Both the position numbers and the translations under genes were made by a program. DNA of 64,000 nucleotides, taken from contig NZ_CP069128.1 in the NCBI RefSeq assembly GCF_029637485.1, positions 310,001 to 374,000 on the forward strand, written 5' to 3'. Positions 1 through 64,000 of this stretch are shown here, piece by piece. This DNA comes from Sphingomonas sp. LHG3406-1. Its GTDB lineage: Bacteria > Pseudomonadota > Alphaproteobacteria > Sphingomonadales > Sphingomonadaceae. How positions within the stretch are numbered: the stretch's first letter is position 1; the number at the start of each line of letters is the position of its first letter. The notes below the pieces were generated by a model. That model was not told where the DNA came from and searched no databases. It saw nothing but the letters and a program-made list of their open reading frames with translations.

Positions 1-113
1 CGCTCAAGGCCGACATCGCGGCGCTGAAGGGTGCCAAGGCCCGCAAGACTCCGGCGGGCGATGCGAAGGCACCGCCGGTTGGCACTACGGGCGTCGAAAC
101 GCCCGAGGAGTGA
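1..113 (+). CDS. C-terminal tail of a UbiK-like accessory factor (partial, runs off the left edge)
   Basis: Only the last 36 codons are present, read in the frame beginning at base 3 and ending at the TGA at 111-113. The visible tail is rich in Ala and Lys (LKADIAALKGAKARK, then a Pro/Ala/Gly-rich end), like the end of a short coiled-coil UbiK/BMFP-type protein, which helps ubiquinone biosynthesis complexes. The assignment rests mainly on the neighbourhood, since in sphingomonads such a gene commonly precedes ybjN and proC. The stop codon overlaps the GTG start of the next gene, which suggests translational coupling. Too little is visible to be sure of the family. Confidence 0.5.
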   Translation, partial: LKADIAALKGAKARKTPAGDAKAPPVGTTGVETPEE

Positions 114-631
114 GCGCTCTGGCGAACGAAGACGAAGGCGGGCATGAGGAGCGCGACGACGGCGCTCCGATCGAAGTGCTCGAAGCCTATTTCGAAGCGC
201 GCGGCTGGGTCTGCGAACGGACCGGCGACGGCGAGATCGTCGCGTCGGCGCCGGGCAGCTGGGCCCAATATGAGCTGCGCGGCGTGTGGCGGCCCGACGA
301 CCAGGTGCTGCAGTTCCTCGCCTTTCCGGACGTCAAGGTTGCCGCCGACAAGCGCGCCGCCATGTACGAGACCCTGGGGCTGGTGAACGAGCAGCTGTGG
401 CTTGGCCATTTCGAGCTCTGGTCGAACAGCGGCCTGATCGTCTTTCGCTACGCGGCGCTGATCGACGGCGGCGAGGACGGCCTCAGCTTCGAACAGGCCG
501 AGGCGATCAGCGAGGCGGCGCTTGAGGAGTGCGAGCGCTTCTACCCGGTGTTCCAGTTCGTCCTGTGGGGCGGCAAGAGCCCGAGCGAGGCGATCAGCGC
601 CGCACTGATCGAAACGGCCGGGGAGGCCTGA
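110..631 (+). CDS. YbjN domain-containing protein
   Basis: A 173-residue protein starting at GTG 110 inside the stop of the preceding gene (GTGA overlap). After a short acidic N-terminus it carries the YbjN-type pattern: an opening helix (LEAYFEARGW), alternating strands with WAQYELRG and LQFLAFPDVKV, a helix with LVNEQLWLGHFELW, a strand GLIVFRYAAL and a C-terminal amphipathic region ending near FYPVFQFVLWGG. The family resembles type III secretion chaperone folds; its molecular role is unsettled (YbjN in Escherichia coli influences motility and stress phenotypes). It lies 79 nt before proC, probably in the same housekeeping unit. Confidence 0.8.
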   Translation: MSALANEDEGGHEERDDGAPIEVLEAYFEARGWVCERTGDGEIVASAPGSWAQYELRGVWRPDDQVLQFLAFPDVKVAADKRAAMYETLGLVNEQLWLGHFELWSNSGLIVFRYAALIDGGEDGLSFEQAEAISEAALEECERFYPVFQFVLWGGKSPSEAISAALIETAGEA

Positions 632-639
632 TACCCTGG

Positions 640-691
640 CGAAAGCCGGGGCCCGCTGCAATTGGAGCCAGTGACACAACCCCGGCTTTCG
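640..691. repeat. Intergenic inverted repeat (REP-like)
   Basis: Perfect 12-bp arms CGAAAGCCGGGG (640-651) and CCCCGGCTTTCG (680-691) flank a 28-nt loop between the ybjN-like gene and proC. It resembles the CCCCGGCTTTCG-type extragenic palindromes common in sphingomonad genomes. It could act as a processing or attenuation hairpin, but no T-tract follows, so it is not a typical intrinsic terminator. Confidence 0.6.
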
Positions 692-710
692 ACGGGGAAC
701 GAGGAGCAAT

Positions 711-1508
711 ATGTCCAAGCACAATCTCTTCGTCGGCTGCGGCAACATGGGGCAGGCGATGGCGGCCGGCTGGCTGCTCGCCGGCGAGGATGCCAACAGC
801 TTCACCGCAGTCCGGCCAAGCGGCACGCCGGTGCCGGGGATCCGGACCGTGCAGCGCCTTGGCGAAATCGACCGGCCGCCGGACCGGCTGATCCTCGGCT
901 TCAAGCCCCAGCAGCTGCGCGACCTTTCGTCCGACGTGGCGCGCTGGGCGACACGTGACACGGTCGTCGTCTCGATGCTCGCCGGGGCCGACATGGCGAT
1001 CTTGCGCCAGCTCTTCCCGTCGGCGCGGGCACTCGTGAGGGTGATGCCCAATCTTCCGGTGGCCGTGCGGCGCGGCGTTCTGCCGCTGCTTGCGTCCGAT
1101 CCCGAGGACAAGGCACTTCAGGCCGAACTCCAGCCCTGGTTCTCGATGCTCGGCTTCGCGCCCTGGTGTGCGTCGGAGGAGGAGTTCGGCGCCATTGGCT
1201 TCGTCGCCGGGTCCACGCCGGCCTATGTGGCCCGCTTCATCGCCGCCTTCGCCGCCGCTGGCGAGGGCAGGGGGCTCGATTCCGGCCTCGCACTCACCGC
1301 CGCCCGCGAGGCGGTGCTCGGTTCGGCCTGGCTGGCGGCCACGAGCGGAGAGCCGATGGCCGAACTGGCTCGGCGGGTCACCAGTCCGAGGGGGACGACC
1401 GAGGCTGGGCTCAAGGTGCTCGACGCCGAGTTGCCGGGCCTGATCGACCGGACCCTCGGCGCCGCAACGTCTCGTTCGGCAGAGCTTGCCGCGGAGATCC
1501 GGGGCTAG
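711..1508 (+). CDS. proC: Pyrroline-5-carboxylate reductase
   Basis: A 265-residue protein of normal family length, with a good ribosome-binding site (GAGGAG) ahead of ATG 711. It reduces 1-pyrroline-5-carboxylate to proline with NAD(P)H, the last step of proline synthesis, in the cytoplasm. The N-terminal Rossmann motif reads LFVGCGNMGQAMAAGWL (residues about 6-22). The strand VVSMLAGADM and the MPNLPVAVRRG segment match the nucleotide-binding domain. The C-terminal dimerisation helices contain GSTPAYVARFIAAF and the VTSPRGTTEAGL signature typical of P5CR. It is followed by the aminotransferase gene after 55 nt. Confidence 0.93.
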   Translation: MSKHNLFVGCGNMGQAMAAGWLLAGEDANSFTAVRPSGTPVPGIRTVQRLGEIDRPPDRLILGFKPQQLRDLSSDVARWATRDTVVVSMLAGADMAILRQLFPSARALVRVMPNLPVAVRRGVLPLLASDPEDKALQAELQPWFSMLGFAPWCASEEEFGAIGFVAGSTPAYVARFIAAFAAAGEGRGLDSGLALTAAREAVLGSAWLAATSGEPMAELARRVTSPRGTTEAGLKVLDAELPGLIDRTLGAATSRSAELAAEIRG

Positions 1509-1563
1509 GATCGTTGCGCCGCCGCCCGCCCGCGCCTAAGCGCCACTCGAACGATTTGGGGAT

Positions 1564-2442
1564 ATGGACGTGAGCTTCGACGACCGCGACGGCATGATCT
1601 GGTTCGACGGCAAGCTGGTGCCGTGGCGCGAGGCCAACGTCCACATCCTGACTCATGCGCTTCATTATGCGTCGAGCGTGTTCGAGGGCCAGCGCGCCTA
1701 TGGCGGCAAGATCTTCCGCCTCAGCGACCACAGCGCCCGGCTGAAGCGGTCGGCCGAGCTGATCGGGTTCGAGATTCCCTGGACGGTCGAGGAGATCGAC
1801 GCCGCCTGCGAGGCGGTGCTCCTCGCCAACAATCTTACCGACGCCTACATGCGCCCGGTCGCCTGGCGCGGGTCGGAGAGCATGGGGGTGAACCCGATCG
1901 GAACCCGCCCGCACCTCGCCATCGCGGCCTGGAACTGGGGCAAATACTACCCGCCCGAAAAGGCCGCCAAGGGCATCCGCCTCGACATCGCGCCGTGGCG
2001 GCGACCGGCTCCCTACACCGCGCCGGTGCACAGCAAGGCTTCGGGTCTCTACATGATCGCCAGCATGTCCAAGGCCCATGCCGATGCACGCGGGTTCGAC
2101 GATGCGCTGATGATGGACTGGCGCGGGCAGGTAGCCGAGGCAACCGGCGCCAACGCCTTCTTCATTCGTGACAATGTCATCCACACGCCGACGCCAGACT
2201 GCTTCCTCAACGGCATCACGCGCCAGACCCTGATCGAGCTGGCCAGGAAACGCGGCATCGAGGTGCAGGAGCGGACCATCTGGCCGGAGGAGCTGGAAAG
2301 CTTCCAGAGCTTCTTCCTGACCGGCTCGGCGGCCGAGGTGACCTTTGTCCAGTCGGCAGGTCCGTGGAGCTTCGAGATCGGCGCGCTGCAGCAGCAGCTG
2401 GCGCAGGATTACGACGACCTGGTGAACGGGCGACAGGCGTAA
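1564..2442 (+). CDS. ilvE: Branched-chain amino acid aminotransferase
   Basis: A 292-residue class IV (fold type IV) PLP-dependent aminotransferase. It interconverts leucine, isoleucine and valine with their 2-oxo acids, using glutamate/2-oxoglutarate. Visible features are the N-terminal IWFDGKLVPW and HALHYASSVFEGQRAY segments, the RPVAWRG strand, the PLP-binding lysine in HSKASGLY (K158) and the cofactor-contacting glutamate in EATGANAFF (E192). Length and motif order fit IlvE rather than D-amino-acid aminotransferase or 4-amino-4-deoxychorismate lyase, although substrate choice within the family cannot be proven by eye. No leader peptide or attenuator was recognised upstream. Confidence 0.88.
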   Translation: MDVSFDDRDGMIWFDGKLVPWREANVHILTHALHYASSVFEGQRAYGGKIFRLSDHSARLKRSAELIGFEIPWTVEEIDAACEAVLLANNLTDAYMRPVAWRGSESMGVNPIGTRPHLAIAAWNWGKYYPPEKAAKGIRLDIAPWRRPAPYTAPVHSKASGLYMIASMSKAHADARGFDDALMMDWRGQVAEATGANAFFIRDNVIHTPTPDCFLNGITRQTLIELARKRGIEVQERTIWPEELESFQSFFLTGSAAEVTFVQSAGPWSFEIGALQQQLAQDYDDLVNGRQA

Positions 2443-2449
2443 TCCTGGT

Positions 2450-2522
2450 CCCCTGCGGAGGCAGGGGCTGTTCTCAGCACCGCAGGCCATGAAGCCGCTG
2501 GGTTCCTGCTCGCGCAGGAGAA
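2450..2522. repeat. Double-hairpin REP-like element
   Basis: Two short hairpins lie back to back between the aminotransferase and transporter genes. The first is CCCCTGC (2450-2456) with GCAGGGG (2461-2467); the second is TCCTGC (2504-2509) with GCAGGA (2514-2519). TTCTC at 2471 and GAGAA at 2518 could also pair. Paired small GC-rich hairpins of this type are common extragenic repeats in sphingomonads. No T-run follows either hairpin. Confidence 0.55.
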
Positions 2523-2585
2523 CAAGCCTGCTTGCCCTCCTTTTCCGCCCCGCTACAAACCTGCGCCGGGAGGGAAATCGATCAT

Positions 2586-4187
2586 ATGGCCACGACTGCC
2601 GCATCCGACACCTACGTCGTCGATCCCAAGCGTGACCGGCTGGTGATCACCGCCAGCGCGCTCGGGACGGTGTTCGAATGGTATGATTTCTTTCTTTACG
2701 GCATTCTCGCAGCATTGCTCGGCAAGCTGTTCTTTCCGGCCGACAATCCCACCGCTGCGACGCTTGCGAGCCTGGCCGCGTTCGGCGCCGGCTTCGGGGT
2801 CCGGCCGCTCGGCGCTTTGCTGTTCGGCTGGTTTGGCGACAAGGTCGGGCGCAAATATACCTTCCTCGTCACCATCACCCTGATGGGCGGCGCGACGGCG
2901 GCGATCGGCGCGCTTCCCACCTATGCCGCTGCCGGCCTTGCGGCACCGGTGCTGCTGGTGCTGCTGCGCCTGCTGCAGGGCCTTGCGCTTGGCGGCGAAT
3001 ATGGCGGCGCGGCCATCTACGTCGCCGAGCATGCGCCGCCCGGCAAGCGCGGCCAGTATACCAGCTGGATCCAGGTCAGCGTGGTCGGCGGGTTCCTGCT
3101 CTGCCTCATGGTGGTCCTCGTCTGCCGTCACGCTATGAGCCCTGAGCAGTTCGAGGCGTGGGGCTGGCGCGTGCCCTTCCTCATCAGCCTGCTGCTCCTT
3201 GCCATCTCGCTCTACATCCGCCTGAAACTGTCCGAGAGCCCGGTGTTCAAGGCGATGAAGGAGAGCGGCCAGGTCAGCCGCAATCCCTTCAGGGACAGCC
3301 TCACCTATCCCGGCAACATCAAGCGCGTGTTCGTCGCTCTGTTCGGCGTCGCCGCGGGCCTCACCGTCATCTATTACACCAGCCAGTTCGGGACGCTCTA
3401 CTTCCTGCAGGGGACGGCCCGGGTCGCCGAGGAAGAGGCCCTGCTCTACATGGCGGTAGGCGCGCTGCTCGCGGCGCCGCTCTACGTCGGCTTCGGCGCC
3501 CTGTCGGATCGGGTCGGCCGCAAGAAGTTGCTGCTGCTCGGTTACGGACTGACCCTGGTGCTATTGTTCCCGCTGTTCCACCTGATGGCGGACGGGGCCA
3601 ATCCGGCGCTCAAGCGTGCGACCGAGACCAACCCCGTGACGCTGACGGTCAGCAAGTCCTGCGATTACAGCGTGTTCGCGCCCAAGCAGGTGCAGGACTG
3701 CGCCAAGGCTCAGGCCTTCCTTGCCAAGCGGGGCATCTCCTATGCCACCGTTGCCAGCGGTGAAGCCGGGGGCGGGGCGGCGATCCAGGTCGGCCCGTCG
3801 CGCGTCGATGGCTTCGACGAGAAGGCCTATGTCGCCGCGCTCGCCGCCGCCGGCTATCCCGACAAGGCCGATCCGGCCGAGAAGGTGCGCTGGAAGATCA
3901 TCCTTGCGATCGCAACGATGGTCGCGCTGTCGGCCATGACCTATGGCCAAGTCGCGGCGATCCTGGTCGAACTGTTCCCGGCGCGCATCCGCTACACGTC
4001 GATGAGCGTGCCCTATCATATCGGCACAGGCTATTTCGGAGGCTTCCTGCCCTTCATCAGCCAGTATATCGTGGTCCGGACAGGCGATGCCTTTGCCGGT
4101 CTGTGGTACACGATCGCAGTGGTCGCCATGGCGTTCGTGGTCAGCCTGATCTGGCTTCCCGAAACCCACCGCACGGCCCTGGAATAG
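2586..4187 (+). CDS. MFS transporter, metabolite:H+ symporter (MHS) family
   Basis: A 533-residue integral membrane transporter. The start at ATG 2586 has a strong site (GGGAGGG) upstream; the reading frame extends further back without support. It begins with the MHS-type TVFEWYDFFLYG first helix and carries the loop signature WFGDKVGRKYTF between helices 2 and 3, the LRLLQGLALGGEYGGA helix 4 motif and the matching GALSDRVGRKK loop in the second half. About twelve hydrophobic helices are apparent. Unusual for the family is an insertion of roughly 90 residues before the last helices, containing a Cys pair, which would lie outside the membrane. Substrate unknown: relatives carry citrate, 2-oxoglutarate, proline/betaine or shikimate. 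Confidence 0.85.
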   Translation: MATTAASDTYVVDPKRDRLVITASALGTVFEWYDFFLYGILAALLGKLFFPADNPTAATLASLAAFGAGFGVRPLGALLFGWFGDKVGRKYTFLVTITLMGGATAAIGALPTYAAAGLAAPVLLVLLRLLQGLALGGEYGGAAIYVAEHAPPGKRGQYTSWIQVSVVGGFLLCLMVVLVCRHAMSPEQFEAWGWRVPFLISLLLLAISLYIRLKLSESPVFKAMKESGQVSRNPFRDSLTYPGNIKRVFVALFGVAAGLTVIYYTSQFGTLYFLQGTARVAEEEALLYMAVGALLAAPLYVGFGALSDRVGRKKLLLLGYGLTLVLLFPLFHLMADGANPALKRATETNPVTLTVSKSCDYSVFAPKQVQDCAKAQAFLAKRGISYATVASGEAGGGAAIQVGPSRVDGFDEKAYVAALAAAGYPDKADPAEKVRWKIILAIATMVALSAMTYGQVAAILVELFPARIRYTSMSVPYHIGTGYFGGFLPFISQYIVVRTGDAFAGLWYTIAVVAMAFVVSLIWLPETHRTALE

Positions 4188-4267
4188 AACCGATCCGGAA
4201 GCGATCATCCCGCAAATTTCGCTTCAGTCTTCAGAGTTTTTTCGCATCTGCCCCCTAAACGAAATGC

Positions 4268-6694
4268 GTGGCGGAGATCCGTTCATTGCAGCACAGCGGC
4301 TGGCCGGGGCGCTTCGCTCCACCGGTTGATCTGCTGCAGCTCTGCTTCCTGAAGCCACCGAGCGACAGTCTCGGGCAACGTCTCCGCCAGGGACAGGTTG
4401 ACGCGCTCGTCCGGCTCGTGCCGCTGACCATCACCGTCAACGTACTGGCCGCGCTGATCCTGGGTGCCTGCCTGTGGCGCGACGTGCCGCACTGGGAGGT
4501 CGGCCTCTGGCTCGGCACCCTGACTCTCTTCTGCCTGGTCCGGCAGGCCAGGGTTGTCCGGCTCAAGCGCGATCCCGCCTATGCCGCTGCCAACCCGCCG
4601 AGCATCCGCACCATCCTCCCGCCGATCCAGTTCCTCAGCCTGCTGTGGGTTGCGCCGGTCGTCCTGTGGTTCGATGCCGCTCCTACGAGCGACCGGATGA
4701 TCATGATCCTGGTCCTGTTCGGCATTGCCAGCGGAGCGAGCGTCACCCTTTCGACCGTGCCGCCGGCCGCGCTCTGCTACGTCGCGACCATCACGCTCGG
4801 CGGGCTCATCAGCATGTCGCGGCTCGACCCGGTGACGATTCCGGTGCTTCTGCCGCTGTTCGCCGCTTTGCTGACCTATGCGGTCATGTGGAATGCCCGC
4901 CAGTTCGCCGGGCACCTCGCCGCCACCCTGGTGCTTGAGGAGAAGGCCGAACTCATCACCCTTCTTCGCGAATTCGATGCTTCGGGCAGCGAATGGCTGT
5001 GGGAACTGGGTCCCGACCTTTGCCTGACGCGGGTGTCGAACAGCCTTGCCGACGCGGTTGGTGTGACCCCAGACCAGCTGGTCGGCCGTTCGGTGGAGGA
5101 TCTGCTCGATCCGCAGGGGCAGGTGGCGGCGGTATCCGCAGGCATGCGGAGCATGCTGGAGTCGTTGCGATCGGCACGCCCGTTCCGCGATCTCGCCATC
5201 CCGGCGCGCAGTGGCCGTGCCTGGTGGTCGCTATCAGGCAAACCCCTCCTTGATGCGGAAGGTCGCCTGCTCGGTTGGCGCGGCGTCGGCAGCGACATCA
5301 CGGCGTCACGCCTGACCGGCCACGACAGCGTCACCGCGGCCCGTCACGACCTCATGACCGGCCTCGCCAACCGGCTGCTGATCAGGGAATTGCTCGAGGA
5401 AGCGTTGCTCAGGTACCGCGCCGGCCATGGCGGCTGCGCGCTGATGCTGGTCGACCTCGACCGCTTCAAGCTGGTCAACGACACGCTCGGCCACGGAATT
5501 GGCGACGAGCTGCTGTGCGAGGTGGCGCGCAGGCTCGAGAAGGTGGCCGCGGGCCCGCGCGTCGGACGGCTCGGCGGTGACGAATTCGCGCTGGTGCTGA
5601 CCGCCGGCTGCAGCCGTGGCCAGCTGGCGAACCTCGCCGACGAGGTCATCCGGTCCCTGTCGGCGCCGTATCGGATCGGTTCCTCCGACCTCAACATCGG
5701 CGCCACCATCGGCATTGCCATCGCTCCCTCCGACGGAGCGACCGAGGAAGCGCTCACCCGCAGTGCCGACCTTGCCCTCTACAGTGCCAAGAAAGCGGGA
5801 AGGGGGAGCTTTCACTTCTTCGCGCGGTGCATGGCCGAGCAGGCCGCCGCCAATCGGGCGCTGGAGAGCGACCTTCGTTCGGCGCTGAAGGGCGGCGAGC
5901 TCAGCCTCGCCTATCAGCCGATCGTCGACGCCGACGGCCATCAGGTGCTCGCACGGGAAGCGCTGCTGCGCTGGACCCATCCGTTGCGTGGCGAGGTGCC
6001 GCCAGACCTGTTCGTGCCGGTCATTGAGGATGCCGGGCTGATCGGGCAGGTCGGCAACTGGGTTTTGCGCGAAGCGTGCCGGGAAGCGGTCGGCTGGCCG
6101 GACGGCGCGCGCGTCGCGGTCAATGTGTCGAGCGCCCAGCTCGCCGCCGGCCCGGTGCTGGTCGGTCACGTCATCCACGCGCTCGCCAGCAGCGGGCTTC
6201 CGGCCGAGCGGCTGGAGCTGGAAGTGACGGAAAGCATCTTCCTTGCCGACGACAGCACCACCAGGGCGACGCTCGGCCAGCTTCGCGCGCTCGGCGTGCG
6301 GCTGGTGCTGGACGATTTCGGCATGGGCTATTCCAACTATGCCTGCCTGGTTGGGGGCGACTTCAGCAAGGTCAAGATCGACCGCAGCTTCACCGTCGCG
6401 GCGGCCATGCCCGGTCGTCCTGCCGAGCGTGCCATCGTCGAGTCCATCCTGACCCTCGCCCGCGGCCTGCACATCGAGGTCACCGCCGAGGGGATCGAGA
6501 CGGTCGAGCAGGCCGAGGCCATGACCGCGCTCGGCTGCGGCCAGCTTCAGGGCTATCTGTTCGGCCGTCCCGCCATCCCGACCGGCCGATCGCCAGCAAG
6601 CGACCTCACCCTTGGCAGATCCTCGGACCTCCCGGCCACGGCAGCATCGCCCAATTTGCCGCTCCTCCCCAACAAGGAGAGCCGAGCCGCCTGA
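4268..6694 (+). CDS. Membrane-bound PAS-GGDEF-EAL cyclic-di-GMP signalling protein
   Basis: An 808-residue protein with an N-terminal membrane sensor of about six hydrophobic helices (residues about 50-220), a PAS-like region (about 235-350), a diguanylate cyclase domain and a phosphodiesterase domain. The active-site GGDEF is intact (residues about 435-439, in RLGGDEFALVL) after the DLDRFKLVNDTLGH segment. The phosphodiesterase half has EALLRW (about 563), NVSSAQL, EVTES, DDFGMGYS and KIDRSF, so both cyclic-di-GMP synthesis and breakdown residues look present. The start is uncertain: GTG 4268 has no clear ribosome-binding site and an out-of-frame ATG lies 4 nt upstream. This is the last chromosomal gene before the tRNA and island. 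Confidence 0.9.
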   Translation: MAEIRSLQHSGWPGRFAPPVDLLQLCFLKPPSDSLGQRLRQGQVDALVRLVPLTITVNVLAALILGACLWRDVPHWEVGLWLGTLTLFCLVRQARVVRLKRDPAYAAANPPSIRTILPPIQFLSLLWVAPVVLWFDAAPTSDRMIMILVLFGIASGASVTLSTVPPAALCYVATITLGGLISMSRLDPVTIPVLLPLFAALLTYAVMWNARQFAGHLAATLVLEEKAELITLLREFDASGSEWLWELGPDLCLTRVSNSLADAVGVTPDQLVGRSVEDLLDPQGQVAAVSAGMRSMLESLRSARPFRDLAIPARSGRAWWSLSGKPLLDAEGRLLGWRGVGSDITASRLTGHDSVTAARHDLMTGLANRLLIRELLEEALLRYRAGHGGCALMLVDLDRFKLVNDTLGHGIGDELLCEVARRLEKVAAGPRVGRLGGDEFALVLTAGCSRGQLANLADEVIRSLSAPYRIGSSDLNIGATIGIAIAPSDGATEEALTRSADLALYSAKKAGRGSFHFFARCMAEQAAANRALESDLRSALKGGELSLAYQPIVDADGHQVLAREALLRWTHPLRGEVPPDLFVPVIEDAGLIGQVGNWVLREACREAVGWPDGARVAVNVSSAQLAAGPVLVGHVIHALASSGLPAERLELEVTESIFLADDSTTRATLGQLRALGVRLVLDDFGMGYSNYACLVGGDFSKVKIDRSFTVAAAMPGRPAERAIVESILTLARGLHIEVTAEGIETVEQAEAMTALGCGQLQGYLFGRPAIPTGRSPASDLTLGRSSDLPATAASPNLPLLPNKESRAA

Positions 6695-6796
6695 ATTGCC
6701 ACGGGACGGCTGCGAGTATCTCGCTCCACGGCAGCCTGGGGCACAACCAAACGGGCTTCACGCGCCCGTCCGGGCCGCTATAAGCCGCCCGCGCAC

Positions 6797-6871
6797 TGGG
6801 GCGTCGCCAAGTGGTAAGGCACCGGTTTTTGGTACCGGCATTCGCAGGTTCGAATCCTGCCGCCCCAGCCA
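6797..6871 (+). tRNA. tRNA-Gln (anticodon TTG)
   Basis: A complete cloverleaf can be folded by eye: acceptor arms TGGGGCG (6797-6803) and CGCCCCA (6861-6867), discriminator G and an encoded CCA (6869-6871). The anticodon stem CCGGT/ACCGG closes the loop TTTTGGT with anticodon TTG. The T arm contains GTTCGAATC. The gene is intact, so whatever integrated downstream restored its 3' end. Confidence 0.95.
6837..6871 (+). other. Probable island attachment site (attL) at the tRNA-Gln 3' end
   Basis: A tyrosine recombinase gene begins 118 nt after the tRNA and reads away from it, the usual arrangement when an island inserts into the T-arm/acceptor region of a tRNA gene. The exact core cannot be defined because no second copy of this stretch was seen in the window; the matching attR is inferred to lie beyond position 64000. 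Confidence 0.55.
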
Positions 6872-6936
6872 GTTTCCACCTAAGCTGTTGAAAAACAAAG
6901 GCGCGGTAGGCGCCTGAACAGCTCGGGATGGGGTTT

Positions 6937-6975
6937 TGCTACAAAAGCCTGCTACAAAAGTTTGCTACAAAAAGC
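6937..6975 (+). repeat. Three 13-bp tandem repeats upstream of the integrase
   Basis: The unit TGCTACAAAAGNN occurs three times in exact 13-bp register, beginning at 6937, 6950 and 6963; the third copy has AAAAAG. The array lies between the tRNA and the integrase start and ends 13 nt before the ATG at 6989. Its position and regular spacing fit arm-type recombinase binding sites or an operator for the integrase promoter. A GCTACAAAA-type sequence is not otherwise obvious in the flanks. Confidence 0.7.
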
Positions 6976-6988
6976 GGCTGGGCCGCGC

Positions 6989-8719
6989 ATGAGGAGGGTG
7001 CCTAACACCATCCGACGTAGCGGCACGTACTATTTCCGAAGGGGCGTTCCTGCTGAGCTCCGGCCTGCTTTGAGACGCCGTGAGCTGTCTTGCAGCTTGA
7101 GAACCAACGATCCAGGGCTTGCGCATCGGCGCTCACGATCGCTTTATCTAAAATCGGAGGCGTTGTTCGGTCTCCTCAGGGGTAGACCGATGCTGGATGA
7201 GCGGCAGATCGAAGCGCTGGTAAAACGCTTCTATGAGTTCGAGCTTGAAGAGGAAAATAGACTGCGCCTCTCAACCGGCGTTCAGTTCGACGAGGCCAAC
7301 CGGCAAGCCGCCATCGGCTACTATGAGCGGCTCGGCTCTGACATCAAGGCAGCATTGGCCAGAAATGAGCTCGAGAGCGCTGGTAAATGGGTAAGCGACC
7401 TGCTCGAGCGGGAAGGCCTCACAGCAGAACTCGACGAGCTTAGTAGATCCAGGCTGCAGCAAGCTGTGCTTCGGGCGAGTGTCGACGTCGCGTCGGCAAT
7501 GAAGAAGCGGTTCGAGGGCGAGTTTCACTACCAGCCGCAAGATCCGATCTTGCTCGCCGATAGCCAGCAGCCTGCTTCAGTGATGAAGGCGGCGCAAGCA
7601 ACTGATTCTGCGGGCGAAGCCGCGATTTCACCTTCATTTAGCGACGCCGCTGAGGAGTACCGACAGAGACGCATTCGATTGAGGAGCTGGGACGGGCAGA
7701 CGGCCTTGCAAGCACGAAAGACCTACGAGCTCTTTGTTCAAATCTGCGACGACCGCCCGTTGGCCGCTTATACACGGCAGGATGCAGCACGCTTCATCCG
7801 AACACTTCAGGAGTTGCCCAGAGACTACGGGAAAGCGCGCAGGTACCGCAGGCTCACTCCGGCTCAGATCGTCGAGATCGCTCTCGGAGAAGAAGGTTCC
7901 GAGCGCCTCTCGCCTCGAACCGTGCAGCGGCATCATTCGGCACTAGCGGCCCTGTGGCGTGACGAAGTTGAAGCCGGCCGGCTCTCCGAGAGCATCTTCG
8001 GGCAATTTCGTTTTGAGGGCGGCAAAAGAGCAAAAGACCAGCGGCAGCACTGGCCCACGGAAAAGCTCAGATTGCTCTTTGGGAGTCCTGTCTGGTCCGG
8101 CTGCAAGTCGGATGCTCGCCGATCGAAAGCTGGCCCATATATTTATCGCGACGAGAAGTTCTGGATACCTCTGATTGGCCTATTCTCGGCCATGCGTGAG
8201 GAGGAGATCTGTCAGCTCCACCTCGTCGACGTCAGGCAAGAAAGAAACATTTGGATCTTCGACCTTAATGATCGGCCGCCCCGAAAGCTCAAGAACGCCA
8301 CGGCGAGGCGTCACGTGCCGCTCCATCGAGAGCTCCTCGGGATGGGGCTCATTGAATATGTGCAAGACCTTGCCGCCAAGGGCGAGACTCGCTTGTTCCC
8401 ATCGTTGAAGCCTGGTGGGGCAGACGGTCGCTTTGGGCACGGGTTCAGCAAGTGGTTCGGTCATTACCGGCGTGGCATAGGTCTTTATGAGCGAGGTCTC
8501 GACTTCCACTCACTGCGTCACACCGCGATCACGCTCCTCGAGCAAGCCGATGTACGCCGCGAGATGGTGGCAGCCATCGCGGGGCAGGTCGTCCCCGGAG
8601 AGACTGCCAGATACATGAAAGGGTTTCGCGTTGAGCAACTGAAGGAGGCCATAGATTTGCTTGACCCGCAAGTTGATCTGCCGTTCTTGAGTTTAGATCA
8701 GCAGCGTCTTTCGAAATGA
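6989..8719 (+). CDS. Tyrosine recombinase / site-specific integrase with DUF6538-type N-terminus
   Basis: A 576-residue integrase that would excise and integrate the island at tRNA-Gln. ATG 6989 was chosen because the protein then opens MRRVPNTIRRSGTYYFRR, the typical start of DUF6538 integrases; an upstream TTG in frame falls inside the 13-bp repeats. The N-terminal third resembles an arm-binding domain and the middle a core-binding SAM-like domain. The catalytic domain shows arginine I in FSAMREEEICQL, a lysine in the KNATARRHVPLH hairpin, HSLRHTAITLL (HxxR) and the nucleophile in TARYMKGF. The usual third His/Trp position reads Gln (AIAGQVVPG), a mild departure. Its stop overlaps the next gene (ATGA). 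Confidence 0.93.
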   Translation: MRRVPNTIRRSGTYYFRRGVPAELRPALRRRELSCSLRTNDPGLAHRRSRSLYLKSEALFGLLRGRPMLDERQIEALVKRFYEFELEEENRLRLSTGVQFDEANRQAAIGYYERLGSDIKAALARNELESAGKWVSDLLEREGLTAELDELSRSRLQQAVLRASVDVASAMKKRFEGEFHYQPQDPILLADSQQPASVMKAAQATDSAGEAAISPSFSDAAEEYRQRRIRLRSWDGQTALQARKTYELFVQICDDRPLAAYTRQDAARFIRTLQELPRDYGKARRYRRLTPAQIVEIALGEEGSERLSPRTVQRHHSALAALWRDEVEAGRLSESIFGQFRFEGGKRAKDQRQHWPTEKLRLLFGSPVWSGCKSDARRSKAGPYIYRDEKFWIPLIGLFSAMREEEICQLHLVDVRQERNIWIFDLNDRPPRKLKNATARRHVPLHRELLGMGLIEYVQDLAAKGETRLFPSLKPGGADGRFGHGFSKWFGHYRRGIGLYERGLDFHSLRHTAITLLEQADVRREMVAAIAGQVVPGETARYMKGFRVEQLKEAIDLLDPQVDLPFLSLDQQRLSK

Positions 8720-9309
8720 AAAATGACATGTACCGTGAACGAACTTCGAAAGCTTGGTTCAAGCCGCTATTGCTGGCAGCTTTATTGGCTAGTGGCGGCT
8801 TCTACTTGTACAGCCGATCAGCGTCCAAGCAGGTCGATTTAAGTAGCAAACTAGCCAGCCTAACGCCCGAAGAGCAGCTCTCAGGTCGCATTGCGCTCGC
8901 ACAAAGCATGGCTGACTTTTCCAGTTTACGATCTCGCGAGGTTTCGTTGCGAGCGAAGCAGGACAGCCTTGCTCAGATGAGCCACTTCCATTCAAAGTAT
9001 AGCGGGTTCACCCCTCTTACCGGTTCCACCGTGCAGCAGATGCATGAGGAACGAAATGCAATTCTGCGACGTGAAGCTGCCACGATCGGCACCGGAAGCG
9101 ACCTCCTGCGCGCAACTCTACCGATGCTCAAACAAGCTGAAAAAATGAGGTTGGCAGAAGGACAAGTCGCTTTTGCCGACTTTGATACCGCAGCCCGGTC
9201 CGCTCTTAGCGCCTTCCGGAAGAGCCGGCACGTCAGCAAAGAGGAGCGGATCGAGTTCGAGCGAGCATTCAATCGCCTCAGCGCCCCTACAAGTTCACCT
9301 GCGTCGTGA
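8716..9309 (+). CDS. Small membrane-anchored protein of unknown function
   Basis: A 197-residue protein coupled to the integrase by an ATGA overlap and to the next gene by a GTGA overlap, so the three are probably translated together. A single hydrophobic segment (residues about 16-33, LLLAALLASGGFYLYS) follows a basic N-terminus; the rest is hydrophilic and mostly helical, with heptad-like stretches, and would be exported if the segment is a signal anchor. No family recognised. Being co-translated with the integrase suggests a role in island maintenance or in the function of the next gene, but this is inference. Confidence 0.6.
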   Translation: MKNDMYRERTSKAWFKPLLLAALLASGGFYLYSRSASKQVDLSSKLASLTPEEQLSGRIALAQSMADFSSLRSREVSLRAKQDSLAQMSHFHSKYSGFTPLTGSTVQQMHEERNAILRREAATIGTGSDLLRATLPMLKQAEKMRLAEGQVAFADFDTAARSALSAFRKSRHVSKEERIEFERAFNRLSAPTSSPAS

Positions 9310-10430
9310 CTCAAGGCGTTCTTTACATGGTGGATGTGGACGGCGGGCTTCGCCGGATGGCTCCTTCCGCTCCCGCAAGCGAGGATCAGATGCAGATGCT
9401 GGTTGCGCGATATCCGGAGCTGATTACCGACGGCGACGGAGACCTTCTGCTGATTAAGCGAGAGCAGGCGATTGCTGATCGCGAGGATAGTAGTGGTCGT
9501 TGGTCACTCGATCATTTGTTTGTCACCCGCGAGGGAGTGCCGGTGCTCGTAGAGCTGAAACGCGCGGTCGACACCCGTCTGCGCCGCGAAGTCGTCGGTC
9601 AAATGATGGATTATGCCGCGAACGGGACCGTCTACTGGCAAGGCGGGCGTGTTGCTGAAGCGTTTGCAGCAACAGCAGCAGCCAGTGGCGGAAATCCTGA
9701 TCAGCTCCTTTCCGAGTTCCTGGGCGACGCTGATCCCGAAGAGTTCTGGCGGCAGGTCGACAGCAACATGAAGGCTGGGCGGGTGAAGCTCGTCTTTGTT
9801 GCCGATAATATCCCACGCGAGCTTGCGCGCATTGTCGAGTTTTTGAATGATCAAATGCGCGCAGATGTGCGCGCCGTCGAGCTTCGCTGGTTTTCGGACA
9901 ACGCTGGCACAACGACCTTAAGCCCGCGCATCATCGGCGAGACCGAGCGCGCAGCAGCCGCAAAGGCCGCTGCAACGGGTGTTGTTTCGATGGACCGGGC
10001 GTCTTGGATCGCGGAGTATATGGCTCCGTTCGGTGAGGAGATGCTGCGGGCCACGGACAAGTACATCGAGATCATCGAGGCCGCAGGGGGCGATGCTCTG
10101 GTCGCCTCCACAAATGGCTCAATCCTGTCCAGCTTTCCGGGAGCCGATGGTAAGTGGTTTTATCCATTCCATCTCTGGAAGCAAAAGGCTGGGGGGCAGC
10201 TCTCGATCAGCCTCGGCTATCTCAAGGACCGAGCAGCGTTCGCGGACGAAGCTGTCCGCCAGCAACTATATGATCGCGCGACCGCGATCTTTGGACCGCT
10301 GAGCACAAGAACGCTCAAGGGATTTCCGGGTGTGCCAGTCACGCGCCTCAACGATCCCAAAGTGGCCGCGGGTTTCCGCGGTCTTGTCCAAGAAGTTCTG
10401 GCCTTGGGGGCGGGGCAGAAAGCGACCTAA
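9306..10430 (+). CDS. PD-(D/E)XK nuclease-like protein
   Basis: A 374-residue protein starting at GTG 9306 within the preceding stop; an in-frame ATG lies at 9327. Around residues 60-100 it contains WSLDHLFVTREG, then VPVLVELKRAVD, then QMMDYAANG. These are the Asp and Glu-x-Lys residues and following helix of a PD-(D/E)XK endonuclease core, similar in layout to NucS or DUF-type DNA-binding nucleases. The C-terminal half (from about residue 230) is a separate domain of unknown fold containing KWFYPFHLWKQ. It could act on DNA as a defence nuclease or accessory recombination factor; no specific family is assigned. Confidence 0.65.
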   Translation: MTQGVLYMVDVDGGLRRMAPSAPASEDQMQMLVARYPELITDGDGDLLLIKREQAIADREDSSGRWSLDHLFVTREGVPVLVELKRAVDTRLRREVVGQMMDYAANGTVYWQGGRVAEAFAATAAASGGNPDQLLSEFLGDADPEEFWRQVDSNMKAGRVKLVFVADNIPRELARIVEFLNDQMRADVRAVELRWFSDNAGTTTLSPRIIGETERAAAAKAAATGVVSMDRASWIAEYMAPFGEEMLRATDKYIEIIEAAGGDALVASTNGSILSSFPGADGKWFYPFHLWKQKAGGQLSISLGYLKDRAAFADEAVRQQLYDRATAIFGPLSTRTLKGFPGVPVTRLNDPKVAAGFRGLVQEVLALGAGQKAT

Positions 10431-10771
10431 TTCGCACTCTAGGGGAGTTGCCGCTGAAGCAACACACCAAACCGGTGTCGCTGTTGGACGGCCGTCCTTA
10501 CCTTTATATCCCGCTATCCCGCTCTCCTCTCCTGCCCCCTTGCGCCTTCACCTACTCTGCCACTGCTTCTTCCGTCCTTCCGATCTTCCACTCTTTGTGC
10601 CTCTCTACCTTTCCATCATCCTTTCTTCCCTTCGCCTTCGTTGGGGAGGGGTGATTTAGATTTTGTGCGGTGGGGCGGACAGTGGCCAGTCTGAAGAGCT
10701 AACCCGGCCACCATCTATATCTCTCCGAAACCTTCCTCTTCTGGGAAGGTAAACCTTCGGAGACTTCACCA
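10431..10771. other. Intergenic region with a long polypyrimidine tract
   Basis: This 341-nt stretch holds no supported gene. From about 10507 to 10640 the plus strand is strongly pyrimidine-biased (runs such as CTCTCCTCTCCTGCCCCC and CTCTCTACCTTTCCATC), unlike anything nearby. A 68-codon frame across it has a composition explained by the bias. Downstream of the tract come a GGCC-flanked inverted repeat near 10684-10708 and the leader hairpin of the next gene. Confidence 0.7.
10722..10763 (+). promoter_or_regulatory. Leader hairpin covering the ribosome-binding site of the 90-aa gene
   Basis: TCTCCGAA (10722-10729) pairs with TTCGGAGA (10756-10763), and ACCTTCC (10730-10736) pairs with GGAAGGT (10744-10750), leaving a 7-nt loop and one 5-nt bulge (AAACC). 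The likely Shine-Dalgarno sequence GGAGA (10759-10763) is inside the 3' arm, 8 nt before ATG 10772. Folding would therefore block translation. No T-run follows, so it is not an intrinsic terminator. Confidence 0.65.
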
Positions 10772-11044
10772 ATGAGTTTTCAGAATATGCCGCCGGCGGG
10801 ACCGCGGCCCGGTGACTCGCCACAGATGACAGCGGCGCTCGACCGCTTGATGGTGGAGGGCGCCGACGCCCGCCGCCCCGTCGGCAACGATCACCAAATC
10901 AAGGTCACATGGGACATCAATTACTACCCCGACAAAGGCACTATCCTTCCTGATCGAGGGAGCAAACTTGCCGTTTTCGGTCTCGATGCTCTGATTAAGT
11001 ACCTTCGTGAGACTGGCCGTCTGCCAGCTACCCAGAGCGTGTAA
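10772..11044 (+). CDS. Hypothetical 90-aa protein
   Basis: A short cytoplasmic protein with a Pro/Gly-rich start (residues 1-20), a central QIKVTWDINYYPDK strand region and an amphipathic C-terminal helix (GLDALIKYLRETGRLP). No family recognised. The gene sits alone between two strong leader hairpins and precedes the PGN_0703-like nuclease gene by 69 nt. The matching hairpin arrangement suggests the two genes are regulated in the same way and may work together, for example as a nuclease with its immunity or specificity partner; this is inference. Confidence 0.6.
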   Translation: MSFQNMPPAGPRPGDSPQMTAALDRLMVEGADARRPVGNDHQIKVTWDINYYPDKGTILPDRGSKLAVFGLDALIKYLRETGRLPATQSV

Positions 11045-11062
11045 TCTCGTCGCCCATTCCTG

Positions 11063-11110
11063 CGAATCCTCTGTTGTGGGCCCTGACCCGGGCCCAAGAC
11101 GGAGGATTCG
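11063..11110 (+). promoter_or_regulatory. Long leader hairpin covering the ribosome-binding site of the PGN_0703-like gene
   Basis: Two 21-nt arms (11063-11083 and 11090-11110) pair along their whole length with a single mismatch and two G-U pairs around the 6-nt loop TGACCC. The outer stem is CGAATCCTC with GAGGATTCG, the inner stem GGGCCC with GGGCCC. The Shine-Dalgarno GGAGGA (11101-11106) lies in the 3' arm, and the ATG at 11114 follows 3 nt after the stem. Such a stable stem should strongly repress translation unless opened by a protein, RNA, ribosome or heat. Confidence 0.75.
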
Positions 11111-11113
11111 TAC

Positions 11114-12178
11114 ATGGCCTTCGAGCCAAGCAGCCAATCTTGTCAGTTACCCCTCATTCCTGCCGAAGTCCTGAAAAAGCATCGGGTCTTTGAAGCCTTC
11201 GACAACCGCTTCCGCGCTTGTGCTCGCCTCCTGCAGGCGCTCTGGCGCGAAAGCCAACAGCTTCCCATCGGCAGTCACGAGACACGCGATGGTCGCCAGC
11301 GCCGCATTGGCTCCCTCATTAGCAGTGCCGCCGCCGACGCCGGCCGGAACTTCCTATCTCCAGAAGTCGCCCACCTCGTTCGTCGTGAGACCATCTATCA
11401 AGAACGCGGTGCGCTCATCGACAAGCGCCGGCTGTACGGCAACCTCCTCTCGAGCATGCCGCTAGCCTTCAACGTCTTCGCGCCCTTGCGCCTAAACCGG
11501 CGCCTTGCCGAGAAGGTTATCCGTAGCCTCATTCCTGGCATTGACCTCAGTGAAGTGCTCGATGTCCGTTTCGAGCACAGCCCCGGCCGAAACCATGCCG
11601 AGCTTACCGATGACCGGACGGCATTCGATGTGGCCATTCAATACCGTCGTTCAGATGGAGGGCTCGGGCTGCTGGCCATTGAGGTCAAGTACAGCGAAAC
11701 TGGCGCAGAAGGCGCAGGCGAACTCAGCGGGCGATACGACGAGCTTGCTGTCGCATCCGAGCTTTACAAGAGCCCCTTGAGCGCCGTGCTTCGTACCGCC
11801 GGATGTCAGCAGCTCTTCCGCGAGCACTTGCTCACTTTTGCAGCGCTATATCGAGGCGATTACGCCGAAGCGCGGTTCATCCTCGCGGCTCCCCGCCAGA
11901 ACCACCTCGTGCAACAGGCGGCACAGCTATATGCCTCGCATCTGCTCGAGCCCGGACCTGGCGCCGTGCCCTTCATGAATGTCGAACTCGAACAACTTAT
12001 CGAGGCAATCGGCTGGGCGGGTGAGCTTGATTACGCGTACGCACTCCACGACCGCTATCTGAACTGGTTCAAGCTCGATGCTGTGGTCGAGGAAGCGCTG
12101 CGCGCTAAGCCCGGTTCATGGACACTAGCAGCGCCGCCGGTGCGTCCGCCGCTGGCTCTTGTTTCGCGAGCAGCCTGA
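11114..12178 (+). CDS. PGN_0703-like putative restriction endonuclease
   Basis: A 354-residue protein with a PD-(D/E)XK-type core near residues 170-200: an Asp in TAFDVAIQYRR, then LLAIEVKYSE giving the Glu-x-Lys pair. Overall organisation (long helical N-terminus with LLQALWRE, central nuclease core, helical C-terminus) matches what is annotated as the PGN_0703 family of putative restriction endonucleases. No methyltransferase lies beside it, so a classic restriction role is not supported by context; it may be a modification-independent or abortive nuclease. Its translation appears to be gated by the long leader hairpin directly upstream. The next gene starts 11 nt later. Confidence 0.65.
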   Translation: MAFEPSSQSCQLPLIPAEVLKKHRVFEAFDNRFRACARLLQALWRESQQLPIGSHETRDGRQRRIGSLISSAAADAGRNFLSPEVAHLVRRETIYQERGALIDKRRLYGNLLSSMPLAFNVFAPLRLNRRLAEKVIRSLIPGIDLSEVLDVRFEHSPGRNHAELTDDRTAFDVAIQYRRSDGGLGLLAIEVKYSETGAEGAGELSGRYDELAVASELYKSPLSAVLRTAGCQQLFREHLLTFAALYRGDYAEARFILAAPRQNHLVQQAAQLYASHLLEPGPGAVPFMNVELEQLIEAIGWAGELDYAYALHDRYLNWFKLDAVVEEALRAKPGSWTLAAPPVRPPLALVSRAA

Positions 12179-12189
12179 GAGAAGCCACC

Positions 12190-13119
12190 ATGCGGACGAG
12201 CGACCTCTTCGAGCGGATCACCGGCAGGATCATCGCCGCGATGGAAGCCGGTGTCGGGGAATACATCATGCCCTGGCACCGGTGGGGCGAAGCCACCGGC
12301 ATGCCCATCAATGCGATATCGAGTCGCCCGTACCGGGGCATCAACACCTTGTTGCTTTGGGCAGCTGCCGAGCTCGATGGTCATTCATCAGGGCGCTGGG
12401 CCACCTACCGGCAGTGGACTGCTGCAGGCGCTCAGGTTCGCAAGGGTGAGAAGGCGACAGCCATCGTGTTCTGGAAGACGGCCACCAATGAGGCCGACGA
12501 GGATAATGGCAATGCTGAGGAGGGCGCTTCGCGGCCGAAGTTCATTGGTCGGGTCTATCAGGTCTTCAACGCGGACCAGGTCGACGGTGACAAGCACGCC
12601 AATGCCGTCGCGAGCCAATCCGTGGCTGAGCGGATTGCGGCAGCCGAGGGCTTCTTCGCAGCTTGCGCAGCCAAGGTTGAGCACGGTGGCGACCAGGCTT
12701 TCTACATGCCCGTCCAAGACCGCATCCAGATGCCGCGGTTCGAGCAATTTCGTGATCCTGAAAGCTACTACTCCGTCTTAGGTCACGAGCATGTTCATTG
12801 GACGGGTGCCGACCATCGGCTCGCGCGGGATCTTCGAAATCGCTTTGGGACAGATGCCTACGCGATCGAGGAGCTCATCGCTGAGCTCGGCTCCGCGTTT
12901 CTCGCGGGTCACCTCGGCCTCGCCGTTGAACCACGACCGGATCATGCCGCATATCTCGCGAATTGGCTCCGGGTGCTTCGAAATGACTCCCGTGCTGTCG
13001 TGACGGCTGCTGCGAAGGCTCAGCAAGCCGTCGACTTCCTCATCGATCTAGCAGGCTGCGACCAAGACGTGGGAGCTGGCGTCCAGGGTGGGAGCTGCGA
13101 GCGATTGATTGCGGCATGA
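12190..13119 (+). CDS. ardC: ArdC-like antirestriction protein (ssDNA-binding domain plus zincin metallopeptidase)
   Basis: A 309-residue protein; ATG 12190 was chosen because the family opens with a helix such as DLFERITGRIIAAMEAG followed by MPWHRW, as here. The N-terminal half matches the ArdC ssDNA-binding domain (PYRGINTLLLW, RWATYRQW, VRKGEKATAIVFWK). The C-terminal half is a zincin with GHEHVHWTG (HExxH) near residue 200 and a downstream EELIAELGSAFL that may supply the third metal ligand. ArdC proteins on plasmids and integrative elements protect incoming DNA from restriction. It is coupled to the PP2C gene by an ATGA overlap. Confidence 0.88.
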   Translation: MRTSDLFERITGRIIAAMEAGVGEYIMPWHRWGEATGMPINAISSRPYRGINTLLLWAAAELDGHSSGRWATYRQWTAAGAQVRKGEKATAIVFWKTATNEADEDNGNAEEGASRPKFIGRVYQVFNADQVDGDKHANAVASQSVAERIAAAEGFFAACAAKVEHGGDQAFYMPVQDRIQMPRFEQFRDPESYYSVLGHEHVHWTGADHRLARDLRNRFGTDAYAIEELIAELGSAFLAGHLGLAVEPRPDHAAYLANWLRVLRNDSRAVVTAAAKAQQAVDFLIDLAGCDQDVGAGVQGGSCERLIAA

Positions 13120-13814
13120 CGAGCTCCGGTGTGAAAGCCTGCGTGGCCTCGGACGTCGGCAGAGTCCGAGCAAACAACGAGGACAGATGTGCTGTTTCGG
13201 CGGCGGCGGGCTGCGTAACTGGCTGGCGCGGTGTTCTTGCGTCAGAAGGTGGTTGGGCTGTTCTTGCCGACGGGGTTGGCGGCCACGTTGCAGGCGAAGT
13301 TGCTGCGACCCTGGCGATCGAAGTGATGCGCCCGCTACTGGCAGGAGTGCGGACCGATGAAGATGTCCAACGTGCCGTGAACGCTGCCGACCAAGCGATC
13401 TTCATGGCGATGGACATGCGCCCCGAGCTTCGAGGAATGGCCACGACGATAGCTGGCGCAGTTTTCCAGTCCGGCCAGGTAATCACTTTTAACGCCGGCG
13501 ACAGTCGTGCCTACTCATTCGAAAATGGCACCCTGACCCAGAGGAGCAAGGACGACGTTAGGCGGGGTGGGGCGCTGCTGCAGTGCCTCGGCGGCTTCCA
13601 GGAGCCAGTCCCACTCTTTGTTCATGTGCGCCACTTCAAATCCAGCGCAAGCGTGTTGCTTTGCTCTGATGGATTGACCGATCTCTTGCCGGATAAGAAA
13701 ATCGAGGCGCTCCTGCGGCAAAATCCCGACGATCCGGCTCGAGCACTAGTCGACGCAGCGTTGGCAGCCGGCGGGCACGACAACGTCTCGGTAATCTTCA
13801 TGGCGCCTAGCTAA
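13116..13814 (+). CDS. PP2C-family serine/threonine phosphatase
   Basis: A compact 232-residue metal-dependent phosphatase. The motifs appear in order: VRANNEDR (metal-binding Glu-Asp), LADGVGGHVAGE (Asp-Gly), GMATTIAGAV, FNAGDSRAY (Gly-Asp), LLCSDGLTDLL and GGHDNVSVI (Asp-Asn). It would dephosphorylate Ser/Thr residues in the cytoplasm. No cognate kinase is visible in the window, which is unusual, since such phosphatases on mobile islands usually sit with a Ser/Thr kinase. It overlaps the ArdC-like gene by 4 nt and so is probably co-translated with it. The region between it and the convergent gene (13815-13952) contains nothing recognised. Confidence 0.88.
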   Translation: MTSSGVKACVASDVGRVRANNEDRCAVSAAAGCVTGWRGVLASEGGWAVLADGVGGHVAGEVAATLAIEVMRPLLAGVRTDEDVQRAVNAADQAIFMAMDMRPELRGMATTIAGAVFQSGQVITFNAGDSRAYSFENGTLTQRSKDDVRRGGALLQCLGGFQEPVPLFVHVRHFKSSASVLLCSDGLTDLLPDKKIEALLRQNPDDPARALVDAALAAGGHDNVSVIFMAPS

Positions 13815-13952
13815 CGATCTTTCCTGCTGAAAATCTCTTGCACGAGGAGAGAGCCGGACCGACCTTTGGCGACCGGCCTTGACCGCGCGAATACGTCAAA
13901 TGAATCGAAGCGGCGCTTTAAAAAGTCACTGAGTTTCGCGCCATGATTCGGC

Positions 13953-16052
13953 TTAGGTGGTCGCCGTCTTTGCCGACCACCACGGCGTCCAGCTTCGCGC
14001 GCGCTCTCGCGGATCATCGGGCCATTGCTTCTGAAGCGCTTCCATTTCCTCGGCGAAGCGCCTGTCTGCTACTGGCCCGGCCTCACGACCAATATATTCG
14101 ACACGGCGGACCCGATCCTCGCGTGCGGCGATTTCCCGCACCCGGTCCTTGTGCTCGTCCAGCTCCCAACCACAGTAAAGGTAGGACCAGGCCATGTCCT
14201 TGAAGGCCGAAAGCAGCTTCATCTTGTTCTTCTCAGCAGCGATGCGCGCTGCCCGGTCAATCGAGTGACTAACACCAACGACTTTCTTGGTCATCGGCTC
14301 GCCTGGCTCGGCGTTGCCCGTAAGCCCGAGCAGTTCACGCAGCGGCTTGCGGGTCCCTTCATCAGCCCAATGGTCAATGCGTGGATCGAGACTAGACCAG
14401 AGCTGACGCATGCGCTCCCACTGGAACTTCTGCCGGGACTTGTCGCGCGCCACCGTGTTTCTCGGCTGCGGGTTCCACCAACGAGCGGCGACGGTGATCT
14501 CTGCGTCAGGATGCTTCCAGAGCTTGGCTGCCAGCCAACGCTCCGCAAGCCCTAGGTGCTCATACGGCACGTGCAGCGCGAGGCGGCAGCGGATCACACC
14601 GGTCAATCGATGATTGCTATATAGCCAATGATACTGACGATCACCGGCATCGCCCGCCCAGTCCTGAATTCGAAGCCCAAGTTCATGTGTCAGCCGCGAA
14701 ATGGCCTTAGCGGCGGCGTCTTCCAGCCTTTCCTTTGGAGCACGGACTTCCAAATCGATTGCACCATTGATCACCCGTCCATGATGCTGCCCCAGGAAGC
14801 TGACGGCGTCCGCCAGCCGCTCGATGTCACTGTGCGATCGGTAAGATCCCGATGTGCTTGGTTCTTTGGTGGCCGACTTCCTGGACCGGCCGCGATATTC
14901 CCGATGACGTCGCGCGGGATCAGCGTCGTTCGCCGGATGAAGTGCCAGTGCCTTGCTCGGGGTGATGAGCCGGTTGAACTGGTGAAGCTTGATCGCGAGC
15001 GACGCATCGTCATCGATCAGCGATGGCTCGATCAACCAGAAGTTCAGGAGCTCCTGCCAGTAGTCCTCCGGTTTCAAGCCGTCGGCGCGCGCGCCCAAGT
15101 TGAAGCCGTGCACCAGTTCGCTTCGGTCTGAAGGTCCCATGAGGTGGAAGGCAGGGTTCACATGATTGTGGAGGCGGGGGCTGCTTACCTCGAAATTGTA
15201 GAGGAAGAGCAAGAATTGCTTGATCGCGCGAGCTTTCTCGCGCGGGAGCGCTGGCCAAGCTGAAATCGCCTCGAATTGCCGGGTAAGGTCATGCGCGATC
15301 ACCGCGTCGACATAGGCGATCAGGTGATCGATCCAGCCGAGCGAAAGGGCGGTCTTGAGTAGCCCTGGAGTCAGGTGGCCGCGGGCGGCCACGCTATCGA
15401 GAGCCATCACCAGCTCGCGTGCCGAACCTCGGCCCATGCTGACAAGCATGTCCAGCGCAGCAGGCTCGTAGGTGATCCCCTCGTTGCCGCAGATTCGCTT
15501 AGCAAGGTTGAACAGGTCAGCATTTGGCACCAGCCTTAGCGGAACGATGAGACAGCGGGACCGGAGCGCTGGCCGGACGGACTCGAGCTCCGTGGTCGCG
15601 CAGATGAAGAAGCGGCCTTTGCGAGGACGTTCCACTTCAGCCAGCAGCACGTCCGCGGCCTTTGACTGAAGCCCGTGAACCTCGTCGATGAACACACCAT
15701 ACTTGTTCCACGGGACCGTGCTCAGCAGGGTCTCGGCGAACTTGGTGACATCGGAGTCGTCCCAGCGGGCACCACTGAACTCATACAAATGGAAGGGCGT
15801 GAGCCCACTTTTGCAGTCGACACAGGTTCCGCACGGCGATGGGGTCGGTGCCGCACAATGCCGGGCCATGGCGAAGATGCGCGCCAGCGTCGTCTTCCCG
15901 GTCCCCGGCGGACCGTGGATCAATATGGGAGGAGGGCTCTCCTGGCTCACGAGCGGACTTAAGAGTCTTATCGCCGCATCTTGCGCGACAACGTCGGTGA
16001 AGCGCTGCGGCTGGTGGCGGACCACCAGCGGGACCACTTGGGTCTTTGGCAT
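13953..16052 (-). CDS. DnaX-like clamp-loader AAA+ ATPase with a novel C-terminus
   Basis: A 699-residue protein. The first 170 residues are clearly DnaX-like: VRHQPQRFTDVVAQ, Walker A HGPPGTGKTT (about 46-55), a zinc module C66-x7-C74-x2-C77-x2-C80, Walker B VFIDEVHG (120-127), sensor CATTELESV and arginine finger in LRSRC (R166). DnaX-type helical lid and collar-like regions follow. From about residue 390 the sequence no longer resembles DnaX; it is basic and Trp-rich, with no recognised domain. ATG 16052 was chosen because it forms a TGATG junction with the preceding small gene. The likely role is sliding-clamp loading or another clamp-dependent step specific to the island. The host's own dnaX must lie elsewhere. 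Confidence 0.8.
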   Translation of the reverse strand: MPKTQVVPLVVRHQPQRFTDVVAQDAAIRLLSPLVSQESPPPILIHGPPGTGKTTLARIFAMARHCAAPTPSPCGTCVDCKSGLTPFHLYEFSGARWDDSDVTKFAETLLSTVPWNKYGVFIDEVHGLQSKAADVLLAEVERPRKGRFFICATTELESVRPALRSRCLIVPLRLVPNADLFNLAKRICGNEGITYEPAALDMLVSMGRGSARELVMALDSVAARGHLTPGLLKTALSLGWIDHLIAYVDAVIAHDLTRQFEAISAWPALPREKARAIKQFLLFLYNFEVSSPRLHNHVNPAFHLMGPSDRSELVHGFNLGARADGLKPEDYWQELLNFWLIEPSLIDDDASLAIKLHQFNRLITPSKALALHPANDADPARRHREYRGRSRKSATKEPSTSGSYRSHSDIERLADAVSFLGQHHGRVINGAIDLEVRAPKERLEDAAAKAISRLTHELGLRIQDWAGDAGDRQYHWLYSNHRLTGVIRCRLALHVPYEHLGLAERWLAAKLWKHPDAEITVAARWWNPQPRNTVARDKSRQKFQWERMRQLWSSLDPRIDHWADEGTRKPLRELLGLTGNAEPGEPMTKKVVGVSHSIDRAARIAAEKNKMKLLSAFKDMAWSYLYCGWELDEHKDRVREIAAREDRVRRVEYIGREAGPVADRRFAEEMEALQKQWPDDPRERARSWTPWWSAKTATT

Positions 16053-16273
16053 CACTCGGCCGATCCTTTAGGCAGAGACCCCGGGCCCGCCATTGGACAA
16101 GGGTCTGGCTCGTCTGGATCATCGCCCCAGAGGGTGCGAACCAATGCACTCGCAGGCCCTTCCCCAGGCTCAATGATCCACTTTCCTTCCATGTCGCGGA
16201 AATCTTCGCCGTTGCGGCGCACGATCTCGATGCGCTGCTCGCGTTCTGACAAGTCTCTTAGTCGGTCGGCCAT
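16052..16273 (-). CDS. Small hypothetical protein upstream of the DnaX-like gene
   Basis: A 73-residue acidic protein (MADRLRDLSEREQRIEIVRR, then a region ending with Pro/Gly-rich DPDEPDPCPMAGPG). Its stop shares one base with the start of the DnaX-like gene (TGATG), so translation is probably coupled and the product may be a partner subunit. No family recognised. The 82 nt between its start and the plus-strand gene at 16356 must hold two divergent promoters. Confidence 0.5.
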   Translation of the reverse strand: MADRLRDLSEREQRIEIVRRNGEDFRDMEGKWIIEPGEGPASALVRTLWGDDPDEPDPCPMAGPGSLPKGSAE

Positions 16274-16355
16274 TGAACTCTCCGGTTACGTGGCATAGAT
16301 AGTCTTCCACATCCTCATCAGGTAGAGAGCGTCCTTCCATGGTTCAAGGTGCAAC

Positions 16356-16826
16356 GTGACGCGGACACAGATTCGCGTGACCCTGGCGCGGGAGGACAAT
16401 GAGAAGCTGGCTGTTGAGGCGGCCAGACGTGGCATCTTGCCCGCGACCCTTGCCGCCGAGTTCGTCAGGGAGGGGCTGAAACGTGCAGCGGCCGAGAAGA
16501 AGGTTGAACGGCCGGCGGCTGAGCTAAAGCGCTGGCTTGAGCCGTTCCTTGGCGATCTTCGCCGGCGGGGTGGCTGGCCTGAGGACATCACGATCACGGT
16601 GTTCGAGCATATCCGGGACCAGGCCCACGATCTCTATGACGCGGCGGCCGAGGATGTCGGCCGGAGCGCGCTGAACCGCGAACTCGGCCGGATGGTCAAA
16701 GAGCGACTGGATGCAGAGGTCGTGACGATCGGCACCAGACCCAAGGTGAAGAAGGTCCGCCGGAACAGCGGCAGTCTCATCCAACTAGCAACTCTACTTA
16801 AACCTAAGCCTGGAGAAGGACGATGA
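16356..16826 (+). CDS. Putative ribbon-helix-helix-type protein, paralogous to the gene at 47615-48097
   Basis: A 156-residue protein starting at GTG 16356 (an ATG at 16339 is out of frame and stops at once). The N-terminus, QIRVTLAREDNEKLAVEAARRG followed by a helix, looks like a ribbon-helix-helix DNA-binding fold. Residues about 55-115 (W-P-E-D, TVFEHIRDQAHDLYDAA, ALNRELGRMV) match the corresponding part of the 47615-48097 protein. The C-terminus is basic. It overlaps the next gene by ATGA and is probably co-translated with it. A role as a small regulator or a partner in DNA binding is inferred. Confidence 0.6.
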   Translation: MTRTQIRVTLAREDNEKLAVEAARRGILPATLAAEFVREGLKRAAAEKKVERPAAELKRWLEPFLGDLRRRGGWPEDITITVFEHIRDQAHDLYDAAAEDVGRSALNRELGRMVKERLDAEVVTIGTRPKVKKVRRNSGSLIQLATLLKPKPGEGR

Positions 16827-17503
16827 CCACTCGCGAGCAGATCCTTGCTGCCAGCACCAGTTTGCTCAAGGATGACGCAGCCGTTGCCGCAGCGATGTTC
16901 GATCCTGCGCCGCCGGGAAGCCGGCGAGCCAAGAAGATCAAGGCTGTGGCTTCGATCGCCAACAAGCTCACGCCGCCGCTGAGCTCGCCTCCGGTCGACC
17001 CGTGCGGAACAGTGCAACGTGCGATATCCGGCGTCCTCAATGGGGTAGGGGGCAGGGGCTCCTCGCTGTGCTCGGTCGTGGACCTGACCAATCGCCACTG
17101 CTCCATGACGCGGACCTTTCATCTGCTCCGGGAGATGCTGGCCTCCGTTACCGACATCGCCGACATGCGGGCAGGAGCTTACTTTGACTGGTCGCCTGCA
17201 CAGGCAGCGGCGCTCGACGATCATCTGCCGCAAGCTGGTCGTGGCCTCGTCTATGTCGGTTATCGGGTGGATGCACCTCGGCTACGCAACGCTGTTGACG
17301 AGCTTGCTGACCTAGACCGGAAGCCGATGTTGATTGATGCACGCCACAGCCTGGTTCATGCCTGCTACCGGCTCGTGTCTTCTATCGTTCGGCAGCTACG
17401 CGGCGAGCTCGATGCTGCTGGCAATGACTGGCTTGAGCTTCGTCCCGAGGAGGCAGCCCGCGGGCGCTACACGATCCGCACGATCGCGCCGCCGAGCGTT
17501 TAA
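16823..17503 (+). CDS. Hypothetical protein coupled to an RHH-like gene
   Basis: A 226-residue soluble protein starting at ATG 16823 inside the previous stop, with a GGAGAAGG site upstream. No family recognised. The N-terminus is helical and basic (RRAKKIKAVASIANKL); the middle has a CSVVDLTNRHCSM segment; the C-terminal half contains YVGYRVDAPRLRNAVDELADL and ends in a short basic tail. The tight coupling to the RHH-like protein suggests the two act as a pair, and a toxin/antitoxin-like or repressor/cofactor arrangement would fit, but nothing in the sequence proves it. Confidence 0.5.
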   Translation: MTTREQILAASTSLLKDDAAVAAAMFDPAPPGSRRAKKIKAVASIANKLTPPLSSPPVDPCGTVQRAISGVLNGVGGRGSSLCSVVDLTNRHCSMTRTFHLLREMLASVTDIADMRAGAYFDWSPAQAAALDDHLPQAGRGLVYVGYRVDAPRLRNAVDELADLDRKPMLIDARHSLVHACYRLVSSIVRQLRGELDAAGNDWLELRPEEAARGRYTIRTIAPPSV

Positions 17504-17556
17504 GTCAGGACTCGACCGGCCGGTGCGATCAGCGCGTATGCTTCGCGCGCCGCAAG

Positions 17557-18309
17557 ATGAAACTCAGTGCGATGTCTGCGCAGGTTACACCGCTGGTTGG
17601 CCGTGCTCGTGAGGCAGGGCTGGCGACAAGAGATATTCGGGTGCGGCTTTCGAAAAGCCGAATAGCCGCGTTCGAACATTGTCCGCGTCGGCTCTGGCTG
17701 CAGCTGCATCGGCCAGAGCTTGCTCGCTTTGATGAGCGTACGCTTCGCGTATTCGCGGCTGGGCATCACGTTGGCGCTTTGGCCCGGGCACGTCATCCCG
17801 ACGGATTTCTCGTGGCCGAAGACCATCTCCACCTTATCGCCGCCATTGCTCGGACCGAGCAGCTGATCCGGTCGGTCAAGCAAGTGCCGATTTTTGAAGC
17901 CGCATTTCACCGGAATGGGGTCGTCGTTCGTGTCGACATCCTCGAGCCGGACCGGTGGGGTGGCTGGCGCTTGATCGAGGTGAAGAACTCCGGCGCAGTC
18001 AAACCATACCAGCTGCTTGACGTCTCTACTCAGGCTTGGGTGATCACTGGGAACGGCATCTGCTTGTCATCGGTGATTGTTCGGCACGTCTCCCGGCCGA
18101 TGATGATTCACGAACTTCGGCCCCGGGTTCGTTTCGTTGATGCTGATGTGACTGACGAGGTTACTCGCCTTGTGCGGCATCGCGGCCAAGTGGTCGACCG
18201 AGCACGCCAAGTGGCGACAGGCGCGGAGCCTCGCGTTCAGCCGGGCAGGCATTGCACCCGGCCATTTCGATGCGAGTTTCGAGACTATTGCAACAGCAGC
18301 AACGCTTGA
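17557..18309 (+). CDS. Stand-alone Cas4-like Fe-S PD-(D/E)XK nuclease
   Basis: A 250-residue protein with all the marks of a Cas4/RecB-type iron-sulfur nuclease. These are a lone N-terminal cysteine (C42 in FEHCPRRLW), catalytic D127 in VVRVDIL, E141-x-K143 in LIEVKNS, the helix YQLLDVSTQAWV and three C-terminal cysteines C233, C239 and C245. It is closely similar to the N-terminal 220 residues of the DUF2779 protein at 41227-42732 but ends right after the cysteine cluster. Cas4 enzymes resect DNA ends; here there is no CRISPR locus. The start is uncertain (ATG 17557 or 17572); homology begins only near residue 28. It converges with res, leaving a 37-nt gap. Confidence 0.75.
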   Translation: MKLSAMSAQVTPLVGRAREAGLATRDIRVRLSKSRIAAFEHCPRRLWLQLHRPELARFDERTLRVFAAGHHVGALARARHPDGFLVAEDHLHLIAAIARTEQLIRSVKQVPIFEAAFHRNGVVVRVDILEPDRWGGWRLIEVKNSGAVKPYQLLDVSTQAWVITGNGICLSSVIVRHVSRPMMIHELRPRVRFVDADVTDEVTRLVRHRGQVVDRARQVATGAEPRVQPGRHCTRPFRCEFRDYCNSSNA

Positions 18310-18346
18310 TGGTACTTGCTCGGAACCGCGCCTAGGAGATCTGCGG

Positions 18347-21298
18347 CTATTCCCCGAGCAGCCGCAGAACGATGTCTTCTGCTGCCACGGCCTTCACATA
18401 GGGAATTCCAAGCGCCTCGAAATGCGCGGCGCCGCAACGGACTTTCGCTTTTTCGTCGTCGCGCAGCTTAGCGAAGTCACTCTTGGACTCTGAGACGAGG
18501 TGCACCACGGGGCCGCCATCTGCGCGTCCCGAAACCGCCCAGTCCGGGTTGTAGGTCCCGAGTGGAGTATCAATTTTGAACTCCGGTGGTAGCTTAGCGA
18601 ATAGCGTGACGGGTTCCGCTACATCAAGCTCGGCCGCAATCGGACGCTCAATGGTCGACGAGTCAACCCGGATGTGGGTGGTTGGAGCATTGTCGACAGG
18701 CACAAGGTCTGCTTCGTCGGCTTCGAACGGCGAAAATAGGGACTGGTCGAAGTGATCGCCGGTCCGCTCGTAGGTGATTCCGACGGTGAGGATATCTCTT
18801 CTGGCGAGGGTGATCGCCTTGTGAGCCAACTCGACGAAGGCTGATGGGTTATCCTTCGCCCATTGAAGCCGGTCAGCCTGAACAAGTATTCTTGCGATCA
18901 CGCTGCGGGGTAAGTCGGTGCGGGCGGCGAGCTCCGATAGGATGTCCGGCATAGGTCCGGTGAACGTGCCAATCTTGCGCGGGGGAGCAGTAGTCTTCTT
19001 ACCGGTCTCCACTCCGTCACGTGCTACAATCAATTCGGCGCTTGCCCACGTGACCCGCGCCACGGCTGGATCAGGCATCTGCTGGAGATACTCGACTGCT
19101 TTGCTGATTAAATCCCCATCGGTGAAGGTGAGCTTGTATCGCGTGCGCGCCGACACCTTGGCCCACAAGGCTCGGAATGCGTCTGAGGCGATGAGCTCCT
19201 CGCGACGCTCCACCTGAATCTTGCTCTCGGTGTTGTGGATTAGCTTAGCGGTTAGCCGTTCGGCGAGCGCCGCAACCGCTAGACGGGCCTCAGGGCCGAG
19301 AGTTGCCGGCAGCGGCACACTCACAGACGCGACAGCCTGACGCATAGCATCGGTCACTCGGCCAAGGTTGTCGACCAACCCGGCTTGCTCCCACTCGGCG
19401 AACACGGCGCGAGCATCCTCGACCCCCAATACGTGCGGCTCGTTCTCTCCAGCTACGGGGTAGTAGAGTTTCGCTAGGACTTCGATGCTGGCGCGGCCAA
19501 AGGGACGCTTCGTTTCCTTTTCTAGCTCCGTCTGTAGCTCGTCTGCAAAGGTGGCGTAGTCGGTATCAGCAATGACCGTCAGCCGGGCGATCCCTTCGTC
19601 ACGGCGGCGTAATCCATGCTCGTCCACGGGCAGGCGAAGCCCGCGGCCAATCGACTGACGACGTGACCGCTCGCTCCCCATCTCCCGAAGAGCGCAAATC
19701 TGAAAAACGTTCGGATTGTCCCAGCCCTCCCGCAGAGCGGAATGGCTGAAGAGGAAACGAAGGGGTTCGGCCTCATCCAGCAGCTTTTCCTTATCACGCA
19801 TGATGAGGTCGAAGGTGCGCTCCTCTACCTTCTCGTCTTTGGTGGATTTGGAGAATTCCTTGTCCTCGAAGGGCGTGACCGAGTGCTTGTCCTGGCTGAA
19901 GTAACCGCCGTGGGCGCGGACTGGGTCGGCTGGCGTGTTCACAAACAGGGTTCTGAATTCAGGTCGGGCGGCAAGTTTGCGATATTCACGCTCGAATACG
20001 TCGGCCAAGGGCCCGTTCTTTGGTCCGTCTGGCGTGTAGAGCCGGTAATCGGAGACCGAGGGAACGAAAAACAGCGAGAGCGTCTTGATGCCGAGCGGAC
20101 GGTTGCGCAGCTCTGTCCGAAAATGGTGCTCGATCGTGCGCGCGATCATTGCTGTCGTCAGCGTATCGCCGGCATTGTCACCGTGAACCTCACCGCGTTC
20201 CATCGTGCGAATGTCGCCAGGAAGCATAAGCTGCATTGTCTTAGCGGCGGCATCGATGTTTCCGATCTCCAGGCCGGCATAGACCGCGCGTCCGCCTGAA
20301 AGATCCTGAAGCGTGTCGCCGTCATAGGCCCAGACCTGTTCGGGCTTCGGACCGGCCGCAAACTGTTTGTGTATCTCAATCCGGGCGCGCGGAGCTTGCC
20401 CCTTCTTTGCTTCCGTATCGATCAGACGAACGTAGGGGCCGTTCGCGGCATCGCGGACGCTGGCGCCATCAACCCAGATTCGCTTTACGAGGCCAAGCTG
20501 GAAGGCATCGAACGCATCCAGCCTGAAGAGCGTGTGCACGGGGTTCACCGGGGTCGCGGTATACTTGAACTGAGCCAATGGATTCATCGCCGCGAGTGCT
20601 TGGCGCCCAGCGCCTTTCAGCCCGCCCTCGACCGATTGAGGTTCATCGACGATCAAAACCGGCCGCGTCTTGGCAACCCATTCGGCGGCCGCCTGATCCC
20701 CCAGCGCTTCCTGGTTGGGATCGTAGAAGACGTTGTTCGCGCTGTTGATCGACTGGATCGTGACGATCATTACTTGAATATCGGCAGCTGTAGCGAACTC
20801 GCGGACGCGGCCGAGCTTATTACGGTCGTACACGAATTCGTTCAGTCGCAGGCCGTCAAACTGACTAGCGAAATGCTCGCGGGTCTGTTCGATCGACTTC
20901 TTCACGCCCTCGCGGATCGCAACGGACGGCACCACGATGACGAATTTGGTAAAGCCGTTCTTTCGGTTCAGTTCGATGATCGTACGCAGGTAGACATAAG
21001 TCTTTCCCGTGCCGGTCTCCATCTCAATCGTGAAATCTGGTGCCTGGAAGTGCCCGTCTGGCTCCAGCGCGTTAGCAAGCTGAACCGCCTGGATGTTCGC
21101 TAACCAATCTTCTCCTTCGAACGCGCAGACGTTGCCGATGCCAACACCCTTCTCGGCAAGCTCCAACTGGCCGGCGATCTCCAGCGGGGCGACGGTGAAA
21201 GTCGCTTTCGATCCCTCAGTGGCATCACCAAATACGCCGAGCGCCGCATCAATTGCTGCTCTCTGGTGCGGCAGGTCATTTTCGAAGATGAATTTCAT
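18347..21298 (-). CDS. res: Type III restriction endonuclease Res subunit
   Basis: A 983-residue DEAD/DEAH helicase-nuclease. Walker A is METGTGKTYV (about residue 93), motif II is LIVDEPQSVEGG, motif III TATPVN, and the helicase C-terminal part includes FSHSALREGWDNPNVFQI and SIGRGLRLPV. The C-terminal cleavage domain shows YNPDWAV and LVSESKSDF, the Asp and Glu-x-Lys of the type III PD-(D/E)XK nuclease. With a Mod dimer it would translocate and cut DNA between head-to-head unmethylated sites. Its start shares one base with the upstream mod stop (TGATG), so it is translationally coupled and last in the array. Confidence 0.93.
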   Translation of the reverse strand: MKFIFENDLPHQRAAIDAALGVFGDATEGSKATFTVAPLEIAGQLELAEKGVGIGNVCAFEGEDWLANIQAVQLANALEPDGHFQAPDFTIEMETGTGKTYVYLRTIIELNRKNGFTKFVIVVPSVAIREGVKKSIEQTREHFASQFDGLRLNEFVYDRNKLGRVREFATAADIQVMIVTIQSINSANNVFYDPNQEALGDQAAAEWVAKTRPVLIVDEPQSVEGGLKGAGRQALAAMNPLAQFKYTATPVNPVHTLFRLDAFDAFQLGLVKRIWVDGASVRDAANGPYVRLIDTEAKKGQAPRARIEIHKQFAAGPKPEQVWAYDGDTLQDLSGGRAVYAGLEIGNIDAAAKTMQLMLPGDIRTMERGEVHGDNAGDTLTTAMIARTIEHHFRTELRNRPLGIKTLSLFFVPSVSDYRLYTPDGPKNGPLADVFEREYRKLAARPEFRTLFVNTPADPVRAHGGYFSQDKHSVTPFEDKEFSKSTKDEKVEERTFDLIMRDKEKLLDEAEPLRFLFSHSALREGWDNPNVFQICALREMGSERSRRQSIGRGLRLPVDEHGLRRRDEGIARLTVIADTDYATFADELQTELEKETKRPFGRASIEVLAKLYYPVAGENEPHVLGVEDARAVFAEWEQAGLVDNLGRVTDAMRQAVASVSVPLPATLGPEARLAVAALAERLTAKLIHNTESKIQVERREELIASDAFRALWAKVSARTRYKLTFTDGDLISKAVEYLQQMPDPAVARVTWASAELIVARDGVETGKKTTAPPRKIGTFTGPMPDILSELAARTDLPRSVIARILVQADRLQWAKDNPSAFVELAHKAITLARRDILTVGITYERTGDHFDQSLFSPFEADEADLVPVDNAPTTHIRVDSSTIERPIAAELDVAEPVTLFAKLPPEFKIDTPLGTYNPDWAVSGRADGGPVVHLVSESKSDFAKLRDDEKAKVRCGAAHFEALGIPYVKAVAAEDIVLRLLGE

Positions 21299-21803
21299 CA
21301 GATTGCGCCCATTTTTTCGATGGCGTCGTCGCCGAGCCGTTGGCGGAGCGTGGCAGCGAGGTTCGCACGAGCTTCAGCGCTGCGGCTGCCGCCCGCGTCG
21401 AAACCGCTGTCCTTGAAAAAGAAAGTGGTAGGGGCAGGGGGCCCCACTTCGGCAAGCCAGTCAGCAATGCCGTCACCTAACAAGCGCGCCTCCGCGGCTG
21501 GGATGTCCGCCAGGCAGACAACGAGCGTGCCGCCCCCGAATAGGTGGACAGGTCGGCCGGCGATTGTGCGAGTTTCTCCAGGAAGGGCGAGGTCGATGCC
21601 TGTCTTCAGCATCAGTTCGGCAAGCAGATCCTCCTCGGTGCGGCCAGGGAGGACATTGCTGGCATTGTCGAGAAGATCACGCGCGAGATCATCGCCGGGC
21701 TGCCACGGCTTCAAGTTAGAGGTGGCGAGCTTGTAGACGCGAAAGCCCGTGTCCAACTTCGCATCAGGGTTGTCACTCTGCACCTTGTCGCCAGCACGGC
21801 GCA
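21298..21803. repeat. Near-identical repeat, copy A (3' end of mod copy 1)
   Basis: About 506 bp matching 23368-23873 in the same orientation at a constant offset of 2070. By eye there are four mismatches (two in the first 40 bp, one near 21349, one near 21534). Identity falls abruptly after position 21803, inside the genes. The rest of the two mod genes is much less similar, so the match points to recent gene conversion or unequal recombination. Confidence 0.9.
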
Positions 21804-23307
21804 AACGCTCCTTGGTAACACTTGCGATCGTAGGATAGCTAGGAATGTCCGTTAGTTCAGGTAATTGAACCAATATGAAGCGACGTCTTTTGTTCTCGTC
21901 TGCATCTAGCTTGAAGACAGCATGACCAGTGCTGCCGGAACCAGCGAAGAAATCCATGACGATGTCTCCATCGTCAGTCGTTAGTTGAATGAAGTCCACT
22001 AGCACCTCGGTATTCTTAGGAAACGGGAATACTCCCTTTCCAATCAATCCCTCTACTTCCAAAGTTGCAGACCGTCCGTCTCTGTAGAACACAGATGCGA
22101 ACGGCTCTGAGTCGATTTCCTCTAGATAACTCTTCCGGCATGGAATCGTGGTCTCATCTGGGCCGAAATGGATGCGCGGAGGGTCCTGCTGCAGAGCCCA
22201 CTCCGTCTTAGATTCATCCCAGCGCCACCCGGTGGAAGGCTTCTTACAAACCTTACCCGTTCCCGGGTGATATATGTCGTGACGCGGTCGGGAGGTGCGG
22301 CCGTCATCGGGGCCAGCAAAATCAGCGGCGAAGTAGAGGCCTCGGTCATCAGACCAATTATAGTGTTTGTGAGCCTTCATTGGATCGTCGTCACTAAGCG
22401 TACGATACCAACTTTGCATAGCGGATCGTATCGCAAGGTGATCGTTGCCCAGTTGAGTACGAAATTGTCTGTACTGTTCAAGAACGGCGGAAGCGCCCTC
22501 TTTCGGCTTGCGCCAGAGTCCACCAGAAAGGACTTTAGCTTTGTTGCGGACAAAGCAGACTACGTACTCGTGAACGGAGGCGATCAGCTTAGCGTCACCC
22601 TTTTTAGAGCGTTGCCAGACCAGCTGCCCCACAAAGTTTTCTGAGCCGAAGACCTCCTCGAGGATGAGCTTTAGGTTGGCTGCCTCTTGGTCGTTGCACG
22701 ACACGAAGATCGCTCCGTCCTCCCGCAGAAGCTCCTTCGCTAGCGTCAGCCTAGGGTACATCATGTTCAGCCAGTCGGTATGAAAACGTCCGCTGCTCTC
22801 ATTATTGCTTGTCAGCCTTACGCCATCTTCCCCCCGCTGACCGGTAAGTTGCTCGTAATTGGCCAGGCTGTCCGTGTAGTTGTCGGGGTACACGAAGTCC
22901 TTTCCGGTATTGTAAGGCGGGTCGATGTAGATAAGCTTGATCTTTCCTGCGTAGCTCTTGCGCAGCAGCTTCAAGACTTCGAGATTGTCACCTTCGATCA
23001 CGATGTTTTTGGTAGAGATCCACTCCTTGCTGTCCGACTTTGCGGGCCGCAGAGTTCCGAGACTTGGAGTCAACGCAAGGGCGCGCGCACGGGCCTTGCC
23101 ATTCCAGTTGAGGCCATAGCGCTCGGTGCTATCTTCGACACTTCCGCCTAGCAGCTGCCGTAAGACTTTGAAGTCGACTTTGCCGTCAGCAACGATGGCT
23201 GGGAACAGCGCCTTCAACGCAGCGACATTCTCTTCCACTATATTCCCGCTGTTCGCAGCTGAATCATCTCGCGTGACAAAAGGAATTGGACTGGTGTGGC
23301 CCTTCAT
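21298..23307 (-). CDS. mod: Type III restriction-modification methyltransferase Mod (copy 1, next to res)
   Basis: A 669-residue beta-class DNA N6-adenine methyltransferase. The catalytic motif YIDPPYNTGKDF comes early (about residue 130) and the AdoMet motif VMDFFAGSGSTGHAVF late (about 455), as expected for Mod. The target-recognition segment between them (about residues 225-400) differs completely from that of copy 2. The last 168 codons are almost base-for-base identical to copy 2 (see the repeat entries). As the specificity subunit it would set the recognition site for Res. The N-terminal 210 residues are also clearly paralogous to copy 2, with lower identity. Confidence 0.93.
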   Translation of the reverse strand: MKGHTSPIPFVTRDDSAANSGNIVEENVAALKALFPAIVADGKVDFKVLRQLLGGSVEDSTERYGLNWNGKARARALALTPSLGTLRPAKSDSKEWISTKNIVIEGDNLEVLKLLRKSYAGKIKLIYIDPPYNTGKDFVYPDNYTDSLANYEQLTGQRGEDGVRLTSNNESSGRFHTDWLNMMYPRLTLAKELLREDGAIFVSCNDQEAANLKLILEEVFGSENFVGQLVWQRSKKGDAKLIASVHEYVVCFVRNKAKVLSGGLWRKPKEGASAVLEQYRQFRTQLGNDHLAIRSAMQSWYRTLSDDDPMKAHKHYNWSDDRGLYFAADFAGPDDGRTSRPRHDIYHPGTGKVCKKPSTGWRWDESKTEWALQQDPPRIHFGPDETTIPCRKSYLEEIDSEPFASVFYRDGRSATLEVEGLIGKGVFPFPKNTEVLVDFIQLTTDDGDIVMDFFAGSGSTGHAVFKLDADENKRRRFILVQLPELTDIPSYPTIASVTKERLRRAGDKVQSDNPDAKLDTGFRVYKLATSNLKPWQPGDDLARDLLDNASNVLPGRTEEDLLAELMLKTGIDLALPGETRTIAGRPVHLFGGGTLVVCLADIPAAEARLLGDGIADWLAEVGPPAPTTFFFKDSGFDAGGSRSAEARANLAATLRQRLGDDAIEKMGAI

Positions 23308-23367
23308 ACGGGGATCTTTCTACCGCGGTAAATTGAAGACGACGTCACAGGATATTTTCGCGCGAAT

Positions 23368-23873
23368 TCAGATTGCGCCCATTTTCTCGATGGTGTCGTC
23401 GCCGAGCCGTTGGCGGAGTGTGGCAGCGAGGTTCGCACGAGCTTCAGCGCTGCGGCTGCCGCCCGCGTCGAAACCGCTGTCCTTGAAAAAGAAAGTGGTA
23501 GGGGCAGGGGGCCCCACTTCGGCAAGCCAGTCAGCAATGCCGTCACCTAACAAGCGCGCCTCCGCGGCTGGGATGTCCGCCAGGCAGACAACGAGCGTGC
23601 CGCTCCCGAATAGGTGGACAGGTCGGCCGGCGATTGTGCGAGTTTCTCCAGGAAGGGCGAGGTCGATGCCTGTCTTCAGCATCAGTTCGGCAAGCAGATC
23701 CTCCTCGGTGCGGCCAGGGAGGACATTGCTGGCATTGTCGAGAAGATCACGCGCGAGATCATCGCCGGGCTGCCACGGCTTCAAGTTAGAGGTGGCGAGC
23801 TTGTAGACGCGAAAGCCCGTGTCCAACTTCGCATCAGGGTTGTCACTCTGCACCTTGTCGCCAGCACGGCGCA
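23368..23873. repeat. Near-identical repeat, copy B (3' end of mod copy 2)
   Basis: Partner of the 21298-21803 repeat. It covers the last 168 codons of the upstream mod gene. Homologous recombination between the two copies would delete the intervening 2.07 kb and fuse the upstream gene to the 3' end of the downstream one, leaving a single intact mod with the copy 2 specificity directly coupled to res. Confidence 0.9.
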
Positions 23874-25407
23874 GGCGTTCTTTCGTCAATTCAGCGATGT
23901 TGAGAGGCTTACCGAGCTTGCTGCAGAAATCGGCTGCAGTGTTTTGCTCGGGCTTTGTGACATCGAGTAGCTCGGGTAGCTGGACTAGAATGTAACGGCG
24001 ATTTCCCCCGTCTGCGGCGTTCTGAGCCATTACCCCGTGGCCAGTCGTGCCAGAGCCGGCGAAGAAGTCGAGGACCAAATCGTCGCCGCTGGTTTTGGTA
24101 AGGCCTAATAAGTAGCTAATCAGTTCGCTAGGTTTGGCATAATCAAAGGGTATTCCGAGCTCGCTAAGCTCTTTTGAGCTCTTGCGATTCTCTATCCCAG
24201 TGAGCATGTTTGCCGGAACCTTACCCTTCTCTTGTTGGTCTTTTAGCCACAGCTTAAAGTAAATATTATACCTAGCCCGAGTTCCGTCTGCATTCACCAA
24301 AGCAGTAGACGATGTCTCTTTGAAGAGGATCCGGCCTTCAGATTTAGCTTCGAAGTAAGTATCGTAAGTCCATCTCCAACAACCATCGCCAGGTTTGGGC
24401 AGCACCTTGGCACCCTCCAAGAGTGATGTAGGCCAGGACTTCCCAGGAGGAATCAGCAGGCTACCGTCGGGAGCTTCGATGAAGTAACGCTGGTTAGGTC
24501 GCGCATCCAAGCTAGGAAGATAAAGACGCTCCTCACCGTACCGCTCACCGGCACGTGGGCCGTCCGACTGGACCTTGTTGTAGTATGACTCTATTTGGTC
24601 TGGAGAAATGCTAATACGGAACGGTCTAAGTTCCGACTTAGACCGAGCAAACACAAGAATGTAGTCAATATTAGGTGTGAAATAGGTCCCTTTTGCTCCC
24701 CCGGATTTCATCACTCGAGAGATTGCCTCGATAAAGCTATCAGCCTCAAACACCTCAGTTAGTATGTCAATCGTTCTATTCAGCTCTGCTGCTCCGACGC
24801 TAACTAGCAGTACTCCATCTTCCCTGAGCAATTCCTTGGCCAACATGAGACGCGGATACATCATATTGAGCCAGTTTGTATGGAAGCGCCCTCCATCCTT
24901 CTTGTTGCTCGTTAGGCGCGCACCATCTTCCCCGCGCTGTCCTGTCAGTGCTTCGTAATTTGTCAAGCTGTCAGTGTAGTTATCTGCGTATACGAAGTCG
25001 TGACCTGTGTTATACGGGGGGTCGATGTAGATCAGCTTCACCTTGCCGGCGTAGCTTTTGCGAAGCAGCTTCAGCACCTCCAGGTTGTCGCCTTCCACCA
25101 TGATATTCTTGGTCGTATCCCAGTCCTTGCTGTCGTCCTTCGCTGGCAGCAGGGTTCCGAGGCTCGGGGTAAGTGCGAAAGCCCTAGCTCGAGCCTTGCC
25201 CTTCCAGTTCAAACCATAACGCTCTGCCCCCTCCTCCACACTGTCGCCCAGAAGCTGACGCAACACGTCGAAATCAACTTGGCCGTCCCTGACGACCGTC
25301 GGGAATAATTCCTTAAGTGTCGCAATGTTTGCGGCTACCACATCGCCGCTTTGCGCTTCCGGGTCGTCGCGCGTAACGGGCAGGATCGAGTTCTTTTCAG
25401 CCTTCAT
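23368..25407 (-). CDS. mod: Type III restriction-modification methyltransferase Mod (copy 2, alternate specificity)
   Basis: A 679-residue beta-class N6-adenine methyltransferase with YIDPPYNTGHDF (about residue 130) and VLDFFAGSGTTGHGVM (about 455). A GGAAGAAAG site precedes the ATG. The N-terminal 210 residues align with copy 1 without gaps; the target-recognition middle (VMKSGGAKGTYFTPNIDY onward) is unrelated, and the C-terminus is nearly identical. Both copies look intact, so two methylation specificities could coexist or compete for one Res. It lies 60 nt upstream of copy 1; a 151-nt gap separates it from the DUF4391 gene, enough for its own promoter. Confidence 0.93.
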   Translation of the reverse strand: MKAEKNSILPVTRDDPEAQSGDVVAANIATLKELFPTVVRDGQVDFDVLRQLLGDSVEEGAERYGLNWKGKARARAFALTPSLGTLLPAKDDSKDWDTTKNIMVEGDNLEVLKLLRKSYAGKVKLIYIDPPYNTGHDFVYADNYTDSLTNYEALTGQRGEDGARLTSNKKDGGRFHTNWLNMMYPRLMLAKELLREDGVLLVSVGAAELNRTIDILTEVFEADSFIEAISRVMKSGGAKGTYFTPNIDYILVFARSKSELRPFRISISPDQIESYYNKVQSDGPRAGERYGEERLYLPSLDARPNQRYFIEAPDGSLLIPPGKSWPTSLLEGAKVLPKPGDGCWRWTYDTYFEAKSEGRILFKETSSTALVNADGTRARYNIYFKLWLKDQQEKGKVPANMLTGIENRKSSKELSELGIPFDYAKPSELISYLLGLTKTSGDDLVLDFFAGSGTTGHGVMAQNAADGGNRRYILVQLPELLDVTKPEQNTAADFCSKLGKPLNIAELTKERLRRAGDKVQSDNPDAKLDTGFRVYKLATSNLKPWQPGDDLARDLLDNASNVLPGRTEEDLLAELMLKTGIDLALPGETRTIAGRPVHLFGSGTLVVCLADIPAAEARLLGDGIADWLAEVGPPAPTTFFFKDSGFDAGGSRSAEARANLAATLRQRLGDDTIEKMGAI

Positions 25408-25558
25408 CTTACTTTCTTCCGTTACTTGGGCGGGCGGGTCGGGATATCATGGCGGTGTGAGAACGGCTCAAAGTAGCCAGCGGGAAGAAACTCAGCTTTG
25501 TAGAGTCTGCGCGTTGGTGATCCATATCCTCCCTGCCCAATACGACCCTCACCCGCGC

Positions 25559-26323
25559 CTATTTCAAGAGCATTCGATTTTCGTCCATCCGAGATTTTGC
25601 CTGGCGTACTTTTTCGCCAAGTGCGACCTTCGCCGAGAGGCGACGTTCCTTTCTAATAGCCGCGGCGAGCTGTGCGACTTCGCCCTCTAGCTGGGCGATT
25701 TCGCCAAGAGTTGTCCGCCAAGCTGCCTGCTCCGTCATAGAAGTGGCGAGCCGGAACGGTCGCTCCCCGGCGCGCGACACTTTCAGTGCTTCCACTCGCT
25801 CGATCAGCCCAGCATAGAGCGACGCGAGATCGCGCGAGGGGAGTCTCGGAAGAGCAAGCTCGGCAAGGAAACCCTCTTCGGCTTGGGTTAGCGGTCCAGT
25901 GTCGAAAAGGGCCGTAAGGACCGTGCGCCCGATCTCCCGTTCGGCGGAGCGCTTTGGCGCAAGACACAAGGTGGCCCCCATGTCGCTTCCTTCTTCAGAA
26001 TAGAGGAGTACGACAGGCTTAGGAATTGCGCGGTGGAGGATCTCGGCAAGGCGTGGCGATGCTGGCCCGCGCGTTCGGGCGGCGATAACGTTGATGGTGT
26101 CCACAACAAGTCCGTCTACCTCACCACTCGGTACTCCGGTCGCCGCCGGGTTGATGGCAGCAAGCCAATCGAGCCGCGCGAGCTTGCCGTCGATCAGCTT
26201 GCGATCTGCCCCGGTGGGGACAAAATCGGCGAGCGTGGATTTTGCAATGCGGCGCGATGGCGGGCCTGGCGGTAACGCGAGCGCGGCGGCGAGCGCCTCC
26301 AACGTGATGGGTTCGCCTTTCAC
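25559..26323 (-). CDS. DUF4391 domain-containing protein
   Basis: A 254-residue protein starting at GTG 26323, which overlaps the upstream helicase stop by GTGA. It shows the DUF4391 layout: an N-terminal KLIDGKLARLDWLAAINPA segment, a central KPVVLLYSEEG strand, a helix with LYAGLIERVEAL and a coiled-coil C-terminus (AQLEGEVAQLAAAIRKE, then KVRQAKSRMDENRM). Members of this family are usually encoded beside SNF2-type helicases and type III-like methyltransferases, as here, but no activity is established. The coupling indicates that it forms a functional pair with the helicase. Confidence 0.82.
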   Translation of the reverse strand: MKGEPITLEALAAALALPPGPPSRRIAKSTLADFVPTGADRKLIDGKLARLDWLAAINPAATGVPSGEVDGLVVDTINVIAARTRGPASPRLAEILHRAIPKPVVLLYSEEGSDMGATLCLAPKRSAEREIGRTVLTALFDTGPLTQAEEGFLAELALPRLPSRDLASLYAGLIERVEALKVSRAGERPFRLATSMTEQAAWRTTLGEIAQLEGEVAQLAAAIRKERRLSAKVALGEKVRQAKSRMDENRMLLK

Positions 26324-29300
26324 TGACGTGCAAGAATGGGGAACCAGGCAACGACCTCCCAGTCGTCGGGACCACTAGCGCCGCTCAAGCCCTGCGGGGC
26401 GCCGGTGGCAAATAGGCTATCCACTGCACGGTCCTGTGCGGTGCCCGTTATGCCGGCCATGGCCGCCTCGAGCATGGTCTGCCAATTTACCATGCGGATG
26501 CCCTGCTTCGTCATCTGATCGAAGCGCGCCCACAAGCGCTCACTTTCGGCAGGGGTTGTACGCGCAAAGCGGCGCATGGCGTCGAGGATGCGTTTGGGAG
26601 CGGTGTGTGGCAGGTGGATCGAGCCATCGGCACGGACGTGCACCAGTGCATGTGGGCTCAGTGGGTCCTTCGCATCAAGCGCCGAAAGCGCAGCGGGCGT
26701 CTCACCCCGCAGCACAAATATAGCACCGGCGGGAAGATCTTCGAACTCAGGCACTGGCGAGTGCGCGGTAAAGGGAAGGCGCGCAATCCGTTCCCGTTCC
26801 TCTGGCGTCAATTGAGCAAGATCGAGCCGCAGATCATTAAGCGTCAGGTCGGTGATTGAGACGCCCTGCGATAAGTCCTCAAGCTCAATGACCTGGTTTT
26901 GCATCGCCTCGAGCTGCCGACGGCGGTATTCGAGATCGTTCATCCCATTGCCGGGGTCCGCCTCGATGATGTTCTCTTCACCAGTTGCGGAGACGTCCAG
27001 CAGCTTCATGCGCCCTGAGACGGTGCGTTCAAGACCAATGTAGGCGTCGAGGTCCATGTTCGGCCAGAAGTTCACCAGCCTGATCTGTTCGTTGATTGAG
27101 CCCAGGCGATCGATTCGGCCGAACCGCTGGACGATACGAACAGGGTTCCAGTGAATGTCGTAATTCACCACGCAGTCGCAGTCCTGCAGGTTCTGGCCCT
27201 CACTGATGCAATCTGTAGCGATAATCAGGTCGATCTCGGGCTCATCGGCGAGGGAATCCGGCCGACCGCGGGCGCGTGGAGCGAATGCAGTCAGAATGGT
27301 CGCAAGATCGGTCCTAAGCCTAGGACTGGAGGTTCGGTTCGCTCCACCGCCAGTCACTAGCGCGGTAATGCCATCCATCTCCTCGGCTAGATTTTCATAC
27401 AGATACGCGGCCGTGTCCGCGAAGGCCGTAAACACCAAGAGCTTACGATTCCCTGGATTGATTGTATTAGCCCGTTTGTCCGAAATGATGCGGCGCAACT
27501 CTGCTAGCTTAGCGTCGCGGCATGGGGTCACGGCATGGGCTTGGCGCAGCAGGCGAGCGAGCCGATCTCGATCAGCTTCCAGGTCGCGACGCCATGCGAT
27601 TAGATCAGCGTCACTAAGTAGAACCTTAACGCGCTTACCCACGCCGAGCAAATCCAAGAGTGGATCGTCCTCGGCTAGATCTTCAATGGCCGGCGCTTCA
27701 ACGCTCTCATCGTGCGCTGCAATACGCTCGATGAGGTTATCGACGGCCGTCAGCTGCCTTCCGACTGTTAGGGCAAAGGAATGAACCGAGCTCTCCATGC
27801 GCTTCAACAAGTTCACGCGCATGAGGCCGACTAGGCTTTCCTCGCGATCTAGCTGGCGGAACACCGAGTCCTTAGCGGCCTGGCTGTATCGGCGGTCGTA
27901 CTCCTCCCGCTTGTGCGTCAAAACGTATCGCAACGGTGCATACGCTGCGAGCGTCAGTCTGCGAATTTCATCGTTGATCGCTGAGATTGGCGGGTAGCTA
28001 CCGTCTGTGGCGACATCGCTCTTGCGGTTGTCAGGCGGAAGCTTCTCAGGAAATCGCCCGGTCTCCCCAATTCCGTAGTACCTCTCGATGTGCTTTCGCG
28101 AGCGCGCGATGGTCAACAAATCCAGCAAGCGAACATAGTCGAAGCCGAGCATGTCGAGCAGCCTCTGAGAAGTTCGCCGCTCCGCAGGAAGTGCTTGCCA
28201 CTTGTTGAACGCCGCCTGCGCTAACCGGACTGTTCCGGCGATGCTCTTAATCCCTGCATCGGCCAGAGCCGTATCGTTCCCCTCAGTAGCAAATGCAATT
28301 TGGTTCTTGAGATCGTTCAGCCTGTTATTCACCGGCGTTGCGGACAGCATGAGAACTCGTGTGCGAACGCCCGCTTTAACAATATCCCGCATCAATTTGT
28401 CGTACCGGCTCTCTCCTTCACGGCCGGTCGGGCGGTTACGAAAATTATGCGACTCATCGATCACCACCAGGCCGTAATTGCCCCAATTGATGTGGTTGAG
28501 ATCGATGTCCCCTGAGAGGCCTCCATCGCGGGACAAGTCAGTGTGGTTAAGTACGTCGAACGCGAAGCGATCACCCGCGAGCGGATTGCGGATGTCGTTT
28601 TTCGTCCAAAGGGTCCAGTTGTCGCGCAGCCTCTTCGGGGCAAGCACAAGAACCCGCTCATTGCGCAACTCGAAGTACCGAATGACGGCTAGAGCCTCAA
28701 ATGTTTTTCCGAGACCCACGCTGTCCGCAATGATGCATCCGCCCCATTGCCGAAGCTTCGCGATTGCACCTAAGGCCCCATCCCGCTGAAAACGATAAAG
28801 CATCTGCCAGATACGGCTGTCCTCCAGCCCAAGCGCGCGGTCAGGAAGGTCACCGCTTCCCTCGTCGGCCATATCTTCGAACAGTGATGCCAACACTCTT
28901 TGGTATATTGCCGAAGGCGAAGCACTCGCTGCCACCTTTTCCAGCTGCTCGGTAAGGACATCGCCCGCTGTCTCCGTTGCCTCTCGCCAGAGCTGTTCGA
29001 ACCAGTCTGCGATTGACGCGATCTCATCTGTGTTCTCGAATGCCTGTACCATCCCCGCTGTGGTGCCGCGCGCTAAGCCAAGGCCAGAGGTGGTGGGCCC
29101 ACATTCTCCAACGAGTGCCAGGGAGATGGGAGCGCCCGAAAGTAGGAGCGACTGGCGCAAGGGGCGATCAGCAGTCCGGACCAAACCGCCCGCAGCCCAG
29201 CTCAACGCCTGCTTCGCCTCACCGCGCATTGCGAGTGAGTTGCGGCGACGGCGGTCTGCCGGGACGAACTCGAGCTGTAGGTCGGGAGAAACGAGGAGCC

Positions 29301-29433
29301 GATCAAGGCTGGTTTTAGCCGCAAGTAGCGCTAGGCCTTGAACCGATGCTGCGCTTACCCCCAAGGTTAATTCGGCACCGCCTGGGAGACGATCAAAAAC
29401 TCGGTCTGAGCCGAAGTTCGAGAGCAGTCGCAT
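26320..29433 (-). CDS. SNF2/RapA-type superfamily 2 helicase
   Basis: A 1037-residue protein. The ATPase core begins near residue 220: IADSVGLGKTFEAL (Walker A), VLVLAPKRLRDNW (motif Ia), VVIDESHNFRNRP (DEAH-type motif II), LMLSATPVNN (motif III). The second RecA lobe has LLVFTAFADTAAYL, IATDCISEGQNLQDCD and IVQRFGRIDRLGS (motifs IV-VI). The first 200 residues form an unassigned domain and the C-terminal 200 residues are also unassigned. Such proteins probably translocate on dsDNA. The gene follows the RecD2-like gene by 8 nt and overlaps the DUF4391 gene, so the three form one transcription unit. Confidence 0.9.
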   Translation of the reverse strand: MRLLSNFGSDRVFDRLPGGAELTLGVSAASVQGLALLAAKTSLDRLLVSPDLQLEFVPADRRRRNSLAMRGEAKQALSWAAGGLVRTADRPLRQSLLLSGAPISLALVGECGPTTSGLGLARGTTAGMVQAFENTDEIASIADWFEQLWREATETAGDVLTEQLEKVAASASPSAIYQRVLASLFEDMADEGSGDLPDRALGLEDSRIWQMLYRFQRDGALGAIAKLRQWGGCIIADSVGLGKTFEALAVIRYFELRNERVLVLAPKRLRDNWTLWTKNDIRNPLAGDRFAFDVLNHTDLSRDGGLSGDIDLNHINWGNYGLVVIDESHNFRNRPTGREGESRYDKLMRDIVKAGVRTRVLMLSATPVNNRLNDLKNQIAFATEGNDTALADAGIKSIAGTVRLAQAAFNKWQALPAERRTSQRLLDMLGFDYVRLLDLLTIARSRKHIERYYGIGETGRFPEKLPPDNRKSDVATDGSYPPISAINDEIRRLTLAAYAPLRYVLTHKREEYDRRYSQAAKDSVFRQLDREESLVGLMRVNLLKRMESSVHSFALTVGRQLTAVDNLIERIAAHDESVEAPAIEDLAEDDPLLDLLGVGKRVKVLLSDADLIAWRRDLEADRDRLARLLRQAHAVTPCRDAKLAELRRIISDKRANTINPGNRKLLVFTAFADTAAYLYENLAEEMDGITALVTGGGANRTSSPRLRTDLATILTAFAPRARGRPDSLADEPEIDLIIATDCISEGQNLQDCDCVVNYDIHWNPVRIVQRFGRIDRLGSINEQIRLVNFWPNMDLDAYIGLERTVSGRMKLLDVSATGEENIIEADPGNGMNDLEYRRRQLEAMQNQVIELEDLSQGVSITDLTLNDLRLDLAQLTPEERERIARLPFTAHSPVPEFEDLPAGAIFVLRGETPAALSALDAKDPLSPHALVHVRADGSIHLPHTAPKRILDAMRRFARTTPAESERLWARFDQMTKQGIRMVNWQTMLEAAMAGITGTAQDRAVDSLFATGAPQGLSGASGPDDWEVVAWFPILARQ

Positions 29434-29441
29434 GGTGGAAG

Positions 29442-32400
29442 CTACCTCGAAGCGGCAAAGAGCCGACCGGCAAGCTGATGGATTGCCCCGCTATCAATAC
29501 CCCCAGCCATCGTGTCCTCTGTGATGATTAGTCTGCCTGAAGGATTACTCTCGCTCCAAGGCGTAATCCCCTGAGCGTCGTACCATCCAAGCTTGCGCTC
29601 CCATCGTTGGACATACTCTACCTGACCCATCAGCCCGCAGTGCTCCCAGAACCAGGTTTCCTGGCCCGCTTCGACTGTAAAGTCGGGATAGCGCGTGACC
29701 CCCTCCGGGTTTGAGAGCGGCTTTTCGAAACTGTAGCGGATCTGCCCAGACTGCTCGAGACCGTAGAGCGTATCGGCAATGATGAGCTCTGACTTCGAGC
29801 TCACCAGATCGCCACGTTGCGTGCGGTGGATGAGTTTCTCGGCAAGCCAGCCGGTTCGCAAGCCGCCTTCACCCAAGAATTCCACCTGCTTCATGACAGG
29901 AGGTCCGAACAGGTTTGTGGTGCGCCGATCAGTCTCGGAGAAGAAGTCGGATCGAAGCCTTAGATAATGGCTGAATGGCCCCTGGTGCAGAACCCAGACG
30001 CGGTTCTTCTGACGGGTAAGCGCTGTGTATAGCATCTCCCGGCTAAGCAGGCGACTGTTCGCTGGCAGGACTAGGATTACGGAGCCGAACTCCGAACCCT
30101 GCGCCTTGTGGACGGTGACCGCATAAGCGAGCTCTAGAAACGGGCTTCCTTCCTCAGAGAAATCCCGATCTTTGAAGCTGTAAATGTCGGCTTTCTGCGA
30201 GGCGAACTCGACATTAGTGAACCGCAGCTTCCGACCGCTGCCAGACTCGCCAACCACCATCCCGACTTCGCCGTTCGCCAGGTATCCTGCGCGCTGGTTC
30301 TCCTCGCGGCTCCAGCGGTTGCGCTTATGGTTTCTGAGGCAAATGACCTTGTCGCCATAGGTGATCTGGTCACTTCCCCGCGGCTTGATGACCCGCCAGC
30401 CCCGGCCTGGGTTCCGAGCCCTTTCCAGCCGATCGGCACGAACCGTCTGTTTCAAATAGCGGTTAAGCTCGGCCGAGCCGCTGGCAAGATTGCGGTGCGC
30501 TGACAGGATCTGCCATTCCTCAGCTTTCGCGCCAGCGCCTTCATTGAAATATATATAGCCATTGCTGGGAGTGCCCCCGAGCGATTGTTCAAGCGCCGGC
30601 TCGAGATGCGCCGGATCGGCTTCCAACTCGTCGGCGAGAACTTGAAGCAGCTTTTCTCTAAGATCTGTCGGCGTTTCCCAGTCGACAAATCGCAGGCGGT
30701 CTGAGTTGGCCGGCGTGCCCGAGCCGGCGATGACCTCGTCCTCGCCAGGCTCCAAGGTCCGCCCGGAAAAGAGACTTGCGAGCTGAACGTCGGGAAGGGA
30801 AAGGGCAGAGACAAGCTCGCCGCCATCTTGCCGACGACTGACGCTGAGTTCGGCCACTCCGGCGCCGTTATGGGCGTCCTGCAGTTGTGCGATGATGTCG
30901 ACAAACGGGCGTCCGGCCCCAATTGGCGGCAATTGCTGCGGATCTCCCACCAGGATCAGTCGAGCAGTCTTAGGTAGTACGCTACACAGCGCCGCCAACT
31001 GGTCTTCGGTCAGCATGGAGCTCTCGTCGACCACACAGGTCGACACGCTAGCCGTCGAGCCCTCGTCCTGGACGAGGTATTTCCCAGTGTTGGGGTCGTA
31101 TCGGCTGTGCTCGAGCAAAAATTGCGCAAGGGTGCGTGCCTGCTCAGGTCGGCCGGTCTGCTGGCCGAGCCTCACCCGTGCTTTGCCCGTGGGTGCTAGC
31201 AGCTGGATGTCGCGGCCAACGACAGATGGCTGATTGAGCAAAATCTTGAGCAATGTCGTTTTGCCCGTGCCAGCAGGGCCGGTGAGCACGCCGATGCGGG
31301 AGCTCTCCAGCCTTTGCAGTGCCACCAACTTTTCGGCACGTGCCTGGCGCTCATCCTCGCTCGCAGCACTCCCTCTGAACTCTTGCGCAATGAGCGGAGT
31401 CCAGTCGATCTGAGGTGCTGACGGCGCCTTCGCTCTGTCTTCGACATGGGCACGGATAAGCGCACCGGCCGTCTTGTACCGGAGCAGCTGAGCATAGGTG
31501 ATATCCCCGTTCTTGGTGACATCGACCTCGTCAGCGAAGTCCTGCTTACAGATCTGGAGCGTGGTCGCGTCGAGAGAGACCTTCAGGGACAGTGGCGACC
31601 GGTCCACCTCCTCGCTAAGCTGACCGGCCGACAGAATCGTGTGCCCCGCCGATGCGGCGCGTTCCAGCGCATCGACAGCAATGGCTCGAAGCCGAAGTGC
31701 GTCCTCGGGCTCGTCCAGTTCGATGGCCAGACTATCGTGAAAGGGCGGGCGCTTACGATCCTTGTCGGTGGGGAACAGACTGCGGTCGATCGTCATCAGG
31801 CCAATCGGGTTGGCGGTGTTCCTCGACAGCTCAAACAGACGATAGGGATTGGCGAGAAATTCGTCTGCCTCGTAATCGCCATTGAAGATGGCATTCGCCT
31901 GGTCGCGACTCAGTTCGAAGCGCGACAGCAGCTGCATCAGCGCGTACCCGTCCGAATCGCTCTCTTTCAAATGCACAAAGCGTCGCTTCTGCATCGTCGT
32001 GATTCTGGGCGCGCCTTCTGGAGCCTCCCGGGTCCCTGCAAAGATCTCTTCTACGATGGGCCACGGGTCCGCATCCTCTTCGATGCTGCCGGCCAGGGCG
32101 TGGGCGAACAAGGTGCCATTGAAGTTCTCGTCGAAGCAGGAGAGGGCGCTACCCAGACCCGGCGCGATGCCATGCATGGTCCAGAGCTCGCTCAGCTCCC
32201 GATCAATCCACTCGAGATAATCCGCCCACGGACCATTAACGAGGACGGCACTCGTCGCCTCGATTGCTCTGCGGACCGACTGAAGGGCTGTGATCGCGGT
32301 GCCGTGGCTTACATGTTCGCTGGCATAGAGGAATTGCTCTAAGCCATCTTGCGGGACCTCGGCTACGAAATGCGAGAGCTCGAGATCCTGGGTTTTCGCG

Positions 32401-33173
32401 AGTTCCAAAAGCTGATGGTAAGGCAGAACAACGCCGCCAACCCAAGCGCCCTCAACCTGTTGATTGGGTCTTAAGCTATGCTGGAACGGCCGTTCCCAAA
32501 CCATTGACCGTATACGGCCCGCCGCGCTTCCTCCCTCGTAAGGATATTCGGTCAGGGGTCCTTTGGATGTGAGCTTGGCGACGGCGACGATCTGCCGGCC
32601 ACCACTGTCCGTGAGCGGCGTCTGCTTTGCATAGAAGAAGACGAGCGAGGTGTTTTCCTCAAGCTCCTTGCCGAAGCCCTCGAGCAGCGCCCGCTGATTG
32701 TCATGGTTTTGGACCCATGGAGTTTTGACGATCAGACTCGGCGCTTGCCCCTCCTGGGGCTCACGCATCTCTTCAGCGTCGAGACCGTGTTCTTCCGCAA
32801 TCTGCCAAGCAGACTCACGCAGCATCCAGCGGAATGGCGTTAAGGTACCACCATAGGCCGGAATGGGGACGACCTGCGGCAGGATGTGTGTGTGGTCGGG
32901 ACTGTACCTTGAATAGTCCAGCCTCGATGTCAGGGGCAGCTCGCGCGGTGATAGGAAGGCCCCGCGCTCTGCAAGACAAGGAGGCGGTGAGCCGAGCTCA
33001 CTGAAGCATTGTCCTGGATGAGCCGCCTCAAAGGCGTCGTCCCGGTTCGCGGCGTTTCGCTTGATTGCCAGGCACGCGGAGTTGGCTGGCGCGTCTAAGC
33101 AGACGCGGCCGTTCCAGCCATTATCATGCCACGGCGCCCGCACTGATACATGCCGAACGGCACCCCGCCCCAT
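29442..33173 (-). CDS. RecD2-like SF1 helicase with C-terminal PD-(D/E)XK nuclease
   Basis: A 1243-residue protein; ATG 33173 is preferred over the GTG 6 nt upstream because a GGGGG site precedes it. A long N-terminal region (to about residue 600) has no recognised motifs. The helicase core contains GVLTGPAGTGKTTLLK (about 628-643), CVVDESSMLTEDQL (Walker B, about 715), LVGDPQQLPPIGAGRPF, a SH3-like insertion region (GDKVICLRNHKRN), and AVTVHKAQGSEFGSV plus YTALTRQK (motifs V-VI). The tail has SKSELIIADTLY, RYPDFTVEAG and WEHCGLMG with KLGWYDAQGI, a Vsr/HNH-free PD-(D/E)XK fold. It is first in the minus-strand array and divergent from the sacsin-like gene. Confidence 0.87.
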   Translation of the reverse strand: MGRGAVRHVSVRAPWHDNGWNGRVCLDAPANSACLAIKRNAANRDDAFEAAHPGQCFSELGSPPPCLAERGAFLSPRELPLTSRLDYSRYSPDHTHILPQVVPIPAYGGTLTPFRWMLRESAWQIAEEHGLDAEEMREPQEGQAPSLIVKTPWVQNHDNQRALLEGFGKELEENTSLVFFYAKQTPLTDSGGRQIVAVAKLTSKGPLTEYPYEGGSAAGRIRSMVWERPFQHSLRPNQQVEGAWVGGVVLPYHQLLELAKTQDLELSHFVAEVPQDGLEQFLYASEHVSHGTAITALQSVRRAIEATSAVLVNGPWADYLEWIDRELSELWTMHGIAPGLGSALSCFDENFNGTLFAHALAGSIEEDADPWPIVEEIFAGTREAPEGAPRITTMQKRRFVHLKESDSDGYALMQLLSRFELSRDQANAIFNGDYEADEFLANPYRLFELSRNTANPIGLMTIDRSLFPTDKDRKRPPFHDSLAIELDEPEDALRLRAIAVDALERAASAGHTILSAGQLSEEVDRSPLSLKVSLDATTLQICKQDFADEVDVTKNGDITYAQLLRYKTAGALIRAHVEDRAKAPSAPQIDWTPLIAQEFRGSAASEDERQARAEKLVALQRLESSRIGVLTGPAGTGKTTLLKILLNQPSVVGRDIQLLAPTGKARVRLGQQTGRPEQARTLAQFLLEHSRYDPNTGKYLVQDEGSTASVSTCVVDESSMLTEDQLAALCSVLPKTARLILVGDPQQLPPIGAGRPFVDIIAQLQDAHNGAGVAELSVSRRQDGGELVSALSLPDVQLASLFSGRTLEPGEDEVIAGSGTPANSDRLRFVDWETPTDLREKLLQVLADELEADPAHLEPALEQSLGGTPSNGYIYFNEGAGAKAEEWQILSAHRNLASGSAELNRYLKQTVRADRLERARNPGRGWRVIKPRGSDQITYGDKVICLRNHKRNRWSREENQRAGYLANGEVGMVVGESGSGRKLRFTNVEFASQKADIYSFKDRDFSEEGSPFLELAYAVTVHKAQGSEFGSVILVLPANSRLLSREMLYTALTRQKNRVWVLHQGPFSHYLRLRSDFFSETDRRTTNLFGPPVMKQVEFLGEGGLRTGWLAEKLIHRTQRGDLVSSKSELIIADTLYGLEQSGQIRYSFEKPLSNPEGVTRYPDFTVEAGQETWFWEHCGLMGQVEYVQRWERKLGWYDAQGITPWSESNPSGRLIITEDTMAGGIDSGAIHQLAGRLFAASR

Positions 33174-33310
33174 ACGCACCCCCTGATCAGCAACTCGAAA
33201 GGCGTGACGTTCGGCAAATCACGCTTAACCGGTGGCGAGGCTAACCTTTGCTAATATGCTTCACAAGGCTGATTCTCTGCGACATGATGCGCTGAGCCGG
33301 GGGAGTATTC
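33174..33310. promoter_or_regulatory. Divergent promoter region of the two large arrays
   Basis: Only 137 nt separate the minus-strand RecD2-like start from the plus-strand sacsin-like start, so both promoters must lie here. A TAATAT at 33252-33257 is a plausible -10 box for the plus strand; a matching -35 at standard spacing is not convincing. The plus-strand gene has a GGGGGAG ribosome site before ATG 33311. Shared control of both arrays is inferred. Confidence 0.4.
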
Positions 33311-36300
33311 ATGGCGACGTTGGTTGAGGAGCCTAGCTCCAACGAGCGAGAGGGCGTCTCTTCTCTTGCTGACTTTGTGGAGCGCGAGTGCGCCGCTCGC
33401 CTTGGCGCCTATGAGCGGCAGCCTCGCGACACCAATGAGCATTATGAGACCGAAATCGAAGTGTTGTCGGGGGGCTACGCCTATCGACAGCTCTACGAAC
33501 TTGTTCAGAACGGGGCAGACGCTATCCTCGAGGCCAAAGAAGACGTTGGCCGCATCTATGTGAGACTTGAACAGGATCGCTTGGTTGCTGCCAATAGTGG
33601 CGCAGCGCTGGACTCCGATGGAGTAGTCGCCCTTCTCAATGCCCGCAGTTCTTCAAAAAGAGCAGGGCAGATCGGCCGATTCGGCATCGGCTTCAAATCT
33701 CTGCTTAAGCTTGGGGGTACCGTTGACCTGATCAGCAGGTCCATTGGGCTTCGGTTTGATCCGGAATGGTGTCGCTCGAAGATCCGCGCTCACCTCGGCC
33801 TCTCTGAGGACTCCCGTGCGCCCGGGATGCGTCTCGCGCAGGTTCTTGATCCAGAGGGGGCCACTAGCCCGTTAGCCGATCGCGACCTCGGCTGGGCGAC
33901 CACCGTCGTCACTGCTCAGATCGCTAATGCTAGTGATCGGCAACGTCTGGTCGAGGAGATGGCTCAGTTCCCGGCTGAGTTTGTTCTCTTCTTGCGTCCC
34001 GATATCGAGCTTACGTTGGAGGTCGTGGGAGGGCCGACCCGAAGAATATCCAAGCGTCACGACGGCGACGTTCTCATTGTTGACGATGGGACCGTGCAGA
34101 CCCGTTGGCGCCTATTCGAGCGCGAAGTCGTGGTCGATGACGCCGAAGCAAAGGCCGATGCCCTTCATCTCCAAGCCCGTGAGAAGGTGCCATTGTCCTG
34201 GGCGGCGCCGATCGGCGGGCGCGAAGCTGCGGGTACCTTTTGGGCCTTCTTTCCGACGCGCACCCCAACTCTGGCCTCAGGCATCCTCAACGCTCCTTGG
34301 AAGCTCAACAGCGACCGAACCAACGTCATCCCGGGCGCTTACAACTGGTTCCTGATGGAGGCGGCAGCCGAACTAATCGCCGACAACATAGCGGCGCTTG
34401 CAACTGAAGCCGATCCCGGAGCGCCCATCTCGGCTTTGCCGAGAAAGGTTGACCGCCAAGATGAAGTCGCGGCGCCTCTCGTCGAGTCTCTCTGGACCCG
34501 ACTCGTTGAAAGTGAGCTCGTCGCGAACGCGGCCGGCGAGATGAAGGACGCCCATTCGCTATTTCGGCATCCGCTTGACGAAGAGGAACTCATCGCCCGC
34601 TGGGTTTCACTCGCCGATGATGCGGTTCGAGCGAAATCAGTTCACGCCACCTGCCAATCGGGCAAGCTTCGTTCCAGCCGGCTGGAGGCCCTGGCCCGCG
34701 AGGCTTTGGATCGAGTGAAGCCCCAGCGCGAGGCCCTGATCCGCTTCTCCATGGCTGAGTGGATCGAGTTCGTCGCGTCCGAGGAAGCTGGTCACGCTGC
34801 CGAGCTTGTCTTGTTTCTGCGGGACGTTCGTAAGGCCCGGAACGGAGCGCTGTATGACCTTCGAAGAGCGAAGTTCATTCCCTCTGCTCGGCACGGCCTC
34901 ATTTCTCCGGCAGACGCAATCATCTGTCCGCCTGATCGCGCGCCAACGGGCAAGTTCGCGGTCGCGACCGACTTGCTTGAAAAGCCAGACGTACGCTCAG
35001 TTCTAGTGAGTTTGCTTGATGTGCCCGAGATGGGCGATGAGCTCTGGGACACAGTTCTCTGGGAGTCCTACGACCGGGCACAAACACTTGGCCGTGAGGG
35101 TGCTTGGGCGACCTTCTGGGCCAACTTCGAAGAAGCGCCACAAGATCGCGTAGAGGCATTTTTCGAAGACTACGGTCCTGACGACTTCTACTTCCGTTCG
35201 ATGGCCGGATCTTTCTCACCGCGTGAGGAGCTCGTCCTCATCGATCGCGAGCTGAAGCAGGAGGTCAATCCCGGCATCATTCTCGATCGCAGCTATCACG
35301 CCGGGCATTGGGACCGCATTCCAGATGAGTACAAGGACACATTCGGCCCTAGCGATACAGCCGAAGTAGGCACGTGGGATGGACGCGGCTGGGAGCAGAT
35401 GCGGCCGTACCTTAGAACCATCCAAGACATGGGCCGGCGTAGAATGCCCTATGGCCCCCGCGAGTATCTGTTAGGCGTCCTCCGCGAAGACGCGATCGAG
35501 ATGCCGTTGTCCTGGCGGTTGCTACCCGAGCTACCAAGTCCCCTAGCGGTCAAGCACACGGACCATTTGCTGACATCGATGGCGAGTAACCTGCTTTACA
35601 GCAGGGTCCGTAATCCGGAGGGGCCTCACTGTTACAAGACAATCGTGTTTGGTCACACGACACGGCCGGACTCTTATGCCCGGTACACGGCCGCCCACCC
35701 CTTTGTGTACTGGCTGCATAGATTCGGCTGGGTAGAGCTTGGCGAGCGAACGGTACCTCTTGGTGCGTTCACAGCGCCAGCTCGCCAGGCGCTTCGGACG
35801 CTAGGTGGTGCCGCAAGCTTAGACCTCAACTCGTACTTCGACTCTCTTGAGGAACAAACGGATCTGAGATTCCCGTTTGCTGCGCCAGCTTCTGCAGATC
35901 TTACTAGCGAAGTTTGGGCCGGCATCTTCGAGCTTGCCTGGGAGACCACTGATAACTTCTCCTCGTTAACTCCTGTCTGGGAGATTGCGGCCGAGGCAGG
36001 CCAGATCCCGGATCTTGTCCCCACCAGTGACGGTCCGGTGCCAATCACGAAAATTTACGTCACAGATCGGCCGGGTTCATCAAGTGAGACCGATAACGGC
36101 CGGGTTATTTTGCTCAGCGAGGCTGCTGCGGCCGCCTGGCACAATGCTGGTGCCCAGCTCCTAGCTGACCATACCGAGCTTACCTACGAGGAGAAACTTG
36201 GCGAGCCGCTTCGTCTTCAGGCGCTCTTTCCTGAGCTTACTCCGATTCTGAAGACTCGTTTGGCTCGCCGGCTTGATGTTCTCTGGGTTAAAGGGCTGAC

Positions 36301-38068
36301 CGAAAGGTCGGGTCCGCAAACCCGTCGGCCGATGATCGCATTCCATCAAGGCGGGCCGCTGCTTATCGAACGCGAGATCTTTGAAGCCGAGAGCTGGACC
36401 GGCCGGACCAAACAGCTCCTCGAATTTCTGCATACCCATGGGTTCATCCAGGAGAAGCCCGAAGAAGCGATGAGCCAGCTCGTCGGGCAACGGGTGGTGG
36501 AAGCGCGCGCCAGGGTGCGCGCGGGTGAAACTATCGAGAAAAGGCTGCTTCTCGCCGTAGGTGGATCACGCCGAGCACTTTTTGCGCAGCTAAGTGAAGC
36601 CACGAGAGAAGCCATCCCTAGGAAGCTGTCGGACGAGGCGTTAGCTGCCCTCACGCTGGCAGTGCATGGCCCGACCACGCTTTCCAACCTGCGCGACGTC
36701 CTGGAAGAAGAGGGACTTGCACCTCCAGCGCGCTGGGGAGGGGACCCGGCCCAAAGGTTTGTTCTCGAGCTCGGGTTCCCGGCCGAATTTGCCGCAAGCG
36801 CGAACCTACGACGAACGGCAGAGTGGATCGTGAATGGACCGATCCATTTGCCTCCACTGCACGACTATCAGGAAGGCATACTTCAGGGGCTCCAATCAAT
36901 CTTCGAAAGTGGGCAGGGGCGCCGCCGAGCGGTGGTGAGCTTGCCGACAGGCGGCGGTAAAACTCGGGTTGCTGCAGAGGCAATCGTTCAGCTGATCCTC
37001 AATGGGGAGGGGAAGCGAACGGTCCTGTGGGTCGCCCAGACGGACGAGTTATGCGAACAAGCGGTGCAGTGTTTCCGCCAGCTCTGGGTGAACGTTGGCT
37101 CGCCAGAGGAGGACTTGCGGATCGTTCGCTTGTGGGGCGGTCAGAGTAACCCAGCACCGCCAGAAGCGAACGAACCCGTAGTGGTCGTCGCAAGCATTCA
37201 GACCCTGAACGCCCGGTTGGACGTGGAGCAACTAGAGTGGCTGGCGCAACCAGGGGTCGTGGTGATCGACGAATGCCATCACGCTATCGCGCCGAGCTAT
37301 TCCTCGCTTCTTCGCTGGCTCGACGTTCAGACGGGCACGGAAACCGAGCGCCTGGAGGAGCCGCCGGTCATCGGCTTAAGTGCAACGCCTTGGCGCGGTT
37401 ATGATGATGATGAATCGCGGCGCCTTGCTGCGCGCTTCGATCAGCGCTGGCTGCCCAAAGATCAGCACCAACTTCATCATGACCTGTTGCAACGCAAGGT
37501 GCTGGCTAAGCTCACCTACCATCCAATTCGCTACGACAAGGTTGTTCAGCTGAGCGAGGCGGAGATCCGGCACCTCGACCAGTATAAAGAGCTTCCAGAG
37601 TCCTTTGTTGAGCGCATCGGTGCGGACCCAGACCGAAACGACAAAATCATCGAGTGCGTCTTGAGTTCGGGCGCCTCCTCAATTCTGCTGTTCGCTAATT
37701 CGGTAAAGCACGCCCAGTATCTTGCTGCTCGCCTCCATCTCGCCGGCTGCCCTGCAGCGGCGGTAAGTGGGGAAACGGACCGGCTTGCCCGTCAGCACTT
37801 CATTCGTCGCTTCAAGTCGCAGGAGCTCAAGGTGCTCTGCAATCATAGCGTGCTGACGACCGGTTTTGACGCACCTAAAGCCGACATGATCCTCATCTCG
37901 CGACCGGTACTGAGCCCGGTACGGTACATGCAGATGGTGGGGCGGGGTCTTCGTGGACCGAAGAATGGTGGTACCGATCTCTGCAAGATCGTGACCGTCG
38001 AGGACAATATTCTGACCTACCAGGATCGGCTCGCCTATCACTTCTGCCGCCGTTTCTTCGAAGTCTAA
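33311..38068 (+). CDS. Sacsin-type GHKL ATPase fused to a DEAD/DEAH (SF2) helicase
   Basis: A 1585-residue protein. Near residues 55-125 it has a histidine-kinase/Hsp90-like ATPase fold: N-box YRQLYELVQNGADAI, then ANSGAALDSDGV, then RFGIGFKSLLKL, in the style of sacsin N-terminal domains. A central region of over 1000 residues has no motif I recognise. From about residue 1180 comes a full SF2 helicase: HDYQEGILQGL, VSLPTGGGKTRVA (Walker A), VVIDECHHAIAPS (DECH), IGLSATPWRG, VLCNHSVLTTGFDAP and YMQMVGRGLRGPK. This fusion of a chaperone-like ATPase with a restriction-type motor is typical of defence islands. It opens the plus-strand array, followed 11 nt later by the next gene. Confidence 0.88.
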   Translation: MATLVEEPSSNEREGVSSLADFVERECAARLGAYERQPRDTNEHYETEIEVLSGGYAYRQLYELVQNGADAILEAKEDVGRIYVRLEQDRLVAANSGAALDSDGVVALLNARSSSKRAGQIGRFGIGFKSLLKLGGTVDLISRSIGLRFDPEWCRSKIRAHLGLSEDSRAPGMRLAQVLDPEGATSPLADRDLGWATTVVTAQIANASDRQRLVEEMAQFPAEFVLFLRPDIELTLEVVGGPTRRISKRHDGDVLIVDDGTVQTRWRLFEREVVVDDAEAKADALHLQAREKVPLSWAAPIGGREAAGTFWAFFPTRTPTLASGILNAPWKLNSDRTNVIPGAYNWFLMEAAAELIADNIAALATEADPGAPISALPRKVDRQDEVAAPLVESLWTRLVESELVANAAGEMKDAHSLFRHPLDEEELIARWVSLADDAVRAKSVHATCQSGKLRSSRLEALAREALDRVKPQREALIRFSMAEWIEFVASEEAGHAAELVLFLRDVRKARNGALYDLRRAKFIPSARHGLISPADAIICPPDRAPTGKFAVATDLLEKPDVRSVLVSLLDVPEMGDELWDTVLWESYDRAQTLGREGAWATFWANFEEAPQDRVEAFFEDYGPDDFYFRSMAGSFSPREELVLIDRELKQEVNPGIILDRSYHAGHWDRIPDEYKDTFGPSDTAEVGTWDGRGWEQMRPYLRTIQDMGRRRMPYGPREYLLGVLREDAIEMPLSWRLLPELPSPLAVKHTDHLLTSMASNLLYSRVRNPEGPHCYKTIVFGHTTRPDSYARYTAAHPFVYWLHRFGWVELGERTVPLGAFTAPARQALRTLGGAASLDLNSYFDSLEEQTDLRFPFAAPASADLTSEVWAGIFELAWETTDNFSSLTPVWEIAAEAGQIPDLVPTSDGPVPITKIYVTDRPGSSSETDNGRVILLSEAAAAAWHNAGAQLLADHTELTYEEKLGEPLRLQALFPELTPILKTRLARRLDVLWVKGLTERSGPQTRRPMIAFHQGGPLLIEREIFEAESWTGRTKQLLEFLHTHGFIQEKPEEAMSQLVGQRVVEARARVRAGETIEKRLLLAVGGSRRALFAQLSEATREAIPRKLSDEALAALTLAVHGPTTLSNLRDVLEEEGLAPPARWGGDPAQRFVLELGFPAEFAASANLRRTAEWIVNGPIHLPPLHDYQEGILQGLQSIFESGQGRRRAVVSLPTGGGKTRVAAEAIVQLILNGEGKRTVLWVAQTDELCEQAVQCFRQLWVNVGSPEEDLRIVRLWGGQSNPAPPEANEPVVVVASIQTLNARLDVEQLEWLAQPGVVVIDECHHAIAPSYSSLLRWLDVQTGTETERLEEPPVIGLSATPWRGYDDDESRRLAARFDQRWLPKDQHQLHHDLLQRKVLAKLTYHPIRYDKVVQLSEAEIRHLDQYKELPESFVERIGADPDRNDKIIECVLSSGASSILLFANSVKHAQYLAARLHLAGCPAAAVSGETDRLARQHFIRRFKSQELKVLCNHSVLTTGFDAPKADMILISRPVLSPVRYMQMVGRGLRGPKNGGTDLCKIVTVEDNILTYQDRLAYHFCRRFFEV

Positions 38069-38079
38069 AGGGCGAGCCA

Positions 38080-38598
38080 ATGCCAATTGAGTCACTCAAA
38101 GACTCCCAGATCAGCCACGTTATTCGCCGCTATCGAGAAAGGGGCCTCTCCGAAGGCGGAACCTTCACGCTTGCCGAGCTTCTCATGGAGCAGCGCCGAC
38201 GACTGAAGTCGGATCTGCCCACTGTTGGGCTCGCAGCCAAGATTGTCGAACTGGCTCGATCGTCGAATGATGGCCTGGTCACTTACAAAGAGCTCTGGGA
38301 AGCCTTCCGGCCCGGTGAGCAGTGGGTGGGCAATAAGTCTCAGCAAATCATGGGCAACGCTCTTGCTCGGGTGGTTGAATATTGTGTTCGGCACAATCTG
38401 CCAGTGCTCACTGTGTTGGTGGTGCAGTCAGGTTCAAGGAAGCTTGATCCCAAGGCGGTTGCGAACATCTACAATGATGCCCGTGAGCTAGGCGTTGACA
38501 CTGGCCCAGACATGGAGGCTTTCATCGCGCGCGAGCGGGTTCGGGCGCGTGAGGTCAGCTCGGAGAAGTTGCCCTCCGAGCCCGATGTTGAGTCCTGA
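38080..38598 (+). CDS. Hypothetical 172-aa protein between two helicase genes
   Basis: A soluble, charged protein in the tight plus-strand array (11 nt after the sacsin-like gene, 3 nt before the NERD helicase gene). It begins MPIESLKDSQISHVIRRYRE, has a middle part with KIVELARSSNDGLVTYKELW and a NLPVLTVLVVQSGSRKL strand region, and ends in an acidic helix. The middle part resembles a small winged-helix-like or endonuclease-associated fold often found beside restriction-type genes, but no family is assigned with confidence. The spacing says it is made with its neighbours and is probably a subunit of the same complex. Confidence 0.65.
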   Translation: MPIESLKDSQISHVIRRYRERGLSEGGTFTLAELLMEQRRRLKSDLPTVGLAAKIVELARSSNDGLVTYKELWEAFRPGEQWVGNKSQQIMGNALARVVEYCVRHNLPVLTVLVVQSGSRKLDPKAVANIYNDARELGVDTGPDMEAFIARERVRAREVSSEKLPSEPDVES

Positions 38599-38601
38599 AA
38601 C

Positions 38602-40263
38602 GTGGGCCAGCTAGTCCCCGCGGCCCTACCCCAGGCGGCGTTCGTTCCAGGCCTTGAGCGGGAGCTCGAGACGCTTGAACAGTTGAAGCGTCGTCTACCC
38701 GCCACTCTTTCAGTCTTCCATGGTGTGCACTGGAGTCGCGCCTGGACGTATGGGACGGCGTTCGGTGAGGCTGACTTCATCGTCGTCAACGGGGCAGGGC
38801 GCTGCCTGGTTATTGAGCAGAAAACTGGCTCGCTCGAGGAGGGGAAGGACGGGCTTCAGAAGCGATATGATGGAAAGGCGAAGAGTGTTGGTTCGCAGCT
38901 GCATCGAACCCTCGATGCCCTACGAGACAAGTTCAAGGCGCAGAGCGGCCATCAGATCGAGCTCGATTACCTACTCTACTTGCCTGATTACCGGGTCCGG
39001 GACCTCTGCGGTGCAGGGCTCGATCAGAACCGGATTGTCGACGGCCGCAATGCAGTTCGGCTGTGCGAGCGCATCATCGAGCTGCTCGGTGAGACCGATG
39101 CGACACCGCATGGCGGACGTGTCCTCCGCTTCTTTGAGCAGTCGCTTGATCTCGTTCCAGACATTCACTCCCGGGTCGGACTGTCGGAGCGCTGCTATAC
39201 GCGCGCAGTCGGCGGGCTCGCCGACATCGTCGGCGCCATTAGCGCTAGGCCGTTGCGCCTGGCCGTCCGGGGCACCGCTGGTTGCGGCAAGTCCCTAGTC
39301 GCGATCCGGGCTTTTCGAGCGGCTGAGGCGGCCGGCAAGCGGCCACTCCTTCTGTGCTTCAATCGCGATCTGAAGGAAAAGATGAAGGTCGCTGCCGGTC
39401 AGACCGGCGGTGTTGTCGAGACCTTTCACGGTGCCATCGACCGAGTTCTAAAGGACACAGGTCGTCCGCTGGCACATGAAGCCGGCGGTGTGGACTGGAA
39501 CCGAGCGGTTGATCAGGTGCTCGAAGGCGAGATCCCCGACAGCTGGCGGTTTGATACGGTCATCGTCGACGAAGGGCAGGACTTCACGCCAGCCTGGCGC
39601 GAGATGTTGGACTTGTTCGGTGCGGACACGGGCGACTGCTTGTGGCTCGACGATCCCGATCAGGCGATCCAATACGGAACGAGCCCCGACAGCGAAGCTT
39701 GGCCGCGGGGCGGTTGGACGGGCTTTCGAGCAAAGTCCAATTTCCGAACGCCGGCTAGTATCGCTCGTTTTTTGCAACGCCTTTTGCCTGGATTTGAATT
39801 CTTAAACGCCAACCCCCTTCCAGGCCTGGGCGTTGGGATCACCGAGGTACCGGGCAAGAGCGAAGTCTCGGCCGCGGTCGGGCGCGTTTCGAGCGAGCTG
39901 ATGAAGAAGGGCTTTGCACGGGAGCAGATTGTCGCTCTCTCACTGAGGGGCCAGCAATCGGCGACCCTCGGTCAGTGCGAGCGCGCGGGCAGCCAAACCA
40001 TCGCCCGCTTCACGGGCAATTACGATATGTTTGGCAATCAGCTTTGGACCAATGGGCACCTGAGGTTCGATACTATCCGCCGGTACAAGGGGCAGCAAGA
40101 CGCGGCGGTGATTGTCACAGATGTGGAAATGCCGGACGAGGAGGAGCGGCGTGGAGAATGGGAGCGCCTGCTCTTCGCTGCGCTAACTCGAGCGACCGAA
40201 CGCCTGGAATTAGTAGTCACGAGGGGGTCTAAAGCCTCCCGCTTACTGCACGATGCGTGGTGA
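38602..40263 (+). CDS. NERD-domain SF1 (UvrD-like) helicase
   Basis: A 553-residue protein starting at GTG 38602. The N-terminal 190 residues form a NERD-like nuclease-related domain: AFGEADFIVVNGAGRCLVIEQ with a following KTGS gives the Asp and Glu-x-Lys pattern. The C-terminal part is a UvrD/Rep-type motor with AVRGTAGCGKSLVAI (Walker A, about residue 222), VIVDEGQDFTPAW (Walker B), LDDPDQAIQYG, a KSNFRTPASI segment, IRRYKGQQDAAVIV (motif V) and FAALTRATERLELV (motif VI). NERD-helicase fusions are found in phage-defence loci (for example Nhi-type nuclease-helicases), but architecture alone does not assign this one to a named system. Confidence 0.85.
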   Translation: MGQLVPAALPQAAFVPGLERELETLEQLKRRLPATLSVFHGVHWSRAWTYGTAFGEADFIVVNGAGRCLVIEQKTGSLEEGKDGLQKRYDGKAKSVGSQLHRTLDALRDKFKAQSGHQIELDYLLYLPDYRVRDLCGAGLDQNRIVDGRNAVRLCERIIELLGETDATPHGGRVLRFFEQSLDLVPDIHSRVGLSERCYTRAVGGLADIVGAISARPLRLAVRGTAGCGKSLVAIRAFRAAEAAGKRPLLLCFNRDLKEKMKVAAGQTGGVVETFHGAIDRVLKDTGRPLAHEAGGVDWNRAVDQVLEGEIPDSWRFDTVIVDEGQDFTPAWREMLDLFGADTGDCLWLDDPDQAIQYGTSPDSEAWPRGGWTGFRAKSNFRTPASIARFLQRLLPGFEFLNANPLPGLGVGITEVPGKSEVSAAVGRVSSELMKKGFAREQIVALSLRGQQSATLGQCERAGSQTIARFTGNYDMFGNQLWTNGHLRFDTIRRYKGQQDAAVIVTDVEMPDEEERRGEWERLLFAALTRATERLELVVTRGSKASRLLHDAW

Positions 40264-40332
40264 CCTGAAAGTCCAGCAAATCGACGAACGGCCGATGGCG
40301 CTTCAGCTTCGCGCCAAATGAGGAGAGCGGAG

Positions 40333-41040
40333 ATGCCAGCCCCAGTAGACCCTGCCCACATTCCTGAGCAGTGGAACGTCGACCGGAAGATGTCGCCGCT
40401 CGAGTGGGCTCGGGATTGGCTGCCGGCGTGGTTCCGCTCGCTGAAGGTGCTTGACGAGGAGCTTGCTCGCTCAAACCCCAGACTTGCTACAACACTGGAG
40501 CAAGGGGTGTCTCACGTGCGGTACAATGCCTTCCGTACCTATCGGATGCCATGGGAGCCCTTCATCGGGGGTCCGTCGCGTCGCCCACACGTTGCCTTTT
40601 TCAGAGAAGAAGGAGCCGAGCCGGCCCAAAGTCTTCAGGAGACCGGACCTTTCAAAGATCGCGGTGCCTCAAAGGTTGTTCTTCAGTACTTTGCGGAGGG
40701 CGACCTCCCCTCCGCTGCTGCTGCTCTTACGGTACTTAAATTGTGGCCGGCTGTGGTGGTTAGCCACCAACAGCGTGAACGCCTACGCGAGAGATCTGAG
40801 CCACCACAACTTGCGAGACCCCTGGCATTCTTTCACGATGTTCCGATCGTCCGGTTTGATGGCGAGAGGCTTGATCCCTTGACCTACTCACGTGACGATC
40901 TCCTGCGGGATCTTACGGCGGTTCCGGGCATGGAGGGGATCTTGCGCTCACCTCTGGTCCAGCCTCCGTTAGATTTTGAAGCTCGGCTCGCGGCAGCTAT
41001 TGCACCCCGAGAGCCACGGCCGCCGCGTCGCGCTGCATAG
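40333..41040 (+). CDS. Hypothetical 235-aa protein ending the sacsin/NERD array
   Basis: ATG 40333 was chosen because AGGAG lies 8 nt upstream; an in-frame ATG at 40318 lacks a ribosome site. The protein is soluble, Trp- and Pro-rich at the N-terminus (SPLEWARDWLPAWFRSLKVL), with a central FEGDLP-like helix pair and a basic tail (PREPRPPRRAA). No family recognised. The gene is 69 nt after the NERD helicase gene on the same strand and 186 nt before the DUF2779 gene, so it could be the last gene of the helicase array or a linker to the next unit. Confidence 0.6.
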   Translation: MPAPVDPAHIPEQWNVDRKMSPLEWARDWLPAWFRSLKVLDEELARSNPRLATTLEQGVSHVRYNAFRTYRMPWEPFIGGPSRRPHVAFFREEGAEPAQSLQETGPFKDRGASKVVLQYFAEGDLPSAAAALTVLKLWPAVVVSHQQRERLRERSEPPQLARPLAFFHDVPIVRFDGERLDPLTYSRDDLLRDLTAVPGMEGILRSPLVQPPLDFEARLAAAIAPREPRPPRRAA

Positions 41041-41226
41041 CTGGCTGACTTCTGGGCCAATGCCCCGCGACAAATTTGAGCCCGATTCTCGCTCGGCAAA
41101 GCGGGCAGAGCCCTAAGCAATGACCTATTCTGTCGTACCCTTCGGCCAGACCCTTTCGATCAGACGGACAGGTCGCCCGGACATTGGAACAGGGCTAATG
41201 TACCTGAGTAGGGGGATAAGAGATTG

Positions 41227-42732
41227 ATGCCCAACTTCGGGCTCTCCAAGAGCAAGGTCGCCGCCTTCGAGCAATGCCCCAAGCGGCTCTGGCTGCAGGT
41301 GCATAAGCCCGAAGAAGGGGTGATCGATACCGCCATGCAGGCCCGCTTCGATATCGGCCATGCTGTCGGCGAGCTCGCCTGCGAAGCTTACCCTAACGGC
41401 ATCATGATCGAAGCCGAGCCGGATTTGAGTGCCGCTATCACCCTCACCCAGGAGCTACTCTCCAGCGGAATTAGGCGACCGCTGTTCGAAGCCACCTTCC
41501 TGCACGAACAAGTGCTGGTACGCGTTGACATCATGTACCCGGCGGAAGGCGGCGGTTGGCACGTCGCCGAGGTGAAGAGCTCCGCGTCAGCCAAAGAATA
41601 TCAACTGAGCGATCTCGCGACGCAGGTCTGGGTGATGCAAGGCTGCGGCGTGGAAGTCGCCTCAGCCAGCATCCGTCACATCGACTCATCTTTCGTCTAC
41701 CAGGGCGATGAGAATTATGCGGGGCTGCTGAAGGATGCACCCGCAGATGACATCATTGCCCCTCTGCTTCCGACCAGATCCGAATTGGCGCGAGAGGCTA
41801 TCAGCACGCTGGCCGGAGAAGAGCCCGCCAAGGAGCCGGGCACCCACTGCAACAGCCCTTTCTCGTGCCAGTTTCAGGCTTACTGCAGCCGTGGACGCGC
41901 GCAGCCTACTTGGCCGATTTCCTTACTCCCGAACACGGGTGGGCGGCTTGCCGAGGCTTTTCACAAGCTGGGTATCGTCGAGCTGCTCGACGTGCCCGCG
42001 TCCGAGCTCAAGAGTGAGCTGCACCGGTTGATCCAAAAGGTAACCGCAGAAGGGTCGCCTTTCCACGACTGCGAGAAGGCGAGGCGCGCGACAGAACACT
42101 GGCCGCGGCCTTTGTCCTACTTGGACTTCGAAACGATCGCCTTTGCGATACCCCGCTGGATTGACACGAGACCGTTTGAGAATGTGCCGTTTCAGTTCTC
42201 ACTGCACATCGATCACGACGGTGTGGTCGAGCACCATTGCTTCCTTGATCTAAGCGGAGATGACCCGCGGCGCGCGTGCGCGGAGGCGCTCATTGCCATG
42301 CTGCCGCCTCAAGGAGCGATCGTGGCCTACAATGCGAGCTTCGAGCGGCGCTGTATCCGCCAGCTTGCGGAGACCTTTCCGGACCTCAGCCAGGCGCTAT
42401 GTGGGCTCGAGGCGCGTGTCGTCGACCTCCTGCCGGTCGCGCGTGCCTGCTGGTATCATCCAGAGCAGCGCGGGAGCTGGTCAATCAAGCACGTGCTGCC
42501 CACGCTCGTACCCGAGCTCAGCTACAAGTTGCTCGAGATCGGCGATGGAGGAGCTGCCCAAAGCGCTTACATCGAAGCGGTCGCTCCTGAAACAAGCGCG
42601 CAGCGGAGACAGGAACTTGCTTCGGCGCTCACGGCCTACTGCAGCCTAGATACCGAAGGCCTGAGGCAGGTCTTCCATCGGCTCGTGGACCCGAATGAAA
42701 GCGAAGCTGGAGGGGAGGGGACGCATGCGTAA
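41227..42732 (+). CDS. DUF2779 protein: Cas4-like Fe-S nuclease fused to a DEDD-type exonuclease domain
   Basis: A 501-residue protein; ATG 41227 gives the expected start MPNFGLSKSKVAAFEQC. The N-terminal Cas4-like module has C17, D101 (VRVDIM), E115-x-K117 (VAEVKSS) and the cluster C208, C214, C220. The C-terminal DUF2779 module contains SYLDFETIAF (D300, E302), IVAYNASFERRCI and a late CSLDTEGLRQVF, matching DnaQ/DEDD exonuclease motifs. Together it could resect DNA or RNA ends with two nuclease centres. Its N-terminal half is paralogous to the 17557-18309 protein. The stop overlaps the next gene by 8 nt. Confidence 0.85.
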   Translation: MPNFGLSKSKVAAFEQCPKRLWLQVHKPEEGVIDTAMQARFDIGHAVGELACEAYPNGIMIEAEPDLSAAITLTQELLSSGIRRPLFEATFLHEQVLVRVDIMYPAEGGGWHVAEVKSSASAKEYQLSDLATQVWVMQGCGVEVASASIRHIDSSFVYQGDENYAGLLKDAPADDIIAPLLPTRSELAREAISTLAGEEPAKEPGTHCNSPFSCQFQAYCSRGRAQPTWPISLLPNTGGRLAEAFHKLGIVELLDVPASELKSELHRLIQKVTAEGSPFHDCEKARRATEHWPRPLSYLDFETIAFAIPRWIDTRPFENVPFQFSLHIDHDGVVEHHCFLDLSGDDPRRACAEALIAMLPPQGAIVAYNASFERRCIRQLAETFPDLSQALCGLEARVVDLLPVARACWYHPEQRGSWSIKHVLPTLVPELSYKLLEIGDGGAAQSAYIEAVAPETSAQRRQELASALTAYCSLDTEGLRQVFHRLVDPNESEAGGEGTHA

Positions 42733-43351
42733 GCCAGGCTCGGTCGAGTCACTCGAGCAACTTGGTCGGGTTCGACTATCGAAGAGCTTCTTCATGCGCG
42801 ATTTTCTTTATTCCGAGATCGCCAACTTCTACGGCATTCCGAACATCCCGGACAATCCGGACCTGGCAATCGAGACCGGAAGAAAGCTCTGCGAGACCAT
42901 TCTCGAGCCGCTGCAGGAGCGCTTCGGCCGGATTTCTATTCGCTCGGCCTACCGCTCCCCGGCGGTCAACTCCAAGGGCATCGGCCGGCACAATTGTGCA
43001 TCCAACGACAGCAATTATGCAGGGCATATTTGGGACTACCGCGACGCCGACGGCTCCTCGGGTGCAACCGCCTGCGTGGTGGTGAACTCGTTTGTGCCCT
43101 ACTATGAGCGCACCGGCCACTGGGAGGCACTTGCCTGGTGGCTTCACGACGAGCTCAACGTCGGGTCTACTTTCTATCCCAAGCTCGCCGCGTTCAACGC
43201 AAGCTGGTACGAAGGTCCGCGCTCAGGCATTTACAGCTATATCCCGCCCCGCAAAGGCAATCTTACCCGCGCAGGCGATGCGAATTGGTCTGGGACGCAC
43301 GCCCACGAATATGCTGCGATGCTGGCTGAGGTCGATGCTGCCGGTCGCTGA
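42725..43351 (+). CDS. M15-like peptidase-fold protein
   Basis: A 208-residue protein; ATG 42725 was chosen because a strong GGAGGGGA site precedes it and it overlaps the DUF2779 stop. It resembles the M15/hedgehog-type fold of D-Ala-D-Ala carboxypeptidases and phage endolysins: RISIRSAYRSPAVNSKG near residues 73-89, then HNCASNDSNYAGHIWDYRDADG containing the candidate zinc ligands His and Asp, and WEALAWWLHDEL toward the middle. Proteins of this shape occur widely in alphaproteobacteria. No signal peptide is visible, so a cytoplasmic role, or export by other means, is possible. Confidence 0.6.
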   Translation: MRKPGSVESLEQLGRVRLSKSFFMRDFLYSEIANFYGIPNIPDNPDLAIETGRKLCETILEPLQERFGRISIRSAYRSPAVNSKGIGRHNCASNDSNYAGHIWDYRDADGSSGATACVVVNSFVPYYERTGHWEALAWWLHDELNVGSTFYPKLAAFNASWYEGPRSGIYSYIPPRKGNLTRAGDANWSGTHAHEYAAMLAEVDAAGR

Positions 43352-43822
43352 TTAACTGCGGCACCGAATAAGGCGTCCGCTCGGATCATATTTGGGAAGG
43401 CGAATTGCGAGTCCGCTCTTAAGCATTGCGCAGCTAAGGTCTGTGCCCCCGATCGAGCACCACGCCGCAACACGATTGTAGCTAGCGCCAGCCGGCTTAC
43501 AGCTCACATTGCGACCTTCGATCATCGACGCCAGAACAGACTTTGCGCGGTAAGGATCGCCGGGAGTGCAGGATCGGCCCGTCCGGCAAGCACCAGGCAT
43601 CTCCGGCGTGTCGATCGCAGACAGGCGAATGCGGGTCCCGTCTGCGCACCGAAAGGTGTCTCCGTCATGCACATAAGCAACGCGGCAATTGAATTCAGAC
43701 GAGCTACCGGATCTCCGCACTATGAGCTCAGAAGCACCGGGCGGAGCTCGTACACCAAAGTCCGTTGGGGCAAGCACAAGCACAACGAGCAAGATCATCG
43801 GCACAGCCTTGGTTTGCAGCAT
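43352..43822 (-). CDS. Exported thermonuclease (SNase)-family protein
   Basis: ATG 43822 gives a 156-residue protein with a signal peptide (a Lys followed by AVPMILLVVLVLAP); the frame extends upstream to 43888 without an obvious ribosome site. The SNase core is visible in RVAYVHDGDTFRCADGTRIRLSAIDTPE, read here as HDGDTF and RIRLSAIDTPE, which provide the metal-binding Asp and catalytic Arg. A later ASYNRVAAWC segment would provide the second Arg. Four or more cysteines suggest disulfides in the periplasm. It is the usual length for bacterial SNase-like proteins and lies convergent to the M15-like gene, ending 1 nt from its stop. Confidence 0.78.
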   Translation of the reverse strand: MLQTKAVPMILLVVLVLAPTDFGVRAPPGASELIVRRSGSSSEFNCRVAYVHDGDTFRCADGTRIRLSAIDTPEMPGACRTGRSCTPGDPYRAKSVLASMIEGRNVSCKPAGASYNRVAAWCSIGGTDLSCAMLKSGLAIRLPKYDPSGRLIRCRS

Positions 43823-43887
43823 GAGTGGGAACGGTGGCGATCTCTTAAGCTCGTTGCAACGGTCTGGTGGCAGCTCTTCGTAAAACA

Positions 43888-44392
43888 TGCGCCGCCACTC
43901 TCATCTCCGCTCCCACCAGCGAAACTCTCGGCCAAGCCTCAAGGAGCCCGTCGGGCTCGCGAGGCAAACTCGCCTTCAGAGCTCCTAGCAGGCGTACTGC
44001 TTGTTTGTTATATCGGCTGGCAGGCTACACCGCAGCTCTCTGCTTCATGGCAGCGGATAAGTTTTTCGCCGGCCGACAATCAAGCTCGGCAAAGCTCGGT
44101 CTATTATCCCGACTGTAACGCAGCACGCGCCGCGGGCGTCGCTCCCATCTATGCGGGGCAGCCCGGCTATCGTGAGGAGATGGACGGAGACTTGGACGGA
44201 ATTGCCTGCGAACCATATCGTTACACTGGGTTATCAATGACCCTGGGCTTGGAAGTGCTGGAAACGCTCTGCGAGCCGATCCTGATCAGGGTGGTCCTTG
44301 GTTCGGCTCGGCAGTCTGATCTTCTCGCCGTGCTTAAGCTTAACTCCTTGCTCGAACATTGGGCCATCGTTGATGGACAGCAGTGCGTCTGA
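43888..44392 (+). pseudogene. Broken excalibur-domain membrane protein gene
   Basis: The stretch encoding YYPDCNAARAAG, then PIYAGQPGY and DLDGIACEPYR (about 44100-44220) is an excalibur calcium-binding motif (DxDxDGxxCE-like), preceded by a hydrophobic segment LLAGVLLVCYIGW. In that frame there is no ATG, GTG or TTG downstream of 43830. The plausible start ATG 43888 (MRRHSHLRSHQRN, basic) is in another frame, which stops at 43989, just where the hydrophobic segment begins. The excalibur frame also lacks the usual stop after the motif and runs 54 codons into the HNH gene on the other strand. A frameshift near 43950-43985 and loss of the original end are inferred. Confidence 0.45.
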
Positions 44393-45166
44393 AACATGGA
44401 TGCGAAAGTCAGGGTCGATGCCGATGAGGTTAGCGTCGAATGCCGCATGGTGCACCTTTGAAAGCGGCAGCCCATTAGGCACGACCGGCTGCCCTTTGCT
44501 TTGAAGGTCGCCGATGATGTGCGCAGCATCAAGGAGGCGCGGTTCAGGTAAGCCGGTGATGGCGCAACGATTACCGTAAGCTGTTAGGACTGCTTCACGG
44601 AAACGCGCCTGATGCAAACGCTGTCGGACGGTTCGTAGTGCGTATTTGCGCTCGGCCGAGTCCGGCACATTCGCGGCTTCGGCCGCAGTAATTGGCGCCC
44701 CGAAAGCAATCCCGGCCCTTAGCGCTCCTGGGTTCCAATCAACGACAAAGGTTGGGAACTGAGCGCTGTACCGTCCAGGGGCCACACCGAGAAGGTACAA
44801 GATCGGGACCTGATCCTGCATGGCTTCTCGCAGCCACTGATTGTCGAACGCGTCCGGATCGGACCCTTGAAACGCATAGTCGATCACTTCCTCGCCAGCC
44901 TCAATCTGGGCATGCACCTCGCGCTGATCGTCGTACCAGACGCGCGCGCCAATCTTCGGGTAAACAGTCCGAATGCTTAATAGGTAGCGGAGCTGCTTGG
45001 GCTTGAAGATGCCTCGCTGTGGATTGACGATGGGTATGCGTTGCCCATCCACCTTGGCACCTGCAAGCAAGTCTGAGCTCGACAAGCTTCCGCTGGTGGA
45101 GAGGCGCCGAACGTGCGCGGCGATCAGCATGCGAACTCTTGCATCTTCAGCTGTGGTCATCACCAT
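44234..45166 (-). CDS. HNH endonuclease-domain protein
   Basis: A 310-residue protein with an N-terminal unknown domain (contains VNPQRGIFKPKQLRYLLSI and VWYDDQREVHAQIEAG) and a C-terminal HNH nuclease: YGNRCAITGLPEPRLLDAAHIIGD, where the Cys, AHII and later PNGLPLSKVHHAAFDANLIGI supply the usual H-N-H pattern, ending RFQHFQAQGH. This is the architecture of McrA/YDG-less stand-alone HNH proteins found in defence islands; the N-terminal part may read modified DNA or a specific sequence. The 3' end overlaps the tail of the broken excalibur frame on the other strand. ATG 45166 has no strong ribosome site. Confidence 0.82.
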   Translation of the reverse strand: MVMTTAEDARVRMLIAAHVRRLSTSGSLSSSDLLAGAKVDGQRIPIVNPQRGIFKPKQLRYLLSIRTVYPKIGARVWYDDQREVHAQIEAGEEVIDYAFQGSDPDAFDNQWLREAMQDQVPILYLLGVAPGRYSAQFPTFVVDWNPGALRAGIAFGAPITAAEAANVPDSAERKYALRTVRQRLHQARFREAVLTAYGNRCAITGLPEPRLLDAAHIIGDLQSKGQPVVPNGLPLSKVHHAAFDANLIGIDPDFRIHVSDALLSINDGPMFEQGVKLKHGEKIRLPSRTKDHPDQDRLAERFQHFQAQGH

Positions 45167-45485
45167 GGCGACGACATTAGTCCGCGGAAGCCGCCCGGCA
45201 ATGCTCTTGAGGGGGCCCCACCATGAACTGCGAGCATCTCCGGATGGCCGAGGGGGACGCTAGATCGTGCCCTTGCTGGATCAGACCCGACCGAAACTGT
45301 CGGACCTGAGTGCTTGGAAGGGGTGGATCTGTTCCTAGGACGGACCGCCGACTGTCCGTCGAAGGCTCGAGTATCGTTGATCGCCACGAAACTGAGACTG
45401 GCTTTCATGATGACCTTCGAAGCGACAGCAGCGGCCGGGCGCAGGTGAACATGCGTCTAACAACGGCCGAGATGAGGATGGGAAT
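45167..45485. other. Intergenic region without a supported gene
   Basis: This 319-nt stretch separates the divergent HNH and phosphatase/glycohydrolase genes and should contain both promoters. A 28-codon cysteine-bearing frame at 45222-45308 (MNCEHLRMAEGD, then CPCW) was noticed but lacks a ribosome site and is not called. No hairpin or repeat stands out. Confidence 0.6.
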
Positions 45486-46964
45486 TTGTCCATAAGAACC
45501 AGTGAAACGCACCCACTTGCAATCGCCGAGGTCAGCGTGGGCGAGGGACTGGGACGCATCGGGATCACCTTCTGTCCGGGCAAGTGCCAGCCCGCGGCGA
45601 TGTCCGGCTCATGGAAGCGCGATCTCGGGGCGGACCTCGATGTAATCGCCAACTGGGGAGCCGCGGCGGTTGTCACCCTGCTCGAAGAGCACGAGCTTGA
45701 GAGCCTCGCCGTGCCGCACCTTGGGCAAGCCGTTGCCGAGCGCCACATGCAATGGTTTCACTTGCCCATCCCAGATGTCACCGCTCCGGGTTCGAGCTTC
45801 GAGCGTCAATGGGATCAGGCAGGCGAAGCACTCCGGTCTCTGCTCCGCAGCGGGTTCGATGTGCTAGTTCATTGTAAAGGTGGTCTGGGGCGGGCAGGAA
45901 CTGTTTGTGGCCGCTTACTGGTCGAGCTTGGCTGGGAGCCAGAGCAAGCGATCTTGGCTATCCGCGAGGTTCGGCCTGGTTCTTTGGAGACACCGCACCA
46001 GGAGCAGCATGTGCTCGGACTTACCGCGATCGCCGAAGCAGTGCCGCACAGGTCCCATGAAGCAGTCGACGATCGCGCCTTAGGGGCCTTGCTCGGTCTG
46101 GCGGTCGGCGATGCACTAGGCACGACCCTAGAATTCACGCGCCGTGATCAACGTCAGCGGGTGACGGACCTCGTCGGCGGTGGGCCTTTCCGGTTGCAAG
46201 CCGGAGAATGGACCGACGACACCGCCATGGCTCTTGCCCTTGCCGACAGCTTGCTCGTGACCGGCGGATTCAACGCTGAAGATCTTATGACGCGTTTTGT
46301 CTCCTGGTGGCGGTCGGGCGAATATAGCTGCACCGGGACCTGCTTCGACATCGGTACCACGACCAGGGATGCACTTTACCGCTATGAGCAGAGCGGTGAT
46401 CCAATGGCGGGCCGGACCGACATCTATTCGGCCGGCAATGGGTCACTAATGCGTCTCGCACCCGTCGCCCTTCTTTCCGCGGGTCGCGACGATGTGGACC
46501 TTGAGAAACTGGCCGCGGAGCAGAGTGCAACCACCCACGCTTCGCAGGCCTGTCTTGATGCGTGCAAGCTTTTTGCCCGCATGCTCCGTGCGGCTATCGA
46601 AGGCGCCCCCCGATCCGGGGTGCTGGGCCTCCGCCTTAAGGATCTTGATCCAGCAATCGCAGTGGTTGCCGACGGATCTTGGCGTGGAGCGGCCCGTGCG
46701 CAGATCAGCTCATCGGGCTATGTCGTCCACACCCTTGAAGCAGCCTTGTGGTCAGTCGCCCGCACAACCTCGTTTGAAGATGCCGTGATTCTTGCTGCCA
46801 ACCTCGGTGACGACGCGGACACTGTAGCCGCAGTGACGGGGCAGCTAGCGGGAGCCCTCTACGGCCTGAGCGCTATTCCGCAGGATTGGCTGGCAAAACT
46901 CGCCTGGGTCGACCGCATCAAGCAAATGGGACTCGACCTTCTGAACAGGCGACCGGTTCAATGA
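45486..46964 (+). CDS. Fusion of a dual-specificity phosphatase domain with an ADP-ribosylglycohydrolase
   Basis: A 492-residue protein starting at TTG 45486 (GAGGATGGG upstream). Residues about 20-185 are a CDKN3/DSP-type cysteine phosphatase with GITFCPGK, general acid in PIPDVTA (D97) and the P-loop VHCKGGLGRAGT (C130, R136). Residues about 198-490 are a DraG/ARH-type ADP-ribosylglycohydrolase: GALLGLAVGDALG, GEWTDDTAMALALA, SAGNGSLMRLAPVAL and NLGDDADTVAAVTGQLAGALYG, giving the metal-binding Thr-Asp-Asp and Asp-Asp-Ala-Asp sets. It could remove both phosphate and ADP-ribose groups from a target. The HD hydrolase gene follows after 40 nt, probably in the same operon. Confidence 0.88.
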   Translation: MSIRTSETHPLAIAEVSVGEGLGRIGITFCPGKCQPAAMSGSWKRDLGADLDVIANWGAAAVVTLLEEHELESLAVPHLGQAVAERHMQWFHLPIPDVTAPGSSFERQWDQAGEALRSLLRSGFDVLVHCKGGLGRAGTVCGRLLVELGWEPEQAILAIREVRPGSLETPHQEQHVLGLTAIAEAVPHRSHEAVDDRALGALLGLAVGDALGTTLEFTRRDQRQRVTDLVGGGPFRLQAGEWTDDTAMALALADSLLVTGGFNAEDLMTRFVSWWRSGEYSCTGTCFDIGTTTRDALYRYEQSGDPMAGRTDIYSAGNGSLMRLAPVALLSAGRDDVDLEKLAAEQSATTHASQACLDACKLFARMLRAAIEGAPRSGVLGLRLKDLDPAIAVVADGSWRGAARAQISSSGYVVHTLEAALWSVARTTSFEDAVILAANLGDDADTVAAVTGQLAGALYGLSAIPQDWLAKLAWVDRIKQMGLDLLNRRPVQ

Positions 46965-47004
46965 TCGCTAGTGTTCGCAGCCGAGCCCTAGATTGGAGAG
47001 AAGA

Positions 47005-47601
47005 ATGACCAAGCTGACTAGGCGTTTCGAAGAGGCACTGCTCTATGCCAGCGCCGTTCACGGTGGGCAGAAGCGCAAAGGGACGTCCGTCCCGTACATT
47101 GCCCACCTGCTTGGAGTCACGGCCATCGCGCTCGAGCTTGGAGCCGATGAAGATCAGGCCGTCGCCGCCTTGCTGCACGATGCGGTTGAGGATCAAGGAG
47201 GGCAGGGGAGGTTAGATGATATCCGCAATCGCTTCGGCGAGCGTGTCGCGCATATAGTCCAATCCTGTACAGACGCCGACGTTCAGCCGAAGCCGCCCTG
47301 GCGTGAGCGCAAGGAGACCTATATCTCTGCTCTCCCCTACAAGCAGGCCGATGCCCTGCTCGTTTCGCTAGCCGACAAGATCCATAACGCAGAGGCGATA
47401 CTTGCCGACGTGATTGCGCATGGGCCCAAGGTCTGGGATCGCTTCAAAGGAGGCGAAGAGGGCACAAAATGGTATTATCGCGAGCTCACCCATGCATTTT
47501 GCGAGAGCCTGCCAGGGCCCGGCGCAGACCGGTTGCAGCGCGCGTCGGCCGCTATGCAAGCCGCGACCGGAGTGCGATCCAGCTCGTCCGCGACCGGCTG
47601 A
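47005..47601 (+). CDS. HD-domain hydrolase (MESH1/RelA-SpoT hydrolase-like)
   Basis: A 198-residue protein; ATG 47005 has GGAGAGAAG before it. The HD pattern is complete: an early His in YASAVHGGQKRKG, PYIAHLLGVTAI (second His), AALLHDAVEDQGG (HD plus ED) and SLADKIHNAEAIL (Asp). This arrangement is that of RelA/SpoT-type (p)ppGpp pyrophosphohydrolases and their stand-alone relatives; nucleotide substrates other than (p)ppGpp are equally possible. It lies 40 nt after the phosphatase/ADP-ribosylglycohydrolase gene. The two together look like a detoxifying or signalling pair. It ends 13 nt from the convergent RHH-like gene. Confidence 0.85.
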   Translation: MTKLTRRFEEALLYASAVHGGQKRKGTSVPYIAHLLGVTAIALELGADEDQAVAALLHDAVEDQGGQGRLDDIRNRFGERVAHIVQSCTDADVQPKPPWRERKETYISALPYKQADALLVSLADKIHNAEAILADVIAHGPKVWDRFKGGEEGTKWYYRELTHAFCESLPGPGADRLQRASAAMQAATGVRSSSSATG

Positions 47602-47614
47602 GAAGCAGGCGAGA

Positions 47615-48097
47615 TCACCCGATCCAACTTCCTTCATCTCTATGATCGGGCCGAAATAAATAGGTGTAGGTCTTGATGAGGCTTTGATCCCTCCGACGGA
47701 GTTGGCCATAGAGACGCTGCCCGCTTTGCTCGCGCACCACCGCCCCAAGGCCGCGTCTAATCAGTGCTCCGATCTCACGATTGAGTTGAGTCTTATGTCC
47801 TCCCTCAACCGCGCGGGTGTATAGATCTAAGTGCTTTGAGGCGATCGCTTCAAAGACGTCGCGGGTGACGTGCTGGTCCCAGTTGTCGGCTTTTCGCCGG
47901 CGCTCCACCTCATCTTCAACCCATTCGAGAAGCGCTCTTTGCGCTTCGATACGGCGACTGTCGTCAGCATTTACCAAGCCATTTTTGAGCGTCCAGCTGG
48001 TCACAATATCAGCTGCTAGGCCTGGCGCGGACATTGACCTGCTCTCGGCCGTAGCGGCAAGCGATTGATATACCTCTGGCGGCAGCCTTACCGTCAT
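47615..48097 (-). CDS. Ribbon-helix-helix-type protein with a conserved C-terminal module
   Basis: ATG 48097 (GAAGGA upstream) gives 160 residues starting MTVRLPPEVYQSLAATAES, a typical ribbon-helix-helix DNA-binding N-terminus; an upstream GTG at 48130 is an alternative. The C-terminal region (W-D, DVFEAIASKHLDLYTRAVEGG, TQLNREIGALIRRG) matches the 16356-16826 protein, marking a shared family with a RHH head and a helical module. No toxin gene overlaps it, so it may act alone as a repressor, possibly on the repeat-containing region directly upstream. It ends in a basic tail. Confidence 0.65.
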   Translation of the reverse strand: MTVRLPPEVYQSLAATAESRSMSAPGLAADIVTSWTLKNGLVNADDSRRIEAQRALLEWVEDEVERRRKADNWDQHVTRDVFEAIASKHLDLYTRAVEGGHKTQLNREIGALIRRGLGAVVREQSGQRLYGQLRRRDQSLIKTYTYLFRPDHRDEGSWIG

Positions 48098-48143
48098 AGC
48101 CTTGTCCTTCGCCAACTTTTGTCCCTCCACCAGGCAATCGAGC

Positions 48144-48181
48144 GATGCATCCCTATTGAAATAGAGTGATGCACCTCTATG
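48144..48181. promoter_or_regulatory. Operator-like direct and inverted repeats upstream of the RHH-type gene
   Basis: GATGCATCCCTATT (48144-48157) and GATGCACCTCTATG (48168-48181) are direct repeats 24 bp apart, with 11 of 14 positions the same. Within them ATAGAG (48161-48166) and CTCTAT (48175-48180) form an inverted repeat, and GATGCATC (48144-48151) is itself palindromic. The cluster lies about 50-85 nt upstream of the minus-strand RHH-type start, where an autoregulatory operator would be expected. AT content is higher than in the surroundings. Confidence 0.5.
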
Positions 48182-48374
48182 TTGCTGCGGTCGCGGGAAA
48201 AGCCAAGGCGGATCGTGGAGTGCGAAGAATATTCAAGGCAGAATTCATGCTTCGCTTCGAGGCGTAGCGAGCCTGGGCTCGTAACCGCGCGCGTCGGCAA
48301 CATATCGCTTTGCCACACAGTGCTGCCGCCCCGGCAAACGAGAACCTAATCCGAGTCTAGAGGACGATTTAAGC

Positions 48375-49016
48375 ATGAACAGGAACATCATCGAGCGCAT
48401 CCTTGCCGATCAGGACGGGCATCTGGCGTCAATCAAAGGAGCTTCGCTGAGCGGCGCGCACGCCGAGGTGATGATGAGTGCCGTTCTTGCCAAAGCCCTG
48501 ACCTTCATGCGCATCCGGCCTGATGAATTCCCAGACAGGCTTGAGTTCATCCAGATTGCCCTGGACGACATCCTTAGGTGCCTTGCCTGCATTGTTGACC
48601 GTACCAACCGCGCAGACCCGCTCACCCGCATATACCTCGCCCTTGCCTACGCTCGCCACGGGATAACGGACCTGGTTCACCACGGGAAAGAGCCCAGTCT
48701 TTTCACGAAGTGGCCGCGAGCCTGGCAAGCTATGCTTTCGAATGAGACGCGTGATGAGCATGGGCATGGAGTCCATGGCGGGTATTGCGTCAATTTGCTC
48801 CCAATCCGCGGCGCGGAAGCCATTCTGAAGGAAATTAAGTCGGGAGCTCCGTCAAACTGCTCCGTGATCGCTACCGGGACCCTGAGCCTGCTCAAGCGAT
48901 TCAAGATCCCCTACCGTGAATACGCATGGAGGGCGCGGGAGCACGAGCTCTATCTTTCCCGTTGTGCTGAAAATCCGACAGAGCTCGAGTGGCTCGACAG
49001 TTCGATCGTCGATTGA
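48375..49016 (+). CDS. Hypothetical 213-aa protein
   Basis: A soluble protein starting at ATG 48375. It is mostly helical in its first half (MNRNIIERILADQDGHLASIK, then AEVMMSAVLAKALTFMRI) and contains a histidine-rich centre (DEHGHGVHGGYCVN) and a C-terminal KRFKIPYREYAWRAREHELYLS. No family recognised. It stands alone on the plus strand between the RHH-type gene (divergent) and the WYL regulator, with about 205 nt of apparently non-coding sequence after it (49017-49221). The His cluster could bind metal, but this is speculative. Confidence 0.55.
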   Translation: MNRNIIERILADQDGHLASIKGASLSGAHAEVMMSAVLAKALTFMRIRPDEFPDRLEFIQIALDDILRCLACIVDRTNRADPLTRIYLALAYARHGITDLVHHGKEPSLFTKWPRAWQAMLSNETRDEHGHGVHGGYCVNLLPIRGAEAILKEIKSGAPSNCSVIATGTLSLLKRFKIPYREYAWRAREHELYLSRCAENPTELEWLDSSIVD

Positions 49017-49221
49017 ACCGTCGAGCTTTGCCACCGAGACGCTTTCGATCAAGGGCGCCCGGCGCTTACAAGAGTGAACTCTCCTTGCGGCTCAAATCCA
49101 AGCGTCTTCAGAACGTCGGTGTGAGGCCAGGTACCGATCCCAGCGTATCCTCTCGTTGATGTGCTTGCGATGGAGCAAGGTGCAGTCCTACTGCTATCCG
49201 CGACAGAAACGGACGTGAACA

Positions 49222-50205
49222 TTGCGCCACTACAAGGTTGTTCGGCTACTCGATCTGGCAAAAGCGCTGGCCAGTAACGCCGAAGGTCTAACGCTCGATG
49301 AGATGGCGCACGTCCTGGGCGCTAATCGCAGAACTGTGGAGCGGATGCGAGACGCGCTCCGGCTAGTCTTCCCCAACCTGGAGGAGGTCTCGGATGGAAG
49401 GCTCAAGCGCTTTCGCATCAGCGGCGGTCTCGACGGGTTTATGCAGTCCCCCTCTGCTGAAGAGCTTGCGGAGCTTGAGGCTGCAGCCGGCGCTCTGGAG
49501 CGCGGCGGGGCGGAAGCTCGCGCGTCGACGCTCCGATCCTTGGCCGGCAAAATCCGATCAGCACAGAGGCCAAGTGTGCGCCGAAGAGTAGATCCGGACC
49601 TTGAGACGCTCCGCGACACTCAGCTGACTGCTTCTGCTCCTCGTGTCAGTTCAGTCGTGGATGAGAGCACGCTGGCTCTTCTGCGTGAGGCGCTCCTCAG
49701 CTCACGGCGGATTCAGTTCTTCTACACGCGCTCAGATGGAGACGCGCGGACGCGCAGCGTCGAACCCTACGGCTTTCTTTGGGGTCAAGTGGCATCTTAT
49801 CTCGTCGGCCCAGAGGAAGCGAAATCTGATCCGGTTCTCTGGCGCCTTGACCGTATCGATGAAGTGGCTCTTGCAGACTACTTCAGTGGCCCCCCTGAAA
49901 GCTTCAGCATTGAAGCATATGCGTCAAGGTCGTTCGGCGTATTCCAGGAACAGCCACGACGTATCCGCATTCGTTTCGACGCCGAGGTCGCAGGCGCTGC
50001 AAAGAACCACTTTTTTCATGAGACGCAGGAATTGACGTCGCTCAAGGATGGCACCCTTGAGGTCAGCTTTTCAGCAGGAGGGCTCCTTGAGGTGGCGCGG
50101 CATGTGATGGGTTGGGGAGGGGGCGCCGAAGTCCTTGAACCCAACGAGCTAAGGGAGCTCGTCGTCGCTGAGGTGGAGAAGGTGCGAGCTCGCCACGCGT
50201 CTTAG
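49222..50205 (+). CDS. WYL-domain transcriptional regulator
   Basis: A 327-residue regulator. TTG 49222 is the first possible start (an in-frame stop lies two codons upstream) and gives a normal family start, RHYKVVRLLDLAKAL. Residues 1-60 form a helix-turn-helix (GLTLDEMAHVLGANRRTVERMRDAL). The WYL domain follows around residues 155-230 (RRIQFFYT, RSVEPYGFLWGQVASYLVG, WRLDRIDEV), then the WCX extension. WYL regulators bind nucleic-acid or nucleotide ligands and often control defence loci. Its stop overlaps the stop of the convergent PcfJ-like gene, so it may regulate the double-AAA unit, though not as part of the same transcript. Confidence 0.9.
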   Translation: MRHYKVVRLLDLAKALASNAEGLTLDEMAHVLGANRRTVERMRDALRLVFPNLEEVSDGRLKRFRISGGLDGFMQSPSAEELAELEAAAGALERGGAEARASTLRSLAGKIRSAQRPSVRRRVDPDLETLRDTQLTASAPRVSSVVDESTLALLREALLSSRRIQFFYTRSDGDARTRSVEPYGFLWGQVASYLVGPEEAKSDPVLWRLDRIDEVALADYFSGPPESFSIEAYASRSFGVFQEQPRRIRIRFDAEVAGAAKNHFFHETQELTSLKDGTLEVSFSAGGLLEVARHVMGWGGGAEVLEPNELRELVVAEVEKVRARHAS

Positions 50206-51281
50206 ACTACCGCCTCCTCCTCGAGCAGCTCAGGTAGCTGCAAGTCGTCCCAATCGCTAAGAAGCGCTTCATCAATCAGCTCTTCGGCTGCCAGACTTCG
50301 GAAAACACGCTCGATGATCCACCAAGGATCTTGAGGGGCACGGCCTGCGAGCCGCTGTACCCCGCGCTTGTGAAAAGCCGCTTCAATGGCCTGGTCGGCT
50401 TTTCTGGAGAGTAGTTCGCCCTTTGGCGGCTCCACGTGCGAGAGCACATACTCGTTCCTTCCGGCTAGCTGCTGAACATGAGCGACGGCCCGCTCTTTCC
50501 CAATCTCGCCGACATAGAAGTGACTTCGTCCTGCGATAGCATCGATGACGAGGGTGCCCACGCAATTGCGAAATTGCCGGCTAACCCGCTTGAGCTCTTC
50601 CACAGTTTGCACATGCTGGAGTTCGCCAGTGAGGCCTACAGGATCGGCGGGCAGCGAGGCTTTTTCGATCAACTTATGAAGAAGCTTGGGCACGGACCCC
50701 GTCTTACCGAGCCACTTCGCGTATGAGCGTAGGTCTTCTTGCGTGAGCTCGGGCCTAAACACCCGAGCCATGCTGAGGACGGTGAGCAGTTCCTCATGAT
50801 CCGCGCCCACGTGCTTCTTGACGAGACGAGGGCGCCTAAAGGCTGGCGGCAGCTCCAAACACAGTTCGATCGTCCGCGGCACCAGGCGCTTGCATTGCAT
50901 CAGCGTGCGGGCCGCTGAGCGCATCTCCTCCTGGCTGAAAATGCGGTGGAGTTCCGCAAATGCTGAGCGATCTAGAGACAGCGATGTGAGACGCACAATC
51001 GCGCCGCGGAAGCCGGGTGGGCAGCTGCCAAAAGCTTCTTTGAGAAGGTGCTTGTGTCTTCGCGTAAGCAGTTCACCGATTAAGTTGGTCTTACTGGGCT
51101 CGCGGAGGCTCTCTGCAAAACGTTTCTGCGAGAGGGACGCCGCAATGAGCAGCTTACGCGCGTTCGATGCCCGCAGGGCAGCGCCCGCGAACCCAGGCAG
51201 CTGCTCGTCAAGCCGTGTGACCTCCTCCAGCCACCAGCGGCTAGGCTGCCCAAGATCCACCAGAAGACGATCAGGCTGCAT
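50202..51281 (-). CDS. Possible PcfJ-like protein downstream of the double-AAA ATPase
   Basis: A 359-residue protein. ATG 51281 lies within the end of the preceding gene (11-nt overlap); the longer open frame upstream only shadows that gene. The C-terminal part around residues 240-320 (VSRQFRNCVGTLVIDAIAGRS, then VAHVQQLAGRNEYVLSHVE) resembles the PcfJ-type motif with an invariant NCVG-like stretch, found on conjugative and integrative elements, function unknown. The N-terminal half is basic and helical and may bind nucleic acid. It is the last gene of the minus-strand unit, and the similarity to PcfJ is moderate. Confidence 0.6.
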   Translation of the reverse strand: MQPDRLLVDLGQPSRWWLEEVTRLDEQLPGFAGAALRASNARKLLIAASLSQKRFAESLREPSKTNLIGELLTRRHKHLLKEAFGSCPPGFRGAIVRLTSLSLDRSAFAELHRIFSQEEMRSAARTLMQCKRLVPRTIELCLELPPAFRRPRLVKKHVGADHEELLTVLSMARVFRPELTQEDLRSYAKWLGKTGSVPKLLHKLIEKASLPADPVGLTGELQHVQTVEELKRVSRQFRNCVGTLVIDAIAGRSHFYVGEIGKERAVAHVQQLAGRNEYVLSHVEPPKGELLSRKADQAIEAAFHKRGVQRLAGRAPQDPWWIIERVFRSLAAEELIDEALLSDWDDLQLPELLEEEAVV

Positions 51282-53319
51282 TGGCGGCACTCCGTACGAG
51301 CGAAGGTTGCGGCAAAAAGCCCATCGGCGCTCGAGAAGCGTCCGGCTTGGCGGCACATTCGGCCTCGAGCATCTCAGCAAGCGTGGTTGCTTGCTCTTCT
51401 CCCAACAGCTGAGCCTTTCGCGCCACCAAGGCGAAGTCACCGGGGGTGAGGTTATGAATGTGATCAAGCGCAGCAGGCGCCGCTTGGCCGAAGTAGTGTT
51501 CGAACAATGCCCGCGCCTGAGCCCTGCTAAGCGGCCGAAAACTAATCTTGAAGACAAAGCGGCGAGAGGTTGCAGGGTCGAGGCTGTCGCGCAGGTTTGT
51601 CGTTGCGACAAAGGGAGTTGCGGCCCGCTCCATCCAAGTCAGCATCTCGTTCGTCATGCTCACTTCCCAGCTACGACTGGCCAGCTGGCGATCCCGAAGC
51701 AACGAGTCTGCTTCATCGATGATGAGCATGGCTTTCTGATCAGCCGCCTGGCGAAACGCAGCAGCAATCGCCTTTTCGGTGTTGCCCACGTACATGTTGA
51801 GCAAGTCAGATGCGCGTTTCTCGACCACTTCGATCCCGAGACGCCCTGCGATGTACCGCGCCAATGCACTTTTTCCGGTACCTGGCGGCCCGGAAGCGAG
51901 AAGCGACCAGTTCGGTGCCGCAGCGGCTGCAAGGCGGGATACCAAAAGCTCAAGATCCATGTCCGCTCCGCAAAGAGCCGGATGAAAGCTGACCTCAGAG
52001 CTTCGTGAGATACCTGCTTCTGCTCCGAGTGCGCGTTCGATCGACGAGGCGGCAGCAATCGCCGTACTGGCTCGTCCATCGGTCCATGCTGCCGCCTGAA
52101 CAGCGTTCCGCATTACCGCTGGGGCGACCTTAATTGCTGCGAGGCTGTCGCGCTCGGGCGAGGGAATTGAAAGGCGCTGCTGGTCAACCATCTCGTCCAC
52201 AAGCTTGCGCCGCAAGGCCCGGTTCGGCATCTGAAAATGGATCGCAAGCGTCATCCGCCGCAGAACAGCGCTGCCGAGCAAGGCATGATCATTGACGATC
52301 CAAATTGTCGGCGAAGTGGAGCGCTCGACCAGGTTGTTCAGATACAACTTGGAATGTTTGCTGGCGAGGAAGGAAGGCTGGATCATCAGGTCTTCCGCCT
52401 CGTCCACGATCAGCAGATGCTCGGAAGAACGCCTCACGAGCGAACGGCAGATAGCCAGGTGGCCGAGGCGTTCTGAGCGTTCGGGCTCAGTACCATATTC
52501 GTCGGTCGCTCCGACCATCACCGCATGCAAGCCGCAGGCTTGCGCCAGTACACGAGCAAACTCAGACTTGCCGGTACCCGGCACGCCGTAGAGGAGAATG
52601 TTGAGACCGGTGCGGCGACGAGAGGACTCGTGGACCAGGGTACGAGCAAGCTCCCCCAGCTCGCCAAGCTGATTGAAGTTCTCCCAGCCAAGCGTGGGAG
52701 CAGGAGCCGATCCGAGCAGTCCCTTGGCAAGCTTCGCAGGCTGCACAGTCGGCATCTGGGCGATACGCAAGGAGAGGCCGCTGGCAGTCCAGTCGCCACC
52801 ACGGCAGTCGGTAACAAGACCCGCGCTCAGGAGTGCTGATCCCGGCTCCATGCGCTTATGAATGGTCAGGGCGCTCTTGCCGAGAAGCGCTGCAAGCACA
52901 TCGACATGCACCTCGTTGTTCACACGAGGTCCGTTCACGAAGAGCTGGAGAAGCTGGCTGTAGGGCTCGAACATACGAGCCCGAACCAGGTGGCGGAGGA
53001 TGTCGACGTCCAGTTGATCGAGGTCGACCGTTTGGCCAAGCCACTGCAAGCGAGTGTCTAGACCTGTCGAACGCCGGCGGGGAAGCGCCGCACGCAGTTG
53101 CCCAATCCGTTCTCCCATAGCGTTCTGGAAATCCTCTTCCGTCCAGCCGCGTGTCCCGGAACGTGTCCACCGCATCCCCAACTCGCAGCCAATCTGATCT
53201 GCAAGGTCGAGGACGGAATCGCGCATATGCTCAGGAAGCTTGCGCGAAATCTGCGGCAGTGCCTCAACTGAAAGATGGGCGAGCAGGGCGCGCTCACCCT
53301 TTGGCATGGTGCCCGGCAT
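51271..53319 (-). CDS. Double-AAA ATPase (tandem AAA modules, Cdc48/Vps4-like)
   Basis: A protein of about 682 residues with two complete AAA modules. The first has LLYGVPGTGKSEFAR (about 241-255) and LLIVDEAEDLM; the second has LASGPPGTGKSALARYIAG (about 472) and MLIIDEADSLL, with TNLRDSLDPATSRRF as its sensor/arginine-finger segment. The N-terminal 240 residues are an unassigned, mostly helical domain. The start is unclear: ATG 53319 or 53307, or GTG 53355 directly behind GAGGAG. Tandem AAA proteins of this kind remodel or unfold substrates. It follows two membrane-protein genes and precedes the PcfJ-like gene, all on one strand. Confidence 0.85.
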   Translation of the reverse strand: MPGTMPKGERALLAHLSVEALPQISRKLPEHMRDSVLDLADQIGCELGMRWTRSGTRGWTEEDFQNAMGERIGQLRAALPRRRSTGLDTRLQWLGQTVDLDQLDVDILRHLVRARMFEPYSQLLQLFVNGPRVNNEVHVDVLAALLGKSALTIHKRMEPGSALLSAGLVTDCRGGDWTASGLSLRIAQMPTVQPAKLAKGLLGSAPAPTLGWENFNQLGELGELARTLVHESSRRRTGLNILLYGVPGTGKSEFARVLAQACGLHAVMVGATDEYGTEPERSERLGHLAICRSLVRRSSEHLLIVDEAEDLMIQPSFLASKHSKLYLNNLVERSTSPTIWIVNDHALLGSAVLRRMTLAIHFQMPNRALRRKLVDEMVDQQRLSIPSPERDSLAAIKVAPAVMRNAVQAAAWTDGRASTAIAAASSIERALGAEAGISRSSEVSFHPALCGADMDLELLVSRLAAAAAPNWSLLASGPPGTGKSALARYIAGRLGIEVVEKRASDLLNMYVGNTEKAIAAAFRQAADQKAMLIIDEADSLLRDRQLASRSWEVSMTNEMLTWMERAATPFVATTNLRDSLDPATSRRFVFKISFRPLSRAQARALFEHYFGQAAPAALDHIHNLTPGDFALVARKAQLLGEEQATTLAEMLEAECAAKPDASRAPMGFLPQPSLVRSAANAA

Positions 53320-53395
53320 TTTATTGATGAAGCGGCAACGGCGACGGATAAGCACCTCCTCTTGGCTGGAGATGCGAGAAGAACATCGACGTACG

Positions 53396-53878
53396 TCAGA
53401 TCTGGTCGTTTTGCCTGAACGGCACATCGTCGCTGTCCTGGCCGGTCGCGGAAAGAAGTTGGACGTCGAGGCGCAGGCGTCCACGCGGGTCTACCATTCG
53501 AGGTACAATGAAGCGGCCCTGGAAACGTCCGCGGTAACCCGGCTCCGTCGACAGCGATAATTTCTGCTCATCCATATGCACAGACGTGCAGTGAATGTGC
53601 TCCACACAGTCGTAGAGGCTGTAGCGGGCGCGCAAGTCGACGAGCTGGAGCGCGCTTTGATTGCGATACTCGACTTGGACGGTGAACTGTTGATCACCCT
53701 CGGTGGCGTAGTCATGCTGATCCCACGCGATGCTCGTGAGCTTGACGAGTCTTACCGGTACGTTTTTGTCCCACAGTGCCCAGTCGAGCATTTCCTCCAC
53801 GAGAACCCAGGTAAGAACCGCGAGCAGGAATAGACCGGTGCCGATCGACCGCAGCACGGAGGTGACCAAATCCAGCAT
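53396..53878 (-). CDS. Membrane-anchored beta-domain protein (paralog 1)
   Basis: A 160-residue protein; ATG 53878 has GGAG 8 nt upstream and lies 1 nt past the preceding stop. An N-terminal hydrophobic helix (residues about 9-28) anchors an otherwise beta-rich domain containing QFTVQVEYRNQSALQLVDLRA, then YDCVEHIHCTSV and GRLRLDVQLLSATG. The pattern L-x-D-C ... C ... V ... G-x-L-R-x-x-V ... T-G is shared with the upstream paralog. The orientation is not certain; the Cys pair suggests an oxidising (periplasmic) location. No family recognised. Confidence 0.65.
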   Translation of the reverse strand: MLDLVTSVLRSIGTGLFLLAVLTWVLVEEMLDWALWDKNVPVRLVKLTSIAWDQHDYATEGDQQFTVQVEYRNQSALQLVDLRARYSLYDCVEHIHCTSVHMDEQKLSLSTEPGYRGRFQGRFIVPRMVDPRGRLRLDVQLLSATGQDSDDVPFRQNDQI

Positions 53879-53879
53879 C

Positions 53880-54323
53880 TCAGCTCCAATCGAGAACACC
53901 GCCGGTGACCCGGACTTGTGCTCTAAGCGTCCCTCGAATTGTCGGGACGTTTTCGAAGTAAACCCAAGCTTGGGTCCGGCGAGCCAGTCCTGCTGGAGCG
54001 AGCAGCTGTAGCCGCGCGGCCTTCCTGGCTACCGGCTCGCAATCATCAGCAACGCGGTGAGAGCAGTCCAGGAGTGTGACGACGACGTCTATGCTCTCGA
54101 GCTCAGCGCCGGCGTGATTGGCAATCTGGAGCTTCACCCGAACAGGTACAGAAATCGCTGGATCGCTCATCAGCACGGCATCAGCTTTCCGCACCTCGAT
54201 GAGGTCCGCGCCTACGTAAGTCTCCGTGTAGACGTTATCCCACACCAGGTAGGCGCCCAGGACGGTGGCGAGCAGGGCGACAGCAATTCGCGCGGTCCGA
54301 CTGAAGACGACGGCGAAAAACAA
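53880..54323 (-). CDS. Membrane-anchored beta-domain protein (paralog 2)
   Basis: A 147-residue protein with one hydrophobic helix (residues about 11-28, RIAVALLATVLGAYLVW) and a beta-sandwich-like exported part: VPVRVKLQIANHAGAELESIDV, then LLDCSHRVADDCEPV and GTLRAQVRVTGGV. It is the first gene of the minus-strand unit, divergent from the gene at 54513 across 189 nt, and is paralogous to the next gene by the spacing of the Cys pair and the closing G-x-L-R motif. The pair may form a membrane complex with the double-AAA ATPase. Confidence 0.65.
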   Translation of the reverse strand: MFFAVVFSRTARIAVALLATVLGAYLVWDNVYTETYVGADLIEVRKADAVLMSDPAISVPVRVKLQIANHAGAELESIDVVVTLLDCSHRVADDCEPVARKAARLQLLAPAGLARRTQAWVYFENVPTIRGTLRAQVRVTGGVLDWS

Positions 54324-54512
54324 GAGGGTGAGCAGGATCGCTATTGGAGTAATTCCCTCTGAGTTTGCATGTGGGAGAGCTGCCTTAGACCTACGACAAA
54401 CCCGGTCGGGGGCAGGCTGAGGGAAGCCGTATTGTCTTGTACGGACTAGAGTTGCCCGTCACATGTTAACACCTGAGCTGGCGCGAGCTGCTCGGGGGGT
54501 AGGGGGCGTGAC

Positions 54513-55313
54513 GTGCAGGGGCTGCTGACATCTGAAGAACGAGCGAAGCCGGTCCCCCTGTGGCTCGCCTGCATCGGCGATCACCTTCCGGCCGAACTCC
54601 CGCTGCATGACTTGCTCGACGGCTCGCTCTACTATCCGGCGAGCGGTTTTGATGGAGATCCAATTGCTCTTCTTTCTGGAGCGGTCTTCTCCTTCATCTA
54701 CGTAGACTATGCGTGCACGAAACAAGCGCTCGAGGCAGCGCTTCAGGAGGGAGGCTTCCGCGGTTATCACGAGCTTGCCCGTCGTGATGTCGCGGAGAGT
54801 GAACTTCGAAGCACTAATTCCGTCACAGTCCACCCCACGGCCGCTGAGCTTGAGACGCTGAGCCGAGCGGATTTTCAGCGGGTGAATGAGGCCTTCTGCT
54901 CATGGCATGTGTTCGAGCGAAGCGCCGGCTTTGGGCCGGAGCATGGGCCCGAGCGCTTCTCCATGCTGTTCGTTCTTGCAGATGGAGCGGCCGCCTATCA
55001 GGCGCTTTACAGCTCCCGTGGCATCACTCCCGCCATTCTCGCCATCATTCAACCTGGTCATGCCTTTGGCGGCAATTATTCCAACTTCTTCGAGCCCGGC
55101 GCGCTGCTGCACCGGAGTGTGTGTCAGATGGGTCAGCCCTGGCCTAAGCGCATTCTTGCTGGCTGGTATAAAGGCGCGGCGAGCACGGAGCTCGAGCCTG
55201 TCTGGCCGGAGTACAATCAGTGTGTTGCCGCCACGCGCACGCAGCGACACGAGCTGTTCTTGTGGGAGATCAGCCGCCCCAACGAGGGCGTTCGAAAAGG
55301 AGTACAGGGATGA
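54513..55313 (+). CDS. Hypothetical 266-aa protein, first gene of a three-gene unit
   Basis: The frame opens at GTG 54513. No family recognised. It is a soluble protein with a RVNEAFCSWHVFERSAGFG helix, a core FSMLFVLADGAAAYQALY stretch and LAIIQPGHAFGGNYSNFF, followed by a C-terminal Arg/His-rich portion ending near a DLFLWEIS-like strand. It is the first of three genes joined by ATGA and 1-nt spacings (54513, 55310, 55797), all co-directional. The 189 nt between its start and the divergent membrane-protein gene must contain both promoters; a weak CCGTA/TACGG inverted repeat is visible there. Confidence 0.65.
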   Translation: MQGLLTSEERAKPVPLWLACIGDHLPAELPLHDLLDGSLYYPASGFDGDPIALLSGAVFSFIYVDYACTKQALEAALQEGGFRGYHELARRDVAESELRSTNSVTVHPTAAELETLSRADFQRVNEAFCSWHVFERSAGFGPEHGPERFSMLFVLADGAAAYQALYSSRGITPAILAIIQPGHAFGGNYSNFFEPGALLHRSVCQMGQPWPKRILAGWYKGAASTELEPVWPEYNQCVAATRTQRHELFLWEISRPNEGVRKGVQG

Positions 55314-55795
55314 TTGCTGCGTTGCTGCACACTGCGCTTGACGGCGCTCCATTGCCAGACCGGATAAAGGCTGAAGCGCGCGTGTTCGACTACATGCGTG
55401 CGGTTAAAGGGCAGCTCGAGCACGTCGACGATGCGTTGCTTGGGATTGAGCTTATCCGGTCAATTGAGCTGGTTGAAAAGAGCAACCTTCCCGGTCACTG
55501 CTACTTGGACATCCACACGTCCGATTACCGCGCTGAGGCGACCTGGCACGTAGCTCGTACCTGCGTTGAATTGCTCAGTCAGCTGTATAATCGCTATCGT
55601 GGGTCGAACGTCGCACAGGCGGTTCACAATGAGCTTCTTTGCACCTGTCGCCGCCGCTGGCCCAACTTCCGTGCCGGAGGAATGGCGCCTGTTCAGAACG
55701 CCGAGCGGGCGACCGGCATTCGCATAGAAGCAGAGCTGAGGCGCCTGGAAGCGCGCGAAGAGCCCTGGTGGACCATGGCAGGCGAGGGCTACTGA
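55310..55795 (+). CDS. Hypothetical 161-aa protein, second gene of a three-gene unit
   Basis: ATG 55310 overlaps the preceding stop (ATGA) behind GGAGTACAGGG, which fixes the start. The protein is soluble and largely helical, with RIKAEARVFDYMRAVKGQLEHV near residues 19-38, a short GHCYLDIHTSDYRAEA strand region and a C-terminal ATGIRIEAELRRLEAREE helix. No family recognised. Translational coupling to the first gene and 1-nt spacing to the phosphatase gene indicate one operon and a joint function. Confidence 0.6.
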   Translation: MIAALLHTALDGAPLPDRIKAEARVFDYMRAVKGQLEHVDDALLGIELIRSIELVEKSNLPGHCYLDIHTSDYRAEATWHVARTCVELLSQLYNRYRGSNVAQAVHNELLCTCRRRWPNFRAGGMAPVQNAERATGIRIEAELRRLEAREEPWWTMAGEGY

Positions 55796-55796
55796 G

Positions 55797-56621
55797 TTGA
55801 GCGCGGCATCGACTCAGGCGGGTACGACTGTTGCCATCGTCTATGACTTTGACGGAACGCTGGCTCCTGGATCAATGCAGGAGCATTCATTCATCCCTGA
55901 ACTTGGCTATCCCGATCCGCGGGTATTTTGGGCGGAGGTGAAAGCTGAAGCCGAGCGCCATGATGGCGACGGCATCCTCACTTACATGCAGCTGATGCTG
56001 CAGAAGTCCGCCAAGCCCTTCACGCGTGCTGATCTTGCCAAGCACGGTGCCGGACTCCCGCTCTTTGAAGGAGTGCGGGAATGGTTCGCTCGCACGAACT
56101 CTTTTGCCGGTTCGCTTGGATTGAAATGCGAGCACTATGTGGTCTCTTCGGGGCTCCGCGAGATGATCGAAGCAAGCCCGATCGGAGGCGAGTTCACGCA
56201 CATCTTTGCGTCGGGCTTCAGCTACTCCGAAGCGGGCGTAGTTCAGGCACCGGCGGTCGCGATCAACTATACGGGGAAAACTCAGTTCCTCTTCCGAATC
56301 AACAAGGGTTTGCGCACAACCTGGGACGACAGTGCAGTGAACCGATGGATTCCCATGAATCAACGCCCGGTCCCTTTTGCGCGCATGATCTTCATCGGCG
56401 ATGGCGACACCGACATTCCAGCGATGAAGATGCTCCGGCTGCAGGGCGGTACGTCCATTGCCGTCTTTGATCCACGAGAGTGGGGGACGGCTGAAGTTCG
56501 TCAGAAGATGGAGCTGCTCATTGCGGAAGATCGCGTGAGCTACGTTGCTCCGGCCGACTACCGCGAGGGCACACAATTGGACGTGACTGTTCGAGGGGTC
56601 CTGCGCCGAATGGTTCCATAG
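55797..56621 (+). CDS. HAD-superfamily phosphatase
   Basis: A 274-residue hydrolase starting at TTG 55797, 1 nt after the previous stop. Motif I is YDFDGTLAPGS (nucleophile and acid Asp near residues 18-20), motif II VVSSGLREMI, the motif III lysine is probably in NYTGKTQFLF, and motif IV is FIGDGDTDIPAMK. The cap region lies between motifs I and II. This matches phosphoserine-phosphatase-like HAD enzymes, which act on small phosphate esters, so it may process a nucleotide or sugar phosphate made or sensed by the two proteins encoded upstream. The substrate is unknown. Confidence 0.83.
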   Translation: MSAASTQAGTTVAIVYDFDGTLAPGSMQEHSFIPELGYPDPRVFWAEVKAEAERHDGDGILTYMQLMLQKSAKPFTRADLAKHGAGLPLFEGVREWFARTNSFAGSLGLKCEHYVVSSGLREMIEASPIGGEFTHIFASGFSYSEAGVVQAPAVAINYTGKTQFLFRINKGLRTTWDDSAVNRWIPMNQRPVPFARMIFIGDGDTDIPAMKMLRLQGGTSIAVFDPREWGTAEVRQKMELLIAEDRVSYVAPADYREGTQLDVTVRGVLRRMVP

Positions 56622-56806
56622 GCTCTTGGAAAGTGGGCGCCGGCTGCCGGACATGATCCATTGTGTGTTCTGAAGTTCGGCGGACAGCCTCGTTTATCAT
56701 GGGTGAGCTTAGTTCGTCCGGAGAAAGGCCCGATACTTAAAAGTGCGAGCTCTTTCTGGAGCCGGGCATCCCCGCCTTCTTTCTAGAAAACCAGCTTCGC
56801 GAAGGC

Positions 56807-57508
56807 TCACCGCGTGGTACGCCGAGCAACCTCCTGCTTTGCGTGCCACAGAAGGTCGGCGTCCATATCCTGGTTCAACATCCAGGTCAGATAGTCTGTG
56901 GGCACGTCCTGCCACCGCGCACCCCGATGCTTTCCAAATGGGACGCTGGCGATCCTTCGCGGCTGCTCCGTCCACTCAATCATCTGCTGGACTGTGGCGA
57001 GCTGCAACAGATCCTGCAGAAGGTGGGCTGTCACCCACGCGTCTGGACCTGCCCTATGCGGCGGCATCGCCAGCGACTTGTCTAAGGAGAAGCCGCGCCA
57101 GTAGCGGAGCACTTGGTTGCTATGCTTGGGAGCGTCCGGCCATACGTGAAGAGCAACCTTGTAGGTGCAGATCCATGGAATCGATCCGGTAACCTCGGTC
57201 GACAAAAACTTACGCTCGAACAAACAGTTGTGAGCGACGAGCACATCAGGTGGAGCGCCGAAAGAGATTGCGGCGCGCAGGTGTTCTGCTGTGCACGGAA
57301 AACAATCCGCACCGAAGTCTGCTTCAGTGAGGTGGTGTACCGCCATCGTTTCCGGCGGAATGCCATTTAGGGGTCGGTAGAGCCACGCCGTAGGTGGCGT
57401 TATCGAAAGGCCGTGATCGTCCCAGCAGACATCGCTAAATCCGAACTCTAGGACCTCCGCCGGCGGCTCCATGCCGGTGGTCTCGAGGTCAACTACGCGA
57501 AAGCGCAT
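56807..57508 (-). CDS. ExoX-like 3'-5' exonuclease (DEDDh) with DUF3820 tail
   Basis: A 233-residue protein. The DEDDh motifs are visible: FRVVDLETTGM (Asp, Glu), DVLVAHNCLFERKFL in place of the second Asp region, and HRAGPDAWVTAHLL (His, Asp). The C-terminal VPFGKHRGARWQDVPTDYL is the DUF3820-type tail often attached to ExoX-like proteins. It would digest DNA from 3' ends. Its start overlaps the AddA-like stop by 1 nt, making it the last gene in a minus-strand operon, AddB-like to AddA-like to ExoX-like. The 185 nt beyond its stop (56622-56806) contain nothing recognised. Confidence 0.88.
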   Translation of the reverse strand: MRFRVVDLETTGMEPPAEVLEFGFSDVCWDDHGLSITPPTAWLYRPLNGIPPETMAVHHLTEADFGADCFPCTAEHLRAAISFGAPPDVLVAHNCLFERKFLSTEVTGSIPWICTYKVALHVWPDAPKHSNQVLRYWRGFSLDKSLAMPPHRAGPDAWVTAHLLQDLLQLATVQQMIEWTEQPRRIASVPFGKHRGARWQDVPTDYLTWMLNQDMDADLLWHAKQEVARRTTR

Positions 57509-60500
57509 CAGCTCGGAAACTCCGTTGGCTTCACACGGAGTAGCGCCCCAACAAGGGGCATGTGAACGTAAAGCTCGCTGTGAGATCCTGGCCAGGCTTT
57601 CTCAAGCGCCTCCGCGTAGAGCCCAAGCTGAGGACCATATCCAGCTGCTCGCGTGTCCCATTGATCCCGTGAACCCGGGAAAGATTTGTGATCGATGATC
57701 GCAAAGCCGACATCGTGCTCCACAAGCAGGTCAATTCGGCCGTTCACGAGCTGATCTCCAATGTGCGCTGAGACCGGCGTCTCCCGGTGCACACGGCCGG
57801 TCGGCCACCGATTGCGAAGCTCAGCGGCAAGCCGGTCATGTGCGGCAAGCACATCGGGGGCCGCAATTTGATGCACTCCCCAGTTCGCCAGGACACGCTG
57901 GGCCAGGCTCAACCTGTCAGCGTGTGACGCAAGCAAATCGTCAGAAGCAATAATGGCATGCACCGCTTCGCCCAACAGGCGCATGTCAGCCTCTCCTACG
58001 AGAGGCAGGCGTCCACCAAGCTGAATGCGTTCCACGACCTGATATGACAGGCCGCTTGCGGCACCGCTCGGACGCCGATGCAGGGGAGGGCGCTCAAGAG
58101 TCTCCCGGTTGCCGCGAACGAATGCGGGAGAGATCGTGCGCGCCACTGCGGTTTCGGCGGCCGAAAGTACAGCGATGGCAGCCGTAAACTTCTGCTTTCC
58201 CGCCGTGATTGATCCTTCGCAGCCTTGCGGCAGATCCACATGAGTCACGCCGTTGCTGTCCAGAACTGAGATCCAGTTAGGCGGAGTTTTGACAGCTGGG
58301 GCGAAAACGAGGTGGTCTCGAGCCCGAGTGACTCCCACGTAAAGTAGACGGACTTCCTCATCTCGCGCCCGGGTTAAGGCTTGCTGGCCAATGGGCGAGT
58401 TTGCCGCACTTGTGTCGAGATAGACGTCCTTGCCCTGGCTGCCATAGGGCCACGGCCAGAAGCGAATCCATCGACCCTCGAGTGGGTTCTTCCAATCAAT
58501 CTCGCCATCGGCTTGCGCCACTGGCGCAAACAGGCGAGCTCGCGGTTGCTTTGCGAGACCGGTGAGGATCACGCACGGCCACTCCAAGCCTTTTGCCCCG
58601 TGATAGGTCATGACTTTCACGGCATCTTCACGCAGGCTTGGCGGACGCTTTGGCTTCTGAGCCGAGAGTGCGAGCAGCAAACCCGATGATGTGGCGGGCA
58701 CGCCGGCATTAGAGCAGTTTGCCTCGTACGATCGAGCAAAGCCACGCAATGCTTCTAGATCGTCTAGGCGAGCGGCGACGTCGCCCCAAGACTCGATACG
58801 GCGGATTACATCGGGCAGCAGTGCAATAGCGTCTACAAGCTCTCCGGGCGTCAAACCCAGCACCTGCTCACGCAACTGTTCGAGGTGCGGCGTGATCGGA
58901 ACGACTGCTCGCAAAGCAGCCCGCTGATCCTCGCCGCCGAGCGCCTCAAGCCAAGCTTCAGACTCGGGATCGTCCGCCAGAAAGCGAGCAAGCTCAGCCA
59001 GAGCAAGGGTATCGGTGGGGTCCGTAACCCAGCGGTATGCCGCAATGACCAACTCGACGTGTGGTGTTCGCGTAAGACCTTCTCGCTCAACCGCTACCCG
59101 GACCCCGACACTGCTTAGGGCTCCAGCAACTTTGGTGATGTCATCCTTGGTACGACAAAGGATGGCCACGTCGCCCGGCCGCATTGGCCTAACGTCCTTG
59201 GACTTCGTGCCAACGTTCCACTGGGAGACAGCGCTCACTGCATCCCGGACGGCTTCCGCCAGTGCTGCATATTGTTTCTCAAGCGAGCCCTCGAGCCACC
59301 AAACCGAGAGCGGATCGGAGGTGAAGCCATCTTCTTGACGAGCAGTGCCCGAGAAAGCGTGCTCCTCGGGAGCGAGGCCCATCGCGTCAAGTGCCGGTGC
59401 GAAGGCTGCATTGACGAAATCGATGATGCCCTCTCGGCTCCTATAGGAACGAGACAACACATCCTGCGGTTTGGAAGTCTGCGCCGCCACTCCTGCGAAG
59501 GCGGCTTGGGTCAACAAGCTGTCCGCGTTCCGGAAGCCGTAGATGGCCTGCTTGGGGTCACCGACCCATGTGCTTGCGTCCACCAGCGGAGCCAGCGCGG
59601 TGAAGATGGCGATCTGCAGCGGGCTGGAGTCCTGGAACTCATCGACGAATAGGCGCCCGATACGCTCACTTAGGCGAGCCGCTGTGACGGGGTTCTTGAG
59701 TGCCTCGAGCGCGAGCGCCTCCTGGTCCGTAAAGTCTAGCAGACCGCGCTCGGCCTTGTATGCCTGAAATGCTGAAAGCGCCTGGGCCGCACATGAGAAA
59801 AGCTCCGTGATGAAACGCTTACAGCCCTCCCTCAGCCTCGGATGCTCGGGATGGCGACTTGCCGCTCGGCAGACGTCCTCGAGGGCGGCGACGAATGCCG
59901 GTCCATCTTTCTTCGCGCACTTCAGCTTGGACAACCTTGCCCAATCTGGCCAGCACAGTCGTTCTCCTCGGCGATTGGCGGCGTCGATCTGGCGAAGCAG
60001 CTTCACAGCCGGCTTTGCGGTCGCACTGAAGTCGGCGGGAATGGCCGCGGCTGCCGCGGAAACGGCCGCCGCAAGATCCTGATCCAGGCGATCTCCGTCC
60101 GGCGCGGGCTGGGGGAGCACCTCGAGAAAGGACGCAATCGACTTCTCGCTAGACCGGCGCAGCCCATCCGCACCGATCCCATTCGAGCGAGCAAGCTCGA
60201 TGATGCGCTGAACGATGACACGCCAGTCGGAGCTGTCGCGCTCGTGTGCTTGCTTTGGCTCGAAGAAGCCCATTGCCTCCGCAAGCTCATTCAGCACCGG
60301 TGCGTGTCGTTCGATTGCAGCGTCAGCAGCAACAGCGAAGATCTGCTTGCTGCTATCCTCGGGGATCACCTCGACCCGTGGAGAACGTCCAAGCGCAATG
60401 GCATGCTCGGCGACAATCTGCCCGCAGATGGCGTTCAAAGTCCCGAAGCGCGCGCCGAGCAGCCTAGCGGCCTTGTCGGCCTTGCCTGTTTCGAAAAGTT

Positions 60501-60669
60501 TGGCGCGGGCACGCTCGATAAGTTCGTCCGCAGCTTTGACCGTAAACGTGGTCGCCACGATACCCTCAGGAGGACGGTTTTCGACCTCTTGCGCGATGTC
60601 GCTGACGATCCGATAGGTTTTCCCCGTACCGGCGGACGCCACCACGGTCCTGATGTTTGAGCCGCCCAT
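57508..60669 (-). CDS. addA-like: AddA-like UvrD-family helicase-nuclease
   Basis: A 1053-residue protein with the full SF1A motif set: VVASAGTGKTYRIV (Walker A, about residues 9-22), LFVDEFQDSSPLQ (Walker B), GDPKQAIYGFRNAD (motif III), SYRSREGIIDFV, VMTYHGAKGLEW (motif V) and YVGVTRARDHLV (motif VI). A C-terminal nuclease region shows NGRIDLLVEHDVG and AIIDHKSFPG, the Asp and Asp-x-Lys pattern of AddA/RecB nucleases. Partnered with the AddB-like protein it would process double-strand ends. The gene starts 1 nt before the AddB-like stop region ends, so the two are in tight tandem. A host addAB is expected elsewhere. Confidence 0.88.
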   Translation of the reverse strand: MGGSNIRTVVASAGTGKTYRIVSDIAQEVENRPPEGIVATTFTVKAADELIERARAKLFETGKADKAARLLGARFGTLNAICGQIVAEHAIALGRSPRVEVIPEDSSKQIFAVAADAAIERHAPVLNELAEAMGFFEPKQAHERDSSDWRVIVQRIIELARSNGIGADGLRRSSEKSIASFLEVLPQPAPDGDRLDQDLAAAVSAAAAAIPADFSATAKPAVKLLRQIDAANRRGERLCWPDWARLSKLKCAKKDGPAFVAALEDVCRAASRHPEHPRLREGCKRFITELFSCAAQALSAFQAYKAERGLLDFTDQEALALEALKNPVTAARLSERIGRLFVDEFQDSSPLQIAIFTALAPLVDASTWVGDPKQAIYGFRNADSLLTQAAFAGVAAQTSKPQDVLSRSYRSREGIIDFVNAAFAPALDAMGLAPEEHAFSGTARQEDGFTSDPLSVWWLEGSLEKQYAALAEAVRDAVSAVSQWNVGTKSKDVRPMRPGDVAILCRTKDDITKVAGALSSVGVRVAVEREGLTRTPHVELVIAAYRWVTDPTDTLALAELARFLADDPESEAWLEALGGEDQRAALRAVVPITPHLEQLREQVLGLTPGELVDAIALLPDVIRRIESWGDVAARLDDLEALRGFARSYEANCSNAGVPATSSGLLLALSAQKPKRPPSLREDAVKVMTYHGAKGLEWPCVILTGLAKQPRARLFAPVAQADGEIDWKNPLEGRWIRFWPWPYGSQGKDVYLDTSAANSPIGQQALTRARDEEVRLLYVGVTRARDHLVFAPAVKTPPNWISVLDSNGVTHVDLPQGCEGSITAGKQKFTAAIAVLSAAETAVARTISPAFVRGNRETLERPPLHRRPSGAASGLSYQVVERIQLGGRLPLVGEADMRLLGEAVHAIIASDDLLASHADRLSLAQRVLANWGVHQIAAPDVLAAHDRLAAELRNRWPTGRVHRETPVSAHIGDQLVNGRIDLLVEHDVGFAIIDHKSFPGSRDQWDTRAAGYGPQLGLYAEALEKAWPGSHSELYVHMPLVGALLRVKPTEFPS

Positions 60670-63366
60670 CTAGATCGCCTCCGCCGCAACACGGCATAGG
60701 CCAGTGAGCTCGCAGTACTGGCATGGCTCTTTGCCAGGGGTGAGGGGCAAGTCAGCCGGGAAATGAACTTCCGCAGCCTTCGCGCCCGTAGCCACAAGAT
60801 CGCCCCGTTGCGCGAGGTCACGCCACGAGCGCCAAGTGGTCACCATCGCCGTCCAGGTGTCCTCGAGGCTTTGCTCGCTTTCAACTGCTTCGTCAGCGAG
60901 AAAGCTGCCCACAAAGCCGAGCAAGCGCCGTTGATTGAGAAGGTAGTAGGCACCTTGCGCGCGCCCGCTTCCGACATGGTCCGCGATGGCTCCATACGTC
61001 GCCAGCTGCACCGCGCGACCTTCTGCGATTTCTGTGCGGCGCCGGTTCGCGCTCCTGCTCCATTTTAGATCGATGACGCCAAGCCCGTGAACAGGATGGC
61101 GAACCACAAGGTCGAGCCTGCCGCCAACGGATAATCCTTGGCCGAAATCTCGAGATCGCTCGAGCTCAGTCCCAACGATCTCGACCCCCATCTCCCCAAG
61201 CATTCCTGCTAGCTTTGAGAGTGCCTGCGGCACTCGTGAACGGGCGGCTGCAAGCTCTCCCGCATATTCTGGCTGCTGGAGAGGCGTTGCGATTGCTCCA
61301 AGCACTCTCTCGAACTCGGCCTGAGCTTCGGCGAGGATGGCTGTGGGATCGCCCGGCGCCCCCGGCCGCAGCACGCTGTTTGCGATTTCGTGCGCGAGGT
61401 TTCCGAGCAGTTGGTCCGGTCCAGGGATCTCCGCTACCCGGCTGCGGGACAGCCTAAAGACCTCCAGCAACATCCAGCGCATCTGGCAGTCCAACAGGCG
61501 CTCGAAACTCGTGGCGCTTTCGACCCGGGCCGCAAGTCTGGCGCGGGCGGCTTCAGGCAGGCGCCACGCTGCGCGCTCCTGGGGAGGAGTAGTGGGGGAG
61601 AGGCGCTCGCGACGAAGGTCTCGGCCGGCGAGCAGGAGGCTCTCTGCCTCGAAAAGATGCTCCGCCCTCCAGGTCACGCGATCCCGAACTGGCGCCACCA
61701 TTGGCTCGAGCTGATGGGCGAGGGGATGGCTGGTAGTGTGTTCGCCACCGCAAAGCGCAGGCGTGACCACCAGAAGCCGTTCGCCCGCGCGCCGCACTGC
61801 GTTCGCATGGGCCAACGCAGTCCGGCGAGCGAAAGTAGCCGGTTCCTCTAGGTGGCACCCGTCCGCAGCAAGGGCGCTGACTTCCGCATTCGTCCATGGT
61901 GAGGGAGGAGCCTTCTCACCCGGCCCCTTGAAGTCCCACCAGATGACCCGAGGTGCTTCACTCCAGATGGCAGCAGGACTTCGCACGCAACGCAGGCCGC
62001 CGGCCTTGGGAATGTGCGCTGGGTTCTTCGCTCCGTCTGCGAGCACCTGGTCGAGCATTCGTTCAAGGAGAAGGGCAGGCAGGGTTTCTAGGCCGAGCAT
62101 GTCGATTGCTTCAGCAAGCCCACGGGCCGCCCGGGCAACGGACAGAAGGAGTGGATCATCCTTTCCAGCGTCGAGTTGAAGGGCCCATTGACCGACTCGA
62201 GTAGCAATGGCCCTTGCTCTGCTCGCAGGCATGCCCTCGGTGCGAGCGTAGTTGCTTCCGCTCGTCCATTCGCGCCAGCTTGCTAGCCTCCGGTTGGCGT
62301 CAGTCCGGGTCAACTCTCCGCCGGCAACTCGCGCATCCAAGTCGGCTTCAATCTCTGCCCAGGCGTTTGCCCACCTAGCCCCACCAGTTCCGGGCTCGCG
62401 GCTTAGCGCATAAGCCAACTTGCGAGCTTGTTTGCGCGGAATGGGGGGGCGAGGAAGCATAAGCAAATCGAGCAGGGCTTTGGCGTTGAAAGGAGCCCAG
62501 GCAGCTGCAAACGAGAGCGGCAGCACTTGAAGCGCTCCTCGCCACGGAGAAGCAACTGATTGGCCCAGGGCCGGCAGCCCGCGAGCCTCGAGTGCAAGAT
62601 CAAGTAGGGCTGTGTCGCCATCTTCGCTGATGACAACGGTGCCCTGGAGTTCTTCCTCGGTCCCATGAGAAAGCCACTCGGCAATTGCCTCGGCACCGCT
62701 GAGGGCCGTGTCTGACTTCACATGCACGAAGCTTCCGTCACCTTGCAGCTGACCGGTGGTCCCCGCAGCCATGAAGTGCTGAAGCAACCCGAGGTCGCCA
62801 GCGGCGACTTGACCCTCAGCCTGAGGTTCCATCACCGCGACACCGCACCGGCAGAGCTTCTCGATCAAAGTGCGCCAGTGAGGAGGAAGGATTTCAAGCG
62901 CCTCAATAAGGTGAAGCACTTGAATGGAAAGGGAAGGTCCAGCTTCGAGGGCACGGCAGACATTTTGCAGCCGATCTGCAACGCCGTCGGGCAGTTTGGC
63001 ACCAGAACGCTCAACTAACGCCAGCGCACCAGGGCGTTGCGGTCCCGCAGCGGCAATTGTCCAGCCGCCCGCTACGAGCTCATCCCGCCACTGAAGCAGA
63101 GTTGCTGCCGTTGCCCAAGGATCAATGGTGACCGATTGAGCAAAGAAAAGGTCTGGCTGAGCCTCGAGAGCAGCCCTCAGCTTTGCGGCATAGCAGGCCA
63201 CGCGTGCCGCCTGTGACGCCGGGGGGCGGGTAAGGCCAAGCTGAACTTCTACAGCGCTGAGCAGCCCGAGAGGGCCCACGACCGCCGCGCCAAACACCCC
63301 TTCGATTCCGCCTTGGAAATCTGGGTAGCATGAACTGTCGCAAGCCATGCCAAATACCAGCTTCAT
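60670..63366 (-). CDS. addB-like: AddB-like Fe-S nuclease subunit
   Basis: ATG 63366 was chosen because AGGGGG precedes it; the open frame reaches back to 63546 but that part is Arg/Gly-rich and unlike the family. The 898-residue product has no Walker A motif in its N-terminal part, as in alphaproteobacterial AddB-like proteins with a degenerate helicase region. The C-terminal nuclease has the Fe-S cysteines (one in LLDCQMRWML near residue 645, then CQYCELTGLC at the end) and the catalytic GRLDLVV and LGVIDLKWSRS segments (Asp, Asp-x-Lys). It is the first gene of the operon and is followed directly by the AddA-like gene. Confidence 0.83.
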   Translation of the reverse strand: MKLVFGMACDSSCYPDFQGGIEGVFGAAVVGPLGLLSAVEVQLGLTRPPASQAARVACYAAKLRAALEAQPDLFFAQSVTIDPWATAATLLQWRDELVAGGWTIAAAGPQRPGALALVERSGAKLPDGVADRLQNVCRALEAGPSLSIQVLHLIEALEILPPHWRTLIEKLCRCGVAVMEPQAEGQVAAGDLGLLQHFMAAGTTGQLQGDGSFVHVKSDTALSGAEAIAEWLSHGTEEELQGTVVISEDGDTALLDLALEARGLPALGQSVASPWRGALQVLPLSFAAAWAPFNAKALLDLLMLPRPPIPRKQARKLAYALSREPGTGGARWANAWAEIEADLDARVAGGELTRTDANRRLASWREWTSGSNYARTEGMPASRARAIATRVGQWALQLDAGKDDPLLLSVARAARGLAEAIDMLGLETLPALLLERMLDQVLADGAKNPAHIPKAGGLRCVRSPAAIWSEAPRVIWWDFKGPGEKAPPSPWTNAEVSALAADGCHLEEPATFARRTALAHANAVRRAGERLLVVTPALCGGEHTTSHPLAHQLEPMVAPVRDRVTWRAEHLFEAESLLLAGRDLRRERLSPTTPPQERAAWRLPEAARARLAARVESATSFERLLDCQMRWMLLEVFRLSRSRVAEIPGPDQLLGNLAHEIANSVLRPGAPGDPTAILAEAQAEFERVLGAIATPLQQPEYAGELAAARSRVPQALSKLAGMLGEMGVEIVGTELERSRDFGQGLSVGGRLDLVVRHPVHGLGVIDLKWSRSANRRRTEIAEGRAVQLATYGAIADHVGSGRAQGAYYLLNQRRLLGFVGSFLADEAVESEQSLEDTWTAMVTTWRSWRDLAQRGDLVATGAKAAEVHFPADLPLTPGKEPCQYCELTGLCRVAAEAI

Positions 63367-63762
63367 CGTACGCCCCCTACACCGGACCGACTTCTCAGCC
63401 GCCCGCACTCTGTCCCCTCCGTGCGAGCCAGTTCTTGCTGGTCGCCCCGGTCGCCGCCCCTGGCGAATAGGCGATACCTCTATCCGGCCACCGTTGAGAA
63501 GATCATCGATAAGTTTCTTCGAGCCGAGGAGGCTTAGCTGAGGCACCAGGAACCTCAGAGGATTCTAGAGTGCCTGGCCTCTCAAGCGAAGGCCTCCTGA
63601 CGGTGCGCTTGCACGCTCACTTATGTTGCGGTTCGGCACGACAAAAGCGGTCGTGCGAGGGTTGCAGCGCTGGGCCGGGAGGATGCCTTCGTGGCCTTTC
63701 TGCTTGCCAAATCGCAAAGCTGTGCGAGCAACCGTTATCTACAAGGTCGACATGGAGCCCGG
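63367..63762. other. Intergenic region between divergent genes, with one short hairpin
   Basis: No gene is supported in this 396-nt stretch; the frame overlapping 63570 is an Arg/Cys-rich shadow and the upstream extension of the AddB-like frame is rejected. A perfect 7-bp hairpin, GCACGAC (63636-63642) with GTCGTGC (63650-63656) around a 7-nt loop, might be an operator for either divergent promoter. Confidence 0.5.
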
Positions 63763-64000
63763 ATGTCCACGAACGTCATAATCGATCTGCGCTACTTCGA
63801 CGCGTACTATTTCGAAGACCCGGGAGAAGTGCCGGGCACGCCGCCAACCGGCTACGCGCTGAAGCCGGAAGTTGAGCAATGGATACGCGACAACGGCGGC
63901 TGCGACGGCTGGCGCATGGTCGACATCGAGACCTCCCATGACATTTTCGAACTCTGTGTGGAGGTGACCTTCTCCGTCCCGGTAAGAGCGGCGGAATTTC
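63763..64000 (+). CDS. Hypothetical protein (partial, runs off the right edge)
   Basis: ATG 63763 follows TGGAG with 5-nt spacing and opens a frame that stays open to the window end (about 79 codons): MSTNVIIDLRYFDAYYFED, then PGTPPTGYALKPEVEQWI and GGCDGWRMVDIETSHDIFE. Strand-rich, no signal peptide, no family recognised. An ATG at 63752 is out of frame and ends after a few codons. It is divergent from the AddB-like gene and probably starts a new unit of the island. Confidence 0.55.
   Translation, partial: MSTNVIIDLRYFDAYYFEDPGEVPGTPPTGYALKPEVEQWIRDNGGCDGWRMVDIETSHDIFELCVEVTFSVPVRAAEF

Follow-up and report, generated by a model that had tools for sequence, protein, structure and literature searches.

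Sacsin-type GHKL ATPases are established in anti-phage proteins through Tiamat, and what they gate is, to our knowledge, unexplained. Tiamat is a single-gene system built on the very large protein TmtA (PADLOC models PDLC03964, 03966, 03968, 03972 and others). PADLOC also includes the family PDC-S68, whose code we take to denote a single-gene candidate. Among helicases, the RadD/YejH repair family is, as far as we know, devoid of a GHKL part. For VcSduA (Shedu type I-D, paraMORC), the authors hypothesize that a GHKL ATPase controls the effector domain of an anti-phage protein (PMC12137116).

Layout of the Sphingomonas locus

A 64,000-nucleotide stretch of the Sphingomonas sp. LHG3406-1 genome (the window) was analyzed, which encodes a sacsin-type ATPase fused to a helicase (GHKLhel). 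The following features were assigned:

26320-29433, minus strand: SNF2 helicase downstream of S68, separated from it by 8 nt (PADLOC and family profile matches)
29442-33179, minus strand: S68, 1245-aa RecD-like SF1 helicase of PADLOC candidate family PDC-S68 (PADLOC match)
33180-33310: divergent intergenic region of 131 bp between S68 (minus) and GHKLhel (plus) (ORF coordinates; same divergent layout in genome G084)
33311-38068, plus strand: GHKLhel, 1585 aa, fusion of sacsin-type GHKL ATPase, middle region and SF2 helicase (ORF, domain matches, alignment A2)
33338-34570, plus strand: sacsin-type GHKL ATPase domain of GHKLhel, residues 10-420 (NF047352, TmtA model, profile match, motif invariance)
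34598-36790, plus strand: middle region of GHKLhel, residues 430-1160 (homologue search, AlphaFold2)
36806-38062, plus strand: SF2 helicase part of GHKLhel, residues 1166-1584, nearest to RadD/YejH (profile and PDB matches)
38080-38598, plus strand: p172, member of a conserved small protein family, 172 aa (ORF, homologues)
38602-40263, plus strand: NERDhel, NERD nuclease fused to SF1 helicase, 553 aa, GTG start (ORF, Pfam)
40318-41040, plus strand: p240, orphan ORF of 240 aa, or 235 aa from 40333 (ORF, codon usage)

The open reading frames bear out the gene positions, the fusion length and the 11- and 3-nt gaps (GHKLhel to p172 and p172 to NERDhel, respectively) given in the initial annotation. 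Its 235-aa fourth protein corresponds to an ORF of 240 aa, and the shorter length is recovered from a second ATG at 40333 that, judged by eye, offers the better ribosome-binding site and reproduces the length of database entry P0089. This gene is also the most loosely spaced, starting 54 nt (or 69 nt from the second ATG) after NERDhel. The two minus-strand genes (29442-33179 and 26320-29433) were absent from that annotation and bear on the interpretation of the locus. A search of the genome with the final 33 nt of the tRNA-Gln gene region, allowing up to 3 mismatches, returned a single occurrence, so that no pair of attachment sites could be assigned to the island ends.

GHKLhel is a conserved fusion of a sacsin-type ATPase and an SF2 motor

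The N-terminus of GHKLhel matched the NCBIfam sacsin N-terminal ATP-binding-like domain (NF047352, 62.1 bits, cut-off 50), with the Pfam SACS profile below its cut-off (14.5 vs 32.8 bits), and the C-terminal part matched Pfam ResIII (79.4 bits, cut-off 22.5) and Helicase_C (50.4 bits, cut-off 23.5). GHKL ATPase motifs were found as an N-box (ELVQNGADA, residues 63-71) and a G2 motif (IGRFGIGFKSLL, residues 121-132), and the helicase part contains the SF2 motifs PTGGGKT, DECHH, SATP, TGFDAP and QMVGRGLRG. In a 35-sequence alignment (A2), the GHKL N-box and G2 residues as well as SF2 motifs I, II, III, V and VI were invariant. Homologues were collected with residues 380-1180, and 42 of the 44 strongest covered the middle region at 99-100%, which identifies GHKLhel as a coherent full-length family. 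With these profile matches over cut-off, well beyond chance, and the conserved architecture, the proposed union of an Hsp90-like ATPase with a DEAD/DEAH motor proved to be real; judged from its sequence, GHKLhel is a genuine, conserved fusion of a sacsin/Hsp90-type ATPase with an SF2 helicase motor.

The middle region, put at 1000 residues in the initial annotation, spans about 730 (430-1160, as cut for profiles). An AlphaFold2 model was obtained for residues 395-1185 (pLDDT 85.0, pTM 0.64), and the middle region is mostly helical, interrupted by small beta insertions. D, E and K are absent from its invariant columns, and no significant match was obtained against the PDB. No recognized nuclease was seen in GHKLhel.

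The distribution of GHKLhel is rare and patchy: among the 397 genomes of the family sample, 2 encode it in full length, one of them being the genome of the window itself. None of the 207 plasmid records with any match, and none of 1354 phage records, covered 80% of the protein. Nearly all listed plasmid and phage matches fell on the helicase part, and the first 1180 residues were matched by four plasmid records, none over 80%.

Comparison with described systems

Among the 25 best of its 29 PADLOC matches, GHKLhel had no full-length model match, in keeping with the initial annotation, which knew of no named system with such a combination. It shares its sacsin-type GHKL N-terminus and its very large size with Tiamat, and the best TmtA model (PDLC03964) scored 147.4 bits over GHKLhel residues 17-412. 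However, only positions 7-407 of the 1538 TmtA model positions were matched, and the C-terminal SF2 helicase was matched instead by PbeA and by type I/IV restriction-motor models. The closest helicase family to this part is RadD/YejH, whose profile scored 111.6 bits over residues 1183-1551, far under the equivalog cut-off of 720, and whose structure 6jde (RadD) was retrieved from the PDB at E 3.3e-28. VcSduA differs in that it carries a DUF4263 nuclease (PMC12137116), whereas GHKLhel combines an SF2 motor with the NF047352-type ATPase; DUF4263 was not among its Pfam matches up to E 0.1. A further relative is an unnamed fusion on a Hymenobacter swuensis plasmid, which shares the sacsin GHKL N-terminus and a helicase, the motor being SF1 and not SF2. 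No description of a sacsin-GHKL/SF2 fusion, nor of an S68-GHKL pair, was found in the available portions of the open-licence literature, including PMC12839542, PMC10853773, PMC12458937 and PMC3710099.

DISARM was also considered: no DrmB match appeared among the PADLOC matches listed for 19 window proteins, with the best 25 considered for four of them, whereas DrmA and DrmB lie near a GHKLhel relative in genome G547.

The genes downstream of GHKLhel

NERDhel exceeded the Pfam cut-offs for NERD (25.5 bits, cut-off 22.1) and UvrD_C_2 (29.4 bits, cut-off 27.4), and the EAD...ExK residues of the nuclease were kept in an alignment with 5 relatives, which agrees with its original designation as a NERD-SF1 helicase. 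Its combination of NERD with an SF1 helicase places Nhi, C3a187 (NERD+UvrD) and GajB among the closest known systems. The best PADLOC match was C3a187 (50.2 bits, with positions 215-362 of 559 matched best); Nhi was not matched in full length (15.7 bits over 437-457 of 470) and the GajB match was partial. Two distant NERDhel relatives come after DrmA/DrmB-like genes (L090 by annotation, G547 by PADLOC).

The AlphaFold2 model of p172 had a pLDDT of 92.6. A scan of genome contigs yielded two distant loci, and a search of 50,697 phage records returned no relatives at E 0.01. The PDB sequence search returned only S100-A16 (E 0.09). In a viral structure library the best match reached E 8.5e-3 (TM 0.51/0.65) and none reached E 0.001, the best matches being unnamed or uncharacterized proteins, some from phages. 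An alkyltransferase-like (MGMT/ATL) identity was considered and not adopted, as several fold-search rows named it, none significantly, with unrelated rows ranking above and a negative profile-profile comparison. The p240 ORF has gene-like codon usage, and its homologue search matched only itself.

The initial annotation had proposed that these three genes form a four-gene defense system with GHKLhel. In the flanks of four other GHKLhel loci, p172 was not seen (at L019 only ~200 bp are visible downstream), and a NERD helicase occurred at one, where it is distant (24%) and positioned after UvrD-DrmA-DrmB; for p240 no relative was found. The proposal fails on this small sample, which leaves out the closest GHKLhel (P0039, P0040) and p172 (P0002-P0006) relatives, because the gene set is not conserved at the loci read, and the cassette was rejected as a conserved unit on that basis. 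It is more likely that p172, NERDhel and p240 are separate cargo.

S68 and the neighborhoods of GHKLhel

S68 matched the PDC-S68 profile over its full length (1373.9 bits, positions 4-1219 of 1221). It is divergent from GHKLhel both in the window and, at 66% identity, in G084, which belongs to a different genus. Of 12 other S68 loci, 4 (L061, L075, L192 and L112) had a sacsin-GHKL gene in the flanking sequence retrieved, compared with 0 of 73 (p=2.4e-4) and 0 of 112 (p=5e-5) control loci. The controls were phage contigs rather than defense islands, with a mean stretch of about 15 kb vs about 23 kb for S68, so part of the enrichment may reflect island clustering and length. Furthermore, L075 lies narrowly inside the threshold (3.6e-6 vs 1e-5), and the high score of L061 arises because GHKLhel of the window is in the search profile. 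The remaining eight S68 loci had no sacsin GHKL nearby, nor had three further loci that end at a contig end. Conversely, of the four other full-length GHKLhel loci, at least two are without S68: genomes G537 and G547 gave only short ATPase matches. L019 showed no S68 on its visible upstream side.

The Hymenobacter swuensis (Bacteroidota) fusion (L192:25111-30132) joins the sacsin GHKL to an SF1 helicase (AAA_11/AAA_12) and is clustered with S68, a DrmD-like SNF2 protein and a type III-like methyltransferase; the pairing of ATPase and motor thus occurs with two different motor types. The SNF2 protein of the window (26320-29433) matched C3a139 in PADLOC (355.5 bits) and matched the DrmA (69.4 bits) and DrmD (139.8 bits, far under the cut-off of 610) models as a helicase only. 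Four of the 12 other S68 loci have an SNF2 relative close to S68, and the window copy may belong instead with the type III restriction genes located after it. Invariant residues at the S68 C-terminus prompted a search for a PD-(D/E)XK nuclease; the idea was dropped, since sequence searches of Pfam and the PDB yielded no nuclease family and no credible match, the one return being a designed DARPin. Overall, S68 is a better partner candidate for GHKLhel than p172, NERDhel or p240.

Defense genes lay within about 2 kb of GHKLhel at each of the four further full-length loci with readable surroundings: S68 at L061, PglZ-BrxL (BREX) at L015, a CD-NTase (CBASS) and UvrD-DrmA-DrmB (DISARM) at L016, and a type I RM system at L019. 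The L015 locus also adjoins the conjugation genes TraH and TraG. The defense role that the initial annotation assigned to GHKLhel survives on these genomic contexts and is likely.

Possible roles of GHKLhel

How GHKLhel relates to its neighbors admits several readings. It may be a self-sufficient, Tiamat-like single-gene defense, with S68 and other neighbors as separate systems sharing the same islands. We regard this as a real possibility, if a somewhat doubtful one: the neighbors differ at every locus read, S68 often occurs without a sacsin GHKL, PADLOC lists TmtA and PDC-S68 apart, and Tiamat itself is a single-gene system, while the divergent S68-GHKLhel arrangement in two genera and the greater frequency of sacsin GHKL genes near S68 than in controls argue against full independence. 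That the operon from GHKLhel to p240 works as a single system in this family branch is unlikely, since all 6 of the other p172 loci read lacked GHKLhel, in addition to the missing or distant counterparts described above. Its shared strand, its short gaps (11, 3 and 54-69 nt), the conserved and intact-looking p172 and NERDhel sequences, and the closest relatives lying outside the sample speak for such a unit. A role as a DNA-repair or replication factor of a mobile island, suggested by the RadD-like motor and the conjugation genes at L015, appears highly improbable, given that each of the other full-length loci read has defense genes nearby and that the protein is rare and patchily distributed.

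We tentatively favor, at somewhat less than even probability, GHKLhel as an anti-phage or anti-mobile-element protein in which an ATP-gated clamp drives a DNA motor, a variant on the Tiamat theme that perhaps acts with S68. The sacsin-type ATPase would close as the clamp, joined by the long helical scaffold to the RadD-like SF2 motor. By closing in an ATP-dependent manner on invading DNA, or on a complex of phage protein and DNA, the clamp would license the motor to unwind or strip phage DNA. Since GHKLhel has no recognized nuclease, destruction of that DNA would come from another protein, and the likeliest partner at the locus is the divergent RecD-like helicase S68. In this reading, the domains, the intact motifs, the conservation of the family, the neighboring defense genes and the closeness of S68 to sacsin-GHKL genes beyond the controls used are observed, whereas clamp closure, DNA as substrate, cooperation with S68 and phage as target are inferred.

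A broader reading, possible but leaning toward doubtful, is an undescribed anti-phage system made up of S68 and a sacsin-type GHKL protein, the latter in some cases itself fused to an SF2 or SF1 helicase and in some cases joined by a DrmD-like SNF2 helicase. In such a system a clamp of the Hsp90/MutL type would gate two or three DNA motors, with the window and the Hymenobacter plasmid representing divergent versions from two phyla. S68, the partner candidate, is itself an unexplained entry in the defense catalog, and the covalent joining of a sacsin-type ATPase to a DNA motor, SF2 here and SF1 in Hymenobacter, suggests that what such ATPases control may be DNA translocation or unwinding.

Architecture and distribution of the GHKL ATPase-helicase fusion

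All four open reading frames of the initial annotation were found in the window with the spacing it had given, and they lie beside a divergently oriented helicase gene:

29442-33179 (-), S68, RecD-like SF1 helicase
33311-38068 (+), GHKLhel, 1585 aa, sacsin-type GHKL ATPase, middle region and RadD-like SF2 helicase
38080-38598 (+), p172, the ORF following GHKLhel
38602-40263 (+), NERDhel, NERD domain and SF1 helicase
40318-41040 (+), p240, the ORF following NERDhel

The ATPase assigned to GHKLhel was supported by a score of 62.1 bits against the NCBIfam sacsin ATP-binding model (cut-off 50), and its assigned motor by clear SF2 domains. When GHKLhel was aligned with 34 of the 50 homologues listed for it, invariant residues were found in the GHKL N-box (ELVQN.ADA) and G2 box (IGRFG.GFKSLL), as well as in helicase motifs I (LPTG.GKTRV), II (DE.H), III (GLSATP), V (TGFDAP) and VI (YMQMVGRG.RG), so both engines look active as judged by their motifs. 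No acid or lysine was present among the invariant columns of the middle region (residues 430-1160), making a nuclease site in this part less likely. AlphaFold2 modeled residues 395-1185 as mostly helical with small beta insertions and mostly with confidence (pLDDT 85.0, pTM 0.64), and a PDB search with this model returned no significant resemblance. By full-length profile GHKLhel is not the Tiamat protein TmtA, which it matched only over 7-407 of 1538, and it differs from Shedu in having no Shedu domain; no PADLOC model (2023 copy) covering GHKLhel was found among the 25 best of 29 listed.

A family search with residues 380-1180 (E ≤ 0.001) identified 50 proteins among 7991 scored candidates, all 50 carrying a DEAD/ResIII helicase annotation, and the query region was covered to 99-100% in 42 of the 44 strongest homologues (E ≤ 2.8e-41). 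GHKLhel is rare in whole genomes. In samples that overlap one another, with thresholds of 1e-50 or 1e-100 and scoring limited to two candidates per genome, full-length copies were found in 2/397 genomes of the family sample (window and G084; a third match, G246, was a fragment), in 3/396 of the order sample (window, G537 and G547; a fourth match was helicase-only) and only in the window among 385 genomes of the class sample, where G983 added a fragment and three other matches were helicase-only. Coverage of GHKLhel reached 80% in none of the plasmid or phage records. The short G246 piece (L064:9094-9627) lies near a contig end, is 87% identical to residues 1241-1361 and is a broken or cut-off copy.

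The proposed four-gene cassette is not a conserved set at the loci read

GHKLhel, p172, NERDhel and p240 had been proposed as a four-gene defence cassette. On the loci seen, this set is not conserved, a conclusion drawn from genomic contexts and homologue searches. p172 was absent from the flanks seen of four other GHKLhel loci (at L019 the downstream side extends for only about 200 bp). Of seven genomes tested, two had a match to NERDhel: that of the window and G547, the latter with a distant match located after DISARM-type genes. The p172 family has 38 listed members including itself (36 aligned); GHKLhel occurred at none of six readable p172 loci (L002, L003, L006, L059, L060, L068), NERDhel was absent from the five compared by BLAST (L003, L006, L059, L060, L068), and p172 from five loci of NERDhel relatives. 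The homologue search for p240 found only itself; its codon usage is gene-like, weaker than that of its neighbours (0.129 versus 0.19-0.22 bits per codon in frame), and scored negative in the other five frames.

A staphylococcal-nuclease-like gene was observed near p172 relatives, adjacent at L003:9183-10525 and about 3 kb away at L060:622-4744; the window has one at 43352-43888, about 5 kb past p172. Directly after p240 lies a DUF2779 protein (41224-42732), of which a 34% relative on an Azospirillum plasmid (L079:8091-11683) is oriented divergently from a NERDhel relative. A 73-nt stretch near the start of the DUF2779 gene in the window is 73% like one in a Cas4-like ORF at 17557-18309.

GHKLhel and S68 in defence neighbourhoods

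Beyond the window, context was readable at four full-length relatives (G084, G537, G547 and L019), and all four had defence genes nearby, of differing kinds. GHKLhel follows PglZ and BrxL of a BREX system in G537, with TraG/TraH on the other side; it stands between a CBASS-type nucleotidyltransferase and the gene row UvrD, DrmA, DrmB and NERD helicase in G547, and about 2 kb past type I methyltransferase and restriction enzyme genes in the IMG/VR contig L019. In G084 the relative is divergent from an S68 that is 66% identical to the window's. The intervening gap is 11 bp by longest ORFs; since the relative's ORF starts 40 residues ahead of the position corresponding to the GHKLhel start in the window, measuring from there would give a gap of about 131 bp, like that in the window. 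The outer neighbours in G084 are mostly unannotated. One of them, past S68 on the opposite side from GHKLhel (L067:557-2593), is a 678-aa protein whose GHKL domain is of another type (HATPase_c, 28.8 bits) and which has no PADLOC match.

S68 is a full-length member of the PADLOC candidate PDC-S68 and was found in 4/397 family-sample genomes (window, G084, G066 and G276, the last at the same coordinates as a Sphingomonas changnyeongensis plasmid). Both full-length GHKLhel carriers of that sample have S68 next door and divergent. Outside the window, 12 S68 loci had readable flanks, a set excluding plasmid partial matches H28 and H29 and three loci ending at a contig edge (L116, L117, L118), which showed no sacsin GHKL gene. 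Such a gene was present at four of the 12:

Sacsin-type GHKL genes near S68
G084: GHKLhel itself
L075, S. changnyeongensis plasmid: Pfam SACS, 55 bits
L112, viral contig: SACS, 48.9 bits; TmtA model PDLC03972 over 6-806 of 1302
L192:25111-30132, Hymenobacter plasmid: SACS, 54.6 bits, N-terminal; SF1 helicase C-terminal

With a leave-one-out profile, sacsin GHKL genes were found at 4/12 S68 loci versus 0/73 controls, which were distant RecD-like genes in viral contigs (Fisher p = 2.4e-4), and with a GHKLhel-based profile at 0/112 control loci (p = 5e-5). An SNF2/DrmD-like helicase likewise occurred at 4/12 S68 loci (L085, L075, L192, L112) versus 2/73 controls (p = 0.003). In L192, from another phylum, much of the window's content recurs: a DrmD-like SNF2 protein, S68 (27%), a type III-like methyltransferase and a DEAD/DEAH helicase, with the sacsin GHKL-SF1 fusion placed four genes downstream of S68. 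Against the link, eight of the 12 S68 loci have no sacsin GHKL gene, and G537 and G547 have GHKLhel without S68. The control stretches also come from phage contigs, not from defence islands, and average about 15 kb compared with about 23 kb for the S68 loci. L075 fell only narrowly under the threshold (3.6e-6, limit 1e-5), and the score of the G084 locus (L061) gained from the presence of the window's GHKLhel in the profile.

A probable integrated defence island

The genome is a single contig of 2.85 Mb, and the left end of the probable island is marked by two features:

6797-6871, tRNA-Gln gene
6962-8719, integrase gene (Phage_integrase), after tRNA-Gln

G+C drops from about 0.67 to 0.54-0.64 starting here, and the stretch past the integrase contains an ArdC-like gene, restriction-type nucleases, a type III restriction system, S68, GHKLhel and further genes matching defence models. 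From the tRNA onward, the region resembles a defence island that has integrated. A search for a second attachment site gave none: the last 33 nt of the tRNA end have no second genome copy with up to 3 mismatches.

Within the window, a PD-(D/E)XK nuclease (PDDEXK_13/REase-ARP), the ArdC-like anti-restriction gene and a PP2C phosphatase stand in a row at 11114-13814 (+). The type III system (18347-25407, -) comprises a single Res gene and a tandem pair of Mod genes. The two Mod genes are 99% identical over their final 300 nt but share only 74% across a 300-nt segment close to their starts, as if recombination had occurred between the copies. At 50202-53484 (-), a 737-aa AAA protein whose C-terminal ATPase is IetA-like (108.8 bits) adjoins an ORF with no known domains, a possible further defence pair.

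Possible mode of action

GHKL ATPases such as Hsp90, MutL and topoisomerase VI undergo N-terminal closure driven by ATP. Following this reasoning, in GHKLhel ATP would drive closure of the sacsin-type domains, which would be transmitted via the helical middle and thereby switch the attached SF2 motor on phage DNA. Beyond the anatomy and neighbourhoods this working is inferred, and we consider it the likeliest on the basis of general knowledge of GHKL ATPases and of VcSduA, whose GHKL domain is hypothesised to control its nuclease (PMC12137116). Because GHKLhel has no recognised nuclease, and given its neighbourhoods, we suggest that S68 may help or complete the attack. Overall, GHKLhel would work like GHKL-gated defence of the Tiamat and VcSduA kind, with a motor replacing the other C-terminal parts, and its pairing with S68 is the more novel possibility.
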